Source of the DNA: Candidatus Lachnoclostridium stercorigallinarum
Lineage (GTDB): Bacteria; Bacillota; Clostridia; Lachnospirales; Lachnospiraceae
Direction of reading: 5' to 3'
Length of the DNA: 55,458 nucleotides
Assembly (NCBI GenBank): GCA_019116745.1
Contig: DXBC01000166.1
Coordinates: 1 to 55,458 of the forward strand
Every line of letters begins with the position of its first letter. Position 1 is the first letter of the stretch. The notes below the pieces were generated by a model. It was not told where the DNA came from, made no database searches, and saw only the letters and a program-made list of their open reading frames with translations. The translations under genes and the position numbers were made by a program. Positions 1 through 55,458 of the stretch are shown one piece after another.

Positions 1-130
1 CCAGTGCCAAATGCTTACGTATTTATTACAGCTGCGGAAAAACGGGGAATTGTATGTCCGAAAACCGCGAGCACCAAAAGGGAGAATGTGATAGAATAGA
101 AAAACAGGAGAAATCACAGGAGGTGGTAGT

Positions 131-1675
131 TTGTTTTTGGAAAGCAGAGATGTCTGCTATGAAGCGTTTCGGTCGAAGGACGCCAGATTTGATGGGCGTC
201 TGTTTATCGGCGTCTCCTCCACCGGCGTTTACTGCCGGCCGGTGTGCAGGGCCAGGCTGCCGAAAAAGGAAAACTGCACCTATTTTGCGACGGCTGCGGA
301 GGCGGAGCAGGCGGGATACCGTCCCTGCCTGCTCTGCCGGCCGGAACTTGCGCCTGTCCGGCCGGCGGCGGACACCAGCGGGGATCTGGCTGCCCGGGCG
401 GCCTCTTTTCTGGAAGAAAACTGCGGCAGCGGCCTGAGCATGGAGGAGACGGCGGCCAGACTGGGCTGCACTTCCAGACACCTGCGGCGGGTATTTGAAA
501 AGGAGTATCACGTGACTCCGGTGCAGTATCAGCAGACCTGCCGTCTGCTGCTGGCCAAAAATCTGCTGACCGATACGGATCTTTCCGTGATGAATGTGGC
601 CATGGCTGCCGGCTTTGGAAGCCTGAGGCGGATGAACGAGCTGTTTCAGAAGCAGTACCGCCTGTCTCCCGCGGAGCTTAGGAAAACAGCGGGCAAGGCA
701 GAAAAAACCGCCGGAGACGCAGCGATGGGGCGGGGAGACGCAGCGGCGGAGACCGGAAACACAGCGATGGGGCCCGGAAACGCAGCGGCGAAAACCGGAA
801 GCATAACAGTGGAAATGGGATACCGCCCGCCCTATGCCTGGGACGGCCTGCTGAAATTTCTTGAGGCCAGGGCCATTGCGGGGGTGGAGACGGTAACGGA
901 CGGCCGGTATGCCCGCACGGTCCGGATGAAGGACCGGAACGGGAAGATTCTTCGGGGCTGGATTCAGGTGGAGAATCTGGAAGAGAAGGGCCGGCTGGGC
1001 CTGACCGTCAGCGAGAGCCTTCTTCCGGCGCTTCCCCAGGTGCGTACCCGGGTAAGGCGGATGTTTGACCTGGACTGCGATCCGGAGGTGATTGCCGGCA
1101 GGCTGAAGGTCATGGATGAGCTGCGCCCCGGCCTGTTTGTGCCGGGAGTGCGCATTCCCGGCTGCTTTGACGCTTTTGAGACGTCTGTGAGGATCATCCT
1201 GGGGCAGCAGGTTTCCGTGAAAGCTGCGGGGACTCTGGCGGCCCGTCTGGCCGCACATTACGGCAGTCCTGTGGAGACGGGGCTGGATGGGTTAAACCGC
1301 AGCTTTCCCACGGCGGAGGATTTTCTGGCCATGGGGGATAAGATTCAGGAGAACCTGGGGGTTCTGGGGGTCACATCGGCCCGGTCTGAGAGTATCCGCC
1401 TGCTGGCGGAAGCCCTGGAGAAAGGCGTTCTTCATCTGGATCAGAGCGCGGATCCGGAGGAGGAGATGGAACGGCTGCAAAGCCTGCGGGGAATCGGAAG
1501 CTGGACAGCTCAGAACATAGTCATGAGAACCATGGGATGGCCGGACGCCTTTCTGGAGACGGATGCGGGGATCCGGCACGCCCTGCCGGGCCAGACGCCG
1601 AAGGAGCTGCGGGAGCTGTCCGAACAGTGGCGGCCGTGGCGCAGCTATGCCATGTTTCAGCTTTGGAATACATAA
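131..1675 (+). CDS. Ada-type Cys methyl-acceptor/AraC HTH domain fused to AlkA-like 3-methyladenine DNA glycosylase
   Basis: TTG start after aggaggtgg SD; N-term DARFDGRLFIGVSSTGVYCRPVCRARLPKKENCTYF and YRPCLLCRPE (Ada zinc/methyl-acceptor), AraC HTH, C-term LRGIGSWTAQNIVMR (HhH glycosylase). Confidence 0.9.
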   Translation: MFLESRDVCYEAFRSKDARFDGRLFIGVSSTGVYCRPVCRARLPKKENCTYFATAAEAEQAGYRPCLLCRPELAPVRPAADTSGDLAARAASFLEENCGSGLSMEETAARLGCTSRHLRRVFEKEYHVTPVQYQQTCRLLLAKNLLTDTDLSVMNVAMAAGFGSLRRMNELFQKQYRLSPAELRKTAGKAEKTAGDAAMGRGDAAAETGNTAMGPGNAAAKTGSITVEMGYRPPYAWDGLLKFLEARAIAGVETVTDGRYARTVRMKDRNGKILRGWIQVENLEEKGRLGLTVSESLLPALPQVRTRVRRMFDLDCDPEVIAGRLKVMDELRPGLFVPGVRIPGCFDAFETSVRIILGQQVSVKAAGTLAARLAAHYGSPVETGLDGLNRSFPTAEDFLAMGDKIQENLGVLGVTSARSESIRLLAEALEKGVLHLDQSADPEEEMERLQSLRGIGSWTAQNIVMRTMGWPDAFLETDAGIRHALPGQTPKELRELSEQWRPWRSYAMFQLWNT

Positions 1676-1689
1676 CAGGAGGAAGAAAG

Positions 1690-2229
1690 ATGTGCGGATA
1701 TACGATTTATGAATCTCCCCTGGGACGGCTTACGCTGGCCAGTGACGGAGAAAACCTGACGGGGCTCTGGATGGAAGGGCAGAAATATTTTGGAAGCACC
1801 ATGCCGGAGACGGCAAGAGAACAGGGAGACCTTCCGGTGCTGGAAGAGACCGGACGGTGGCTGAACCGGTATTTTGCAGGGAAGAGGCCGGAGCCTTCAG
1901 AGCTTCCCCTGAAACCGGAGGGAAGTGCATTCCGCCAGGTGATCTGGAAGCTGCTGTGTCAGATCCCCTACGGGGAAGTGACTACCTACGGCGCCCTTGC
2001 AAAACAGGCGGCCGCCTGGATGGGCAGACCGTCCATGTCCGGGCAGGCAGTAGGAGGGGCCGTGGGCCACAATCCCATATCCATTATCATTCCCTGCCAC
2101 CGGGTGGTGGGGACGGGAGGAAGTCTGACCGGGTATGCAGGGGGGATAGAGAAAAAGATCCGCCTGCTGGAGCTGGAAGGCGTGGACGTATCCGGCCTCT
2201 TTATACCGAAAAAAGGGACGGCTCTGTAG
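1690..2229 (+). CDS. ogt: methylated-DNA--protein-cysteine S-methyltransferase
   Basis: IIPCHRVVGTGGSLTGYAGG active site; aggaggaaga SD; ATG at 1690 inside the longer ORF. Confidence 0.92.
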   Translation: MCGYTIYESPLGRLTLASDGENLTGLWMEGQKYFGSTMPETAREQGDLPVLEETGRWLNRYFAGKRPEPSELPLKPEGSAFRQVIWKLLCQIPYGEVTTYGALAKQAAAWMGRPSMSGQAVGGAVGHNPISIIIPCHRVVGTGGSLTGYAGGIEKKIRLLELEGVDVSGLFIPKKGTAL

Positions 2230-2249
2230 GGAAAATCAGGAAAAAACTT

Positions 2250-2374
2250 TTCGACATAAGCTCTCCGGGCCCCTTCATAGGTGTTGTGTCGAATTTTCGT
2301 TTAAAATGCAGATATTGTGCGTAGTCGAAAATCGGATAATTGAGAGAATGCAAAAGATGACGAATTCTGTCGAA
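2250..2374. promoter_or_regulatory. cluster of five Spo0A-box-like heptamers
   Basis: TTCGACA (2250-2256), TGTCGAA (2287-2293), AGTCGAA (2323-2329), TGACGAA (2358-2364), TGTCGAA (2368-2374), all matching or one base from TGNCGAA. Confidence 0.55.
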
Positions 2375-2461
2375 CTATGCGGCGGATTTTACTTTGCAAA
2401 AATTTGGAAACGTCTTATATTGTTATTGCGATATCAATGAGCGAAGGGGGAGGCTCCTGAC

Positions 2462-2620
2462 ATGAGTGAGACAGATACCATAGTTTTGCTGAAGCAGGAA
2501 AATGAGAGACTGAAAAGGGAGAATGAAATGCTGATGGAGACCGTGAGGCAGATCAGAAAGACTGCCAATCGTCTGATTGACCGGTATGTGGTGGGCAGTA
2601 TGGAGAAAAGGAGACAGTGA
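2462..2620 (+). CDS. 52-aa putative coiled-coil microprotein
   Basis: ATG after ggggaggctcctgac SD; MSETDTIVLLKQENERLKRENEMLMETVRQIRKTANRLIDRYVVGSMEKRRQ; followed by a terminator; below the ORF-track cutoff. Confidence 0.7.
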   Translation: MSETDTIVLLKQENERLKRENEMLMETVRQIRKTANRLIDRYVVGSMEKRRQ

Positions 2621-2652
2621 AGACAGGGTACAATCCCATCCGGCGTGCAATA

Positions 2653-2694
2653 GGAAAAAGCGGCTCTCGCGCGTGGAGAACCGCTTTTTTTCTG
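2653..2694 (+). terminator. intrinsic terminator
   Basis: aaagcggctctc gcgcgtg gagaaccgcttttttt hairpin plus T-tract. Confidence 0.85.
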
Positions 2695-2754
2695 CCGGCA
2701 GATCTGCGGCAGTGTCAGGAACGGATGAAATATCTTTTGTATGAGATCCGGTGA

Positions 2755-4068
2755 TTACTCCTGGATGATGCCCTGAGTATCTACCGTCCAGACCTTGTCG
2801 TTTAAGTCCTCGTAGTCCTTGAATCCTTTGCCCAGATCCGGATTCTTTTTGGACTGGGAGGAAGAGGATGCCTTCTGAATCTGTCCGCTGGTGTTTACCA
2901 GATACCGGCTGCCCTGGAAGGTCACAGGGGCCAGGCGCAGGTCGGCATCAGCCTGCAGACGCAGACCGCCGTCGTAGATCACGTTGTCGCGGATTCCGGT
3001 GTAGCCCATGCCCTTGTTGGAGCCGTCGGTGCTGAAGTACCACACCTGGTTCTCCCCTAAATCCTCATCGTAGATGGTCTGGCGTCCCACTCTCATGACA
3101 CCGTCCTCGCCGAAGTAATAGGTGCCGGTGGAGCCGTCCTCTCTGGTTACGGTCTGAAGGCCGGTCTGCATCTCACCTCTGGTGTTGAATCCGTATTTTT
3201 TTGAATTTACGGAAAATACCTGGATGCCGGTCTCAGCGCAGTAAGGCGCTCCGTTTTTAAAATAGAAGGAGAACTCTTCATCTTCTCCGGCCACACCGTC
3301 TACTCCTACGATGGTGAGCCAGCCGGAAGCTCTCTTGCCGTCTTCGCCGTAATACTGATAGCCGGCGGCGCTGTCCTCTCTGGCAGCTTCCTTGTCAGTC
3401 AGAACCCAGCCGGTCTGCATACGGCCGTCCACAAAGGTGTAGTAGGCATTGTCGATTTTTTTATCGACTTCGTCCACCAGCATTTTTCCGGACTTGTCAA
3501 AATAGAACCAGGAAGACTCGCGGTCCAGGCTCTCGTCTGTCTCCTCCAGCAGGAACCAGCCGTACTTGCGGGCTCCGTCTTCGCCGAAGTAGTAGGTGCC
3601 CTCGCCTACCTCCTGCAGGCCGGTGAGCATGTGGCCTTCGCCGTCGAAGTAGTACCACTGGCCGTCAATGGACATCCACTTGTCCGTCACCATTTTTCCG
3701 TTCTTTCCGTAATAGAACCAGTAGTTCATGGGAGCGTCGTCAAACCATTCCTCGTTGTCGACGGAAAGCCAGGTGTTTGAAACTCTCTTTCCGGTCTCGT
3801 CCACGTAGTACTCGTCAATCTGCCGGCTGACAGCCACGCTGCCGTCCTCGCTTAAATAGTACCAGTCATTCCCCTGCTTCTTCCAGGAGTCTGTCAGCAT
3901 ATATCCTTCTGAATCGTAATATTTCCATTCTCCGGCGGATTCTTCCACCCAACCGGTTTTCTCCTGAGCGTAAACGGTGTCAGCCATACCCGTACCGAAC
4001 ATGGGAGCCGCGAAAGCCATCATTGCAGCGGTGGATAATACAGCTAAGAATCTTGTTTCTTTTTTCAT
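2755..4068 (-). CDS. secreted cell-wall-binding repeat protein
   Basis: signal peptide MKKETRFLAVLSTAAMMAFAAP; many GWxxxxGxWYYxxxxGxM repeats (CW_binding/choline-binding type). Confidence 0.85.
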   Translation of the reverse strand: MKKETRFLAVLSTAAMMAFAAPMFGTGMADTVYAQEKTGWVEESAGEWKYYDSEGYMLTDSWKKQGNDWYYLSEDGSVAVSRQIDEYYVDETGKRVSNTWLSVDNEEWFDDAPMNYWFYYGKNGKMVTDKWMSIDGQWYYFDGEGHMLTGLQEVGEGTYYFGEDGARKYGWFLLEETDESLDRESSWFYFDKSGKMLVDEVDKKIDNAYYTFVDGRMQTGWVLTDKEAAREDSAAGYQYYGEDGKRASGWLTIVGVDGVAGEDEEFSFYFKNGAPYCAETGIQVFSVNSKKYGFNTRGEMQTGLQTVTREDGSTGTYYFGEDGVMRVGRQTIYDEDLGENQVWYFSTDGSNKGMGYTGIRDNVIYDGGLRLQADADLRLAPVTFQGSRYLVNTSGQIQKASSSSQSKKNPDLGKGFKDYEDLNDKVWTVDTQGIIQE

Positions 4069-4342
4069 AATAGATACTCTCCTTTTTTGCTTGAAAGTGC
4101 TGGCCGTAAGACCGTTTCTTGCTTACGTGGCTTATTATATATAACCGGTCAGTTGAAATCCATATGTGGTTCCTGCCAGAACTGGGAGGATGTGGCGTAT
4201 ACCCGGGAGGGGTTGGGGAGAGCCTGTTTTCGGGGGAGAACGACGGAAAGAAATAAGAAAAAATTCATAGGTTTCCCAATGGAAGTATGATATAATCCAT
4301 TTCAGATAACAGAAATAAAGAACAAGAAGGAGAAGCTGCCGT

Positions 4343-6265
4343 ATGAAAATGAAGGTTTCCAACTATATTGCGCAGAAACTGGTGGAGGAAGGGATCAGCC
4401 AGGTCTTTTCCGTGACCGGAGGAGGCGCCATGCACTTAAATGACGCCCTGGGACATCAGGAGGGGCTGACCTGTATGTACAACCATCATGAGCAGGCCTG
4501 CGCCATTGCGGCGGAGAGCTATGCCAGGATCCATGGAAAGATGGCGGCGGTCTGCGTGACCACCGGCCCCGGAGGCACCAACGCCATTACGGGAGTGGTG
4601 GGAGGATGGCTGGATTCCATCCCCATGTTTGTGCTGTCCGGACAGGTGCGCTACGATACCACAGCCCGCTGGTCCGGCGTGGGCATCCGAGCCATGGGCG
4701 ACCAGGAGTTTGACATTACAAAATCCATCGACTGCATGACAAAATACAGCGAGATGGTCATCGATCCCATGCGGATCCGCTTCTGCGTGGAAAAAGCCCT
4801 ATACCTGTCGGATTCGGGAAGAAAAGGACCTACCTGGCTGGACATCCCGCTGGATATTCAGGGGGCTTATGTGGAGACGGACGATCTGATCGGCTTCGAC
4901 CCGGCGGACTATGAAGCCGGCGGCACCGGCTGGGCGGCAAAGTCTCCGGCGGAGATTCCGGAAGATACAGCGGGAAGGGGAGAAAAACGCCAGGTGCTGC
5001 CGCCGAAGGCGACGGAGGAGACAGCCAGAGTCATCATTGAGAAGATCCGCGAGAGCAGACGTCCGGTATTCAACGTGGGCAACGGCGTGCGGCTGGCGGG
5101 AGCCCATGAGGTATTTCTGCGGGTGGCGGAAAAACTGGGCATCCCGGTGGTCACCGGCTGGAACAGCACCGACGCGGTCTGGGACGACCATCCCCTGTAT
5201 GTGGGACGGGCCGGGGGCTTCGGCGACCGTCCGGGAAACTTTGCGGTGCAGAACAGTGATCTGGTATTTTCCGTGGGCAGCCGTTTAAGCATCCGCCAGG
5301 TGGGCTACAACTATGAGACCTGGGCCAGAGCCGCTTACGTGATTGTCAATGACATTGATAAAGAGGAGTTAAAGAAGCCCAGCGTCCACAGCGATATGAG
5401 AGTCTGGGCGGACGCGAAGGACCTGTTGGAGACCATGGAGCGGGTTCTGGACCGGGAAGCCTCCCTGCCGGTATTTCAGGGCGGCGAGGGCAAAAACGGC
5501 ATGACCTGGCAGGAGAACTGTCAGATGTGGAAGAAAAAATATCCGGTGGTGCTTCCCAGACATTATGAGGGAGGGGCGGAGAAGGAGGCCAACGTCTACG
5601 CCTTTATCAAGGAGCTGAGCCGTCGTCTGCCCGAGGGACGGATCACCGTGGTGGGCAACGGCTCCGCCTGCGTGGTAGGCGGACATGCCTATGTGATCAA
5701 GAAAGGACAGCGGTTTATCACCAACTCCGCCATCGCTTCCATGGGATATGACCTTCCGGCGGCCATCGGAGCCTGCGTGGCGGCGGACCGGGAAGAATTG
5801 ATCATGGTGTCCGGTGACGGCAGCATGCAGATGAACCTGCAGGAGCTGCAGACCATCATCCATCATCGTCTTCCTATTAAAATGTTCATCATCAACAACG
5901 GCGGCTATCATTCCATCCGCCAGACCCAGAAGAACTTCTTCGGAGAGCCTCTGGTGGGCGTGGGCGTGGACAGCCGCGACTTAAGCTTCCCCAGCATGGA
6001 AAAGCTGGCCTGGGCTTACGGCTACCCCTACACCGCCATCCGCAACAATACGGAGATGGAGCAGGTGCTGGATCAGACCCTGGCCATGGACGGGCCGGTG
6101 ATCTGTGAGATTTTTGTGACGGTGGATCAGCCCTTTGAGCCGAAATCCGCGTCCAAGCGTCTTCCGGACGGTTCCATCGTCTCTGCGCCCCTGGAGGATC
6201 TGGCTCCCTTCCTGCCGGATGAGGAGATGGATGAGATCATGATCATTCCCAGAATCAAAGGGTGA
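4343..6265 (+). CDS. thiamine pyrophosphate-dependent enzyme (acetolactate synthase large subunit-like)
   Basis: FSVTGGGAMHLNDAL, ENHEQ-like MYNHHEQACAIAAE, VSGDGSMQMNLQEL...IINNGGYHS TPP-binding motif. Confidence 0.88.
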   Translation: MKMKVSNYIAQKLVEEGISQVFSVTGGGAMHLNDALGHQEGLTCMYNHHEQACAIAAESYARIHGKMAAVCVTTGPGGTNAITGVVGGWLDSIPMFVLSGQVRYDTTARWSGVGIRAMGDQEFDITKSIDCMTKYSEMVIDPMRIRFCVEKALYLSDSGRKGPTWLDIPLDIQGAYVETDDLIGFDPADYEAGGTGWAAKSPAEIPEDTAGRGEKRQVLPPKATEETARVIIEKIRESRRPVFNVGNGVRLAGAHEVFLRVAEKLGIPVVTGWNSTDAVWDDHPLYVGRAGGFGDRPGNFAVQNSDLVFSVGSRLSIRQVGYNYETWARAAYVIVNDIDKEELKKPSVHSDMRVWADAKDLLETMERVLDREASLPVFQGGEGKNGMTWQENCQMWKKKYPVVLPRHYEGGAEKEANVYAFIKELSRRLPEGRITVVGNGSACVVGGHAYVIKKGQRFITNSAIASMGYDLPAAIGACVAADREELIMVSGDGSMQMNLQELQTIIHHRLPIKMFIINNGGYHSIRQTQKNFFGEPLVGVGVDSRDLSFPSMEKLAWAYGYPYTAIRNNTEMEQVLDQTLAMDGPVICEIFVTVDQPFEPKSASKRLPDGSIVSAPLEDLAPFLPDEEMDEIMIIPRIKG

Positions 6266-6269
6266 CGCC

Positions 6270-7205
6270 ATGGATGTGATTATCACAGGAGGAACCAGCT
6301 TTATCGGCCTTGCGGTGACGGAAACGCTGCTGAAACGGGGATGCCGGGTGTGGACTGCGGTCCGCCCCGGCTCTTCCAACCGGAAAAAGCTGCCGGACCA
6401 TGAGAATCTGAAAATAGTGGATCTGAACCTGGAAGAGATAGAGAGACTGCCGGAGGCAGCGCGTGCGGCCGGTCTGCCGGAAGGAAGCAGGCCGGTCTTT
6501 CTTCACATGGCCTGGGACGGAGTGGGAAGCGCCGGACGCAGCGACCGGGCGGTGCAGGAAAAGAATATCCGGTGTTCGCTCATGGCGGTGAAAGCGGCTG
6601 CGGCGCTGGGCTGCGGCCGTTTTGTGTTCTCCGGCTCTCAGGCGGAGTACGGCATCTGCAGAGAGACCACAGCGGAGGATCATCCCTGCAGTCCGGTGTC
6701 GGAGTATGGAAAGGCAAAGCTGGAATTTGGAAAACAGGCCGGAGCGCTGTGCCGGGAGCTGTCCATGAAATATATTCACACCAGGATTTTCAGCGTGTAT
6801 GGCCCGGGAGATCATCCCTGGTCCCTGGTAAACAGCTGCCTGAAGACATTTTCCTCCGGAGGCCATATGGAACTGGGAGAGTGTACTCAGAAGTGGAACT
6901 TTTTATATATAGAAGACATGGCGGAGGTTATGACGGTCCTGCTGGAGAGGGAGGACCTTCCCGGCGGCATCTACAATGTGGCCGGTGAGGATACCAGGGT
7001 TCTGCGGGAGTTTGTGGAGGAGATGCACCGGTGCTGCGGCGGAAAGGGGACTTATACCTACGGGAAACGTCCGCCCAACGCGGAAGGTCCGGCTTCTCTC
7101 CTGCCGGATATGGGAAAAATTGAGGAGCTGACGGGATGGAGGCCGAAGGTGCCTTTCCGGGAGGGGATCCGGAGGACTCTGGAGTCTGTGAAAGAGAGGG
7201 GATAA
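6270..7205 (+). CDS. NAD-dependent epimerase/dehydratase (extended SDR)
   Basis: VIITGGTSFIGLAVTETLLKRG Rossmann start; FSGSQAEYG; YGKAKLEFG. Confidence 0.9.
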   Translation: MDVIITGGTSFIGLAVTETLLKRGCRVWTAVRPGSSNRKKLPDHENLKIVDLNLEEIERLPEAARAAGLPEGSRPVFLHMAWDGVGSAGRSDRAVQEKNIRCSLMAVKAAAALGCGRFVFSGSQAEYGICRETTAEDHPCSPVSEYGKAKLEFGKQAGALCRELSMKYIHTRIFSVYGPGDHPWSLVNSCLKTFSSGGHMELGECTQKWNFLYIEDMAEVMTVLLEREDLPGGIYNVAGEDTRVLREFVEEMHRCCGGKGTYTYGKRPPNAEGPASLLPDMGKIEELTGWRPKVPFREGIRRTLESVKERG

Positions 7206-7210
7206 GAAGG

Positions 7211-7360
7211 ATGCATGGAATTGGCATGGGAATTGGAATGTTATTAGGGCTGGCCATATGGCTGATCGGTGTTCTGATTGTGGCGGCAGTGGCTTATTTT
7301 GTGATCAAAAAAGCAATGAAGGACGCCCTGACCGAGTGGGACCGGGAGAGAGGAAGATAG
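7211..7360 (+). CDS. small single-TM protein (49 aa)
   Basis: ATG with aagaagg SD; MHGIGMGIGMLLGLAIWLIGVLIVAAVAYFVIKKAMKDALTEWDRERGR; sits tightly between cluster genes. Confidence 0.65.
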   Translation: MHGIGMGIGMLLGLAIWLIGVLIVAAVAYFVIKKAMKDALTEWDRERGR

Positions 7361-7361
7361 T

Positions 7362-8345
7362 ATGGAAGAGAGTTGGGAGACAGAGGTTCCTTTTTGGACG
7401 GATCCTGTTCGTCCTGCCTGCCTGGAAGAATACCAGCGGGTTATGGATTTCTATGACCGTCTGACAGACGGGATGGAAGGGGCGCAGTATCACCCGGGAT
7501 GGGAGAAAGGCGTGTACCCGGATCCGGAGTTTATCCGGGAATCCATAAAAAAAGGCGAGCTGTTTGTCCTGGAAGGGGACGGAAAGATTGCCGGAGCCAT
7601 GGTGATGAACCATCAGGGAACGGAAGGTTATGACCGGGCCGGCTGGAAGGTCCTGGCGCTGCCGGAGGAGACGGCGGTGCTCCACGCTCTGGGGGTACTG
7701 CCGGAGTACCAGGGCCGGGGACTGGCAAAACGGCTGGTGAGAGCTGCCGTGCGGATGGCGGTGGAAAATGGCTGCCGGGCTGTCCGGCTGGATGTACTGG
7801 AAGGCAACCTGCCGGCGAAACGGCTGTATGAGAGCACAGGCTTTCAGTATATTGAGCGGATGGAGCTCTTTTACGAGGACACGGGACTGGCCGGATTCTG
7901 GCTGTATGAGCTGGAACTGGGGAAGGTCCGCCCGGCGGAGGCAAAGGACCGGGAGGCGGTATACCGTCTCATGTGCCAGCTGGAAAATCAGGAGCTGCCA
8001 AAAGAGGGCTTTGACAGAATCTATGGAGAAATCCTGGAAGACGGACATTTCCGCAGCCTGGTCTATGACCGGGGCGGCCGGACGGAAGGCTTTGTGAATC
8101 TGCGGATGGAAGGACAGCTTCATCACGGCGGCCCGGTGGCGGAGATTCTGGAGCTGGTGGTGGGGGACGGCCTGCGTGGACAGGGGATCGGAGAGATCCT
8201 GTTTCATGAGGCATGCCGCCTGGCCGGGGAGGCTGGCTGTATGTGTCTGGATCTGACCAGCGGCAGGCAGCGCACCGGCGCCCACCGGTTTTACGAGCGC
8301 CAGGGAATGAAGAAAAGCCATTTCAAATTTACCATGGAACTGTGA
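7362..8345 (+). CDS. tandem GNAT-domain N-acetyltransferase
   Basis: two GNAT motifs: ALGVLPEYQGRGLAKRLV and ELVVGDGLRGQGIGEILFHEA. Confidence 0.88.
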   Translation: MEESWETEVPFWTDPVRPACLEEYQRVMDFYDRLTDGMEGAQYHPGWEKGVYPDPEFIRESIKKGELFVLEGDGKIAGAMVMNHQGTEGYDRAGWKVLALPEETAVLHALGVLPEYQGRGLAKRLVRAAVRMAVENGCRAVRLDVLEGNLPAKRLYESTGFQYIERMELFYEDTGLAGFWLYELELGKVRPAEAKDREAVYRLMCQLENQELPKEGFDRIYGEILEDGHFRSLVYDRGGRTEGFVNLRMEGQLHHGGPVAEILELVVGDGLRGQGIGEILFHEACRLAGEAGCMCLDLTSGRQRTGAHRFYERQGMKKSHFKFTMEL

Positions 8346-8449
8346 ATTCCAAAGTTTTTTGTTCCATAAGGTTGAGAAAAACGAAAAGATTATATATACT
8401 GGACAGTGCGAAAAACAGCTTCAGGGCTGACAAGGAGGAAACCTGATTT

Positions 8450-9649
8450 ATGAGCAAGTGTATTGCCTGCGGCCAAAAATTGCCGGAAGAGCCGCTGATG
8501 ACTCTGGATAACATGCCGGCGTCCGCCCAGAATATTCCGGACAGGGATGAGGTGAAGGAGGACCACGGGATCACATTGAATCTCTGCCAGTGCCCGGACT
8601 GCGGCCTGGTACAGTTTGACTGTGAGCCGGTGGACTATTACCGGGACGTGATCCGGGCCGGCGGATTCTCCACCACCATGGTGAATCTTCGCAGAAGGCA
8701 GTACCGCCATCTCATAGAGACCTATCATCTGAAAGGAAAGAAATTTCTGGAGGCAGGCTGCGGCCGTGGAGAGTTTCTCTCGGTGCTGCGGGAATTCCCG
8801 GTGGAGGTCCACGGCATAGAGCACCGGAAGGATCTGGTGGAGACGGCTGTAAAGGACGGCCTGGACGTGAAGGAGGGATTTACGGAGACAGAAGACACCC
8901 TTATACCGGGCGGCCCCTACGACGTATTCCTCTCCTTTAATTTCCTGGAACATCAGCCGGAGCCGGGAGTGATGCTGCGGTGCATCCGAAACAACCTGAC
9001 GGCCGGAGGAATGGGCCTGATCACCGTGCCCAGCCTGGAGTATATTCTTCAGTACGACGGCTACTATGAGCTGATTCGGGACCACATCGCCTACTACACC
9101 TTTGAGACTCTTCGGAATCTTCTGGAATCCTGCGGATTTGAGGTGCTGGAGGAGGAGATGATAAACCGGGACACCCTGTCGGTGATCGTGAGAAAGACGG
9201 AGGACGGGGCGCCGGGAGCGGAGAGCGGAACCGGGATGCCGGGAGCAGAGAGCGGAACGGCCCCTGCGAAGGTGGACGTCTCCGGTCTGACTGCCAGCCG
9301 CCGCTATATCGACGACGAGGTGAACCGGCTGGTGGACCGCCTTCACGGGGAAGGAAAGGCCCTGGCTATCTGGGGGGCCAGCCACCAGGGATTTACTCTG
9401 GCGGCCACCACCCGGCTGGGGGACAAGGTGAGCTACATCATAGATTCCGCCCCCTTTAAGCAGGGAAGATTTGCCCCTACCTCCCATCTGCCCATTGTGG
9501 CGCCGGATCACTTCTTCCAGGAACCGGTGGGCGCCATTCTCATTGTGGCCCCCGGCTATACGGAGGAGATTGCCGGGATTATCCGGGAAAAATTTGGAAG
9601 CTCTGTGGAAATTCTGGCATTGAAGACGGATCACCTGGAGACACTTTAA
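8450..9649 (+). CDS. class I SAM methyltransferase, sugar C-methyltransferase-like, N-terminal zinc-binding motif
   Basis: CIACGQKLPEEPLMTLDNMPASAQN...CQCPDCGLVQ; FLEAGCGRGEFL SAM motif; IWGASHQGFTLAA C-terminal domain. Confidence 0.82.
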   Translation: MSKCIACGQKLPEEPLMTLDNMPASAQNIPDRDEVKEDHGITLNLCQCPDCGLVQFDCEPVDYYRDVIRAGGFSTTMVNLRRRQYRHLIETYHLKGKKFLEAGCGRGEFLSVLREFPVEVHGIEHRKDLVETAVKDGLDVKEGFTETEDTLIPGGPYDVFLSFNFLEHQPEPGVMLRCIRNNLTAGGMGLITVPSLEYILQYDGYYELIRDHIAYYTFETLRNLLESCGFEVLEEEMINRDTLSVIVRKTEDGAPGAESGTGMPGAESGTAPAKVDVSGLTASRRYIDDEVNRLVDRLHGEGKALAIWGASHQGFTLAATTRLGDKVSYIIDSAPFKQGRFAPTSHLPIVAPDHFFQEPVGAILIVAPGYTEEIAGIIREKFGSSVEILALKTDHLETL

Positions 9650-9688
9650 GAAAAGGCGGCAGGAAGCTGCCGGGGAGGAGATGGACGG

Positions 9689-10762
9689 ATGAAAGCATTT
9701 GTATTAAAGGAACCGGGAGTGGTGGGATGGCACGACGCCCCGGAACCCCAGTTAAAACAGCCCTACGGCGCCATCCTGCGGCCGGTGGCGGTGACCCCCT
9801 GTTCTTCCGACGTGCACACGGTGTTCGGCGGCGGTTCTCCCAAGGCTCCAAACCTGGTTCTGGGCCATGAGTGCGTGGCTCAGGTGCTGGAAGTGGGAGA
9901 GGAGGTCCGGGACTTTGCGCCGGGTGAGATCGTGGCAGTGCCGGCCATTACGCCGGACTGGAGAGCGAAAGCCATCCAGGAGGGAAACGACCGCCATGCT
10001 TCCGCGCCGTTTTCCGGTCATCAGCTGGGGCGGAGCCAGCCGGGAGTCTTTGCGGAGAAATTCCTCATTCCCGACGCGGATACCACTCTGGCGAAAATCC
10101 CCGAGGGAGTTACCCTGGAGCAGGCCCTGATGTGCGTGGATGTGGTGACCACCGGTTTTACGGGAGCGGAGTACGCGGATATTAAGATCGGCGATACGGT
10201 GGTGGTCATGGGCATCGGTCCCATCGGCCTGATGGCGGTGGAAGGCGCCAGGCATCTGGGAGCCGCCAGAATCATCGCCGTGGGCAGCCGGCCGGTGTGC
10301 GTAAAGCTGGCGAAGGAATACGGGGCCACGGAGGTGATCAGCTACCGGGACGGAGACGTGGTTCAGCAGGTTCAGGAGCGGACCGGCGGCGTAGGCGCCG
10401 ACTCGGTGATTCTCTGCGGCGGAGGGGATGAGGTCTTTACCCAGGCGGTGGATATGGTCCGCTACGGTACAGGCACTATTTCCAACGTCAATTATTACGG
10501 CGGAACCGGCAGCCTGGGATTCCCCAAATTTTCCGGCGGCCGGGGAATGGCGGGAAAGACCATCCACACGGAGCTGGCAAAGGGCGGCCGGGCCAGAATC
10601 GAGCGCCTGCTGGCCATGGTGAAGTACGGGCGGATCGATCCGCGGAAGCTGGTGACCCATCACCTGTACGGACTGGACAGGGTGGAGGACGCCCTGTACA
10701 TGATGAAAGAAAAAGCCGATGACCTGGTGAAGGTCATGGTGAAAATAGATTGGAAGGATTAA
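9689..10762 (+). CDS. zinc-dependent alcohol/polyol dehydrogenase (MDR superfamily)
   Basis: LGHECVAQVLEVGEEV; VVVMGIGPIGLMAVEGARHLGA. Confidence 0.9.
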   Translation: MKAFVLKEPGVVGWHDAPEPQLKQPYGAILRPVAVTPCSSDVHTVFGGGSPKAPNLVLGHECVAQVLEVGEEVRDFAPGEIVAVPAITPDWRAKAIQEGNDRHASAPFSGHQLGRSQPGVFAEKFLIPDADTTLAKIPEGVTLEQALMCVDVVTTGFTGAEYADIKIGDTVVVMGIGPIGLMAVEGARHLGAARIIAVGSRPVCVKLAKEYGATEVISYRDGDVVQQVQERTGGVGADSVILCGGGDEVFTQAVDMVRYGTGTISNVNYYGGTGSLGFPKFSGGRGMAGKTIHTELAKGGRARIERLLAMVKYGRIDPRKLVTHHLYGLDRVEDALYMMKEKADDLVKVMVKIDWKD

Positions 10763-10765
10763 CGG

Positions 10766-11728
10766 ATGAAGAAGATCAGCGTTGTGGTGCCCTGCTACAA
10801 TGAAGAGGCCAATGTAGGCCCCCTGCGGGACGCCCTGGTAGAAATGTTTCACCGGGATCTGCCGGGATACCGGTATGAAATCCTGTTTATTGACAATGAT
10901 TCTCAGGACCGCACCCGGGAAATACTCCGGGAGCTGTGCGCCCGGGACAAGGACATCAAGGCCATATTCAATGCGAAAAATTTCGGCCAGTTCAATTCCC
11001 CCTACTACGGCATGCTGCAGACCACAGGGGACTGCACCATCCTGATGGCGGCGGATTTTCAGGATCCGGTGGAGATGATTCCCAAATATGTGAAAGAGTG
11101 GGAAAACGGCTACAGGATCGTCATTGGCATCAAGAAATCCAGCCAGGAGAATAAACTTATGTACTGGCTGCGGGGCTGCTATTACAAGCTGATCAAGAAA
11201 CTGTCGGACGTGGAGCAGATTGAACAGTTTACCGGCTTCGGTCTTTACGACAGGAAATTCATCCAGGTGCTGAGGGATCTGGACGATCCCACCCCTTTCC
11301 TGCGGGGAATTGTGGCGGAGCTGGGTTTCCGCAGAAAAGAGATTCCCTATGAACAGCCGAAGCGGAAGGCGGGAAAAACCAGCAACAATTTCTATAAGCT
11401 CTATGACGCGGCCATGCTGAGCTTTACTTCCTACACCAAGGTGGGGCTGCGCCTGGCCACCATTTTCGGCAGCATCTGTTCTGCCATCAGTATGCTGGTA
11501 GCCCTGATCTATCTGACACTGAAGCTGCTGTACTGGGACCGTTTTGCCGCCGGTATGGCGCCCCTGCTCATCGGCATGTGCTTCCTGGGATCGGTGCAGA
11601 TCTTTTTCATCGGACTGGTGGGAGAGTATGTGCTGACCATCAATTCCAGGGTGATGAGAAGGCCCCTGGTAGTGGAAGAGGAGCGGATCAATTTCCAGAA
11701 TGAGGAAGAAAACGGAGGAGACCTATGA
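10766..11728 (+). CDS. GT2 glycosyltransferase, DPM1/GtrB-like with C-terminal TM segments
   Basis: ISVVVPCYNEEANVGPL; AADFQDPVEMIPK; two C-terminal hydrophobic segments. Confidence 0.9.
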   Translation: MKKISVVVPCYNEEANVGPLRDALVEMFHRDLPGYRYEILFIDNDSQDRTREILRELCARDKDIKAIFNAKNFGQFNSPYYGMLQTTGDCTILMAADFQDPVEMIPKYVKEWENGYRIVIGIKKSSQENKLMYWLRGCYYKLIKKLSDVEQIEQFTGFGLYDRKFIQVLRDLDDPTPFLRGIVAELGFRRKEIPYEQPKRKAGKTSNNFYKLYDAAMLSFTSYTKVGLRLATIFGSICSAISMLVALIYLTLKLLYWDRFAAGMAPLLIGMCFLGSVQIFFIGLVGEYVLTINSRVMRRPLVVEEERINFQNEEENGGDL

Positions 11729-13911
11729 AGTATAAAGTGGACGTGGTCAGGATCCGGGAAAACACCATACAGTTAAACGGCTGGGCCATCGGAAAACATC
11801 CGGAGTCCCCGGTGGAGTTTCAGGTGGAGGACGGGAACCATAAACCGGTGGAATTCAAGTATGTGTCCACCAGAAGAGACGATGTGAGCCAGATCTATTT
11901 CGGGAAGACCTGGGATAAGGATTTTGGCTTTGACATTCAGTTTGCCTATGAGCGGGGAGAGAACTACTACCTGTACATCAAATGCGAGGGACGCCGGGTG
12001 CGGATCCGGTATAATGAGGAGCTCATCGCCCGCCGGTCCAGCGTAGCCCACAAACGCCGAGAAAAGATCATGGATCTGATGAACATGGAGACGGTGAAGG
12101 TGGCTTTCGACTTCTGGAAGGAAAACGGCCTCAGGGCTCTGGTGGTAAAGTCAAAGCACAAACTCCAGGGCATCGACAACGACTATGATTACGGCGAGTG
12201 GTATGAGCTGACAAAGCCCATGGAGGAAGAGCTGGAACGCCAGCGCCAGGAGTGGATGGACTATCGGCCGAAGCTATCCATTGTCATCCCCGCCTATCAG
12301 ACGCCGGAGCGGTATTTAAAGGAGCTTTTAGACTCCATATTTGCCCAGACCTATGAAAACTGGGAGATCTGCGTGGCGGACGGCAGCCCCAAGGGGAAGA
12401 GCTGCGAGCGGGTTCTGCGCCGCTACGCCGACCGGGACGACCGGGTGAAATACCTGATTCTCGGGGAAAATAAAGGGATTTCCGGCAATACCAACGCTGC
12501 CATGGACATGGCTTCCGGAGATTTTATCCTGCTGGCGGACCACGACGATACTCTGACGCCCAATGCCCTCTACGAGGTGGCCAAGGCCATCAACGCCGAT
12601 CCCTTAAACGACGTGATCTACTCCGACGAGGACAAGCTGGATATGGACGGGGGCGCCCTGTTTGAGCCCCATTTCAAACCGGATTTCGATCCGGACCTGC
12701 TCACCAGCACCAACTACATCTGCCACCTGTTTGCGGTGAACCGGGATCTGGTGGAGGAAGTGGGACAGTTTGACGAGAGCTTTGACGGGGCTCAGGACTA
12801 CGACTTTATCTTCCGGTGCACGGAGAAGGCCAGGAAGATTTATCACATTCCGAAGGTGCTCTACCACTGGCGGTGCCATCAGGGCTCCACGGCCAGCAAT
12901 CCGGAGAGCAAGCTCTACGCCTTTGAGGCGGGAGCCAGGGCTATCAAAGCTCATTTTGACCGGCTGGGCATCGAGACAGAGTCCATTGAAAAAGGTGTGG
13001 ATTACGGAAAGTACCATGTGCGCTTTGCCATCCAGGGAGAGCCGCTGGTGTCGGTGATCATTCCCAACAAGGACCACACGGCGGATCTGGACGTATGCGT
13101 AAAGTCCCTGATGGAGAAGGCCGCCTACAAAAATCTGGAGTACATCATTATAGAGAACAACAGCACGGAGAAAGCCACCTTTGAGTACTACGAAAAGCTG
13201 CAGAGAGAGCATGAGAACGTAAAGGTGGTCACCTGGGAGCGGGAGTTCAACTATTCCGCCATCAACAATTTCGGCGTGAAATACGCTTCAGGGGATTATT
13301 TCCTGTTCCTAAACAACGACACGGAGATCATCGAGCCGGACACCATCCAGGAGATGCTGGGATACTGCCAGCGGGAGGATGTGGGAGCGGTGGGAGCGAG
13401 ACTCCTCTATCAGGACGACACCATCCAGCACGCCGGCGTGGTGGTGGGCTTCGGCGGCATCGCCGGCCACACCTTCATCGGTCTCCACAAGTCGGAGAAC
13501 AGCTATTTCCACCGGGCTATGTGCGCCCAGGACTACAGCGCCGTCACGGCGGCCTGCATGATGACGAAACGGCAGGTGTTTGAGGCGGCGAAAGGCTTTT
13601 CCGAGGAGCTGGCAGTGGCCTTCAACGACATTGACTACTGCATGAAGGTGCGGGCCCAGGACAAGCTGGTGGTGTACAATCCCTACGCCCTTCTGTACCA
13701 CTATGAGTCCAAATCCAGGGGACTGGAGGACACGCCGGAAAAGATCGCCCGCTTCAACCGGGAAATCAGGATCTTTTCTGAAAAATGGCCGGATATTCTG
13801 AAAAACGGGGATCCTTACTACAACCCCAATCTGACCCTGCGCAAGTCCAATTTTGCCCTGAGGGACTTAAAGAAAGAGAAAATCGGGGAGCCCTATCCCC
13901 TGGAGATCTGA
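11725..13911 (+). CDS. glycosyltransferase with N-terminal extra domain and two GT2 domains
   Basis: LSIVIPAYQTPERYLKELLDSI...LADHDDTLTPNALYE and VSVIIPNKDHTADLDVCVKSL...FLFLNNDTEIIEPD. Confidence 0.9.
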   Translation: MKYKVDVVRIRENTIQLNGWAIGKHPESPVEFQVEDGNHKPVEFKYVSTRRDDVSQIYFGKTWDKDFGFDIQFAYERGENYYLYIKCEGRRVRIRYNEELIARRSSVAHKRREKIMDLMNMETVKVAFDFWKENGLRALVVKSKHKLQGIDNDYDYGEWYELTKPMEEELERQRQEWMDYRPKLSIVIPAYQTPERYLKELLDSIFAQTYENWEICVADGSPKGKSCERVLRRYADRDDRVKYLILGENKGISGNTNAAMDMASGDFILLADHDDTLTPNALYEVAKAINADPLNDVIYSDEDKLDMDGGALFEPHFKPDFDPDLLTSTNYICHLFAVNRDLVEEVGQFDESFDGAQDYDFIFRCTEKARKIYHIPKVLYHWRCHQGSTASNPESKLYAFEAGARAIKAHFDRLGIETESIEKGVDYGKYHVRFAIQGEPLVSVIIPNKDHTADLDVCVKSLMEKAAYKNLEYIIIENNSTEKATFEYYEKLQREHENVKVVTWEREFNYSAINNFGVKYASGDYFLFLNNDTEIIEPDTIQEMLGYCQREDVGAVGARLLYQDDTIQHAGVVVGFGGIAGHTFIGLHKSENSYFHRAMCAQDYSAVTAACMMTKRQVFEAAKGFSEELAVAFNDIDYCMKVRAQDKLVVYNPYALLYHYESKSRGLEDTPEKIARFNREIRIFSEKWPDILKNGDPYYNPNLTLRKSNFALRDLKKEKIGEPYPLEI

Positions 13912-13913
13912 TT

Positions 13914-14918
13914 ATGAACAAGGTAACGGTTATCATACCAAATTACAACGGCCTGCGGTTTATGGAACCCTGTCTGGAAGCCTTAAAGCAGCAGAATTTT
14001 AAGGAATTTGACCTGCTGGTGGTGGACAACGGCTCCCAGGACGGGAGCGCGGAGTGGCTGAGAAAGCGGGGAATTCCCGCCATCTTTCTGGACAGCAACA
14101 CCGGTTTTTCCGGAGCGGTGAATACGGGGATCCGGGCGGTGTCCACCCCTTATGTGATTCTGCTGAACAATGACACAGTGCCCTTCCCCGACTATGTGGG
14201 GGAGCTGGTGCGCTGTCTGGACCGGTTTCCGGAGGTGTTCTCCGCCAGCAGCAAGATGATCCAGCTGTATCATAGGGAGCTGATGGACGACGCGGGAGAC
14301 ATGTACAGCGTCCTGGGCTGGGCCTACCAGCGGGGAGTGGGACAGCCCTCCTCCGGGTATCAGAGGGCCTGCCAGGTGTTTGCGGCCTGCGCCGGGGCGG
14401 CCATCTACCGGCGGGAGGTATTTGAGGAGATCGGGTACTTTGACGAAAGCCACTTTGCCTATCTGGAAGACATTGACGTGGGCTACCGGGCAAAAATCCA
14501 CGGCTACCGGAACGTGTACTGTCCCACGGCGAAGATCTACCATGTGGGCAGCGGCACCAGCGGCTCCAAATACAATTCCTTTAAGGTCCGCCTGGCGGCC
14601 CGGAACAATGTGTACCTGAATTATAAAAATATGCCTCTGCTTCAGCTGATGTTAAACGCCGTTCCCATAGGAGCGGGGATGGCGGTGAAATACGCATTCT
14701 TTAAAAAGCTGGGGTTCGGACAGGATTACCGGGACGGGGTGCGGGAAGGCTTCGCCACCCTGAAAAACTGCAGAAAGGTTCCCTATCGCCCGGAACATCT
14801 GAGACACTATGTGCAGATTCAGATAGAGCTGATCTGGGGGACGTTTCTCTATGTCTGGGAGTTTGGAAAACGCCGGCTGAGAAAGCTGGGAACCGGCCCG
14901 GCTTCTGCGGAAAAATGA
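13914..14918 (+). CDS. GT2 glycosyltransferase (rhamnosyltransferase-like)
   Basis: VTVIIPNYNGLRFMEPCLEAL; VILLNNDTVPF; FAYLEDIDVGYRAKIHGYRN. Confidence 0.9.
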   Translation: MNKVTVIIPNYNGLRFMEPCLEALKQQNFKEFDLLVVDNGSQDGSAEWLRKRGIPAIFLDSNTGFSGAVNTGIRAVSTPYVILLNNDTVPFPDYVGELVRCLDRFPEVFSASSKMIQLYHRELMDDAGDMYSVLGWAYQRGVGQPSSGYQRACQVFAACAGAAIYRREVFEEIGYFDESHFAYLEDIDVGYRAKIHGYRNVYCPTAKIYHVGSGTSGSKYNSFKVRLAARNNVYLNYKNMPLLQLMLNAVPIGAGMAVKYAFFKKLGFGQDYRDGVREGFATLKNCRKVPYRPEHLRHYVQIQIELIWGTFLYVWEFGKRRLRKLGTGPASAEK

Positions 14919-15026
14919 TAAAAAATTCATGAACCCGTAACAGAAAAACAGATATATTGTAAGAATTTGTTAATGACAGGCACCTGGGCTTCATGTATAA
15001 TAAGTAAGATATTGAGGTGATTAGCA

Positions 15027-16439
15027 ATGATTAAAGACCATCAGCGGGAATTTAACCAGTTTCAGGTGGTTCTGGATGCCATCGTGATTATTCTGTCCTA
15101 CGCTCTGGCCTGGTTATTGATGATAAACGGATTTGTTCCTACCAGGGGAGATGCTCTGCGGGCGGAATTCTATCTGATGGCTCTGCTGATCGTCATACCG
15201 GTCTATCTGCTCCTGTATGCGGTGTTTCAGCTGTATACGCCGAAGCGGGTCCAGGGGAGGCGGCTGGAGTTTGCCAATATCTGCAAGGCCAATTCCATCG
15301 GCCTTCTGATGTTTACCCTGGTTCTGTACCTGATCAGCAAGAACCCGTACTGGTACAATTTCTCCAGAGCCATGGTTCTGTATTTCTTTGTGATCAACAT
15401 TACGCTGGAGACGCTGGAGAGGAATCTGATCCGCATGATGCTGCGCTCCATGCGGGCCAGAGGCTATAATCTGAAGCACGTCCTGCTGGTGGGGTACAGC
15501 CGGGCAGCGGAGGGGTATATTGACCGGGTCAAGCAGAATCCGGAGTGGGGATATCACATCGCCGGGATTCTGGATGATCACAAGGCGCTGGGGGAGGAAT
15601 ACAAGGGGATACGGGTGCTGGGTACGATCCAGGACCTGCAGTCCATTCTGGATATGAATGTGCTGGACGAGATCGCCATTACTCTGAGCATCGATCAGTT
15701 CAGCGATCTGGGAGCCATTGTGGCAGTCTGTGAAAAGTCCGGCGTGCATACGAAATTTATCCCTGACTATAATAACATTATTCCCACCAGGCCCTATATG
15801 GAAGACCTTCTGGGGCTTCCGGTAATACACATCCGCCATGTACCACTTACCAACGGAATCAATAAGTTCATGAAGCGGACGGTGGATATTTTCGGGTCTA
15901 TTGTGGCCATTATCCTGTTTTCTCCGGTGATGCTGGCGGCAGCCATTCTGGTGAAGGTCACGTCTCCCGGACCGGTGATTTTCTGTCAGGAACGGGTGGG
16001 ACTTCACAACCGCCCCTTCAAAATGTACAAGTTCCGTTCCATGGAGGTACAGGCTCCGTCCGATGAGAAGAGCAAATGGACGACTCCCCACGATCCGCGG
16101 GTGACCCCGGTGGGACGTTTTATCCGGAAAACCAGCATCGATGAAATGCCTCAGTTTTTCAACATACTGAAAGGCGACATGAGTCTGGTGGGGCCGAGAC
16201 CGGAACGGCCGTTTTTTGTGGAAAAATTCAAGGAAGAGATTCCCCGCTACATGGTAAAGCATCAGGTGCGCCCCGGCCTCACCGGCTGGGCTCAGGTAAA
16301 CGGCTATCGGGGAGATACTTCCATCACCAAACGGATTGAATACGATCTGTATTACATCGAAAACTGGACCCTTGGACTGGATTTTAAAATCCTGTTTCTT
16401 ACTGTGTTCAAGGGCTTTATCAATAAAAACGCTTACTAG
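15027..16439 (+). CDS. exopolysaccharide polyprenyl glycosylphosphotransferase (WcaJ/undecaprenyl-P sugar transferase family)
   Basis: N-terminal TM helices, CoA-binding-like domain, FKMYKFRSMEVQAP...TSIDEMPQFFNILKGDMSLVGPRPERPFFVEKF...VRPGLTGWAQVNGYRGDT. Confidence 0.93.
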   Translation: MIKDHQREFNQFQVVLDAIVIILSYALAWLLMINGFVPTRGDALRAEFYLMALLIVIPVYLLLYAVFQLYTPKRVQGRRLEFANICKANSIGLLMFTLVLYLISKNPYWYNFSRAMVLYFFVINITLETLERNLIRMMLRSMRARGYNLKHVLLVGYSRAAEGYIDRVKQNPEWGYHIAGILDDHKALGEEYKGIRVLGTIQDLQSILDMNVLDEIAITLSIDQFSDLGAIVAVCEKSGVHTKFIPDYNNIIPTRPYMEDLLGLPVIHIRHVPLTNGINKFMKRTVDIFGSIVAIILFSPVMLAAAILVKVTSPGPVIFCQERVGLHNRPFKMYKFRSMEVQAPSDEKSKWTTPHDPRVTPVGRFIRKTSIDEMPQFFNILKGDMSLVGPRPERPFFVEKFKEEIPRYMVKHQVRPGLTGWAQVNGYRGDTSITKRIEYDLYYIENWTLGLDFKILFLTVFKGFINKNAY

Positions 16440-16488
16440 AACCAGAAAAAAACGCCCGTGGGGCGCAGTATGCAGGAAGAGGTAAAAC

Positions 16489-18792
16489 ATGAGCCAGGAA
16501 TATGAGTATGAGGCCGGGCGCTCCAGAGCCAGGCAGAGCAGGAGACGTCCGTCCGCGGCGGAACCGCGGGCAGTACGCCGGACAGGGATGGGGATCCCTG
16601 ACGGCGCGGATAGAGAGGAAGCGGCGGCAAGACAGACCGCATATGCCCGTTCATCGGGAAATTCGCCTGCGGCGGCGAGGCGGGCTACGCCTCCGGACGC
16701 GGGACGCCGCCATGCAGGGATCGGACGAGGCAGAGAGGATGACGGGCTTCAGCTATGGAATGAGCTGGCCAGCCGCGCGTCCGCGGGCAGCCGCAGATCT
16801 GCAGGGACCGGATCGGTTTCGGGGGCAGCTGGAGGCGCCTCCGGAGTGACGAGAGCAGCGTCCGGGATGACGGGAGCTGTGAGACCGGCATCTGGAGCGA
16901 CGGGAACGGCCCCCAGAGTAGCGAGACCGGCATCTGGAGCGGCGGGAGCGGCCCCCAGAGTGACGAGACCGGCATCGGGGACGACAGGAGCAGCTTCCGG
17001 AACATCGGGAACGGCATCTGCTGACAGCGGCTTTTCCGGCGGCAGCGGAGGGGCTGGAAATGGTTCCGGCGGCGGAAACGGCTCCGGCGGCGGAGACTCA
17101 GGTTCCGGAAGACGGCGCAGAAATTCCGGTCAGAAGAAAGATATGTCACCGGAGGCAAAGCGCCGCAGAAGAATCATCAAGTTTATTGTGGCGGAGTGTT
17201 TTGCTCTGATATTTATTTTCTGCTATGCCTTTGTGGCCAGGAGATGGTCTCTGCTGCAGCGGGATGAAAGCTTCAGCGTTCAGACGGTCAAGAATGAGGA
17301 GCTGGCGGAGGAAACTCTGCAGAAGATGGAGGGCTACTGGACGGTGGCCGTGTTCGGCGTGGACAGCCGCGGAACCAATACGGGGAAAGGCGCCAACGCC
17401 GATGTGAACATGATTTTCAACATCAACAGGGATACGGGGGAGATCCGGATTGTCTCCGTGTTCCGTGATTCCTATCTGAATATTGACGACAGCGGCAGCT
17501 ACAACAAGATCAATCAGGCTTACTTTGTGGGCGGGCCCAGCCAGGCTGTAAAGGCCCTGAATAAAAACCTGGATCTGGATATTCAGGAATATGTGACGTT
17601 CAACTGGAAAGCTGTGGCGGAAGCCATTAATATTCTCGGCGGCATCGATATGGAGATCAGCCGTGCAGAGTTTTCCTACATCAACTCGTTTATTACGGAG
17701 ACTCAGAAGGTAACGGGAATTCCCACCACCCAGCTGAGCCATGCGGGTATGAATCATCTGGACGGCGTTCAGGCGGTGGCTTATGGACGTCTGCGTCTGA
17801 TGGATACGGATTTTGCCAGGACGGAGCGCCAGAGAAAGGTAATTGAGGCTGCCTTTGAGAAGGCGAAGCAGGCAGATTTTTCTGTGCTGAACAATATTAT
17901 TGTGACAGTGGCTCCCCTGGTGTCCACCAACATCGACACCGGAGATCTGGTGGAGATGGCTCAGAATATCAGCAAGTACCACATCGGCGAGACGGGAGGC
18001 TTCCCCTTCGCCAGAGGCGATGCCAATATGGGAAGAAAGGGAGCCTGCGTGATCCCGACCACCCTGGAGAGCAATGTGGTGGAGCTTCACAATTTCCTCT
18101 TTGACGATGAGGACTATACCACTACGGAACAGGTGAAGCAGATCAGCGCAAAAATTATTTCCGACACGGGACTGTCCAAAGAGGGAGAGTTTGTCTACCA
18201 TGCGGATACCAGCGGCGGAGCGGTTTACCGTCCCACTACAGAGGCCGCTACGGAGGAGACCAGCGAACAGCTGGAGACGGATGAGAATGGAAATCCCATT
18301 GAGACCAGTGAGCCGGAGACGGATGAAAATGGAAATCCCATTGAGACCAGCGAACCGGAGACAGATGAGGACGGAAATCCCATCGAAACCAGTCCCGGGG
18401 AGTCTCAGACTGACGAATTCGGCATGCTGATCCCCACGGAGAGCGGAACGGGCACAAGGCCGTCTTCCAGTGAGAGCAGCAGCGCGGGACAGGGAGAAAG
18501 CCAGAGCCGTCCGGGAAGTACAGAGAGCGGAACCCGGCCCAGCCGGCCCGGCAGTACGGATTCTGTCCGGCCATCTGCTTCTGAGGAGAGTACGGAGGCC
18601 TCCGGAGGTCCTATTATCAATTCGCCTACCAGGCCGGAGGAGACAACTGTAGACTGGAACGGCCCGGGAGGAGAGATCCGTGATCAGGTGGAGGCACCTT
18701 CTTCCACCGGCGACGGAGTGATTCTGCCTCCGTCCACCACGGCGGCGGTTTCGGAGACGTCCGCCCAGGAGCCCATCTCTCCCCTGCAGTGA
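16489..18792 (+). CDS. LytR-CpsA-Psr (LCP) family protein with long low-complexity termini
   Basis: TM IIKFIVAECFALIFIFCYAFVARR then VAVFGVDSRGTNTGKGANADVNMIFNINRDTGEIRIVSVFRDSYL, LSHAGMNHLDGVQAVAYGRLRLMDTDFARTERQRKVI. Confidence 0.92.
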   Translation: MSQEYEYEAGRSRARQSRRRPSAAEPRAVRRTGMGIPDGADREEAAARQTAYARSSGNSPAAARRATPPDAGRRHAGIGRGREDDGLQLWNELASRASAGSRRSAGTGSVSGAAGGASGVTRAASGMTGAVRPASGATGTAPRVARPASGAAGAAPRVTRPASGTTGAASGTSGTASADSGFSGGSGGAGNGSGGGNGSGGGDSGSGRRRRNSGQKKDMSPEAKRRRRIIKFIVAECFALIFIFCYAFVARRWSLLQRDESFSVQTVKNEELAEETLQKMEGYWTVAVFGVDSRGTNTGKGANADVNMIFNINRDTGEIRIVSVFRDSYLNIDDSGSYNKINQAYFVGGPSQAVKALNKNLDLDIQEYVTFNWKAVAEAINILGGIDMEISRAEFSYINSFITETQKVTGIPTTQLSHAGMNHLDGVQAVAYGRLRLMDTDFARTERQRKVIEAAFEKAKQADFSVLNNIIVTVAPLVSTNIDTGDLVEMAQNISKYHIGETGGFPFARGDANMGRKGACVIPTTLESNVVELHNFLFDDEDYTTTEQVKQISAKIISDTGLSKEGEFVYHADTSGGAVYRPTTEAATEETSEQLETDENGNPIETSEPETDENGNPIETSEPETDEDGNPIETSPGESQTDEFGMLIPTESGTGTRPSSSESSSAGQGESQSRPGSTESGTRPSRPGSTDSVRPSASEESTEASGGPIINSPTRPEETTVDWNGPGGEIRDQVEAPSSTGDGVILPPSTTAAVSETSAQEPISPLQ
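16882..17007 (+). repeat. 42-nt tandem repeat, about 3 units, in the N-terminal region of the LCP gene
   Basis: RPASGATGTAPRVA / RPASGAAGAAPRVT / RPASGTTGAASGTS. Confidence 0.8.
18274..18396 (+). repeat. 42-nt tandem repeat, about 3 units, in the C-terminal region of the LCP gene
   Basis: ETDENGNPIETSEP x2 then ETDEDGNPIETSP; DNA units gagacggatgaraatggaaatcccattgagaccag. Confidence 0.9.
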
Positions 18793-18859
18793 GAGGAAGA
18801 GTTTCGGTCCGTCATCTGACGGGTACAGCGGAAAAAGTCTGCCGGAGGGGAAAAAACTC

Positions 18860-18888
18860 TTGACATTTTATACAATGTGAGTTAGAAT
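18860..18888 (+). promoter_or_regulatory. sigma-A type promoter for the leu operon
   Basis: TTGACA (18860-18865), 17 nt spacer, TAGAAT (18883-18888). Confidence 0.75.
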
Positions 18889-18899
18889 TTTGAAAAATT

Positions 18900-19215
18900 A
18901 ATTATACGCGATGACGGGGAAAAAGCCTATCCAGGACGTGTACAGAGAGCTGCCGGGCGGTGCGAGGCAGAGATGTCGGATATGTATACTGGCCCCTGAG
19001 CACTCGGCTGAACCGCTGCCGGCTCTTTTAAGGAGAGGCAGAAGCAGTAGGCCCGAGCGGAATCCCACCGTTATCCGGGAAGCGGTTCGTAGATTTACCG
19101 ACCGTACAGAGCGGCTGTCACACAGCAATGAGAGTGGTACCGCGGGAGCTTTGAATGAATATGGCTCTCGTCTCTCAAGGGGCAATACCCTTGAGGGACG
19201 GGGGCCTTTTTGTAT
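18900..19215 (+). ncRNA. T-box leader (presumed leucine-specific)
   Basis: T-box signature aatgagagtggtaccgcgg (19127-19145) preceded by a structured leader, followed by terminator/antiterminator; upstream of leuACDB; specifier codon not resolved by eye. Confidence 0.85.
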
Positions 19216-19216
19216 C
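19163..19216 (+). terminator. T-box intrinsic terminator
   Basis: ggctctcgtctctcaaggggcaatacccttgagggacgggggccttttt. Confidence 0.85.
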
Positions 19217-19348
19217 CATCAAAAGCGGCTCCCGCCCTCTGAAAGCCCCCAGCGCTGTCCTTTACGGACGGCGGCCGGCTGCGGAATGAGCGGCTTCGGC
19301 CCGGCGCAAAAAGCCGGGCACCTATGTTCAGTAAGGAGGAAAAACGAT

Positions 19349-21004
19349 ATGATGGATGTGACAAAGTATCAGATTGGCTATTACAATCCGCCGAAGACAG
19401 AGTACCGCTGGGTGAAGAAAGATCACATTGAGAAGGCTCCGGCCTGGTGCAGTGTGGATCTGCGGGACGGCAATCAGAGTCTGGTAGTGCCTATGAATCT
19501 GGAAGAAAAACTGGAATTTTTCCGAATGCTGGTAAAAATTGGCTTTAAGGAGATCGAGGTAGGATTCCCGGCCGCCAGTGAGACGGAGTATGAGTTTCTC
19601 AGAACCCTGATTGAGAAAGACATGATTCCTGAGGATGTGACCGTACAGGTGCTGACACAGTGCAGGGATCACATCATCCGGAAAACCTTTGAGGCAGTCC
19701 AGGGGGCTCCCAGCGCAGTCATTCATTTCTACAACTCCACCAGCGTGGCTCAGAGAGAGCAGGTATTTAAAAAGAGCCGGGATGAGATCAAAAAGATTGC
19801 CACGGACGGCGCAAAGCTGGTAAAACAGCTGGCTGCCGAGTATCCCGGCAACTTCCGGTTTGAATACAGTCCGGAGAGCTTTACGGGAACAGAACCGGAA
19901 TACGCCCTTGAGGTATGCAACGAGGTGATCGAGATTATGGAGCCCACACCGGAGAAGCCCATGATCATCAACCTGCCGGTGACGGTCTCCATGAGCATGA
20001 GCCATATCTACGCCAACCAGATCGAGTATATGAGCGATAATCTGAAGCATCGAGACAGCGTGATTTTAAGCGTTCATCCCCACAACGACAGGGGCTGCGG
20101 CGTGGCAGATACGGAGCTGGCGGTGCTGGCCGGAGCGGACCGGGTGGAAGGAACCCTGTTTGGAAACGGGGAGCGGACCGGAAATGTGGACCTGATCACT
20201 CTGGCGTTAAATCTTTATACCCACGGCGTGGATCCTCACCTGGATTTCAGCGATATGCCGTCCATTGTGGAGACTTACGAGCGGGTGACCCGGATGCACG
20301 TATATGAGAGAACGCCCTACGCGGGAGCGCTGGTATATGCGGCCTTCAGCGGAAGCCATCAGGATGCCATCGCAAAGGGTATGACCTGGAGAAAGGAGCA
20401 CAACCTCCACCAGTGGAATGTGCCCTACATCCCCATCGATCCCGCCGATATCGGCCGCACCTACGACGGCGATGTGATCCGCATCAACAGCCAGAGCGGC
20501 AAAGGCGGCATCGGCTTCCTTCTGGAGCAGAAGTACGGCTTTGTTCTTCCGCCGAAGATGCGGGAACACTTCGGATATGCGGTCAAATCCGTTTCCGACC
20601 ATGCCCACAAGGAGCTGCAGCCGGAGGAGGTGCTGGAGGTGTTCCGCACCACTTATCTCAACAGGAGAGAGCCGGTGGATGTGACCAACCTTCATTTTGT
20701 GCAGAACGGTGCGATTACCGCCACCGTGACAGTCCGGACGGAGGACGGATCCCAGATGGAGGTGACTGCCAAAGGAAACGGCCGTCTGGATGCGGTGTGC
20801 AACGCGGTAAAGATCGCCACAGGATGGGATTTCACCATTATGACATACTCCGAGCACAGCATGGAGCACGGCTCTACCAGTGAGGCCGCCTCATACGTGG
20901 GCCTTCAGTGGGGAGACGGTTCCGTCACCTGGGGAGCGGGAACAGATACGGATATTATCCGCGCCGGTATCAAGGCCATGATCAGCGCGGTAAACAATAA
21001 ATGA
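19349..21004 (+). CDS. leuA: 2-isopropylmalate synthase
   Basis: gtaaggagga SD, ATG 19349; [64 protein letters not shown]. Confidence 0.94.
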
Positions 21005-21029
21005 AAGGACAGAGGGGACAGAGAGCATT

Positions 21030-22289
21030 ATGGGAATGACAATGACGCAGAAAATTCTGGCAGCCCATGCAGGGCTTGAATATGTGGAGGCAGGACAGTT
21101 AATCAACGCCCGCCTGGACGAGGTGCTGGGAAATGATATCACCACGCCGGTAGCTATCAACGAGTTTAAGAAAGCAGGGTTTGACAGGGTATTTGACAAT
21201 ACCCGCATCAACATTGTGCTGGATCACTTTGTACCAAACAAGGACATCAAGGCGGCGGAACAGTCCAAACAGTGCCGGGAGTTTGCGAACCAGTACGGAA
21301 TCGTCAATTTCTTTGACGTGGGAGAGATGGGAGTAGAGCACGCCCTCCTTCCGGAGAAAGGAATTGTCACCGCGGGCGACTGCATTATCGGAGCAGACAG
21401 CCACACCTGTACCTACGGGGCCCTGGGAGCCTTCTCCACAGGGGTGGGGAGCACGGATATGGCGGCAGGCATGGCCACCGGCCAGTGCTGGTTTAAGGTG
21501 CCGGCGGCCATCCGCGTGGTGCTGACAGGAAAGCTGCAGCCGGCGGTGAGCGGAAAGGACCTGATTCTTCACCTGATCGGAAAGATCGGCGTGGACGGCG
21601 CTCTCTATAAGAGCCTGGAATTTACCGGGCCGGGAGTGGCCTCCCTGTCCATGGACGACCGGTTGAGCGTCTGCAATATGGCCATTGAGGCGGGAGCGAA
21701 AAACGGCATTTTCCCGGTGGATGAGACCACCATCGCCTATCTCACCGGACGGAGCCAGAGGCCCTGGACCGTGTACGAGGCGGATGAGGACGCTTCCTAC
21801 GAGCAGACCATTGAGATCTGTCTGGATGAGCTGGAACCCACCGTTTCCTGGCCCCATCTGCCGGAGAATACAAAGGCGGCTTCCCAGGGCAGGGAAGTGA
21901 AGATCGACCAGGTAGTGATCGGAAGCTGCACCAACGGCCGTCTGGAGGACATGGAAGCGGCCTGGAAGATTTTAAAGGGAAAGCATGTGGCAAAGGGCGT
22001 GCGGGTAATCATTATCCCTGCTACCATGGCCGTTTACCGGGAGTGCCTGGTGAGGGGCTGGACCACTGATTTTGTGGACGCCGGCTGCGTGGTTTCCACT
22101 CCTACCTGCGGTCCGTGCCTGGGCGGCTATATGGGAATTCTGGCGGAGGGAGAGCGGTGCGTCTCCACCACCAACCGGAACTTTGTAGGCCGTATGGGCC
22201 ATGTAAAGAGCGAGGTTTATCTGGCCAGCCCGGCTACGGCGGCAGCCAGCGCCATCACCGGCTATATCACCGACCCGCGGACCATCTGA
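21030..22289 (+). CDS. leuC: 3-isopropylmalate dehydratase large subunit
   Basis: aconitase-family motifs [55 protein letters not shown]. Confidence 0.95.
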
Positions 22290-22377
22290 CCGTGGAATGG
22301 CCGGGGCGGGAAGACGTAAGGCGGCCCCATTCCCGGCGCAGAGAAATCAATTACAGAGAAAGGCAGGAAAATCTTTT

Positions 22378-22860
22378 ATGGAAGCAACAGGATTTGTACA
22401 TAAATACCCGGACAACGTGGATACGGATGTAATCATTCCGGCCCGCTATTTAAACACTCCCGATGCAAAAGAGCTGGCGGCTCACTGCATGGAAGATATT
22501 GATCCGGAGTTTATCCACAGGGTGAAGCAGGGAGATATTATTGTCGGCGGCGCCAACTTCGGCTGCGGCTCCAGCAGGGAGCACGCTCCCCTGGCCATCA
22601 AGACGGCGGGAGTGTCCTGCGTGATTGCGGCTACCTTTGCCAGGATATTCTACCGGAATGCCATCAACATCGGCCTTCCCATTCTGGAGTGTCCGGCGGC
22701 CAGCGCCGCCATCCAGGCGGGAGACCGGGTGAAGGTGGATTTTGACACCGGCGTGATCACCGATGAGACCACGGGAGAGACCTTTAAGGCCCAGCCGTTT
22801 CCGCCCTTTATTCAGAATATCATTGCCGCGGGCGGCCTGATGAAGAGTATTGAAAAGTAG
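22378..22860 (+). CDS. leuD: 3-isopropylmalate dehydratase small subunit
   Basis: [33 protein letters not shown]. Confidence 0.95.
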
Positions 22861-22875
22861 GGAGGAGACGACACA

Positions 22876-23946
22876 GTGGAAAAGCAGATTGCAGTGATCA
22901 GGGGAGACGGAATCGGCCCGGAGATTGTGGAGCAGGCGCTGCGGGTGCTGGACGCCGTGGCGGAAAAATTCGGCCACACATTCCGGTATGTGGATGCGGA
23001 TATGGGCGGGATCGCCATTGACCGCTGGGGAGAAGCTCTCCCGGCGGCGGAACTGGAAAAATGCCTGGCTTCCGACAGCGTGCTTCTGGGCGCCGTGGGC
23101 GGCCCCAAATGGGACGGGATGCCGGGGAACAAGCGGCCGGAGAAAGGGCTTCTGGCTCTCCGGTCAGCCATGGGGCTTTATTCCAACAACCGCCCCGCAA
23201 AGCTCTGGCCTCAGCTGGCGGCAGCCAGCCCTTTAAAGCCGGAGATTGTGGAAAAGGGGATTGATTTTATCGTAGTGCGGGAGCTGATCGGCGGCGTGTA
23301 TTTCGGAGAGCACCGGACGGAAGAGGCGGACGGAGAGCTGAAGGCCACCGATGTGATGAGCTATTCGGAGCATGAGATTGAGCGGATCGGGCGGATCGCC
23401 TTTGAGACGGCGGGAAAGCGGAGGAAAAAGGTGACCAGCATTGACAAGGCCAATGTGCTGGACACCAGCCGGCTCTGGAGAAGAGTGATGCACCGGCTGG
23501 CTTCAGAGTATCCGGATATTGAGTATTCCGATATGCTGGTGGACAACGCGGCTATGCAGATTGCAAAAGATCCCAGTCAGTTTGATGTGATTGTGACGGA
23601 GAACATGTTCGGGGATATTCTCTCCGACGAGGCCAGCATGATTACCGGCTCCATCGGCATGATTCCATCCTCCAGCCTGGGAGAGGACAGCCGGGGGCTT
23701 TACGAGCCCATTCACGGTTCCGCACCGGATATTGCCGGCCAGGACAGGGCCAATCCCATCGGCACTATTCTGTCTGCGGCCATGATGTTAAAGTACAGCT
23801 TTGACATGGACGAGGAGGCAGAGGCCATTGAAAAAGCGGTGAATCAGGTTCTGGACGAGGGACTGCGCACCGGCGATATGATGGCAGAGGGCAGCACTCC
23901 CGTCAGCTGCTCAGGGATGGGGGACGCCGTCCTGAAGTATATCTAG
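22876..23946 (+). CDS. leuB: 3-isopropylmalate dehydrogenase
   Basis: GTG start; IAVIRGDGIGPEIVEQALRVLDAV; GLYEPIHGSAPDIAGQDRANPIGTILSAAMML. Confidence 0.95.
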   Translation: MEKQIAVIRGDGIGPEIVEQALRVLDAVAEKFGHTFRYVDADMGGIAIDRWGEALPAAELEKCLASDSVLLGAVGGPKWDGMPGNKRPEKGLLALRSAMGLYSNNRPAKLWPQLAAASPLKPEIVEKGIDFIVVRELIGGVYFGEHRTEEADGELKATDVMSYSEHEIERIGRIAFETAGKRRKKVTSIDKANVLDTSRLWRRVMHRLASEYPDIEYSDMLVDNAAMQIAKDPSQFDVIVTENMFGDILSDEASMITGSIGMIPSSSLGEDSRGLYEPIHGSAPDIAGQDRANPIGTILSAAMMLKYSFDMDEEAEAIEKAVNQVLDEGLRTGDMMAEGSTPVSCSGMGDAVLKYI

Positions 23947-24062
23947 CTGAAAACTTTTTCAGGTTCACATATTTATGACTCTTTTATCACAATTCGGACA
24001 CAATTCACTGGTACACTAAGGCCATGAAATGAAAAAGAGCTCAGGTGAAAGGAGACATAAAT

Positions 24063-25424
24063 ATGTACGAGGATTTCAACAACTCCAACATTTATGATAA
24101 TAATAACAACAATGAGGAGAATAGCAGCCGGATGATTCCCGGTGAATTCATTCCGGAAGAGCCGAAGCGCCCGAAAAAGAAAAAAGGCGGAGTAAAAAAG
24201 GTGGCTCTTCTCACGGCTGCGGCCCTGCTGTTTGGAACGGTTTCCGGCAGCACCATGGTGGGCATCAACATGGTAGCGAATTATTTTGAGCAGCAGCAGA
24301 ATCCTGCCAGAACGGAACTGACTACCGTTCCCGCGGGAAATTCTGATTCCTCCTCCGGCAGCGAGGGCGCGGCCGACGGTACTCAGGTGTCCGCCACTCT
24401 GGATGTGTCTTCTATAGTAGAGAAGGCCATGCCGTCGGTAGTGGCTATCAACAACCGGATGCTGGTGCAGAGCAACAACTGGTTTTTCGGTACGCAGCAG
24501 TATGAGGCGGACAGCGCCGGTTCCGGCATTATTGTCGGCCAGAACGACACGGAGCTTCTCATTGTCACCAACAACCATGTGGTGGAAAACTCCGAGGATC
24601 TGTCGGTGGTGTTTATTGACAACCAGTCAGTGACAGCTCACATCAAGGGAACGGACGCAACAAATGATCTGGCTGTCATTGCCGTAAACCTGTCTGATAT
24701 TCCGGCGGACACCATGAGCAAAATCTCCATCGCCGTGATGGGGGATTCTGACAGCCTGAAGGTAGGTCAGGGCGTCATCGCCATCGGCAACGCTTTAGGA
24801 TATGGACAGTCTGTAACCGTCGGATATATCAGCGCTCTGAACCGTGAAGTGCATACCAGCGATGACAATATCACCAGAAACCTGCTGCAGACAGATGCGG
24901 CCATCAACCCCGGAAACAGCGGCGGCGCTCTGCTGAATATGAACGGCGAAGTGATCGGCATCAACTCCGCCAAGTATTCAGATACCAGCGTTGAGGGTAT
25001 GGGATATGCCATTCCTATTTCAGCAGTGAAGGACATCATCAATGAGCTGATGAACACCAGGACCAGAACAGAAGTGGACGCAAGCAGACAGGGCTATCTG
25101 GGCATCCAGGCTCTGACCATTGACCAGACTTATGCCAACACCTTCGGAATGCCCCAGGGCGTTTATGTCTACAAGATTACGGAAGGCGGAGCCGCATCCA
25201 AATCAGACCTGCGGGAGAAGGATATTATCACCAAATTTGACGGATCCACGGTGAGAAGCATGGAAGATCTCCAGCAGATGCTCACCTATTATGAAGGCGG
25301 CGAGACGGTGACTCTGACGGTTCAGACTCTGGAAAACGGCCAATACGTGGAGAGAGAAGTGGAAATCACTCTGGATTTCCGGCCTGCAGATGATGCGGTG
25401 AACAGCGGAAATACCCAGAATTGA
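24063..25424 (+). CDS. S1C trypsin-like serine protease with PDZ domain (HtrA/DegP family), membrane anchored
   Basis: aaaggag SD then ATG 24063; TNNHVVENSEDL, TNDLAVIAVNL, TDAAINPGNSGGALLNMNGEVIGINSAKY; PDZ region. Confidence 0.93.
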   Translation: MYEDFNNSNIYDNNNNNEENSSRMIPGEFIPEEPKRPKKKKGGVKKVALLTAAALLFGTVSGSTMVGINMVANYFEQQQNPARTELTTVPAGNSDSSSGSEGAADGTQVSATLDVSSIVEKAMPSVVAINNRMLVQSNNWFFGTQQYEADSAGSGIIVGQNDTELLIVTNNHVVENSEDLSVVFIDNQSVTAHIKGTDATNDLAVIAVNLSDIPADTMSKISIAVMGDSDSLKVGQGVIAIGNALGYGQSVTVGYISALNREVHTSDDNITRNLLQTDAAINPGNSGGALLNMNGEVIGINSAKYSDTSVEGMGYAIPISAVKDIINELMNTRTRTEVDASRQGYLGIQALTIDQTYANTFGMPQGVYVYKITEGGAASKSDLREKDIITKFDGSTVRSMEDLQQMLTYYEGGETVTLTVQTLENGQYVEREVEITLDFRPADDAVNSGNTQN

Positions 25425-25489
25425 CGGAAAGATGTACCGGGAAGCAGATTAGTCTTGCTTCCCGGTTTTTTCGGTGATATAATCGAAGA

Positions 25490-25585
25490 AAAAACGGGGA
25501 GCTTGCAGAAGCAGGCTGAGAGGGGACTGGGACTGTCTCGACCCGACGACCTGATTTGGGTAATGCCAACGTAGGGACTGAGACA
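25490..25585 (+). ncRNA. TPP riboswitch (THI element)
   Basis: aacggggagcttgcagaagcaggctgagagggga...cgacccgacgacctgatttgggtaatgccaacgtagggac matches the conserved thi-box core; precedes a thi operon. Confidence 0.95.
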
Positions 25586-25599
25586 GAGCAGGGCTCATA

Positions 25600-25629
25600 A
25601 GGGACGTACGTCGGTACGTCTCTTTTTTT
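25600..25629 (+). terminator. riboswitch expression-platform terminator
   Basis: gggacgtacgtcggtacgtctcttttttt. Confidence 0.85.
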
Positions 25630-25679
25630 ACTGTGAAGGCCGGCAGTTTAAGTCCCGTGCCCCGGGGGAGGAATGAAGG

Positions 25680-26207
25680 ATGAAGAGAAGAAAAGACAAT
25701 CAGACAATCAATGTGAGAAAACTGGCGGCGGCAGGGCTGATGGCCGGTGTGGCAGTGGCGTGCTCACCTTTCAGCATCCCCATAGGGGCGTCCAGATGTT
25801 TTCCGGTTCAGCACATGGTGAATGTGCTGGCGGCGGTCTTTCTCGGCCCCTGGTACGGAGTGGGAATGGCCTTTGTCACCAGTCTGATCCGGAATTTCCT
25901 GGGGACGGGAAGCCTTCTGGCGTTTCCAGGCAGTATGTGCGGAGCTCTGCTGTGCGGCCTGGTGTTTGCCGGGACTGGACGGCTGTGGCTTACCTATGCT
26001 GTGGAGATTGTGGGTACGGGGATCGTGGGAGGTCTTGCGGCCTGGCCGGTGGCAGTCTGGTTTATGGGAAATGAGGCGGCGGCCTTTGCCTATGTGATGC
26101 CGTTTCTGGTGTCCACCACGGGGGGAACGGCCATTGCCGCCGCTGTGATTGCGGTGTTAAAGAGAAGCGGCGGATTTTCGGTGATGAAAGAGGCGGTGAG
26201 AGGATGA
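25680..26207 (+). CDS. thiW: ECF transporter S component, ThiW family
   Basis: small hydrophobic membrane protein first in a TPP-riboswitch operon; FSIPIGASRCFPVQHMVNVLAAVFLGPWYGVGMAFVTSLIRNFLGTGS. Confidence 0.88.
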   Translation: MKRRKDNQTINVRKLAAAGLMAGVAVACSPFSIPIGASRCFPVQHMVNVLAAVFLGPWYGVGMAFVTSLIRNFLGTGSLLAFPGSMCGALLCGLVFAGTGRLWLTYAVEIVGTGIVGGLAAWPVAVWFMGNEAAAFAYVMPFLVSTTGGTAIAAAVIAVLKRSGGFSVMKEAVRG

Positions 26208-27049
26208 GGGAAGAAAAAAGGAGAGAAACTTCCGGGGATGGGAGTGCAGGAATATTAAGACTGGTAAGGGAGCTGCACCCCAGAGTCCACTGCATCACCA
26301 ATCTGGCTGCCGGCCCGGATGTGGCCAACATTCTGCTGGCTGCCGGAGCCAGGCCGATTCTGGCCCAGGCAAAAGAGGAGGCCGGAGAGATCGCCGCAGC
26401 CTGCAGTGCCTCCGTGCTGAACTTTGGAACCCCGGACCGGGAAAAACTGGAAGCTGCCACAAATGCCGGTCTGGCCGCCGGGGCCGCCGGCGTTCCCGTG
26501 ACGGCGGATCCGGTGGGAGTGGGAGCCAGCGCCTGGAGAAGAGAACAGGTGCTTCAGGTTCTGGAAAAGATACGGCCGGATGTGATTCACTGCAATTTTT
26601 CCGAGGGCCAGATCCTGCTGGGAGAGGATACGGGATTTCATGGAGTGGACAGCGCCTGCGCCGATCTTGAGGAGCGGATCCGCTGTGCCGGGCAAGCGGC
26701 AGAGCGGTATGGCTGCATCGTGCTGCTCACCGGTAAGGAGGATGTGGTGTCCGACGGAAAACGGACGAGGGTCATCCGGGGAGGAAGCCCAGCTATGGGT
26801 CAGATTACCGGCACGGGCTGTATGCTCTCTGCCATAACCGGAGCATTCTGCGCTGCCGCACGGGCGGATGGAATAGAGGATTTCGCGGCGGTTTCCGCGG
26901 CGGCCTCTTTCTGGAAAGCCTGTGGGAAACAGGCCTGGGAGGAGACGGAAAAAGCGAGGGGAGGATCCGGAACTTTTCACGGGAAACTGTTTGATATGGC
27001 CGGTTTCCTGACAGAATGGAGGGAAGAGATTGAAGATATCACCAGATAA
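26204..27049 (+). CDS. thiM: hydroxyethylthiazole kinase
   Basis: PRVHCITNLAAGPDVANILLAAGARPILAQAKEE; DPVGVGASAWRR; GQITGTGCMLSAITGAF. Confidence 0.94.
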   Translation: MREEKRRETSGDGSAGILRLVRELHPRVHCITNLAAGPDVANILLAAGARPILAQAKEEAGEIAAACSASVLNFGTPDREKLEAATNAGLAAGAAGVPVTADPVGVGASAWRREQVLQVLEKIRPDVIHCNFSEGQILLGEDTGFHGVDSACADLEERIRCAGQAAERYGCIVLLTGKEDVVSDGKRTRVIRGGSPAMGQITGTGCMLSAITGAFCAAARADGIEDFAAVSAAASFWKACGKQAWEETEKARGGSGTFHGKLFDMAGFLTEWREEIEDITR

Positions 27050-27701
27050 ACTGAGACTGTACGGGGTGACAGACCGGACATGGCTGGGAGAAGAGCCGCT
27101 GGAGACGGCGGTGGAGGATGCCCTGCGGGGCGGAGTCACCATTCTGCAGCTTCGTGAGAAGCAGGCGTCCCACGAAGAGATTGTGAAAACGGCGCGGCTC
27201 CTGAAGCCGGTCTGCGGCCGGTACGGAGTGCCCTTAATTATCAACGATGACGTGGAAGCGGTGCTGGAGGCAGACGCGGACGGAGTTCATGTGGGGCAGG
27301 ATGATATGACGGTGGCGGAAGCCAGAAGGATTCTGGGGCCGGAAAAGATCATCGGGGCCAGCGCCCACAACAGGGAGGAGGCTCTGGAAGCCCAGCGGCA
27401 GGGGGCGGACTACCTGGGGAGCGGGGCGGTGTTCGGCTCGGCCACAAAGAAAGACGCCACGGCGCTGTCCAGGGAAGAGCTGAAGCGGGTCTGTGCCGCT
27501 GTTTCCATACCGGTAGCCGCCATCGGCGGAATCACGGAGGAAAACTGCATGGAGTTGGCCGGTACGGGGGTGAGCGGAATCGCCGTGGTCAGCGCCGTGT
27601 TTGCCGCTGCCGACCGGGAGGCAGCCGCTTCCCGGCTGCGGGCCATGGCGGAAGAGATTGCAAAAGAGGAAAACCTGACGGAAAAAGGAGAGAATATATG
27701 A
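27030..27701 (+). CDS. thiE: thiamine phosphate synthase
   Basis: TTG start overlapping thiM end; LYGVTDRTWLG; GVTILQLREKQASHEE; IINDDVEAVLEADADGVHVGQDDM; IGGITEENC. Confidence 0.93.
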   Translation: MKISPDKLRLYGVTDRTWLGEEPLETAVEDALRGGVTILQLREKQASHEEIVKTARLLKPVCGRYGVPLIINDDVEAVLEADADGVHVGQDDMTVAEARRILGPEKIIGASAHNREEALEAQRQGADYLGSGAVFGSATKKDATALSREELKRVCAAVSIPVAAIGGITEENCMELAGTGVSGIAVVSAVFAAADREAAASRLRAMAEEIAKEENLTEKGENI

Positions 27702-28504
27702 AAACAGTACTGACCATAGCGGGAAGCGACTGCAGCGGAGGAGCGGGAATCCAGGCGGATTTAAAGACCATGCTGGCAAACGGGGTCTACGGCATGAGCG
27801 CGGTTACGGCTCTGACAGCCCAGAACACCACAGGGGTGTATGGAATCATGGAGGCGGATCCGGATTTTCTGGCCGCTCAGCTGGACTGTATTTTTACGGA
27901 TATCCGTCCGGATGCGGTGAAGACGGGAATGGTGAGCAGCAGTGAGCTGATCCGGGTAATCGGCAGTAAATTAAAGGAATACGGGGCGCAGCACATTGTG
28001 ACGGATCCGGTCATGGTGTCCACCAGCGGTTCCAGACTGCTGAAAGAGGATGCGGTGGAGGCGCTGAAAACTGTGCTGCTGCCCATGGCCCAGGTGATTA
28101 CCCCCAATATTCCGGAGGCGGAGGTGCTGGCGGAGATGAAGATTCAGTCGGCCGGCGATATGGAACGGGCAGCGGAAAAGATCTGCAGGGAGTACGGCTG
28201 CGCCGTGCTGTGCAAGGGCGGACACAGCTTAAATGACGCCAATGACCTGCTGTATGACGGAAAGGAATACACCTGGTTTCAGGGACGGCGGATTTCTACC
28301 TCCAACACCCACGGAACCGGCTGCACCCTGTCCAGCGCCATCGCCTCCAACCTGGCAAAGGGCATGAACTTAAAGGAAGCGGTGCGCCGGGCGAAAAATT
28401 ATATTTCCGGAGCCCTGGCTGCCGGACTGGATCTGGGAAAGGGATCCGGCCCCATGGACCATGGCTTTGCCGTAAAAGGAGAATACGAAGAAGAAATCCG
28501 GTGA
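27698..28504 (+). CDS. thiD: hydroxymethylpyrimidine/phosphomethylpyrimidine kinase
   Basis: VLTIAGSDCSGGAGIQADLKTMLANGVYGMSAVTALTAQNT; HGTGCTLSSAIASNLAKG. Confidence 0.94.
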   Translation: MKTVLTIAGSDCSGGAGIQADLKTMLANGVYGMSAVTALTAQNTTGVYGIMEADPDFLAAQLDCIFTDIRPDAVKTGMVSSSELIRVIGSKLKEYGAQHIVTDPVMVSTSGSRLLKEDAVEALKTVLLPMAQVITPNIPEAEVLAEMKIQSAGDMERAAEKICREYGCAVLCKGGHSLNDANDLLYDGKEYTWFQGRRISTSNTHGTGCTLSSAIASNLAKGMNLKEAVRRAKNYISGALAAGLDLGKGSGPMDHGFAVKGEYEEEIR

Positions 28505-28552
28505 CGGCCCGGAAAAACTGTGCTATACTGAGAGGGCAGATGGAGGGATGAC

Positions 28553-29167
28553 ATGATCAGAAATGTAGTATTTGATATGGGAAACGTGCTGGTAGCTTAC
28601 GATGAGAACCGCACCTGCCGCCAGTTTATGGAAGAGGGGACAGAGGAGTACGACCGGGTGAAAGCCGCCGTGTTCGGCTCCCAGGAGTGGGTGCTTCTGG
28701 ACATGGGAGTGATTACCGAGGAAGAAGGACTGAGGAGAATGCAGAACCGTCTGACCAGGGAGAGAGAGAAGGAGCTGGCAAAACAGTGTTTCCTCCACTG
28801 GCATGAGTTCTGTATGTGGACCGTGGAAGGAACGGATCAGCTGATCCGGGAGCTGAAGGAAAAGGGATACGGCATCTATCTCTGCTCCAACGCGTCCGTA
28901 AGGCTGCTCATCTGCTATCGGAAATTCATCCCCGCCGTGGACTGCTTTGACGGAATTCTGTTTTCGGCGGAAGAAAAGCTGTTAAAGCCCCAGAAGGAGA
29001 TTTATCAGCGGCTGTTTGAGCGATTTAATTTAAAGCCGGAGGAGTGCTTCTTTGTGGATGATCTTCAGCTGAATATTGACGGGGCTGCCGCCTGCGGAAT
29101 GAAAGGCTGCTGCCACAAAAAGACAGATGTGCAGACTCTGCGAGAGGAGCTGGCGTTTCTTCTGTAG
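28553..29167 (+). CDS. HAD-family hydrolase
   Basis: VVFDMGNVLVAYD; YLCSNAS; LLKPQKEIYQRLFERFNLKPEECFFVDDLQLNIDGAAACGM. Confidence 0.9.
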   Translation: MIRNVVFDMGNVLVAYDENRTCRQFMEEGTEEYDRVKAAVFGSQEWVLLDMGVITEEEGLRRMQNRLTREREKELAKQCFLHWHEFCMWTVEGTDQLIRELKEKGYGIYLCSNASVRLLICYRKFIPAVDCFDGILFSAEEKLLKPQKEIYQRLFERFNLKPEECFFVDDLQLNIDGAAACGMKGCCHKKTDVQTLREELAFLL

Positions 29168-29177
29168 AACGTGAAAA

Positions 29178-29228
29178 CAGGGTGTCCCAAAAGCTATAAA
29201 GCGGCTTTTTGGGACACCCTGTTTTTAT
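29178..29228 (+). terminator. intrinsic terminator
   Basis: acagggtgtcccaaaagc...gctttttgggacaccctgttttt long perfect-arm hairpin. Confidence 0.88.
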
Positions 29229-29269
29229 TGCTTTTTTTGGTCAGTTGTTTTGCCGGACAACTGCTTTCC

Positions 29270-30130
29270 TTACGCCTCCCAGCGGCCGGCGGCTCCGCAG
29301 GGAAGCACCAGGCCGCTTTCTGTCACGGGAAGGCCGATTTCCTCGGAGCGGACAATTCCGCCCTTTGAGGGCACGATTTCCGTGCCGATCAGATAGGAGA
29401 GCACGGCGGGGGCCAGGCCGGTGGTGTAGGAGTTGATGAGGAAAAACAGGGGCTCATCGGAGAGCAGGGAGGCGCACAGCTTCACCAGAGGATGGATGGC
29501 GTCCTCAATCTTCCAGATTTCCCCTTTCGGGCCTCTTCCGTAGGAGGGCGGATCCATGATAATGGCGTCGTAGTGATTTCCGCGGCGAATCTCCCTCTCC
29601 ACAAACTTGACGCAGTCGTCCACGATCCAGCGGATGGGGGCGGATTCCAGACCGGAGGAGCGGGCATTTTCCCTGGCCCAGGATACCATGCCCTTGGAGG
29701 CGTCCACGTGGGTGACGGCCGCCCCTGCCTGAGCGGCCGCCAGGGTGGCTCCGCCGGTATAGGCAAAAAGATTCAGTACTTTGACCGGTCTGCCGGCTTC
29801 GCGGATTTTAGCGCCGAACCAGTCCCAGTTGGCAGCCTGCTCCGGAAACAGACCGGTATGCTTGAAGCTGAAAGGCTTCAGGTTGAAAGTGAGGCCTTTG
29901 TAGCCGATGGTCCACTGTTCCGGCAGCCGGAAAAATTCCCATTCACCGCCGCCTTTGGCGCTGCGGTGATAATGGCCGTTCATCTGCGTCCATCCCCGGT
30001 GGCGTCTGGGAGTGTCCCAGATTACCTGGGGATCCGGCCGCACCAGCAGGTATTTTCCCCAGCGCTCCAGCTTTTCACCCCTGGAGCAGTCGATGACTTC
30101 GTAATCCTTCCAACTGTCTGCTATCCACAT
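29270..30130 (-). CDS. class I SAM-dependent methyltransferase, RlmI/RlmK-like
   Basis: VKVLNLFAYTGGATLAAAQAGAAVTHVDASKGMVSWARENA; AIIMDPPSYGRGPKGEIWKIED. Confidence 0.88.
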   Translation of the reverse strand: MWIADSWKDYEVIDCSRGEKLERWGKYLLVRPDPQVIWDTPRRHRGWTQMNGHYHRSAKGGGEWEFFRLPEQWTIGYKGLTFNLKPFSFKHTGLFPEQAANWDWFGAKIREAGRPVKVLNLFAYTGGATLAAAQAGAAVTHVDASKGMVSWARENARSSGLESAPIRWIVDDCVKFVEREIRRGNHYDAIIMDPPSYGRGPKGEIWKIEDAIHPLVKLCASLLSDEPLFFLINSYTTGLAPAVLSYLIGTEIVPSKGGIVRSEEIGLPVTESGLVLPCGAAGRWEA

Positions 30131-30349
30131 AATAATCCTCTTTCTGAATTTTTCTTCTATGATAAGTACAAGTAGTATATCGAAAAAAACAGAAATTGTA
30201 AAGAAATCGAAAGATATTTCCCGGCTGGGATGGTTGAATATTTTTCCATTAATTGTTAGAATGTAAGATAGCGAATGTGTATCCTGCGGGATATCTGACG
30301 AGAGAATCGGAGGAGAATACCCTCATCGCATAAATGGAGGAAATACAGT

Positions 30350-31732
30350 ATGAAAAAAAGAGGGCTGACGGTGATTGCCCTGGCCGCCATGCTGACTGCA
30401 GGGACGGCCACCATCACTTCCCTGGCTGCGGAAGGATGGAGCAGAGAGAACAATACATGGGTCTATTATGACGCTCAGGGATACCTTGTCCGGGATGAGT
30501 GGAGAAAGGGAGCGGACAGCCAGTGGCGCTACTTAAACGGCAGCGGAGTGATGGCTGTGAACGAGTGGGTGGACGATACCTACTATGTGGATGGAGACGG
30601 CCGGATGATCGCCAATTCCTGGCTGAGGATTGCCAGCGATGACGAGGACGCGGTGGACGGGTATCTGTGGTACTATTTTGACAGTTCTGGCAAAGTGGAG
30701 ACTGACGGCTGGAAAAAAATAGGCGGATACTGGTACTATTTTGACGACGACGGCGTGATGCAGATCGGCTGGGTGGATGACGACACCTACTACTGCGATT
30801 CCAACGGCCGTATGCTTACCGGATGGCAGCTTCTGCTGTCCCCGGACGACGAGGAGTACGACGACGGAAAGATCAGCCCCGGCGATGAGGATGACGACGG
30901 AAAAGTCTGGTTTTATTTCTCTGCCAACGGAAAGAAATATACGCCGGACGTATCCGGAGATGAGTGCGACGTCCACAAGATCGGGGACGACTATTACTGC
31001 TTCAACGGAGACGGGGAGATGCAGACCGGCTGGGTAAACATGAAGGATGCGGGAAATGCCGGAAGCAGCGTTGCTGATTACAGTTATTTCGGGCCGGACG
31101 GCCGGGCGAAAAAAGGCTGGCTTGCCCTCTATCCGCCGGAGGACCTTTCCGGCTACGAGGGAGTGGTGGAATGGTTCTATTTCTCCAGCAAGGGAGAGCC
31201 GGAAGTCGGCCCCGCCCAGGGACAGGCCACGACCTCTGATTTTGTGAAGATCAGCGGAGAGACTTATCTGTTCAACGACCTTGGCAATCCGGTATACGGA
31301 TTGCAGAAGGTGTATGTGGGCAGCGGAGAAGAGTATACCAGCTATGCTTTCGGCACCAACCGGGCTGACTGCATGATGACCAAGGGTGAGAAAGTGCGGC
31401 TGGAGGAAGAAGACGGCACCATTTCCGAGTTTTACTTCTCCAACAGCGGTCAGGGATTTACGGGCGTGCGCAACGGCTATCTCTACTACCTGGGCAAGCT
31501 TCAGAAGCTGGACAGCGGCATGAAGTATGACGTGGTGTCCATTCCCGACGGGGACGGCTGGGACAACTATGTGGTTTCCAGCAGCGGAAAGGTAATGCGT
31601 TCTACCACCGTGAAAAATGCGGACGGAGTGAAGTATACCACCAACAGCAGCGGAATTCTGACTCAGATCGACGGAGAAGCGGCAGGCGAAGGCCACTATG
31701 AGGATCCGGTGGAGCCGGCCTATTACGACTGA
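30350..31732 (+). CDS. secreted cell-wall-binding repeat protein
   Basis: signal peptide MKKRGLTVIALAAMLTAGTATITSLA; GWSRENNTWVYYDAQGYLVRDEW-type repeats; Asp-rich. Confidence 0.85.
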   Translation: MKKRGLTVIALAAMLTAGTATITSLAAEGWSRENNTWVYYDAQGYLVRDEWRKGADSQWRYLNGSGVMAVNEWVDDTYYVDGDGRMIANSWLRIASDDEDAVDGYLWYYFDSSGKVETDGWKKIGGYWYYFDDDGVMQIGWVDDDTYYCDSNGRMLTGWQLLLSPDDEEYDDGKISPGDEDDDGKVWFYFSANGKKYTPDVSGDECDVHKIGDDYYCFNGDGEMQTGWVNMKDAGNAGSSVADYSYFGPDGRAKKGWLALYPPEDLSGYEGVVEWFYFSSKGEPEVGPAQGQATTSDFVKISGETYLFNDLGNPVYGLQKVYVGSGEEYTSYAFGTNRADCMMTKGEKVRLEEEDGTISEFYFSNSGQGFTGVRNGYLYYLGKLQKLDSGMKYDVVSIPDGDGWDNYVVSSSGKVMRSTTVKNADGVKYTTNSSGILTQIDGEAAGEGHYEDPVEPAYYD

Positions 31733-31767
31733 GAAAGACGGAAAACAGAAAAATGCGATGAAAATAA

Positions 31768-31813
31768 GAGAAACCGGGAGGCGGAAGATGAAATTTCCGC
31801 TTCCCGGTTTTTC
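31768..31813. terminator. terminator between convergent genes
   Basis: aaaccgggaggcggaa gatgaaat ttccgcttcccggttttt. Confidence 0.85.
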
Positions 31814-31871
31814 AGTTTTGCCTGGCGGAGGAAGAAAAATTTCCCCGTCTGGTAAGGAATTTCAGACTGTG

Positions 31872-32891
31872 TCAGTCCAGAGCGGCCAGAATGGCGTCCA
31901 CCGCTTCCTCCTTTGTGGCCCAGGAGGTGACCAGGCGGATGGCCTGGTGGCTCTCATCCATGCGGGCCTGGATATTGAAGGAGAAGTCTTTGGACAGCCT
32001 GGCAATTGTCTCATCGGAGAAGATGGGGAAAAGCTGGTTGCTCACAGACCGGGAGTAGAAGGAAACGCCCTTCTTTTCCAGCCCCTTTCTCAGCTTATCC
32101 GCCATGGCCGTGGCGTGGGACGCCATCTCGTAGAACAGACCGTCGGTGAACAGGGTCTCAAACTGGATTCCCAGCAGCCAGCCCTTGGCCAGCATTCCGC
32201 CTCTCTGTTTGATCATGTAGCGGAAATCTTCGTCCAGGACCGGATTCATGATCACCACCGCCTCGCCGAACAGGGCTCCGTTTTTGGTGCCGCCGATGTA
32301 GAAGACGTCGGTGAGGGACGCAATGTCCGCCATGGTCAGGTCGTTGGCGCTGCTGGTAAGAGCAGCTCCCAGACGGGCGCCGTCCAGGAACAGAAACAGG
32401 CCGTTTGCGCGGCAGATGCGGGAGAGTGCCTCCAGCTCAGCTTTTGTGTACTGGGTGCCGATCTCCGTGGTGTTGGAGATGTATACCATCTTCGGCTTTA
32501 CCATGTGCTCATCGGGATGGGCATCCAGAATCTCCTGGATCATGGCCGGAGTCACCTTGCCGTCCGGGGACGGGAGAGAAAGGACCTTGTGGCCGGTGGC
32601 TTCCACCGCTCCGGTCTCGTGAACATTGATGTGTCCGGTGGAGGCGCAGATCACGGCCTCATGGGGGCGAAGGGCCGCGGCGATCACTGTAAGGTTGACC
32701 TGGGTGCCTCCAACCAGGAAGTGGACGGCGGCGTTCTCACGGCCGGTTTCCTTCCGGATCAGGTCCCTGGCCCGGCCGCAGTGGTCTTCGTCCATGCCGT
32801 AGCCGGTATGCTGAATGAGATTGGTCTCCATGAGGGCCTTTAAAATCTGTGGATGGGCGCCCTCGCTGTAGTCGTTGGTAAAGCTGTACAT
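31872..32891 (-). CDS. PLP-dependent threonine aldolase family (beta-eliminating lyase)
   Basis: YSFTNDYSEGAHPQILKALMETN; HINVHETGAVEATGHKVL; FLFLDGARLGAAL; FYIGGTKNGALFGEAVV; ATG at 32891 preferred over the longer ORF. Confidence 0.9.
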   Translation of the reverse strand: MYSFTNDYSEGAHPQILKALMETNLIQHTGYGMDEDHCGRARDLIRKETGRENAAVHFLVGGTQVNLTVIAAALRPHEAVICASTGHINVHETGAVEATGHKVLSLPSPDGKVTPAMIQEILDAHPDEHMVKPKMVYISNTTEIGTQYTKAELEALSRICRANGLFLFLDGARLGAALTSSANDLTMADIASLTDVFYIGGTKNGALFGEAVVIMNPVLDEDFRYMIKQRGGMLAKGWLLGIQFETLFTDGLFYEMASHATAMADKLRKGLEKKGVSFYSRSVSNQLFPIFSDETIARLSKDFSFNIQARMDESHQAIRLVTSWATKEEAVDAILAALD

Positions 32892-33129
32892 AGTGGTGTT
32901 CCTCCCTTGCGTTTGTTCAGTATACATCATCATAGCGCAAACGGGGGAAAAAGTCCAGACCGGAGAGGACGCCTGTCCCGGAGAGACTTCCACTTACGAA
33001 AACCCATTTTCAGTATACCAGTTTTACGTTATATATGATAGAATCATAATAATCAGAACCGGCAGAAGAAAGGGGAGCAGCCCGGCAAGGCAGCATGAAG
33101 TCGGAACGCGTACGGGAGAGGGTAAAATT

Positions 33130-34266
33130 ATGAAAGAGTTATACAGGACGGAGATATCCGGCGGCAACATGGATTTTCTCATGGGAGAGGAGCACACCCC
33201 CAGGCAGATGGTGGAGTTTTTAAATTCCGGAGCGGTGTTTCGGGGATTTGACGACGTGATAAAAAGGCTGTACCCCGGGGAAGATCTGGGAGAGAGACTG
33301 ACGGCCGGCATGGAGAGACTGACGGGAGAAAGCCATGAGAGCACGGCCAGAAAGGTGAGAAACTGGCTGAACGGCCGCAGTGTGCCCCGGGGCCGCGAGA
33401 CCCTGTTTCAGATGTGCTTTGCGCTGGGGCTGGATGAAGCGCGGGCGTCCAGGCTTCTGGGGGCGGCTGACGGAATGGGAATCCATTACAGGGATCCGGA
33501 GGAACTGGTCTACGCCTACGCCCTGAGAACGGGCAGATCCTATGAGGAGGCGCAGAAACTGAAGAAGGACGCGGAAGAGATCTGCAGGGAAAGGCCGGCG
33601 GAGAGGCGGGAGGAAGAGCCGGCCTATACCAGGCGGATTCAGGAAGCTTTTTTAAGAGTGAGGACCGACGGAGAACTGATGGACTTTTTCCGGGAAAACG
33701 GGGGGAATCTGGGAAAGCTTCATGAGACGGCGTACCGCAAATTCGCGGAGCTCCTGGAGATCCTGCGCAGACCGGAAGGAGAGCGGGACAAGGCCGGACC
33801 GGCGGGCGAGGAGGAGCGGGCCTATACTATGGAAGAAATCGTCTTCCATTATCTGGGCATGAACGTTCCGGAAGGAAGGAAACTGGAGGAGATGACTCCT
33901 CTTCAGAAGCTGGTAAAAAAATACTGGCCCAATGAGAGCAGTCTGGTCAATATGAAGAACCGGAAAGAGGATGTAAGCCGGAAAGTGATGATCCTTCTCT
34001 ATCTGATCATTGAGAGCTACAACGAGGAAGACTGGGAAGAGGACCTGGAGGAAGAACCGGAAGATGGGGATACCAGGCTGGAGATCCGTCTGGAAAAGCT
34101 GAATCTGTTCCTGGACGCTTACGGCATGAGCCTTCTGGATCCGGGGAACGCCTTTGATCTGCTGGTCCTTTACGCCATGCGGGCGGAGGAAATGGGCGAG
34201 CAGATGGAACTGGTGCTGGATGAGCTTTACATGGGCAGGGGACGGCGGAAAAAAGTTGAAAAATAA
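33130..34266 (+). CDS. uncharacterised protein with HTH (XRE)-like segment, first gene of the kinase-NACHT cassette
   Basis: ESTARKVRNWLNGRSVPRGRETLFQMCFALGLDEARASRLLGAADGMGIHYRDPEELVYAYAL; highly charged C-terminal half. Confidence 0.7.
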   Translation: MKELYRTEISGGNMDFLMGEEHTPRQMVEFLNSGAVFRGFDDVIKRLYPGEDLGERLTAGMERLTGESHESTARKVRNWLNGRSVPRGRETLFQMCFALGLDEARASRLLGAADGMGIHYRDPEELVYAYALRTGRSYEEAQKLKKDAEEICRERPAERREEEPAYTRRIQEAFLRVRTDGELMDFFRENGGNLGKLHETAYRKFAELLEILRRPEGERDKAGPAGEEERAYTMEEIVFHYLGMNVPEGRKLEEMTPLQKLVKKYWPNESSLVNMKNRKEDVSRKVMILLYLIIESYNEEDWEEDLEEEPEDGDTRLEIRLEKLNLFLDAYGMSLLDPGNAFDLLVLYAMRAEEMGEQMELVLDELYMGRGRRKKVEK

Positions 34267-34332
34267 GGGCGGATTTCCGGTTATGATGGAAGCAGCCGGA
34301 TAAAAAATTCCGTGACAGAAGGAGGTGGACGG

Positions 34333-37300
34333 ATGGAAAACAGAGTGTTCAGGGCGGCCGGAGAGATTCTGCCCCTGGGCGGTGTGGATTACCGCCTGGA
34401 AGGAGTGGAAGGGTTTGGGGGCAGTTCTGTGGTCTACCGGGCCGCCTATGAGGATGGGCTGAACCGGGGATCTTTCCATCAGGTGCTGATACGGGAACTG
34501 TTTCCCTATGACAGGACCGGGGCCATATATCGGAATGACCGGGGAGAGATCTGCTGCCGCCAGGAAGGAAGAGAACGGATGGATGCCTGCCGCCGGGGAC
34601 TGATCCGGGGGAATCAGGCCAATCTGGAACTGCTGGAACAGCTTCCGGAGCAGACGGCGGGGAACCTGAATTCCTTCGAGGCGTACGGCACATATTACAC
34701 CGTGCTGACGGTTCACGGCGGAGCAACTCTGGAACGGCTGCTGGAGAAAGAACAGGGATATTTTGATCTGAGGCAGGCGGCCTGCATATGTCTGCAGATC
34801 CTGGAGGCCCTGGAGGCGTTTCACCGGAGGGGGCTGCTGCACCTGGATATCAGCCCGGATAATATCCTGGTGCTGAAGGAAAGAGCACTGCTCATCGACT
34901 ACGGCAGCGTGCTGTACCTGGACGACGCCTGGAAAAGAGGATTGACCCTGAGCGTGAAGGAGGGGTATACGGCTCCTGAGGTAAGGCTGAGAGAGATCGG
35001 CCAGATCGGTCCGGCCTCCGATCTGTTTGGCGTGTGTGCCGTGTTTTTCCGGATGATTGCCGGCCGAAGGCTGACGGTGGAAGACCTCACGGGAGCCGGA
35101 CCGGGGCGCGGGCTCGCCGAAGGAGCGCCCGGAATGGAGACTGCGCCGGAGACAGCCCGGTGGAAGGGAAAGCAGATTGCGGCGAAAGGGCTCCATGTAC
35201 TGGCCCGGAAGCGGTATCAGTCGGTGGGAGAGCTGAAGGAAGAATTTGAAGAGCTGATCCGCAGAATCGACGGCCTGGGAGTTTCTCAAGGCGCAGTCTG
35301 GGAGTGCGGCCGCCGCAGGCTGCGCCAGATGGCCGGGGAAGAAACGTTTCTGGAACGGCGTCTGAGAAGGCTGGACGGGAAGGACGCCGTGGAGCAGCCG
35401 GATACGAAAGACGCCGTGGAGAGGCTGGATACGGCCTCCTGTCTGGTAAGGCTGAAGGCAGGGGAACATTTTCTTATTTCCGGTCCCGGAGGAATGGGCA
35501 AGAGCCGGTTTGTCACAGAGCTTGCCATGATGGGAACAAAGAAGTACAGTCCGAAGGAACCGGCGCCGGTGTATCTGTCTCTGGCTGATTATCCGGAATG
35601 GGGGCATCCTTATGATTATATCAGGGCCAGCCTGTTAAGCGGACTCAGTCCGGAGCGGCCGGAGGAAACGGGCGGGGAGAGGGAATTGAGGACGGCTGCG
35701 GCGAAAACGTCCCCCTGGGACGCCGCCGCAGCAGCCCTGGAAGAGATCTTTGACAGGGAACCGGAACAGGGGGGCGGGATTCTGCTTCTGCTGGACGGTT
35801 TGAATGAGGCGGGAAACAGAACGGAAGGGCTGATCCGGGAGATCGAAGAGCTGGGACGCCGGCCGGGAGTGAGGATTCTGGTGACGGACCGGACGGATTC
35901 GGTAAAGGAGTATGGGCTGAGAGATTTTTCTTCCTGGGAACTTCTGCCGCTGGAGAGGGAGCAGGTAACCAGACGGCTGAAAGAAGAGCAGATCATTCTG
36001 GAAGACGGGGAGGAGCGGGAAGGGATGGTTCAGCTGCTGGCCAATCCCATGATGCTCTCCCTTTACTGCCGGACGGCCCGGATGGACCGGGAAGCCAGGG
36101 GCGGCCAGGATGGCCGTGAGGAGGGAAATCGCCGGCCGGATCAGGATAATGGAGAGCAGCCCCGGGAGATGGACGGCGGCCGCCTCCCGAAGACTATGGA
36201 TGAGATGGCGGGCCGTTATCTGGAACAGGTTTATCTCCGTCAGATGCGGGCAGACTCCGGCAGTCGGGGAGCCCAGCTGGCCCACGGCTATGTGCTTTGC
36301 CATGTTCTGCCGGCGGCCGCCCTGGAAATGAAGCGGCGGGGGCGTTCCGTCCTGACCTTTCAGGAACTGTTTGATCTGGCGGGGGCAAGCTTCCGTCAGG
36401 TCAGAACCAGGGAGTTTGCCCTGGCTTTCCCGGAATACGCCGGAAAGTCCCGGCTTATGATGGAGACCATCGGGAATGAGGGAGAGTGGTTCGACTATGC
36501 GGTCTCGGAACAGCTGACGGAACGGCTGGGACTTTTAATAAAAAGCCGGCAGGGAAATTACCGGCTGATCCATGACAATTTCATGGGATATCTGGCGGGC
36601 AGAGGGGAGGAGAACCGCAGGAAGCTGTCACGGGTCCGCCGGGCAGATTTAAAAAAGAAAGGGAGAGGAGCGGCGATTGCCCTCTGCTTTCTGGCGGCGG
36701 CCGGAGCGGCGGCTGTCCGGCTGTCCGGCGCAGGAGGGTTTTCCGGGGAGGAAAAACGGGTTATGAAAAATGCGGCCCAGCGCCTGCTCATCAATATGCA
36801 GCTGCTGGATCTGCAGATCGCCGGTCAGGAACAGATCCTGGAGGAAGCGTCGACGGAGGAGGTGCTTGGCGGAGAGGAATCCGGCTGCAGGTTTTTGAGC
36901 GAGATGATCCGGCGCAAAAGGGAGGAGCAGGCCCATTACCAGCTGATGGCAGGGGACGGAAAACAGTGGCTGGAGGAACTGGAGCGGCTGGAAACGGAGA
37001 TTCCGCTGGATGTGCTGGGGGAGCTTTACGGAATGCCGGCTGAGATGGACGCCATGACGGAAGAGGCTATGGATCACCTGGAGCGCAGCCTCTGCGATCC
37101 GGAGAGTCCCTATCGGACCAGAGAGCAGAGGGAACCCATTGTGGAGGCTTACGGCGGATATCTGGACGCCTGCGCGGACGTCTGCTATCTGAAGCTGGGT
37201 CAGGCCGTGTCGGAGATGGATGAAGAGAGCGCGGATCTGGTTCTGGACGGGGTGGCGGAGATGGCGGTTTTCAAGGACGTGATGCTGAATTATCCGCTGG

Positions 37301-37419
37301 AGCCGGAAAAAGAAGAGCGGGAGAGACTTCTCAGGGCTGCGGAAAACAGACTGGAAGATGCCGGAGGAATCATGAGGCAGCAGAATTTTCCCATGGAATC
37401 CCAGGGATGGGAGAGTTAG
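34333..37419 (+). CDS. protein kinase domain - NACHT/STAND-like NTPase - TM - helical C-terminal domain fusion
   Basis: ggaggtgg SD; kinase G-loop GFGGSSVVY, catalytic HLDISPDNIL, LIDYGS, EGYTAPEV; Walker A FLISGPGGMGKSRFV (35482-35505) and Walker B GGILLLLDGLNEAG; TM GRGAAIALCFLAAAGAAAVRLSG. Confidence 0.85.
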   Translation: MENRVFRAAGEILPLGGVDYRLEGVEGFGGSSVVYRAAYEDGLNRGSFHQVLIRELFPYDRTGAIYRNDRGEICCRQEGRERMDACRRGLIRGNQANLELLEQLPEQTAGNLNSFEAYGTYYTVLTVHGGATLERLLEKEQGYFDLRQAACICLQILEALEAFHRRGLLHLDISPDNILVLKERALLIDYGSVLYLDDAWKRGLTLSVKEGYTAPEVRLREIGQIGPASDLFGVCAVFFRMIAGRRLTVEDLTGAGPGRGLAEGAPGMETAPETARWKGKQIAAKGLHVLARKRYQSVGELKEEFEELIRRIDGLGVSQGAVWECGRRRLRQMAGEETFLERRLRRLDGKDAVEQPDTKDAVERLDTASCLVRLKAGEHFLISGPGGMGKSRFVTELAMMGTKKYSPKEPAPVYLSLADYPEWGHPYDYIRASLLSGLSPERPEETGGERELRTAAAKTSPWDAAAAALEEIFDREPEQGGGILLLLDGLNEAGNRTEGLIREIEELGRRPGVRILVTDRTDSVKEYGLRDFSSWELLPLEREQVTRRLKEEQIILEDGEEREGMVQLLANPMMLSLYCRTARMDREARGGQDGREEGNRRPDQDNGEQPREMDGGRLPKTMDEMAGRYLEQVYLRQMRADSGSRGAQLAHGYVLCHVLPAAALEMKRRGRSVLTFQELFDLAGASFRQVRTREFALAFPEYAGKSRLMMETIGNEGEWFDYAVSEQLTERLGLLIKSRQGNYRLIHDNFMGYLAGRGEENRRKLSRVRRADLKKKGRGAAIALCFLAAAGAAAVRLSGAGGFSGEEKRVMKNAAQRLLINMQLLDLQIAGQEQILEEASTEEVLGGEESGCRFLSEMIRRKREEQAHYQLMAGDGKQWLEELERLETEIPLDVLGELYGMPAEMDAMTEEAMDHLERSLCDPESPYRTREQREPIVEAYGGYLDACADVCYLKLGQAVSEMDEESADLVLDGVAEMAVFKDVMLNYPLEPEKEERERLLRAAENRLEDAGGIMRQQNFPMESQGWES

Positions 37420-37441
37420 AAGGCGGAGGAGGAGAAGAAAC

Positions 37442-38224
37442 ATGGAAAAACGTGGATGTCGGGGCGGAACGGCGGTCTGGAAGCTGACGGCGCTGTCGTT
37501 GGGACTGGCGGCTGCCGTCTCCGCTTCAGGCTGCAGCGGCGGCAGAGACGTCGGGTACCGGAAACTGGTGGACGATTTCGCCGCGGTTACCCTGGCGCAG
37601 GATCAGGACAGCGCGGCATATGATCAGGCACTGGCGGCGGTGGGAGCCTATCTGGAAGATTCTGGAGAGGAAACCCTGTCTGCGGCCCGCAGGGCGGTGA
37701 CGGAGACAAGGATTCAGATGGAGGAAGACGGGGCGGCCCTGACTCCCTATGAACTGGATGAGGATCTGGCGGCGGTTCTGGAAGACTACGGTTTGGATCC
37801 GGAGGAGTATGTCATCAACGCGGATATGAGGGCGGGGTATCTCTCCGGATATGCGGAAAGCCTGAAAAATCTGGAATTTTATCTGGAACACGAGTCGGCA
37901 GACCAGGAGAGCGTCACAAGACCTGCGCTGGAATTTCTCTATGATTTCCGCAGAGATTATCAGGAGTGCACCAGGGGATTTTGTTTTTACGGGATTAATT
38001 ACTGGTTTGCCGGCTGGGAAGGAGAGGCTCTGGATTATGTCAGGAGCCAGGTGACGGACCGCCTCCGGTCCTTTGTCACGGAAGAGTCGGTGTGGGAGGA
38101 CAGTCGGGAAGGAGTGGAAAGAAAGCTGGATCTTTATCTGAGGCGGATGGAGGAGTGCCAGCAGGAGTTTCAGGAATACCTGGGGGAGGCCCAGGAGGAT
38201 CTGTACCGGCTGGAACAGGAGTAA
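37442..38224 (+). CDS. predicted lipoprotein, helical
   Basis: signal with lipobox LTALSLGLAAAVSASGCSGG; follows the kinase-NACHT gene by 22 nt with aggaggagaagaaac SD. Confidence 0.8.
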   Translation: MEKRGCRGGTAVWKLTALSLGLAAAVSASGCSGGRDVGYRKLVDDFAAVTLAQDQDSAAYDQALAAVGAYLEDSGEETLSAARRAVTETRIQMEEDGAALTPYELDEDLAAVLEDYGLDPEEYVINADMRAGYLSGYAESLKNLEFYLEHESADQESVTRPALEFLYDFRRDYQECTRGFCFYGINYWFAGWEGEALDYVRSQVTDRLRSFVTEESVWEDSREGVERKLDLYLRRMEECQQEFQEYLGEAQEDLYRLEQE

Positions 38225-38268
38225 GGCGGAAGGGACGGCCCTGAAAAAGGGACGGAAAGACAGAGAAT

Positions 38269-38317
38269 GCAAAGGACAGAGATGGGATCGTGGGGGATCC
38301 TCTCTCTGTCCTTTTCC
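38269..38317. terminator. terminator at the end of the kinase-NACHT cassette
   Basis: aaaggacagagatgggatcgtgggggatcctctctctgtccttttcc hairpin. Confidence 0.8.
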
Positions 38318-38336
38318 GTATGAGGCGAAAACATTT

Positions 38337-38663
38337 TTAATTCAGTTTTCTGCCCAGCCCCTTCATAAAGGCCAGGGCCAGCTCCTGATCTTTTGCAGGC
38401 AGGGAGGTAAACAGCGACAGACACTGGCGCTGGTTTTCAGTCAGTCCCCTCTGATTCCGGCCGGGCTCAAAGAATTCGGCCATGGAAATGCCGAATCCCT
38501 GACACAGCTTCTGAAGAGTGGGAAGGGACGGCATATTTTCTTTGTGCAACATGGTATTTAATGTGGAGTAGGGGATTCCGGAGGCTTTGGAGAGCTGGTA
38601 ATAAGACCAGTTCCTTTCGGTACAGAGTCCGCGGATGCGCTCCAGTGGATTGAAGTCTTTCAT
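38337..38663 (-). CDS. XRE-family HTH transcriptional regulator
   Basis: MKDFNPLERIRGLCTERNWSYYQLSKASGIPYSTLNTMLHKENMPSLPTLQKLCQGFGISMAEFFE. Confidence 0.88.
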   Translation of the reverse strand: MKDFNPLERIRGLCTERNWSYYQLSKASGIPYSTLNTMLHKENMPSLPTLQKLCQGFGISMAEFFEPGRNQRGLTENQRQCLSLFTSLPAKDQELALAFMKGLGRKLN

Positions 38664-38840
38664 GAGAAACCTCGCTGCGGTATATCTTATGTCTGCTCTC
38701 ATCATAACTGAATCTTATGGAATAGTACAGATACTAATATACGGCATAATAATAACGGAAAAACGTGATACAGGCGGAAAAAAGTTGCAGGAAACAGAAA
38801 CGGCGTCTGATAGGATTTATCATAAAGAAGGGGGAATGCC

Positions 38841-39221
38841 ATGGGAAGAAGAGGAAGGAAGCTGATCATCGAGGCGGTGGAGGGCAGCGGCAGAAGCTGC
38901 AGAAAGCTGGGGCTGTATTTTTTCAGAATGAGACAGCGGCCGGGACGGAAGGAACTGGCACTGCGCTGCCTGAGACGGGCGGCACAGCTGGGAGATGAGA
39001 TGGGATACCTTCTGTATCACCGGCTGACTCACAGAGGCAGAAAAGTGATCGACGACCGTTCCTACAGACAGATGGCTGCGGAGTACGGCGGCCTGCTTCC
39101 GGGCGCGGAAAAGCGGCGGCTGAGACAGTATCTGCTGCTGGGAACAGACAGGCAGAAGGCTTTCTGGAAAGCGGAAGAAAAACGGGCGTCTGTCCGGCAC
39201 AGAAGAACGATAAGACGTTGA
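38841..39221 (+). CDS. small, very basic hypothetical protein (126 aa)
   Basis: ORF with upstream aaagaaggggg SD-like sequence; Arg/Lys-rich. Confidence 0.55.
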   Translation: MGRRGRKLIIEAVEGSGRSCRKLGLYFFRMRQRPGRKELALRCLRRAAQLGDEMGYLLYHRLTHRGRKVIDDRSYRQMAAEYGGLLPGAEKRRLRQYLLLGTDRQKAFWKAEEKRASVRHRRTIRR

Positions 39222-39310
39222 AATTAAGACGGAAAAACGTTATAATGAGTACCAACGGGAAACCATCTGAATTCAGACATCGCGGCAGAGCCGCGGGACA
39301 GGAGGAGCGT

Positions 39311-40504
39311 ATGAAAATGTTAAAAAAAGCGGCAGGCATGATTCTGACATCGGCAGTTATGCTGGGAATGGCGGCGACGGCGTTTGGGGCGGGAAATATG
39401 CCTACAGCGGTTGACGGAACAAAAGGAGTAAAGACCTCGGAAAATTTTGAAAATCTTTTCGATGGGAGCGTGGGTACAAAATGGTGCGTGGCAAAGACGG
39501 ATCCCTATGTGATCTTCAGCCTTCCGTCCCAGCAGTCTGTCACCGGCTACACCCTTGTGACAGCCAATGACAGCCTCCAGTGGAAGGGCAGGAATCCCAA
39601 ATCCTGGACTCTTTACGGATGCAATTCCGCCGCAGTGCCTGGAGTGGACGACAGCGGATGGACGGTGATCGACTCCGTGACGGAGGACGAGACCATGAAA
39701 AACCAGAACAGCACGGCCTATGAATTTGCCCTGGATCAGCCGGCTCCGGCTTATCAGTATTACAAATTCCAGGTGGAAGAAAAGGGGCTGACCATGCAGC
39801 TTTCCGAGCTGATTCTGGAGTATGGGGGAAGCAGCCAGGCGGTACAGCAGATGGTGGACGGGGCAAACGGCATCAATAACGGAGAAGGGCCGGATCGCAT
39901 GCTGGACGGAAAAGCCTCTACCAAATGGTGTACGATAAACAGCGAGCCCTGGATCATTGTGGAGATGACAACTCCGGTGTCGGCAAAGGGCTATTATATG
40001 GTGACCGGCAATGACAGCAGCCGGTATAAGGGCAGGAATCCCAAATCCTGGACTCTTTACGGATGCAACGCCGATACGGCTCCTGATGAGAATTACGGCG
40101 GATGGGAGGTCGTGCATCAGGTAACGGACGACACTGCCATGGAAGACCGGAACGCGGCTTCTTATTACTTTGCCCTGGGTCAGGCCAGTCCTGCATACCG
40201 GTACTATATGCTTCAAATTGAAGAAAAGCAATCCTCTATGATGCAGCTTTCCGAGTTTGCCATTGACTATGAAGGCCTTACGTTCGGATATACGGGACTG
40301 AACGGAACGACTTCCACGGAGAGTTCCGAAAGCTCCGGCGGCGTGTCCGGTCCTCTTATGTGCGGTTCCTGCGCGGGCAGAGGAAGTAATCACTGTTTTG
40401 TATGCCAGGGAAGCGGAATAAGCGGCGGAGAACAATGCGATAACTGCGGCGGAACGGGAGAGGTCAGATGTACCGCCTGCAACGGCACCGGCTGGATTCA
40501 GTAA
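39311..40504 (+). CDS. secreted protein with two F5/8 type C (discoidin)-like domains and C-terminal DnaJ-type zinc-finger motifs
   Basis: signal peptide MKMLKKAAGMILTSAVMLGMAATAFGA; two copies of YxGRNPKSWTLYGCN; C-term CGSCAGRG/CFVCQGSG/CDNCGGTG/CTACNGTG. Confidence 0.82.
   Translation: MKMLKKAAGMILTSAVMLGMAATAFGAGNMPTAVDGTKGVKTSENFENLFDGSVGTKWCVAKTDPYVIFSLPSQQSVTGYTLVTANDSLQWKGRNPKSWTLYGCNSAAVPGVDDSGWTVIDSVTEDETMKNQNSTAYEFALDQPAPAYQYYKFQVEEKGLTMQLSELILEYGGSSQAVQQMVDGANGINNGEGPDRMLDGKASTKWCTINSEPWIIVEMTTPVSAKGYYMVTGNDSSRYKGRNPKSWTLYGCNADTAPDENYGGWEVVHQVTDDTAMEDRNAASYYFALGQASPAYRYYMLQIEEKQSSMMQLSEFAIDYEGLTFGYTGLNGTTSTESSESSGGVSGPLMCGSCAGRGSNHCFVCQGSGISGGEQCDNCGGTGEVRCTACNGTGWIQ
39584..40068 (+). 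repeat. pair of identical 41-nt direct repeats within the discoidin gene (39584-39624 and 40028-40068)
   Basis: aagggcaggaatcccaaatcctggactctttacggatgcaa at both places. Confidence 0.95.
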
Positions 40505-40527
40505 AGGTCTGATTCCGGCGGAATAAA

Positions 40528-40550
40528 GATGTAATTATTGACATTACATC
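40528..40550. promoter_or_regulatory. 23-nt dyad operator overlapping the -35 box of the rrf2-family gene
   Basis: GATGTAATTATTGACATTACATC; TTGACA then 17 nt then TATAAT. Confidence 0.75.
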
Positions 40551-40621
40551 GTACTGCTGATATAATCGTGGGATGAAATACAGACGGGAAATCCGATGTT
40601 CATGGAAGCGAGGGGAATAAT

Positions 40622-41068
40622 ATGCAGATTTCCAGCCGGTTTACCATAGCGGTGCATATCTTTATGTGCATTCACATATTTGAAAAGGATCACAGGATCA
40701 CCAGCGATTTTCTGGCGGATAGTATCCAGGTGAATCCGGTGGTGATCCGCAGGCTTTTGTCCCAGCTGAAGGCTGCGGGACTGATCCATGTGCAGAGAGG
40801 AAGCGGAGGGGCATCCTCTGCCAGACCTCTGAATCAGATCACCTTTCTGGATATTTACCGGGCGGTGGACTGTGTGGAAGATGGGACCCTGTTCCGCTTC
40901 CATGAAAATCCCAATCCCAACTGTCCGGTAGGCCGCAGCGTCCACCGGGTGCTGGACGGCAGGCTGAGGCAGATCCAGGACGCCATGGAGCGGGAGATGG
41001 CCGGGATTACCCTGGAGAGCGTGATGAAAGATACGGAAACTTATATCAGAGAGGACTGCCGGGTGTAG
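40622..41068 (+). CDS. Rrf2 family transcriptional regulator (YwnA-like)
   Basis: MQISSRFTIAVHIFMCIHIFEKDHRITSDFLADSIQVNPVVIRRLLSQLKAAGLIHVQRGSGGASSARPLNQITFLDIYRAV. Confidence 0.93.
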   Translation: MQISSRFTIAVHIFMCIHIFEKDHRITSDFLADSIQVNPVVIRRLLSQLKAAGLIHVQRGSGGASSARPLNQITFLDIYRAVDCVEDGTLFRFHENPNPNCPVGRSVHRVLDGRLRQIQDAMEREMAGITLESVMKDTETYIREDCRV

Positions 41069-41075
41069 AGATGGC

Positions 41076-41121
41076 CGGGCGCAGGCTTCTGGAAGAGACC
41101 AGAGCCTGCGCCCTGTTTTTT
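41076..41121 (+). terminator. intrinsic terminator of the rrf2-family gene
   Basis: gggcgcaggcttctgg aagaga ccagagcctgcgccctgtttttt. Confidence 0.88.
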
Positions 41122-41212
41122 ACTCTGAAACAATACCTTCCGGGGCGGCCAAAAAAGCGCAGACTGCCCCCTATGAAGGCTTCAAAACGTTTTATGATCT
41201 CGGCTGAAAGGC

Positions 41213-42448
41213 TTATGCGGCAACTACAGAAACTTCACAGCCAAGTGCTTTTAACTTTTTAAGGTACGCATTAATCTTGCGTTCCCTATTGAACTGATTG
41301 TAATAATCCGCTCCCAGATCATTGAAAACGACTCCATCCTTCAGAATGTGATAGATGGCAACCAGCATGGAATGGGCCACAGCGACATAAGCCCGTTTCT
41401 TTCCCCGATGGGCGCTGATCCTTGCAAACTGCGCAGAAAAGTAACTGGTCTTATTCTTCACCGCTGCATGGGCACAAACAACCAGTGTGTCCCGCAGCAG
41501 TGCATTTCCCTTCGTGGTCCTTCCAGACTTTCGCTTATGCGCACTTTCATTACTCCCAGGACACAGACCCGCCCATGAAGACAGGTGGGCATCGGTGGGG
41601 AAACGTTCCATGTCAGTTCCGATAACCGAGATGATCGCCTGTGCACCGGTGTTCCCAATACCTGGGATGTCCTGTATCACTTCAGCGGCTCTTTTCTCTT
41701 CGGGCTTCATGAAATTGTCAATGTCATCATCCAGCTCTCGGATATGGGCGTTCAGTTCATCCAGATGGTTCAGGAGGATACGCATCATCTTCTTTTGAAG
41801 GTCAGACATTACCCCATTAAGATCATCAATGATCTGTTCCTTTGTGGCCTTCAGATTGTGTGCGATGACTTTCTGCTGATAAAGAATGTCATACTCAGCA
41901 GAATCAATCTTTTTGCCTGACAGAATATGCTCTAAGATGTTCCGGGCACTCTTGCCATTGATATCCGTGATCGTTCCGGAAAGTTTAATATTGGCTCCTT
42001 CCAGCATCTTCTGAAGCCGGTTGAGCTCCCGGTTGCGTTCCCCAACGAGACTTTTGCGATAACGGACGAGTTCCCGCAGTTCCCTCTGATCCCTGTTCGG
42101 AATGTAACTTGCGGTAAGCAGTCCGTGCTGCAGAAGGTCCGCAATCCATTCCGCGTCTTTTACATCCGTCTTGCGTCCCGGAACGGCTTTCATGTGCCGT
42201 GCATTAACGACGATCACGTCCAGTTCGCAAACTTCAAGGATGTTGTACAAAGGCTTCCAATAAGATGACGTACTCTCCATGGCGATCATTTCACAGCCGC
42301 CCTCTTTGAGCCAGTCAGCCATTTCCAGAAGCTCTCTGGTTGTCGCGCCAAAGTCACGTATTTCCTGCCTGTTGCCTTGTTTAAAGCAGGCTACGATTAA
42401 CTTTTTATGCACATCAATACCACAACACTTGTCGTAAACTCGATCCAT
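41213..42448 (-). CDS. IS110 family transposase (DEDD/RuvC-like N-terminus, Transposase_20 C-terminus)
   Basis: MDRVYDKCCGIDVHKKLIVACFKQG; RAAEVIQDIPGIGNTGAQAIISVIGTDMERFPTDAHLSSWAGLCPGSNESAHKRKSGRTTKGNALLR; ggaggtg SD upstream of ATG 42448. Confidence 0.95.
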   Translation of the reverse strand: MDRVYDKCCGIDVHKKLIVACFKQGNRQEIRDFGATTRELLEMADWLKEGGCEMIAMESTSSYWKPLYNILEVCELDVIVVNARHMKAVPGRKTDVKDAEWIADLLQHGLLTASYIPNRDQRELRELVRYRKSLVGERNRELNRLQKMLEGANIKLSGTITDINGKSARNILEHILSGKKIDSAEYDILYQQKVIAHNLKATKEQIIDDLNGVMSDLQKKMMRILLNHLDELNAHIRELDDDIDNFMKPEEKRAAEVIQDIPGIGNTGAQAIISVIGTDMERFPTDAHLSSWAGLCPGSNESAHKRKSGRTTKGNALLRDTLVVCAHAAVKNKTSYFSAQFARISAHRGKKRAYVAVAHSMLVAIYHILKDGVVFNDLGADYYNQFNRERKINAYLKKLKALGCEVSVVAA

Positions 42449-42459
42449 AAATGGCACCT

Positions 42460-42660
42460 CCGAAGATAAGTTTACGGCAAGGCTTCCTGTCTTTTGTTAT
42501 TTTACTCTGCGTCCTGATTTGCCGTATACGGCGGGACAGATGGTGGTGCAAATGAGGAAGCCACAAGTCAGTTTACTCTGCGGGCTAAATGCGCCAAATA
42601 AAAACCGACCTTTGCCGATAAGCTTATTATACATCAGAGCTTACGACATGTAACTACTAC
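42460..42660 (-). ncRNA. putative IS110 bridge-RNA coding region
   Basis: non-coding end upstream of and co-directional with the transposase; contains two copies of CAGAGTAA (window strand ttactctg at 42502-42509 and 42573-42580) that match the element boundary sequence. Confidence 0.5.
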
Positions 42661-42880
42661 CAGCCTGCCGTCTTCAATGTTTCATTTATGGTGGTGCCGG
42701 GCATTGAGCGGCATGGGGGGGTTACTCTGAAAGGCCGGCAGGCCGGATTGCGAATGCAGGTCGGATCGCATGAGTGCGCAGCACGGAGCGGTCCGAGGGC
42801 TTTCATGGTTCGTGGTGCCCGCGGTATCGCGAATCGGATAGAGGCAGGAACTCCGGCAGGAAGAAAAAATAAAAAATCAA

Positions 42881-42903
42881 GTTGTAACTATTGACATTAC
42901 AAC
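42881..42903. promoter_or_regulatory. 23-nt dyad operator overlapping the -35 box of the ywnB-like gene
   Basis: GTTGTAACTATTGACATTACAAC; TTGACA then 17 nt then TATATT; same layout as 40528-40550. Confidence 0.75.
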
Positions 42904-42976
42904 AAAATAATGCTATATTGCTTAATGTAACAAAGGTGATTACAACAAAGAAAAATAAAACGGAGGTATGATGATT

Positions 42977-43606
42977 ATGAAGATCGCAGTGGTTTGTGCA
43001 AATGGAAAAGAAGGAAAGCTTCTGGTGCAGGAGGCTGTGGACAGAGGACTGGATGTGACGGCTGTGGTGAGAGGAGAGAACAGAAGCGCAGCGGAAAAGG
43101 TGCTGAATAAGGATCTGTTTCAGCTGACTGCGGAAGATCTGAAGGAATTTGACGTGGTGATCGACGCTTTTGGAGCCTGGACGGAGGACGCCCTGCCCCA
43201 GCACAGCACGTCCTTAAAACATCTGTGCGACATTCTCTCCGGGACTAAAACCCGTCTGCTGGTGGTGGGCGGAGCCGGAAGTCTGTATGTGAATCCGGAA
43301 CACACGGCCTGCGTGGCAGACGGGCCGGATTTCCCCGACGTATTCAAGCCGCTGGCGGCAGCCATGGCAAAAGCCCTCTCCGAGCTGCGGAAGCGCAGCG
43401 ATGTGCAGTGGACCTACATCAGCCCGGCGGCCGATTTCCAGGCGGAAGGAGAAAAGACCGGAAGCTATATTCTGGGCGGCGAGGAGTTTACGGTAAACTC
43501 CAGAGGAGAGAGCATCATCAGTTACGCAGACTACGCGGCTGCCATGATTGATGAAGCGTTGAAGGGGAATCACATTCAGCAGCGGATCAGCGTGGTGAGA
43601 GCGTAA
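42977..43606 (+). CDS. NAD(P)H-binding oxidoreductase (YwnB/NmrA-like)
   Basis: MKIAVVCANGKEGKLLVQEAVDRGLDVTAVVRG; atypical SDR; alternative starts at 42968 and 42971. Confidence 0.85.
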   Translation: MKIAVVCANGKEGKLLVQEAVDRGLDVTAVVRGENRSAAEKVLNKDLFQLTAEDLKEFDVVIDAFGAWTEDALPQHSTSLKHLCDILSGTKTRLLVVGGAGSLYVNPEHTACVADGPDFPDVFKPLAAAMAKALSELRKRSDVQWTYISPAADFQAEGEKTGSYILGGEEFTVNSRGESIISYADYAAAMIDEALKGNHIQQRISVVRA

Positions 43607-43661
43607 AACAGAAACGGCAGATATTTCAGTGCCGGTCAGAACTGGAAAGTTATGATAATCA

Positions 43662-43694
43662 TGACAAAAAGAGCAATTGCTATTGCTCTTTTTG
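43662..43694 (+). terminator. intrinsic terminator
   Basis: caaaaagagcaattgctattgctctttttgtg. Confidence 0.8.
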
Positions 43695-43876
43695 TGTTTT
43701 TTCGGAAAAATTTCTTCCTGTGTTGTGCAGAACGCCGAAAAAAGATAACATTATGTTATGAATATGTCCATTTAATTAGTATTTCACTTATGATTATTTT
43801 CCATTTATAATCAGAACCGTAAATGTTATGAGCTCTTAACAAAAGAATGTACGAGTTATAATGATGGAGGTATTTT

Positions 43877-45193
43877 ATGAGTGTGACTGTATATGCGGTG
43901 CTGGGATTTGCCATGATGCTGATTCTCACTGCCGTTCTTGTATCCGGAAAATTCACGCCGTCCATTCCCATGATCGCGGTGCCCATAATTTTCGCCCTGA
44001 TCATGAGACCTTCTCTGTCCGATCTGTCAGACTGGGTGACCAGCGGTCTGCAGGGACAGGTGAGCAATGCGGCGATGTTTACGTTTGCCATTATCTTCTT
44101 CGGCGTCATGATGGATTCCGGTGTCTTTGACCGGATCGTGGCAAAGATGATGCTGGGAGCCAAATCGGTCACTGCCGTCTGTATTCTGACGGTTCTGGCT
44201 ACCATGGTGGCCCATTCTGACGGATCAGGAGCTACCACTTATCTGATTGTGATCCCGCCCTTTCTCATGATCTATAAAAAATTAAAAATGAGGCCCCTCG
44301 TTCTCATGTGCCTGGTGTCCATCACTGCCGGCGTCATGAACTCGCTGCCCTGGGGAGGCCCCTGCGGCCGTCTGGCGGCGGGGTTCGGGATTTCCGCCAC
44401 AGATATTCTGGTTGCGGAGCTGCCCGGCATGATCATCGGCTTGATTCTCTGCTTCCTGATCGCCCTGTACTATGCGGGTCAGGAAAAAAAGCGGGGAGCC
44501 GGAATGCCGGCCGGAATGAAGCCGTCGGATCTGTTCAGTGTGGCAGACAAGACGGAGGAAGAGAAAGCTCTGCTGCGTCCCGGACTGTTTGGCTTTAACG
44601 TGGTTCTGATCATTGTGACCATTGTAGTCATGTTCGTATCCGGACTGCCCACGTTCCTCTGCTTTATGGTGGCTGCGGCTCTGGGGCTGATCGTGAACTA
44701 CCCTGATGCGAAGCTGCAGGGAGAACGGCTGAAATCCTACGCTCCCACGGTTCTCACCATGGTGAGCGTGCTGTTTGCTTCCGGCGTATTTACGGGAATC
44801 TTAAACAACAGTCCCATGAAAGATTCCATGGTGGAAGTGGTGTCAAACATTCTGTCAGGAAGCGCCACCGCTCACATCAACACCATTATGGGCTTTTTGT
44901 GGGGACCGTTAAGCGCCATGGGCTTAAATCACGAAGCCTGCGCTTACACCATCGTTCCTATGCTGCAGTCTATTGCGTCGGATTATGTCACGCCTCTGCA
45001 GGCATCGGCCAGCTATCTCATGACCTTTGTTCCTCAGGTGTTTGTCAATCCCAGCACGGCGGCCATGTACATCGGTCTGGGACTGGCGGGAATCGAGTTC
45101 AAGGATCACTGGAAATTTACCTTTAAGTGGGCCATGCTGATCTGCACTGTCTGCTTTGCCGGGTCGATTCTGGTGGGAGCCATTCCTTTCTGA
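43877..45193 (+). CDS. CitMHS-family citrate/organic acid transporter
   Basis: 12-TM-like protein; FTFAIIFFGVMMDSGVFDRIV, VAHSDGSGATTYLIVIPPFLMIYKKL, MNSLPWGGPCGRLAAGF. Confidence 0.85.
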   Translation: MSVTVYAVLGFAMMLILTAVLVSGKFTPSIPMIAVPIIFALIMRPSLSDLSDWVTSGLQGQVSNAAMFTFAIIFFGVMMDSGVFDRIVAKMMLGAKSVTAVCILTVLATMVAHSDGSGATTYLIVIPPFLMIYKKLKMRPLVLMCLVSITAGVMNSLPWGGPCGRLAAGFGISATDILVAELPGMIIGLILCFLIALYYAGQEKKRGAGMPAGMKPSDLFSVADKTEEEKALLRPGLFGFNVVLIIVTIVVMFVSGLPTFLCFMVAAALGLIVNYPDAKLQGERLKSYAPTVLTMVSVLFASGVFTGILNNSPMKDSMVEVVSNILSGSATAHINTIMGFLWGPLSAMGLNHEACAYTIVPMLQSIASDYVTPLQASASYLMTFVPQVFVNPSTAAMYIGLGLAGIEFKDHWKFTFKWAMLICTVCFAGSILVGAIPF

Positions 45194-45305
45194 CGGTATC
45201 CATGCCTTTCCAGAACCGGAATTTTTTTCTATAATCAGTACATAAGGACTGCGCAGGAAAAATGCGCTGTGAACGGGAATATTCCGGAAAGGACGGAGGT
45301 TGGAA

Positions 45306-46256
45306 ATGGCAGATTTAAAGGAACAGAAATATATTGTGGAAATCGCGAAGGTTCAGGGAATTGCAAAGGCGGCGGAGCATCTGTTTATCTCCCAGCCGGC
45401 TTTGAGCAAATTTCTCGCCCGCACGGAGGAACTGTATGATATCCGGCTGTTTGAACGGGTGGGAAAGAAGCTGCTCCCCACCTACGCCGGGGAGCAGTAC
45501 CTGAAGTATGCAAAGCAGATGCTGGAGCTGGATCAGAGCTTTCGGGATCAGATTGCGGATATCAAGACTCTGCGAAGCGGATCCCTCTCTATCGGCTCCA
45601 CGCCGGGACGGGGAAAAGATATATTTCCGGTGATCCTGCCGGAATTTTACCGGCAGTATCCCCAGTTTGACCTGAAAGTCTACCAGGAGACGGCGGTAAA
45701 GCTGGAAGAACTGCTGCGAAACGGGGAGATTCAGGTGGCCATGATGACTTCTGAGGAGGACAGGAGATTTTCCGGCTTCCATGTGGAGGAGCTGGCTACG
45801 GAGGAAATCAGTCTGATCGTGTCCAAACGCAGAAACCTGCAGGGAGTGGCGAAATACGGCTTCCGTTATCCCTGGGTGGATGTGCGGCAGCTGGAAGGAG
45901 AACTGTTTCTCATGCTGAACAAAGGCTCCAGGCTGCGGTCTGTGGCGGACAGGGTGTTCAAAAACCAGATGCTGTCGCCGAAAATAATGGAATTTTCTTC
46001 CATAGACACCATCTGGAAGCTGGTATCTCAGGATTTCGGCATTGCATTTGCGTCAGATTTCAACGCGCCGCCGGTTCCGGGAGTGGACCTGTTCTCCGTG
46101 GGTCCCCAGCCCATTACCTGGAAATTTATCATTCTCACCCGGATCGGCGGATATATTTCCAATCCTATTCAGTACATGATTGATATAACGAAGAAAATTT
46201 ATGGAAATAAAAACCTGTCCGGGAGGACAGGAGGAGTGAGCAATGAAACAATATGA
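45306..46256 (+). CDS. LysR-family transcriptional regulator
   Basis: MADLKEQKYIVEIAKVQGIAKAAEHLFISQPALSKFLARTEELYDIRLFERVGKKLLPTYAGEQYL. Confidence 0.92.
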   Translation: MADLKEQKYIVEIAKVQGIAKAAEHLFISQPALSKFLARTEELYDIRLFERVGKKLLPTYAGEQYLKYAKQMLELDQSFRDQIADIKTLRSGSLSIGSTPGRGKDIFPVILPEFYRQYPQFDLKVYQETAVKLEELLRNGEIQVAMMTSEEDRRFSGFHVEELATEEISLIVSKRRNLQGVAKYGFRYPWVDVRQLEGELFLMLNKGSRLRSVADRVFKNQMLSPKIMEFSSIDTIWKLVSQDFGIAFASDFNAPPVPGVDLFSVGPQPITWKFIILTRIGGYISNPIQYMIDITKKIYGNKNLSGRTGGVSNETI

Positions 46257-47844
46257 CGAGACCAACTTTCAACGGGAAAAATCCGGGTGGGCGACTCTGC
46301 TTCGGGAGAGGATTCCGGGGCTGGAAAAAACGGTGATTTCCCGGGAGAACATCCGGGAGGACAACAGCGGAGGGCTGATCGAAAGTGTGAAAGAAAAGCT
46401 GTCGCAGCACGATGGGAAAACACCTTATCTTGAGGTGACGGGAAGCGTTGGCCCGAAGGATCCGGAAGCGCCTGAGATCCGGTGGAAGCTCCTGCTCCCT
46501 TTTTGCTGGAACGGGAGAAGCCTTCAGATCGGCGGAGGCGCCAACAACGGCAGGATTCCGGATCTGGAAGGGGAAATGCTGCTCTCCCGGTGCTGCCCTG
46601 TGGAGAAGGGCTATGTGGTGTTCGGCGATGATTCCGGGCATCAGTCCGACGATCCCATGTCTGCGGAATTTGCAGCCAACGGGGAAGCTCTTCAGAATTA
46701 TATCCGCAGCCATCTGATCAAAGCTCTGGATGTGATGCGTTTTGTGGTAAAACTGTGCTACGGGCGAGATGCGGAGAAAGTGTATTTTGCAGGGGGGTCG
46801 GCGGGAGGCAGAGAGGCCCTGGAGTGCGCCACGTCCTATGGAAAGGACTATGACGGGATTTTCTGCGCCGACCCGGTATATGATTTCGTGTTTCTGAGGA
46901 TGTGGGGAGCGCTTCTGTCAAAGGCGGTGTATGACAGCTATGACCCTGTCTCCCACCCCGCTTCTGACGGCTTCATCGATGAAGAGACAGTGGCTGCCAT
47001 TCAGCGTGATGCGGTCCGCCGCTATGACGGACTGGACGGCATTGAGGACGGAGTCATTTCCAACATCTACGCAGCCCGCATGGACCGGGATTCTTTTATG
47101 GAGGAAATCCGGGAAAAATACGGTCTCACTCAGGCCCAGATGGACACCATATCTGTGTATGAGGACGGCTTTGATCTGGACTACCTTCTGGGAGGACGGG
47201 GAAGCCGGTACCGGGGCTGCTGCGCGCTGGAAGGAGGGCTGATGGATCTGGGACCGGATCCGGTGCCCAGGGAACCGCTGGACACCCGGTATAATGTGCA
47301 CCACGGAGACAGGGCGGACGGAGTGTTCAAATATTTTATCACAGGAGACAGAAACTGGAAGCTGATCGGCCACGACTACCGCCGGCCGGACGAAAAGCTG
47401 CTGGAGATGCTGACGGAGGCGTCCAAACGGTATGACATCCGGCCGGATTTTGATGACTTTATAGGCCATGGAGGCCGGATGATCCTGTTTACCAGCTGGA
47501 ATGATATGTCAATCAGCCCGTGGCAGATCGCTGCCCGGTACGGAGACTGGGTGAAAAAATACGGCCAGTCCTGTGTGGACGATTTTGTCCGGTTCTATGT
47601 TATGCCGGCGGCCACCCACTGCAGCGGAATCCGTATGGACTATCTGGACTGGCTGGACCGCTGGTGTACGAAAGGGGAGTATCCGTCGGGAACTCTTTAC
47701 GGCTTTGTGGAGGCCGTAGGGGGCGAGATGCCCATGGCCCGTTTCCCCGGCTGGGTGAAATACCGGGGAGGGGATCCCAAAAAGGGAACCAGCTACGAGG
47801 TTTCCATGGAAATTCCGGAGGGATTTTTTGAACGGTTCGGGTGA
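46243..47844 (+). CDS. tannase/feruloyl esterase family alpha/beta hydrolase
   Basis: VYFAGGSAGGREALECATSYGKDYDGIFCADPVYDF nucleophile region; TSWNDMSISPW; PAATHCSGI. Confidence 0.85.
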   Translation: MKQYDETNFQREKSGWATLLRERIPGLEKTVISRENIREDNSGGLIESVKEKLSQHDGKTPYLEVTGSVGPKDPEAPEIRWKLLLPFCWNGRSLQIGGGANNGRIPDLEGEMLLSRCCPVEKGYVVFGDDSGHQSDDPMSAEFAANGEALQNYIRSHLIKALDVMRFVVKLCYGRDAEKVYFAGGSAGGREALECATSYGKDYDGIFCADPVYDFVFLRMWGALLSKAVYDSYDPVSHPASDGFIDEETVAAIQRDAVRRYDGLDGIEDGVISNIYAARMDRDSFMEEIREKYGLTQAQMDTISVYEDGFDLDYLLGGRGSRYRGCCALEGGLMDLGPDPVPREPLDTRYNVHHGDRADGVFKYFITGDRNWKLIGHDYRRPDEKLLEMLTEASKRYDIRPDFDDFIGHGGRMILFTSWNDMSISPWQIAARYGDWVKKYGQSCVDDFVRFYVMPAATHCSGIRMDYLDWLDRWCTKGEYPSGTLYGFVEAVGGEMPMARFPGWVKYRGGDPKKGTSYEVSMEIPEGFFERFG

Positions 47845-48037
47845 CCTGAGCAGTTTGTCTGACCTGGCGGGTCAAGTGAGGGACAGCTTCCGGTTCCAAC
47901 CGGAAATGTCCCGGATTTTCCGGGAGTATGAATGTTTAAGTTAATACTGGAAAACAAAACGGGACTTCTGCGGAGGTCCCGATTTGTCTATAATGAGTGC
48001 GGAACCGGAAAACAAAATCTATTTGAGGAGGAATCAT

Positions 48038-49036
48038 ATGGAAACGAGAGTACTGGGCAGGGATCTGACCGTGTCTGCAGTGGGACTGGGCTGCATGGGA
48101 TTTTCCCATGCCTACGGCGCCCCTGTGGAGGAGCATGAGGCGGTGCGTCTTCTGGGACGGGCGGCAGAGATGGGATACACATTTTTCGATACGGCGGAGG
48201 TTTACGGGACGCCGGAGGATCCCCACATCAACGAGGAGCTGGTGGGAAGAGCACTGGCTCCATACAGAAATCGCGTGGTGATCGCCACCAAATTCGGGCT
48301 GAAATTTGATATGGAGAGCGGAAAGGTCCCCTATCCGCTGATTCCCGATTCCAGGCCGGCGACTATCCGGAAAGCGGTGGACGGCTCCCTTTCACGGCTG
48401 GGAACGGATCACATCGATTTGTATTTCCAGCACAGGATCGACCCGGAGGTGGGTCCGGAGGAAGTAGCCGGAGTGATGGCGGATCTGATCCGGGAGGGAA
48501 AAATCACTCACTGGGGAATTTCGGAGGCCAACGAGGACTATCTGCGCCGGGCTCACAGTGTCTGCCCGGTGACGGCTGTTCAGAACCGGTATTCCATGAT
48601 GGCCCGCCACTATGAAGTTCTGTTCCCCGTTCTGGAGGAACTGGGTGTGGGCCTGGTGGCCTTCTCCCCCATGGCCAACGGCTTTCTCACCGGCCGGTAC
48701 GGAAAGGGAGAGCATTTTGACAGCAAATATGATTACCGGGCGTCCATGCCCCAGTTTACCGACGAGGCGGTGGATCAGAACCAGAAGCTTCTGGAGCTGC
48801 TGCGGAAAATGGCGGAGGAAAAACAGGCTACGCCGGCTCAGATCTCCCTGGCCTGGATGCTGTGCAGACACGCCTGGATCGTACCCATCCCCGGAACCCG
48901 CAGGGAGGAACGCATGGCGGAAAATGCAGGAGCTGCCGCAGTGAAGCTCACGGCAGAAGAGGTGAAAGCCCTGGACGAGGCTCTGGATCATATGGAAATG
49001 TCAGCAGTGTTCGGCGGCACGGCAATAAAAAAATAA
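48038..49036 (+). CDS. aldo/keto reductase
   Basis: METRVLGRDLTVSAVGLGCMGFSHAYG; FFDTAEVYG; LYFQHRIDP; IVPIPGTRREERMAENA. Confidence 0.94.
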   Translation: METRVLGRDLTVSAVGLGCMGFSHAYGAPVEEHEAVRLLGRAAEMGYTFFDTAEVYGTPEDPHINEELVGRALAPYRNRVVIATKFGLKFDMESGKVPYPLIPDSRPATIRKAVDGSLSRLGTDHIDLYFQHRIDPEVGPEEVAGVMADLIREGKITHWGISEANEDYLRRAHSVCPVTAVQNRYSMMARHYEVLFPVLEELGVGLVAFSPMANGFLTGRYGKGEHFDSKYDYRASMPQFTDEAVDQNQKLLELLRKMAEEKQATPAQISLAWMLCRHAWIVPIPGTRREERMAENAGAAAVKLTAEEVKALDEALDHMEMSAVFGGTAIKK

Positions 49037-49145
49037 TCTCCGGGAGAGGGAAAATCCCGGGAGGATGGACAGCGGGAATGCCGTTGACAAAGGGAAGAAA
49101 GTGTGATATTTTCGCCTCAAAATCAGCGGAAGAGGGGGAGAAAAT

Positions 49146-49589
49146 ATGCGGGAGAAGATGGTAGGCATGGAGCTGGTGGGAACGGCCAATGCTCTGCGCC
49201 GCCTGGCGTTTCAGGACGGGTGGGAGGACAGGTATGGAGCGGATAGCCCCACCAGTATGCAGCAGTGGTTTCTGTCTTATATCTGGAAGCACCGGGAAGA
49301 GAAAGTGTTTCAGAAGGATATTGAGGCCATGTTTAAGATCCGGCGTTCCACGGCTACGGAAATCCTCAAGGCTATGGAACGAAAAAAACTCATTGTGCGG
49401 ATTCCCAGTCAGGAGGACAGGCGCAGCAAGGAGATCCACCTGACGGAAAAGGCGGAGGCCATCTGCAGGGAAAATCAGGAGAAGATTGAAAAGACGGAGA
49501 AGCTGATCGTGGCGGGAATGTCGCAGGAGGAGATCCGCGTGCTTTTAAATCTCCTGGGGAAAATTCAGAAGAATATGAAATATCTCTGA
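49146..49589 (+). CDS. MarR-family transcriptional regulator
   Basis: QKDIEAMFKIRRSTATEILKAMERKKLIVRIPSQEDRRSKEIHLTEKAEAI winged helix. Confidence 0.92.
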   Translation: MREKMVGMELVGTANALRRLAFQDGWEDRYGADSPTSMQQWFLSYIWKHREEKVFQKDIEAMFKIRRSTATEILKAMERKKLIVRIPSQEDRRSKEIHLTEKAEAICRENQEKIEKTEKLIVAGMSQEEIRVLLNLLGKIQKNMKYL

Positions 49590-49751
49590 TATTTGAAATA
49601 TTTCCGATATATGAAATATTTTTGACAGGTGAACGATTTCTTCCGGAGAAGCCGGCGTTGGTTTCCTTCCGGTAACCAGGACACCAAATTGTGCGTACTT
49701 TACCTTTCCGGTGAGAGGGGATATAGTAGGGATAAGGAAGGAGAGATAAAG

Positions 49752-50531
49752 GTGACACAGAAGGAAAGACGAGAATATCTGATCAGGGAACTGCTGTCAG
49801 AACATCCGCAGTACAGCAATATCAGGATTCCTCACGGTGAGGATGAGCAGAAACGGCTGCTTCGCAGCCTGATGAATATACGGCCTCCCCGTCCCATAAG
49901 CGGGGAGTTTCTTGAAATTCAGGATGAATATTTGAGGGAGGAGACAGAGGCAAAAGGGATTACGGACAGCGCGTCCCTGCCGGTGTCGCCGTTGGACAGC
50001 CGCCTGGTGCTGTGGCGGGGAGATATTACCACGCTGAAAATCGATGCCATTGTAAATGCGGCAAACAGCGCGCTCAGGGGATGTTTTGTGCCGTGTCACT
50101 CTTGTGTGGACAACATTATCCACAGCGTAAGCGGCATACAGCTCCGTCTGACCTGTGATGAGATTATGAGGGAACAGGGGTATGAAGAACCCACGGGGAG
50201 AGCCAAAATCACGCCGGGGTATAATCTGCCTGCCTGTTATGTACTTCACACAGTCGGCCCCATCGTGTCGGGACGTCTGACGGACAGACACTGCAGGCAG
50301 CTGGCGGACTGCTACCGGTCCTGTTTGGATCTGGCGGCGGAAAGCGGGCTGAAAAGCGTTGCCTTCTGCTGTATTTCCACGGGAGAATTTCATTTCCCAC
50401 GGAAGAAAGCGGCGGAAATTGCAGTGCGGACCGTCATGGATTATCTGAACAGGGACACGCGCATAAAGAAGGTGGTATTTAATGTTTTTAAAGAGGAAGA
50501 CTATGACATTTACCGGGAACTCCTGGGATAA
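49752..50531 (+). CDS. zinc-type macrodomain protein-ADP-ribose hydrolase
   Basis: GTG start with ggaaggagagataaag SD; LWRGDITTLKIDAIVNAANSALRGCFVPCHSCVDNIIHSVSG; YVLHTVGPI; CISTGEFHFP. Confidence 0.92.
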   Translation: MTQKERREYLIRELLSEHPQYSNIRIPHGEDEQKRLLRSLMNIRPPRPISGEFLEIQDEYLREETEAKGITDSASLPVSPLDSRLVLWRGDITTLKIDAIVNAANSALRGCFVPCHSCVDNIIHSVSGIQLRLTCDEIMREQGYEEPTGRAKITPGYNLPACYVLHTVGPIVSGRLTDRHCRQLADCYRSCLDLAAESGLKSVAFCCISTGEFHFPRKKAAEIAVRTVMDYLNRDTRIKKVVFNVFKEEDYDIYRELLG

Positions 50532-50652
50532 TCATATCCGGCAGTTCAGAGAGGCGCTGCAGAAGGTTAGAAAAAACACGGTTAAACGACAGAGCGCAGA
50601 TGGTTTGCATGTCAGCAGCATAAGAAAATATGAGGAAAGGCGGTGCGCGTAA
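50503..50652 (+). CDS. 49-aa overlapping small ORF between macrodomain and sirtuin genes
   Basis: MTFTGNSWDNHIRQFREALQKVRKNTVKRQSADGLHVSSIRKYEERRCA; overlaps the end of the macrodomain gene out of frame and ends TAATG on the sirtuin start. Confidence 0.4.
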   Translation: MTFTGNSWDNHIRQFREALQKVRKNTVKRQSADGLHVSSIRKYEERRCA

Positions 50653-51581
50653 TGTTTGGATGGAAGATTCGCAGGCCGAATGATACACCGGATGGCATTC
50701 ATAAATTGCAAGAAGCATTAAACGGCGCAGATGCCGTCATTATCGGCGCTGGCGCTGGCCTTTCCGCTTCTGCCGGGTTTAGCTATTCAGGTGAGCGGTT
50801 TAATAAGTATTTCCGGGACTTTGCGGAAAAGTATCCCATCCAGGATATGTATTCCGGCGGCTTTTATCCCTTCAGCAGTCTGGAAGAACATTGGGCATAC
50901 TGGAGCCGGTACATCTATATCAATCGCTATATGGATGCGCCGAAGCCGGTGTACAGTGACCTTTTGAAGCTGGTGCAGCACAAAGACTATTTCGTGCTGA
51001 CCACCAACGTGGATCACCAGTTCCAGAAGGCCGGGTTTGACAGGCACTGGCTGTTTTATACCCAGGGGGACTATGGCCTGTGGCAGTGCAGCGTACCTTG
51101 CCATAACCAAACCTATGATAATGAGGCGGCTGTTCGCAAAATGGCGGCAGCCCAGGGCTTTGGCTTTGCAGAAAACGGCGCTCTCTATGTGCCGGATGGG
51201 ACAAAGCTGAAGATGGAAGTTCCTTCGGAACTGATTCCATATTGTCCCCATTGTCATAAACCTATGACGATGAATCTGCGGGCTGACGATACCTTTGTGG
51301 AGGATGCAGGGTGGCACCAGGCCGCTGCCCGGTACGAGGACTTTCTGCGGCGGCATCAAAACCGGAAGGTGCTGTTTTTGGAACTGGCCGTTGGCCACAA
51401 TACGCCAACCATAGTAAAGTACAGTTTCTGGCGGATGACACATGATTGGCCGGACGCGATTTATGCCTGCCTGAATTATGGTGAAGCGTATGCACCTGAT
51501 GAGATCAGAAAAAAATCCATCTGTGTGAACGGAGACATCGGAGATATTCTGACTGCGTTAGAAAATACTTTGCTTTCATAG
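50652..51581 (+). CDS. SIR2-family protein, class M (SirTM) mono-ADP-ribosyltransferase-like
   Basis: ADAVIIGAGAGLSASAGFSYSGERFNKYF; TTNVDHQFQKAGF; FYTQGDYGLWQC (Gln where classical sirtuins have catalytic His). Confidence 0.92.
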   Translation: MFGWKIRRPNDTPDGIHKLQEALNGADAVIIGAGAGLSASAGFSYSGERFNKYFRDFAEKYPIQDMYSGGFYPFSSLEEHWAYWSRYIYINRYMDAPKPVYSDLLKLVQHKDYFVLTTNVDHQFQKAGFDRHWLFYTQGDYGLWQCSVPCHNQTYDNEAAVRKMAAAQGFGFAENGALYVPDGTKLKMEVPSELIPYCPHCHKPMTMNLRADDTFVEDAGWHQAAARYEDFLRRHQNRKVLFLELAVGHNTPTIVKYSFWRMTHDWPDAIYACLNYGEAYAPDEIRKKSICVNGDIGDILTALENTLLS

Positions 51582-51646
51582 GGCTGGTATTTCCGGAAAA
51601 TAAAAAATATTTCAAAAAAAGGCTATACAAAACAAAAAATCTCCGC

Positions 51647-51692
51647 TATAATATGACTCGTAAGACACCCATACGGGGTATAGGCATGGGTG
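51647..51692 (+). promoter_or_regulatory. copA promoter -10 and CsoR-like operator
   Basis: TATAAT 51647-51652; ACACCCATACGGGGTATAGG resembles the CsoR operator upstream of B. subtilis copZA; CACCCAT/ATGGGTG arms 51666-51672 and 51686-51692. Confidence 0.6.
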
Positions 51693-51708
51693 AGAGAGGA
51701 GAATGATT

Positions 51709-54330
51709 ATGCAGGAGAAATACGATATTACCGGAATGAGCTGTGCCGCCTGTTCCTCTCGTGTGGAGAAGGCTGTGTCTGCCCTTCCCGGGATGGAGCA
51801 GTGCTCGGTCAATCTTCTGAAAAACAGCATGGTGGTAAACTATGATGACCATACGTTAAGCGGCGCTCAGATCGTGCAGGCTGTGGAAAAAGCCGGCTAT
51901 GGGGCGGCGCTTCAGACAAAAGAAGGGCAGCGGACGGCGGCAAAGCAGCAGAATTCGCCGGTAAACGCTGCGAAAAAGGAGTACGAGTCCATGAAACGGC
52001 GGGTAATCTGGTCCTTTGTGTTCACAGTTCCGCTGTTCTATATTTCCATGGGCCATATGATGGGATGGCCGCTGCCGGGAATTTTCCTGGGCACGGAAAA
52101 TTCCATGATTTACGCCCTGACTTTGTTTCTGCTGCTGCTGCCGGTGGCGTTTATCAATTCCAAATACTATCGCAACGGCTTTAAGACGCTGATTCATGGC
52201 GCCCCCAACATGGATTCCCTGATTGCTCTGGGGTCCGGGGCATCTCTGGTTTACGGAATTTACGCCCTTTATAAGATCGCCTACGGCTTCGGCCACGGAG
52301 ATCTGGCCATGGTAAGTCAGTTTTCCCACGATCTCTATTTTGAGGGAGCGGGTACGATCCTGACCCTGATTACCCTGGGCAAGTTTTTTGAGGCCAGGGC
52401 AAAGGGAAGGACTTCCGATGCGATCAACAAGCTGCTGAACCTGGCTCCGAAGACGGCCACGGTGGTTCGGGACGGCGTGGAATCGGTGGTTCCGGTGGAA
52501 GAACTGGAAATGGGAGATATTCTGATTGTGAAGGCCGGAGAAGCGGTTCCCGTGGATGGAGTGCTGCTGGAGGGAAACGGATCTGTCGATGAGTCAGCGA
52601 TCACGGGAGAGAGTATCCCTGTGGATAAGGAGGCTGGGGACCGGGTGATCGGGGCCACTGTCAACAAGAGCGGTTACTTTAAGATGAGAGCCACAAAGGT
52701 GGGAGATGACACGGCTCTGGCCCAGATCATCCGCCTTGTGGATGAGGCTACCAGCTCCAAGGCGCCCATCGCCAAGCTGGCGGACCGGGTGGCCGGCGTG
52801 TTTGTGCCGGTGGTGATTACCATTGCTGTGATCTCGGCCATTGTGTGGCTGTTTATGGGGGCGACCTTTGAGTTTGCCCTGACCATCGCCGTATCGGTGC
52901 TGGTGGTGTCCTGTCCCTGTGCCCTGGGACTGGCCACGCCTACGGCCATTATGGTGGGAACGGGGCGGGGAGCCTCCAACGGCATCCTGATCAAGTCCGC
53001 AGAAGCTCTGGAGACGGTCCACTCTATTCAGACGGTAGTAATGGATAAGACGGGTACCATCACTCAGGGTCAGCCCATGGTGACAGACATTGCCTGTCCG
53101 GAGGGCGTGGATCAGACAGAGTTTCTTCAGATAGCCGCTTCTCTGGAAAAACTTTCGGAACATCCCCTGGCTCACGCCATTGTGACGGAGGCGGAGCGGA
53201 GGCGGATGTCCTATCTTCCGGTCCGGAATTTTGAGCAGATCCCCGGACAGGGTATCAGGGGAGAGATTGACGGCGCGGAGTGTCTGGCCGGAAATCAGAA
53301 AATGATGCAGGCATTTTCCGTGTATAATGAGGATATGGACCGTCTGCAGGACCAGCTGGCATCGGAGGGCAAAACGCCGCTGTTTTTTGCCAGAAACAGA
53401 GTTCTTATGGGAATGATCGCCGTGGCAGACGTGGTGAAGCCTACCAGCCGGGAGGCGATTCAGGAACTGAAGCAGATGGGCATTGAGGTGGTTATGCTCA
53501 CCGGAGATCACGCAAAGACGGCTGAGGCCATTCGCCGTCAGGTAGGAGTGGACCGGGTGATTGCAGAGGTACTGCCCCAGGATAAGGAGAGAGAGATTCG
53601 ACGGATCCAGGAGGGCGGACGAAAGGTGGCCATGGTGGGCGACGGCATCAATGACGCCCCGGCTCTGGCAAGGGCAGATGTGGGAATTGCCATCGGCGCC
53701 GGTACGGATGTGGCCATGGAATCTGCGGATATTGTGCTGATGAAGAATGATCTTCTGGATGTGGCGGGGGCCATTGAGCTGAGCAAGGCCACCATCCGCA
53801 ACATTAAAGAAAATCTGTTCTGGGCCTTTTTCTATAATGCCATCTGTATCCCGGTGGCAGCGGGATGCTTTTATACGGCTTTCGACCTGAAAATGAATCC
53901 CATGGTGGCGGCCCTGGCCATGAGCTTCAGCTCCGTATTTGTGGTCAGCAATGCCCTGCGCCTGCGCTTCTTTAAGCCGAAGCACGGCACGGCGGCGGTT
54001 TCCGCTCCGGCAGCTGCGGTCACAGAGCCGGTTGTGCACACAACGGCGGCGTCTTCCCCATCTGAAGAGAGAGAGGAGCAGCCGTTTAATACAAATAAAG
54101 ATCATGGAGGTATGATGATGAAAAAAGAACTTACGGTAGAAGGAATGATGTGTCAGAACTGCGTAAAGCACGTGACGAAGGCTCTGGAGGGAATTGAAGG
54201 AGCCACGGACGTGAAAGTGACTCTGGAAGACAAGAAAGCGGTGGTCTGCGTACCGGAGACGGTGACAGACGAGATGTTAAAGGCCGCTGTGGTGGACGCC
54301 GGATATGAGGTGACGAACATCGCCGGCTGA
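51709..54330 (+). CDS. copA: copper-translocating P-type ATPase with N-terminal and C-terminal HMA domains
   Basis: GMSCAACSSRVEKAV; SCPCALGLATPTAIMVGTGRGASNGILIKSAEALE; VVMDKTGTITQGQP; VAMVGDGINDAPALARADVGIAIGAGTDVA; C-term EGMMCQNCVKHVTKALEGIEG. Confidence 0.95.
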   Translation: MQEKYDITGMSCAACSSRVEKAVSALPGMEQCSVNLLKNSMVVNYDDHTLSGAQIVQAVEKAGYGAALQTKEGQRTAAKQQNSPVNAAKKEYESMKRRVIWSFVFTVPLFYISMGHMMGWPLPGIFLGTENSMIYALTLFLLLLPVAFINSKYYRNGFKTLIHGAPNMDSLIALGSGASLVYGIYALYKIAYGFGHGDLAMVSQFSHDLYFEGAGTILTLITLGKFFEARAKGRTSDAINKLLNLAPKTATVVRDGVESVVPVEELEMGDILIVKAGEAVPVDGVLLEGNGSVDESAITGESIPVDKEAGDRVIGATVNKSGYFKMRATKVGDDTALAQIIRLVDEATSSKAPIAKLADRVAGVFVPVVITIAVISAIVWLFMGATFEFALTIAVSVLVVSCPCALGLATPTAIMVGTGRGASNGILIKSAEALETVHSIQTVVMDKTGTITQGQPMVTDIACPEGVDQTEFLQIAASLEKLSEHPLAHAIVTEAERRRMSYLPVRNFEQIPGQGIRGEIDGAECLAGNQKMMQAFSVYNEDMDRLQDQLASEGKTPLFFARNRVLMGMIAVADVVKPTSREAIQELKQMGIEVVMLTGDHAKTAEAIRRQVGVDRVIAEVLPQDKEREIRRIQEGGRKVAMVGDGINDAPALARADVGIAIGAGTDVAMESADIVLMKNDLLDVAGAIELSKATIRNIKENLFWAFFYNAICIPVAAGCFYTAFDLKMNPMVAALAMSFSSVFVVSNALRLRFFKPKHGTAAVSAPAAAVTEPVVHTTAASSPSEEREEQPFNTNKDHGGMMMKKELTVEGMMCQNCVKHVTKALEGIEGATDVKVTLEDKKAVVCVPETVTDEMLKAAVVDAGYEVTNIAG
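54118..54330 (+). CDS. possible internally initiated CopZ-like copper chaperone, in frame with copA
   Basis: GGAGG (54106-54110) 7 nt before ATG 54118 (ATGATGATG run); product MKKELTVEGMMCQNCVKHVTKALEGIEGATDVKVTLEDKKAVVCVPETVTDEMLKAAVVDAGYEVTNIAG. Confidence 0.5.
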   Translation: MKKELTVEGMMCQNCVKHVTKALEGIEGATDVKVTLEDKKAVVCVPETVTDEMLKAAVVDAGYEVTNIAG

Positions 54331-54471
54331 TCCGGCCGGAGAAAAAGAGGCGCTGCTGCGGACAGGAGAAAACCTGTTTTCGGAAAGCAGGGAAAGATTC
54401 TTGCGCAGGGGACGGAAACCTGTTAAAATGATGGACAGAATAAAGACGACAGCAGGGAGATGAGAGAGCGA

Positions 54472-55023
54472 ATGGAAGAAATCAATTTAGGAGCGAAGGT
54501 GCAGGAATTTCGGAATATGAGGCAGTACAGCCTTCGCGAGCTGGCAAGCCGGGCGGATCTGACTCCGTCCATGTTAAGCCAGATTGAAAATAATACGGCG
54601 AATCCGTCCATCAATACATTAAAAGCCATCGCTGCGGCGCTGGAAGTGCCTATGTTTAAGTTTTTTCAGGGCAATTCCGTGTCGGAAGATCTGATTGTGC
54701 GGAAGGGAAACTATGTCAAGCTGGGAAGTATAGAAGACGGCGTGATCTACGATTTGCTGACGCCGGACTTAAGCGGAGACATTGAAATGTGCCTCATGGA
54801 AATTCCGGCCCGGTCGGTCACCAGCACGGTTCCAAAGTCCCACGTGGGTGAGGAAGTGGCTTATGTGGTCAGCGGAAAAGCGACCATCCGCCTGGAGGAG
54901 AAGAGTTTTTCCCTCTCAGACGGGGACTGCGTGAGAATACCGCCGGGAGTGAAGCACCTCTGGGAAAATAAGCATGATGAAGTGGCGACGGTGATTTTTG
55001 CCATTACGCCGCCCAGCTTCTGA
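54472..55023 (+). CDS. XRE HTH regulator with C-terminal cupin domain
   Basis: LGAKVQEFRNMRQYSLRELASRADLTPSMLSQIENNTANPSINTLKAIAAALEVPMFKFF; cupin SHVGEEVAYVVSGKATIRLEEKSFSLSDGDCVRIPPGVKHLWEN; start could be 54460. Confidence 0.92.
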   Translation: MEEINLGAKVQEFRNMRQYSLRELASRADLTPSMLSQIENNTANPSINTLKAIAAALEVPMFKFFQGNSVSEDLIVRKGNYVKLGSIEDGVIYDLLTPDLSGDIEMCLMEIPARSVTSTVPKSHVGEEVAYVVSGKATIRLEEKSFSLSDGDCVRIPPGVKHLWENKHDEVATVIFAITPPSF

Positions 55024-55063
55024 AAAACGTTTGAAAAGATTATCAGGGAAAATCGCAGAAAAA

Positions 55064-55110
55064 ATCCTTCGGAGATTCTGAACATGTTCAGGTCTCCGGA
55101 GGATTTTTTG
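55064..55110 (+). terminator. intrinsic terminator
   Basis: aaatccttcggagattctgaacatgttcaggtctccggaggatttttt. Confidence 0.88.
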
Positions 55111-55313
55111 TCATTATGCACAAAAGAAACCCTGCAAATTAATCATATTCAACAATGTTTAATTTTATTGAACAGATTTATTGACATTTAATAAAATTAA
55201 GAGTAATTTAACGATAGAGAACGGCAGATGCACAAGAGAATTGATGCAGAACGTTCTGAAACGCAGAAAAGACGCGGTTTTCTGTGAAAGAACAGATAAT
55301 GCCCGGGCAAAAA

Positions 55314-55458
55314 ATGAGAAAATGTGAAAAGGAGAACGATGATTACTCTACAGATGACATTATCGGTAAAACTGGCGTGGAGCAGCTTATGGAAACCCAG
55401 CTTCAGGGAACGGACGGCTCAGAGAAGGTGGTTGTAGACCGGCTGGGTAAGATCTTGG
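55314..55458 (+). pseudogene. penicillin-binding protein (PBP2/FtsI-like dimerisation domain) fragment running off the window end
   Basis: DDYSTDDIIGKTGVEQLMETQLQGTDGSEKVVVDRLGKIL with no N-terminal TM region; in-frame stop at 55257-55259 upstream. Confidence 0.55.

Follow-up and report, generated by a model that had tools for sequence, protein, structure and literature searches.

The window, a stretch of 55,458 nucleotides from Candidatus Lachnoclostridium stercorigallinarum, carries a cassette of three tightly spaced genes on the same strand, here termed P1, P2, and P3, which encode proteins of 378, 1028, and 260 aa and are separated by gaps of 66 bp (P1-P2) and 22 bp (P2-P3) (Table 1). The initial annotation had described such an arrangement closed by a terminator; the reading frames were recovered as described, and a hairpin (z -4.3) with UUUUCC directly 3' of it lies downstream of P3. 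An in-frame GTG at 34312 is a possible alternative start for P2. The candidate promoter upstream of P1 was found by a consensus scan that returned 3 sites in the region versus 1.9 expected by chance. The stretch CCAGTTTTACG...GATA(A/G)AATCATAATAA upstream of the cassette is also kept in the sister species (locus L122) and is missing at the empty sites described below. The long ORF on the opposite strand (33652-35607) was not accepted as a gene and is regarded as a high-GC by-product, since codon usage favours the sense ORFs and these are under purifying selection. An IS110 transposase gene (41213-42457) lies 3 kb from the cassette and is not part of it.

Table 1. Features of the three-gene cassette and its surroundings, in window coordinates
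Feature	Position	Strand	Basis
Stretch missing from empty sites G776 (L127) and G777 (L128); G781 (L122) has it at the corresponding position	32960..38336	.	
Candidate promoter TTTACG-16-CATAAT, 5' of P1	33023..33050	+	consensus scan
P1, 378 aa, kinase-associated, two degenerate XRE-type units	33130..34266	+	
P1 N-terminal unit, residues ~60-150	33307..33579	+	short XRE relatives align, prob 98.7, E 1.9e-16
P1 C-terminal unit, residues ~255-365	33892..34224	+	short XRE relatives align, prob 89, E 2.2e-6
P2, 1028 aa, kinase-NACHT-TM-ectodomain	34333..37419	+	
Kinase domain, residues ~15-315	34375..35277	+	Pfam Pkinase E 6.9e-16
Codon CGG, Arg54 at beta-3 lysine position	34492..34494	+	kinase alignments
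Catalytic loop HLDISPDN, residues 170-177	34840..34863	+	alignment
NACHT module, residues ~370-760, comprising NBD, helical part, and winged helix	35440..36612	+	Pfam, Foldseek
Walker A GPGGMGKS	35482..35505	+	
Walker B LLLLDGLNE	35782..35808	+	
Single transmembrane helix 3' of winged helix, residues ~779-797	36667..36723	+	hydropathy 1.91
Extracytoplasmic helical ectodomain (predicted)	36733..37416	+	alignment; remote homology to P3
P3, 260-aa lipoprotein, Cys31	37442..38224	+	
Hairpin and short U-run, probable terminator	38267..38321	+	folding -30.8 kcal/mol, z -4.31

The N-terminal part of P2, previously annotated as a Ser/Thr kinase-like domain, scored 58.9 bits against the Pfam Pkinase cut-off of 31.7 and is classed from its sequence as a Hanks-type kinase. 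PADLOC matches to PD-T4-6, Mad6, and MkoA were rejected as identities of P2, being limited to the generic kinase part; that to PD-T4-6 spans only residues ~84-322 and not the whole protein. The HxD...N catalytic loop and the metal-binding Asp are kept, and the DFG motif reads DYG. At the beta-3 position (VAIK), lysine is present in the other 26 aligned kinases and in the sister species copy, and the window protein has Arg54. Because this arginine stands in for the catalytic lysine, the window kinase may be weak or dead, or may work as a scaffold; the substitution speaks against normal catalytic function of the window protein.

In its strongest form, this suggests a pseudokinase that would only bind a partner while the NACHT module and P1 did the work, a reading that we consider unlikely. 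Besides Arg54, the presence of DYG rather than DYN and the lack of a clear alpha-C Glu speak for it, as do the mostly inactive kinase domains reported for kinase-bearing ternary conflict systems (Kaur et al. 2020, PMC7159879). The latter resemble the cassette in their modular combination of kinase and STAND parts and in their often damaged kinase active sites, but they are mostly actinobacterial and rest on vWA/MoxR components, neither of which was seen in the cassette. Weighing against a pseudokinase are the intact HLDISPDN loop and metal-binding Asp and a dN/dS of 0.21 for the kinase domain, a pairwise value (window versus L122) in which the two lineages are not separable.

For the NACHT-type NTPase, the Pfam NACHT score of the window protein itself (26.3 bits) was just below the cut-off of 26.7, and 6 of 7 homologues matched (best E 3.6e-12). 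A Foldseek search with the AlphaFold model of P2 returned NLRC4, NOD2, and NLRP3 as the best matches (E from 3.4e-7, prob 1.00), and by this model P2 carries, as the initial annotation had proposed, a true NACHT module, which has an NBD-HD-WHD fold. The Walker A pattern GxGG(M/S)GK(S/T) or a similar one is kept in all seven NACHT-bearing members, across which Walker B is also conserved. The homologue at L021 lacks NACHT, and the module is therefore dispensable rather than essential to the core. Downstream, the previously noted transmembrane helix and helical C-terminal region were both recovered. Since a strongly basic stretch lies just N-terminal of the helix, the positive-inside rule predicts an N-in/C-out topology for P2.

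The downstream gene had been annotated as encoding a lipoprotein, and P3 indeed has a lipobox (ASG-C31), its signal peptide being judged by eye. Canonical lipoboxes (LAGC, LSGC, MAGC, and TAGC among homologues) are present in L007, L018, L020, L021, and L022, and the L019 homologue has none. P3 was found in 6 of the 397 family genomes, the identical six that have the ectodomain kinase, and every copy lies inside the cassette; P3 thus pairs exclusively with this P2 ectodomain. Remote homology searches suggest that the two may be distantly related to each other (E 1.6e-4, prob 50; second comparison E 6e-4), and neither matched any known family, including solute-binding and peptidoglycan-binding families.

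For the HTH-like segment reported in the upstream gene, the signal came from relatives of P1. The family of P1 has no name in Pfam and P1 itself gave no Pfam HTH match, but short relatives that pass the HTH_26/HTH_3 cut-offs (L098, L106) align to both repeats of P1, and the two units match each other (E 1.4e-4, prob 53). The AlphaFold model of P1 is all helical (pLDDT 81). As a fold search with this model gave no significant PDB match, P1 is only a putative DNA-binding protein; weak XRE-type matches (HigA2, DdrO, TP901-1 CI) are suggestive only, and fumarase and citrate synthase were rejected as noise (TM ~0.1). Close relatives of P1 conserve T-x-I-S near the N terminus, a possible phosphosite.

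The association of P1 with kinases extends beyond the cassette. Of 39 loci identified from P1 only, 26 have a kinase gene adjoining P1 and 30 have one at most three genes away, compared with roughly 0.4% (adjacent) and 1.3% (within three genes) expected from a background of 150 kinases per ~71 Mb. The main clades are common to the P1 and kinase trees, and P1 co-diverges with the kinase even as the type of sensor and of STAND module changes. The rear half of P1-linked kinases is swappable, consisting of NACHT-TM-ectodomain, TM only, NB-ARC-TPR (L065-L074), or TIR-WD40. Some P1 relatives stand in kinase-PP2C-P1 gene rows (L073, L105), in which PP2C was assigned by eye.

The identical three-gene order occurs in six loci (window, L007, L018, L019, L020, and L122), and two further loci carry variants of the cassette. 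Its distribution is patchy, with P2 found in 10 of 397 genomes (E<=1e-40) and P1 in 2 of 9 genomes of the genus. The cassette is cleanly absent from two close relatives, and a third carries it at the corresponding site; G059 and G369, in which the flanks are rearranged, were unusable as empty sites, and G776 and G777 were used instead. A mobile element carrying the cassette was rejected, as P1 had no copies in the phage and plasmid sequences searched and no flanking repeat was seen when the empty-site junctions were inspected by eye. The cassette genes are under purifying selection (dN/dS 0.13-0.22). Their proteins share 67% identity versus 82-93% for most neighbours, an approximately twofold faster divergence; one neighbour, Rrf2, is similarly diverged (71%).

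Because the central protein recurs with the same two partners, the cassette appears to be a unit dedicated to surface-to-cytoplasm alarm or signalling, and membrane-linked surveillance or signalling, as suggested initially, is still the best reading. The kinase-NACHT-TM fusion and its consistent partners were upheld, and both the kinase and NACHT folds were supported; the earlier picture has to be amended in that the P1 family also accompanies many other kinases, NACHT is dispensable, and the window kinase is without the conserved lysine. With slightly more belief than doubt, we propose that the cassette acts as a one-receptor transmembrane signalling switch. P3 and the related P2 ectodomain would form an outside sensor reading an external cue, and the signal would pass through the single transmembrane helix to the NACHT NTPase, a nucleotide-gated and probably oligomerising switch. 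The kinase domain would then act on, or through, the co-encoded P1, whose output would most likely be altered transcription; in the window copy, which has Arg54, the kinase may be a scaffold or reduced in activity. The proposal draws on domain architecture, topology predicted from sequence, gene association, P1-kinase co-divergence, P3-ectodomain pairing, purifying selection, and presence or absence as one unit; from these we infer the direction of signalling, oligomerisation, phosphorylation and DNA binding of P1, the cue, the trigger, and the output. Arg54, the lack of a significant PDB match for P1, the weak P3-ectodomain homology, and the absence of NACHT from L021 weigh against the proposal.

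That the cassette senses nutrients or the cell wall and plays no part in conflict, in the manner of PknG-GlnX-GlnH or PASTA kinases, is a doubtful alternative. The lipoprotein and ectodomain would suit it, as would the surrounding housekeeping and surface genes and the kinase relatives with Ig-like ectodomains (L024-L026; Big-type by eye). The failure of P3 and the ectodomain to match the relevant binding families argues against it, and NACHT, NB-ARC, and TIR modules are unusual in simple nutrient sensing.

An anti-phage role of the cassette is possible, but we give little credence to the specific model of an NLR-like receptor in which infection or envelope damage would drive NACHT oligomerisation and the kinase arm and P1 would shut down cell or phage: the NLR-like fold, patchy distribution with clean empty sites, fast divergence, and NB-ARC-TPR or TIR-WD40 parts on P1-linked kinases favour it, and the cassette holds no toxin or nuclease effector, the PADLOC match is to the generic kinase part, P1 is absent from the phage and plasmid sequences searched, and ordinary kinase/PP2C clusters also hold P1 relatives. 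Defence genes picked by eye and without a control lie near some relatives (Wadjet JetBCD by L079, MTase/Vsr by L062, LeoA/HerA-like by L022), and none were noticed in an unsystematic inspection of gene lists around the six same-order loci, so that the hints come only from L022 and other members of the wider family. KKP, the kinase-kinase-phosphatase of Pf prophages, likewise has a Ser/Thr kinase module and is linked to phage defence, but it is described as prophage-borne (PMC11341870) and has neither a STAND part nor a TM ectodomain or lipoprotein.

Bacterial STAND/NACHT proteins are usually viewed as cytoplasmic sensors with killing effectors. If the proposed switch is correct, a NACHT module that links a kinase to a membrane-spanning ectodomain, the latter with its own dedicated lipoprotein, would constitute a surface-facing NLR-like receptor in bacteria, and the P1 family, following kinases across Clostridia, would offer a way into the output step, which is still missing. 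The system is directly testable thanks to a K-to-R change that arose naturally and to natural presence/absence pairs (G776/G777 versus G781 and the window). More tentatively still, and with considerable doubt, the cassette may belong to a new class of NLR-like kinases of bacteria with a modular build, where a core of kinase and duplicated-XRE P1 would combine with interchangeable STAND/sensor modules, including a membrane-anchored NACHT with a lipoprotein co-receptor, as an immune or envelope-damage alarm. No kinase-XRE-STAND operon in Lachnospiraceae was found in open-licence literature, which, being confined to such papers, is weak evidence of novelty.

Several known systems resemble parts of the cassette, and two of them, PknG and PknK, are precedents for the proposed switch. 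Bacterial NLR-related defence proteins such as bNACHT25 (PMC12169576) share with P2 an NLR-like fold and a layout in which NACHT lies between a functional domain at the N terminus and a sensor at the C terminus; P2 differs in that a kinase takes the position of the nuclease, a TM helix would put the C-terminal part outside, and dedicated partners accompany it. In actinobacteria, the lipoprotein GlnH and the TM protein GlnX activate PknG, which phosphorylates the soluble effector GarA/OdhI (PMC8546545), and the cassette similarly unites lipoprotein sensor, TM protein, kinase, and effector as one set. However, it fuses the TM part and kinase via NACHT, its ectodomain and lipoprotein are unrelated, and P1 is not an FHA protein. 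PknK of mycobacteria, like P2, joins a Ser/Thr kinase to a STAND NTPase and phosphorylates the transcription regulator VirS (PMC9045387); P1 may be an equivalent substrate. Unlike PknK, the cassette has a TM helix and ectodomain after NACHT as well as a lipoprotein, and its partner belongs to a duplicated XRE-like family rather than being VirS. The layout of PknK looks closer to that of the NB-ARC-TPR relatives.

The cassette was found to be a clean presence/absence unit among close relatives of the window genome. It lies at the same site in a sister genome (G781, locus L122), and in two relatives with an empty site (G776 and G777) the flanking threonine-aldolase-like and XRE genes are ~40-50 bp apart versus 5.4 kb in the window; aldolase protein identity to the window was 95% for G776, 90% for G777, and 85% for G781. 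The window genome (G000) is a metagenome-assembled genome (MAG) of 2.5 Mb in 191 contigs (81% complete), whose family, Lachnospiraceae, is taken from its Hungatella relative L007; P1, the upstream protein, was detected in 2/9 genomes of the genus. Between the window and L122, P1, the kinase-NACHT protein P2, and the lipoprotein P3 were 77%, 67%, and 66% identical, which is less than most neighbors (82-93%, except the Rrf2 and F5/8 genes at 71-72%). The corresponding dN/dS values of 0.13, 0.21, and 0.22, which are rough because dS near or above 1 approaches saturation, indicate, together with these identities, proteins that are constrained yet fast-evolving. The F5/8 gene follows the cassette's pattern, being missing in G776 and G777 and present in G781. 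No stretch homologous to the IS110 transposase region, 3 kb 3' of the cassette, was found in the aligned empty-site genomes.

Coordinates of the cassette, its surroundings, and related loci
Feature	Locus	Position	Strand
P1 gene	window	33130-34266	+
P2 gene	window	34333-37419	+
P3 gene	window	37442-38224	+
Threonine-aldolase-like gene, 5' flank	window	31872-32993	
XRE gene, 3' flank	window	38337-38705	
Secreted-looking protein, F5/8 type C and DUF5000 matches	window	39218-40504	+
IS110-family transposase (DEDD_Tnp_IS110, Transposase_20)	window	41213-42457	-
Long co-directional run resembling surface-polysaccharide synthesis	window	4343-23946	+
LytR-CpsA-Psr protein within that run	window	16489-18792	
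P2-P3 homologs with dynamin-like and ATPase genes	L022	~9190-19944	-
Kinase-TIR-WD40 fusion (ThsB_TIR E 1.4e-10), divergent from P1 homolog	L078	5172-8831	+
Kinase, PP2C-like gene, P1 relative in a row	L073	6871-8097	
Kinase, PP2C-like gene, P1 relative in a row	L105	6086-7315	
P1 relative immediately 3' of Wadjet jetBCD, no kinase nearby	L079	329-7518	
Row of kinases beginning with zinc-ribbon-like motifs	L028 (G000:C5)	1-18841	

The three same-strand ORFs of the initial annotation were confirmed, with a strong hairpin 3' of P3 as the probable terminator. Their close spacing and a promoter-like site 5' of P1, whose surroundings are retained in L122, fit a single operon. The order P1-P2-P3 recurs in L007 (a Hungatella MAG), L018, L019, L020, and L122. 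L021 encodes P1 and P3 on either side of a kinase-TM-ectodomain protein that lacks NACHT; since the kinase tree (97/92) and the P1 tree (99/98) each place it among the NACHT-bearing members, it probably lost the NACHT. In L022, P1 is inverted and convergent to P2-P3, which there appear co-directional and closely packed with a LeoA-like dynamin gene and a large HerA/FtsK-like ATPase, possibly a larger conflict operon.

The domains first read from motifs in P2 held up, and the protein proved to be a genuine kinase-NACHT-TM-ectodomain fusion. The kinase matched Pkinase (E 6.9e-16), and NACHT was matched in 6/7 P2 homologs (best E 3.6e-12), the window P2 by itself scoring marginally under the Pfam cut-off; the AlphaFold model of residues 325-1028 (mean pLDDT 78.5) matched NLRC4, NOD2, and NLRP3 (E from 3.4e-7). 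A single TM helix follows the winged helix, and because RRKLSRVRRADLKKKGRG stands N-terminal to it, the positive-inside rule predicts that the last 230 residues are extracytoplasmic. The window kinase retains HLDISPDN and the metal-binding Asp, and carries Arg54 (codon CGG) at the beta-3 position, where all 26 other kinases of the alignment, and also L122, have Lys; Arg54 is a derived change. The family motif is DYN/DFN/DFD instead of DFG, and the alpha-C Glu is variable. In the window, the kinase may thus have low activity or serve as a scaffold.

P3 was rightly called a lipoprotein, the lipobox being present in the window and in 6/7 aligned sequences including it (absent in L019). Among 397 family genomes, the P3 profile hit six, precisely those with the ectodomain kinase, and every copy sits inside its cassette. 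Remote likeness of P3 to the P2 ectodomain (hhalign E 1.6e-4, prob 50; ectodomain HMM to P3, 6e-4) suggests a duplicated sensor pair.

P1 matched no Pfam family, and its AlphaFold model (helical throughout, pLDDT 81) had no significant match in PDB; the HTH-like segment proposed for it is suggested by relatives. Short P1 relatives adjoining plain kinases belong to the XRE-type HTH proteins (L098, HTH_26 24.9 bits, cut-off 22; L106, HTH_3 26 bits, cut-off 23), and since their profile aligned to both the N-terminal unit (E 1.9e-16, prob 98.7) and the C-terminal unit (E 2.2e-6, prob 89) of P1, P1 is best read, from these alignments, as two degenerate XRE-type units. The P1 profile hit 38/397 family genomes (E<=1e-6) and 15/391 in the class sample. 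Among 39 loci found via P1 only, a kinase gene directly adjoined P1 in 26 and lay within three genes in 30, versus chance expectations of ~0.4% and 1.3% (150 kinases in ~71 Mb), in same-strand, divergent, or convergent orientation. Regions C-terminal to these kinase domains differ strongly: NB-ARC with or without TPR (L065, L066, L067, L068, L071, L072, L074, L081), TIR-WD40 (L078), or TM with a different ectodomain (L024, L025, L026, L062). The kinase and P1 trees share their main clades, and thus P1 tracks the kinase while the rear modules swap.

Most likely, P3 and the ectodomain would detect an outside cue, the NACHT would gate the signal, and the kinase with P1 would make up the output. 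The nearest systems that work in a comparable way are PknG, which receives input from the lipoprotein GlnH and the TM protein GlnX and acts on GarA/OdhI (PMC8546545), and PknK, a STAND kinase phosphorylating the regulator VirS (PMC9045387), although the cassette is a member of neither family. Support for a conflict system would come from the NACHT module, patchy distribution, rate of divergence, relatives with NB-ARC/TIR, and the defense neighbors of some other P1 loci (Wadjet, L079; MTase/Vsr, L062; LeoA/HerA-like, L022); these neighbors were picked by eye without a control, and only L022 belongs to the window-type cassettes. Bacterial NACHT proteins and kinase-STAND fusions are already known; the open-licence papers searched yielded no account of the P1 family, its kinase link, a NACHT protein that spans the membrane in this way, or the lipoprotein paired with it.

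By eye, the P1 relatives of L073 and L105 begin with DFEQTV and DFDQTI, like GarA-type phospho-threonine sites. The L028 row also holds PP2C-like genes, along with further proteins that are secreted or unknown, and several P1 relatives elsewhere sit in similar rows.

What the first reader, a model, noticed from the sequence alone, without database searches (positions are those of the whole stretch)
41120..42729. IS110 element with an 8-mer shared between both boundaries and the non-coding end, consistent with a bridge RNA
TTACTCTG occurs at 41120-41127 (just after the rrf2 terminator), 42722-42729, and twice inside the non-coding stretch upstream of the transposase (42502-42509, 42573-42580). 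The outer pair extends to ttactctgaaa. The copy at 42502 also matches the flank as ttttactctg (CAGAGTAAAA on the element strand). IS110-type bridge RNAs carry two guide loops that pair with target and donor DNA, and for IS621 the RNA is encoded upstream of the transposase, as proposed here. So the two internal copies may be target and donor guides and the outer copies the junction cores. Predicted empty site: ...ccggcctttCAGAGTAAaaaacagggcgc...
Basis: partly seen in the sequence, partly recalled or inferred. Interest (0 to 1): 0.72.

Follow-up and report, generated by a model that had tools for sequence, protein, structure and literature searches.

The report
RNA-guided jumping gene targeting relatives' ends
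This is a bacterial jumping gene (IS110 family) whose guide RNA carries the same address for 'where to land' and 'what to move', so it lands on the ends of small repeats that look like its own stripped-down relatives; in three other genomes the landing sites of swarms of such tiny elements match the resident jumping gene's RNA address.

Summary
The element is a 1,602-bp IS110-family insertion sequence with an upstream structured RNA. Across 27 distinct guide-flank pairs, RNA loop 1 (window copy 42573-42580) covaries with the left target flank (123/158 identities against 62 expected, z=10.3). Loop 2 (42502-42509) matches the right-end donor sequence in 26/26. So the internal 8-mers are a target guide and a donor guide; the core is probably AA, not the whole 8-mer.

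The new part: here, and in six of 35 other relatives, the target guide is donor-like (CANAGTAA); most relatives carry unrelated target guides. The window element sits on the matching end (TTTCAGAGTAA) of a dispersed Clostridiales-1-like repeat with IS110-like ends. In three other genomes with such elements (hosts of L068, L023, L085), 44-64 copies of a ~110-nt repeat occur, often head-to-tail sharing AA. Their dispersed insertion sites read CACAGT, CAGAGT or CATAG(C/T), close to the resident element's target guide (base -4 differs by genome, p=1e-7). Best explanation: bridge-RNA-guided end-targeting with trans-mobilisation of miniature elements. Mobilisation is inferred, not shown, and in the window's own genome the repeats' usual target (GCGC|AA) does not fit this element's guide.

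The parts
41120..42721 (-). IS110 element, 1,602 bp, counted with one copy of the 2-nt core (TT at 41120-41121 on +)
   Evidence: 11-bp direct repeat 1,602 bp apart; shared ends and differing flanks in relatives; match to congener copy begins exactly at 41120
41122..41132 (-). right end (donor side), TTTCAGAGT before the core on the minus strand
   Evidence: same position and form GTTTCANAGTAA in relatives
41213..42457 (-). IS110 recombinase, 414 aa
   Evidence: PF01548 and PF02371, NF033542, IS621 8wt6 E=4.6e-17
42465..42625 (-). bridge RNA region (exact ends not known)
   Evidence: 35-sequence alignment with compensatory changes; fold z=-3.07
42573..42580 (-). target guide, CAGAGTAA
   Evidence: loop 1 matches left target flank in 27 distinct pairs, z=10.3
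42502..42509 (-). donor guide, CAGAGTAA
   Evidence: loop 2 matches right end in 26/26 with four states at the variable base
42555..42562 (-). 5' arm of the central stem (GGCTTCCT)
   Evidence: helix 3, seven of eight pairs with changes on both sides
42481..42488 (-). 3' arm of the central stem (AGGAAGCC)
   Evidence: helix 3
42626..42654 (-). promoter-like GTTACA-17-TATAAT in front of the RNA
   Evidence: pattern scan, not above chance as a pattern
42680..42721 (-). left end of the element, with the motif GGCACCACCATAAATGAAAC
   Evidence: conserved in relatives; 19-nt similarity to the repeat at 42801-42819
42722..42829 (-). dispersed Clostridiales-1-like repeat; its right end TTTCAGAGTAA (42722-42732) is the target; its own left end is altered in this copy
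   Evidence: 95% identity to the repeat; copies aligned; Rfam RF01699 29.5 bits, below the 48-bit cut-off
41077..41119 (+). rrf2 terminator hairpin and T-run, right flank of the insertion
   Evidence: inverted repeat 41077-41087/41103-41113; conserved in G001

Best explanation
An IS110-family element whose bridge RNA, encoded upstream of the recombinase, names the target with loop 1 and the element's own right end with loop 2. Unlike in most relatives, the two guides read the same sequence, CAGAGTAA. It therefore inserts at right-end-like sequences, that is, at the ends of related elements; here it sits exactly at the right end of a small repeat with IS110-like ends. The same recombinase and RNA should accept any DNA with matching ends as donor, so it could move ~110-nt non-autonomous elements in trans to guide-matching sites, including each other's ends, which would give head-to-tail arrays sharing the AA core. 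Shown by comparison: guide-target and guide-donor covariation, RNA structure, identity of the two guides, position on the repeat end, agreement of mini-element sites with resident guides in three other genomes. Inferred: RNA production, recombination activity, trans-mobilisation, and array formation by this route.
For: Guide-target covariation z=10.3 and guide-donor 26/26, top of 4,786 column pairs. RNA structure with compensatory changes, 0/500 shuffles. Donor-like target guides in 7 of 36 elements, at least 4 changes forced on the tree. Small repeats beside L023, L068 and L085, 44-64 copies per genome with 2-nt overlaps. Their dispersed sites match the resident target guide, base -4 differing by genome, p=9.5e-8 after strict removal of tandem-like flanks. 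Empty site shows AGT belongs to the target. Window repeat has IS110-like ends at its exact boundaries.
Against: In the window's own genome most repeats sit in GCGC|AA sites, which this element's guide does not name, and no IS110 with such a guide was found. Left-end similarity of mini elements to the IS is modest, and for some families no profile hit was obtained. Only one IS110 per host was examined. In G405 base -1 is mostly C where the guide has U. Two of the six other donor-like elements (L053, L065) show no mini element beside them. Nothing here shows activity.
Confidence: 0.72

Rival explanations
1. Ordinary IS110 element with a bridge RNA. The equality of the guides and the insertion at a repeat end are coincidence, as IS621 happens to land in REP sequences, and the mini elements in the other genomes are unrelated repeats moved by something else.
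For: IS110 elements are known to insert into repeats (PMC11208160). The own-genome repeats do not use this element's guide sequence as target.
Against: Donor-like guides recur on the tree, and mini-element sites follow the resident guide in three genomes.
Confidence: 0.2
2. The mini elements are moved by a different site-specific recombinase that needs identity between donor end and target; the IS110 element merely lands on the same sequences.
For: Because target and donor guides are equal, the site data cannot separate guide matching from donor-target identity. Target matches are imperfect.
Against: Mini elements share end architecture and core with the IS, and the IS lies next to them in several hosts. 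No other enzyme is indicated by these data.
Confidence: 0.07
3. The 8-mer repeats are chance or assembly artefacts and no guide RNA exists.
For: Only the shortness of the 8-mer.
Against: Covariation and compensatory changes in 35 relatives.
Confidence: 0.01

Closest known systems
IS621 and IS110-group bridge-RNA recombinases (Durrant et al. 2024, PMC11208160; PMC11208158)
   Same: DEDD plus serine recombinase, RNA upstream of the gene, first loop for target and second for donor, short core, insertion next to repeats
   Different: Target and donor guides equal; probable core AA instead of CT; the bottom-strand guide lies on the 3' side of each predicted loop (5' side in IS621); right-side guides not found; target is the end of an element with IS110-like ends
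IS1111 seekRNA elements (Siddiquee et al. 2024, PMC11187229)
   Same: Position of the bottom-strand match on the 3' side resembles the IS1111 order; short subterminal inverted sequences TGAAAC/GTTTCA are present
   Different: RNA is upstream of the gene, not downstream; inverted sequences are 6-8 nt, not 11-13, and placed unevenly
MITEs of DDE transposons (for example MITEPye1, PMC11578231)
   Same: Tiny, many copies, no gene, ends resembling those of an autonomous element
   Different: Site apparently specified by a guide RNA of the autonomous element; no duplication beyond the core; head-to-tail arrays sharing 2 nt
Clostridiales-1 RNA (RF01699, Weinberg et al. 2010, PMC2864571)
   Same: The window repeat shares its 3' half, and long copies in the same genome pass the family cut-off
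   Different: In other genomes the family has inverted ends with short duplications, not IS110-like ends

Membership tests
IS110 family | DEDD_Tnp_IS110 and Transposase_20 domains | tested here: met
   Both above curated cut-offs; NF033542 282 bits against 140
IS110 family | DEDD residues and C-terminal serine region | tested here: met
   Conserved in the alignment to IS621, read by eye
IS110 family | Non-coding RNA whose two loops match target and donor | tested here: met
IS110 family | Circular intermediate and recombination at a short core | not testable with these tools
   Core AA inferred from comparison of copies
IS110 group (as against IS1111) | Longer non-coding region upstream of the gene | tested here: met
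   About 264 nt upstream against about 85 nt downstream
[quoted passage not shown]
   Guides lie on the 3' side in the consensus structure; structure is predicted only
IS1111 group | Non-coding region downstream of the gene and 11-13 bp subterminal inverted repeats | tested here: not met
   RNA is upstream; inverted sequences about 6-8 nt
Clostridiales-1 RNA (repeat at 42722-42829) | Score above the family's gathering cut-off | tested here: not met
   Window copy 29.5 of 48 bits; long copies in the same genome pass
Non-autonomous IS110-type element (the repeat and the mini elements) | Ends shared with an autonomous IS110 element | tested here: inconclusive
   End profiles match G403 mini and G000 repeat at exact ends (left 2 and 5 of 1000 shuffles, right 0 and 1 of 1000); other families gave no profile hit at the left end
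Non-autonomous IS110-type element (the repeat and the mini elements) | Mobilised in trans by the resident recombinase and RNA | not testable with these tools
   Indirect: insertion sites match the resident target guide in three genomes

The most novel reading that the evidence does not exclude
A natural RNA-guided trans-mobilisation system: IS110 elements that repeatedly evolved a target guide equal to their donor guide, so that one bridge RNA both recognises and spreads swarms of ~110-nt mini elements that insert into each other's ends and build tandem arrays; a change of guide would re-address the whole swarm.
Probability: 0.6. Interest if true: 0.85.

Novelty: new variant of a known kind. 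Interest (0 to 1): 0.7.

Why it matters
Bridge RNAs are being developed as programmable recombinases. Non-autonomous elements moved by them have not, as far as the searched library shows, been described. If the reading is right, nature already offers ~110-bp donors, records of which guide-target mismatches are tolerated, and cases in which target and donor guides are identical. It would also explain how some bacterial repeat families spread and form arrays, and this can be tested by swapping one loop of the RNA.

Tried and rejected
Rfam: no bridge-RNA family is hit, only a sub-threshold Clostridiales-1 match. Idea that all Clostridiales-1 RNAs carry IS110 ends: rejected, other genomes show inverted ends with short duplications. 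Search in 397 family genomes for an IS110 with a guide ending GC-AA that could have placed the own-genome repeats: none convincing. Right-side guides by complement covariation: nothing above noise. The left-end motif GCACCACCAT, repeated in the RNA, varies independently in diverged members (read by eye), so it is not treated as a guide. End profiles with composition correction gave weak scores and were repeated without it. Literature on IS110-derived miniature elements, equal guides or tandem arrays: no precedent found in the held library. Plasmid and phage collections: distant IS110 relatives, nothing closer than the genome loci in the listed hits.

Full report
OBSERVATION. TTACTCTG lies at 41120, 42502, 42573 and 42722; the whole window holds six against 0.85 expected. 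The two further copies (9393, 15679) lie outside copies of the repeats searched for and look like chance. The outer pair is an 11-bp direct repeat, 1,602 bp apart. Between them, on the minus strand, is a 414-aa IS110 recombinase that aligns with IS621 and ISCro4. It is the only DEDD_Tnp_IS110 match in the held genome, which is 81% complete.

ENDS AND EMPTY SITE. Six copies in Lachnospiraceae 28-4 and copies elsewhere share a left end of the form AAACC..CATGCC..GGCACCACCATAAATGAAAC and a right end GTTTCANAGTAA, while flanks differ. The part common to target and donor is AA in most cases, taken as the core. In congener G001 the rrf2 terminator is followed directly by TTTTTTTGCGCGATACGCCCGGC and the next gene, with neither IS nor repeat; G008 is alike.

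BRIDGE RNA. Thirty-five upstream regions align. The consensus has an outer stem, a small hairpin, a central stem and a distal hairpin; 98.3% of cells pair, 10 pairs show changes on both sides, and none of 500 shuffles reaches these values. Many of the changes are shared by whole groups of sequences, so they are fewer events than cells. The window's own sequence folds with z=-3.07. A promoter-like GTTACA-17-TATAAT precedes it (as a pattern not above chance).

GUIDES. The stretch after the small hairpin (loop 1) matches the left target flank: 123 of 158 positions in 27 distinct pairs, 62 expected by permutation, z=10.3; positions -1 to -4 match in 25-26 of 27. The stretch after the distal hairpin (loop 2) matches the right end in 26 of 26, with all four bases represented at the variable position. 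In a scan of 4,786 combinations of RNA and DNA columns these rank first. So 42573-42580 is the target guide and 42502-42509 the donor guide. A few alignments of flank and guide were set by hand or by simple patterns (L025, L028, L048, L060). Both guides sit on the 3' side of their loops; IS621 has the equivalent guide on the 5' side (PMC11208160), and the order here resembles that reported for IS1111 seekRNAs (PMC11187229), though the RNA is upstream as in the IS110 group. This rests on predicted structure. Right-side guides were not found.

EQUAL GUIDES. In the window element and its 99%-identical relative L023 both guides read CAGAGTAA. Most relatives have unrelated target guides such as TTTTCTAAA. 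Donor-like target guides also occur in L068 (CACAGT), L073 and L053 (CATAGT), L065 (TATAGT) and L085 (CATAGT): 7 of 36, needing 6 changes on the protein tree, at least 4 forced by well-supported branches. The tree has two very long branches (L071, L074), so its details are uncertain.

THE TARGET IN THE WINDOW is the end of a repeat with 31 matches in this genome, 14 in G001 and, in diverged form, 22 in G003. It is a relative of the Clostridiales-1 RNA family. Copies start AAACCTCCGTGCCCGCTAACGCGGACACCACGAACCATGAAAG and end GGCTTTCACAGTAA, many next to terminator T-runs. IS end profiles match at its exact ends (left 5 of 1000 shuffles as good, right 1 of 1000). One G003 locus (L226) shows a direct right-end/left-end junction, TTTCACAGTAAACGGACATGACC. 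Many own-genome copies sit in GTATCGCGC|AA, which is not what this IS's guide names, so another, unseen element would have placed them. The window copy of the repeat lacks the usual left end.

MINI ELEMENTS IN OTHER HOSTS. Next to L068, L023 and L085 lie ~110-nt units with similar ends. They give at least 62, 44 and 64 matches in those genomes, often head to tail with consecutive matches overlapping by 2 nt in G403. Left flanks of dispersed, non-tandem units read CACAGT (n=23), CAGAGT (n=22) and CATAG(C/T) (n=22), close to the target guide of the resident IS; mean identity to the resident guide is 3.6-4.0 of 6 against 1.5-1.7 at a control position, and the base at -4 follows the genome's guide, p=9.5e-8, after strict removal of tandem-like flanks (looser filter p=9e-13). 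The -4 preference is weakest in G403 (C 9, A 8 of 23). In G405 base -1 is mostly C where the guide has U, which a U-G pair with the bottom strand would allow. In relatives of G403 the empty site keeps the host gene up to GTGAAGT, so AGT is target, not element.

INTERPRETATION. The bridge-RNA part is strongly supported by comparison. The simplest account of the rest is that end-targeting IS110 elements move mini elements with matching ends to guide-matching sites, including each other's ends. Another recombinase requiring donor-target identity is not excluded, because target and donor guides are equal here. No experiment was possible.

PRECEDENT. The held literature gave no description of IS110-derived miniature elements, of equal target and donor guides, or of arrays formed this way; most subscription papers are not in that library.

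Noticed in passing
L134-L158 (RF01699 loci in other Lachnospiraceae genomes): Clostridiales-1 'RNA' is found in 56 of 100 family genomes, often in 20 or more copies, with inverted ends TGATGNTGGGGTCA..TGACCCTGGCATCA and what look like short target duplications, so it behaves like a miniature transposon.
   Followed up: partly
window 40537-40548 and 42890-42901: The promoter regions of rrf2 and of the NAD(P)-binding gene share ATTGACATTACA inside longer similar stretches; possibly a shared operator of the Rrf2-type regulator. The IS and the repeat lie between the two genes, upstream of the second promoter.
   Followed up: no
window 42540-42549 and 42688-42697: The 10-mer GCACCACCAT occurs both in the left end and on the 5' side of the donor loop of the RNA; similar motifs are in the left ends of mini elements. 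Meaning unknown.
   Followed up: partly
L165 (G001), L002, L003, L005 and other G000 loci: GCGCGATACGCCCGGC follows terminators as a small repeat of its own and serves as the usual target of the Clostridiales-1-like repeat.
   Followed up: partly
G000 repeats L008-L018: The repeat comes in a short and a long form and as mosaics that share only the first 44 or 88 nt.
   Followed up: no
G405 (Selenomonas bovis), L270-L289, L360-L379: At -1 the mini-element sites mostly carry C where the resident guide has U; a U-G pair with the bottom strand would fit.
   Followed up: no
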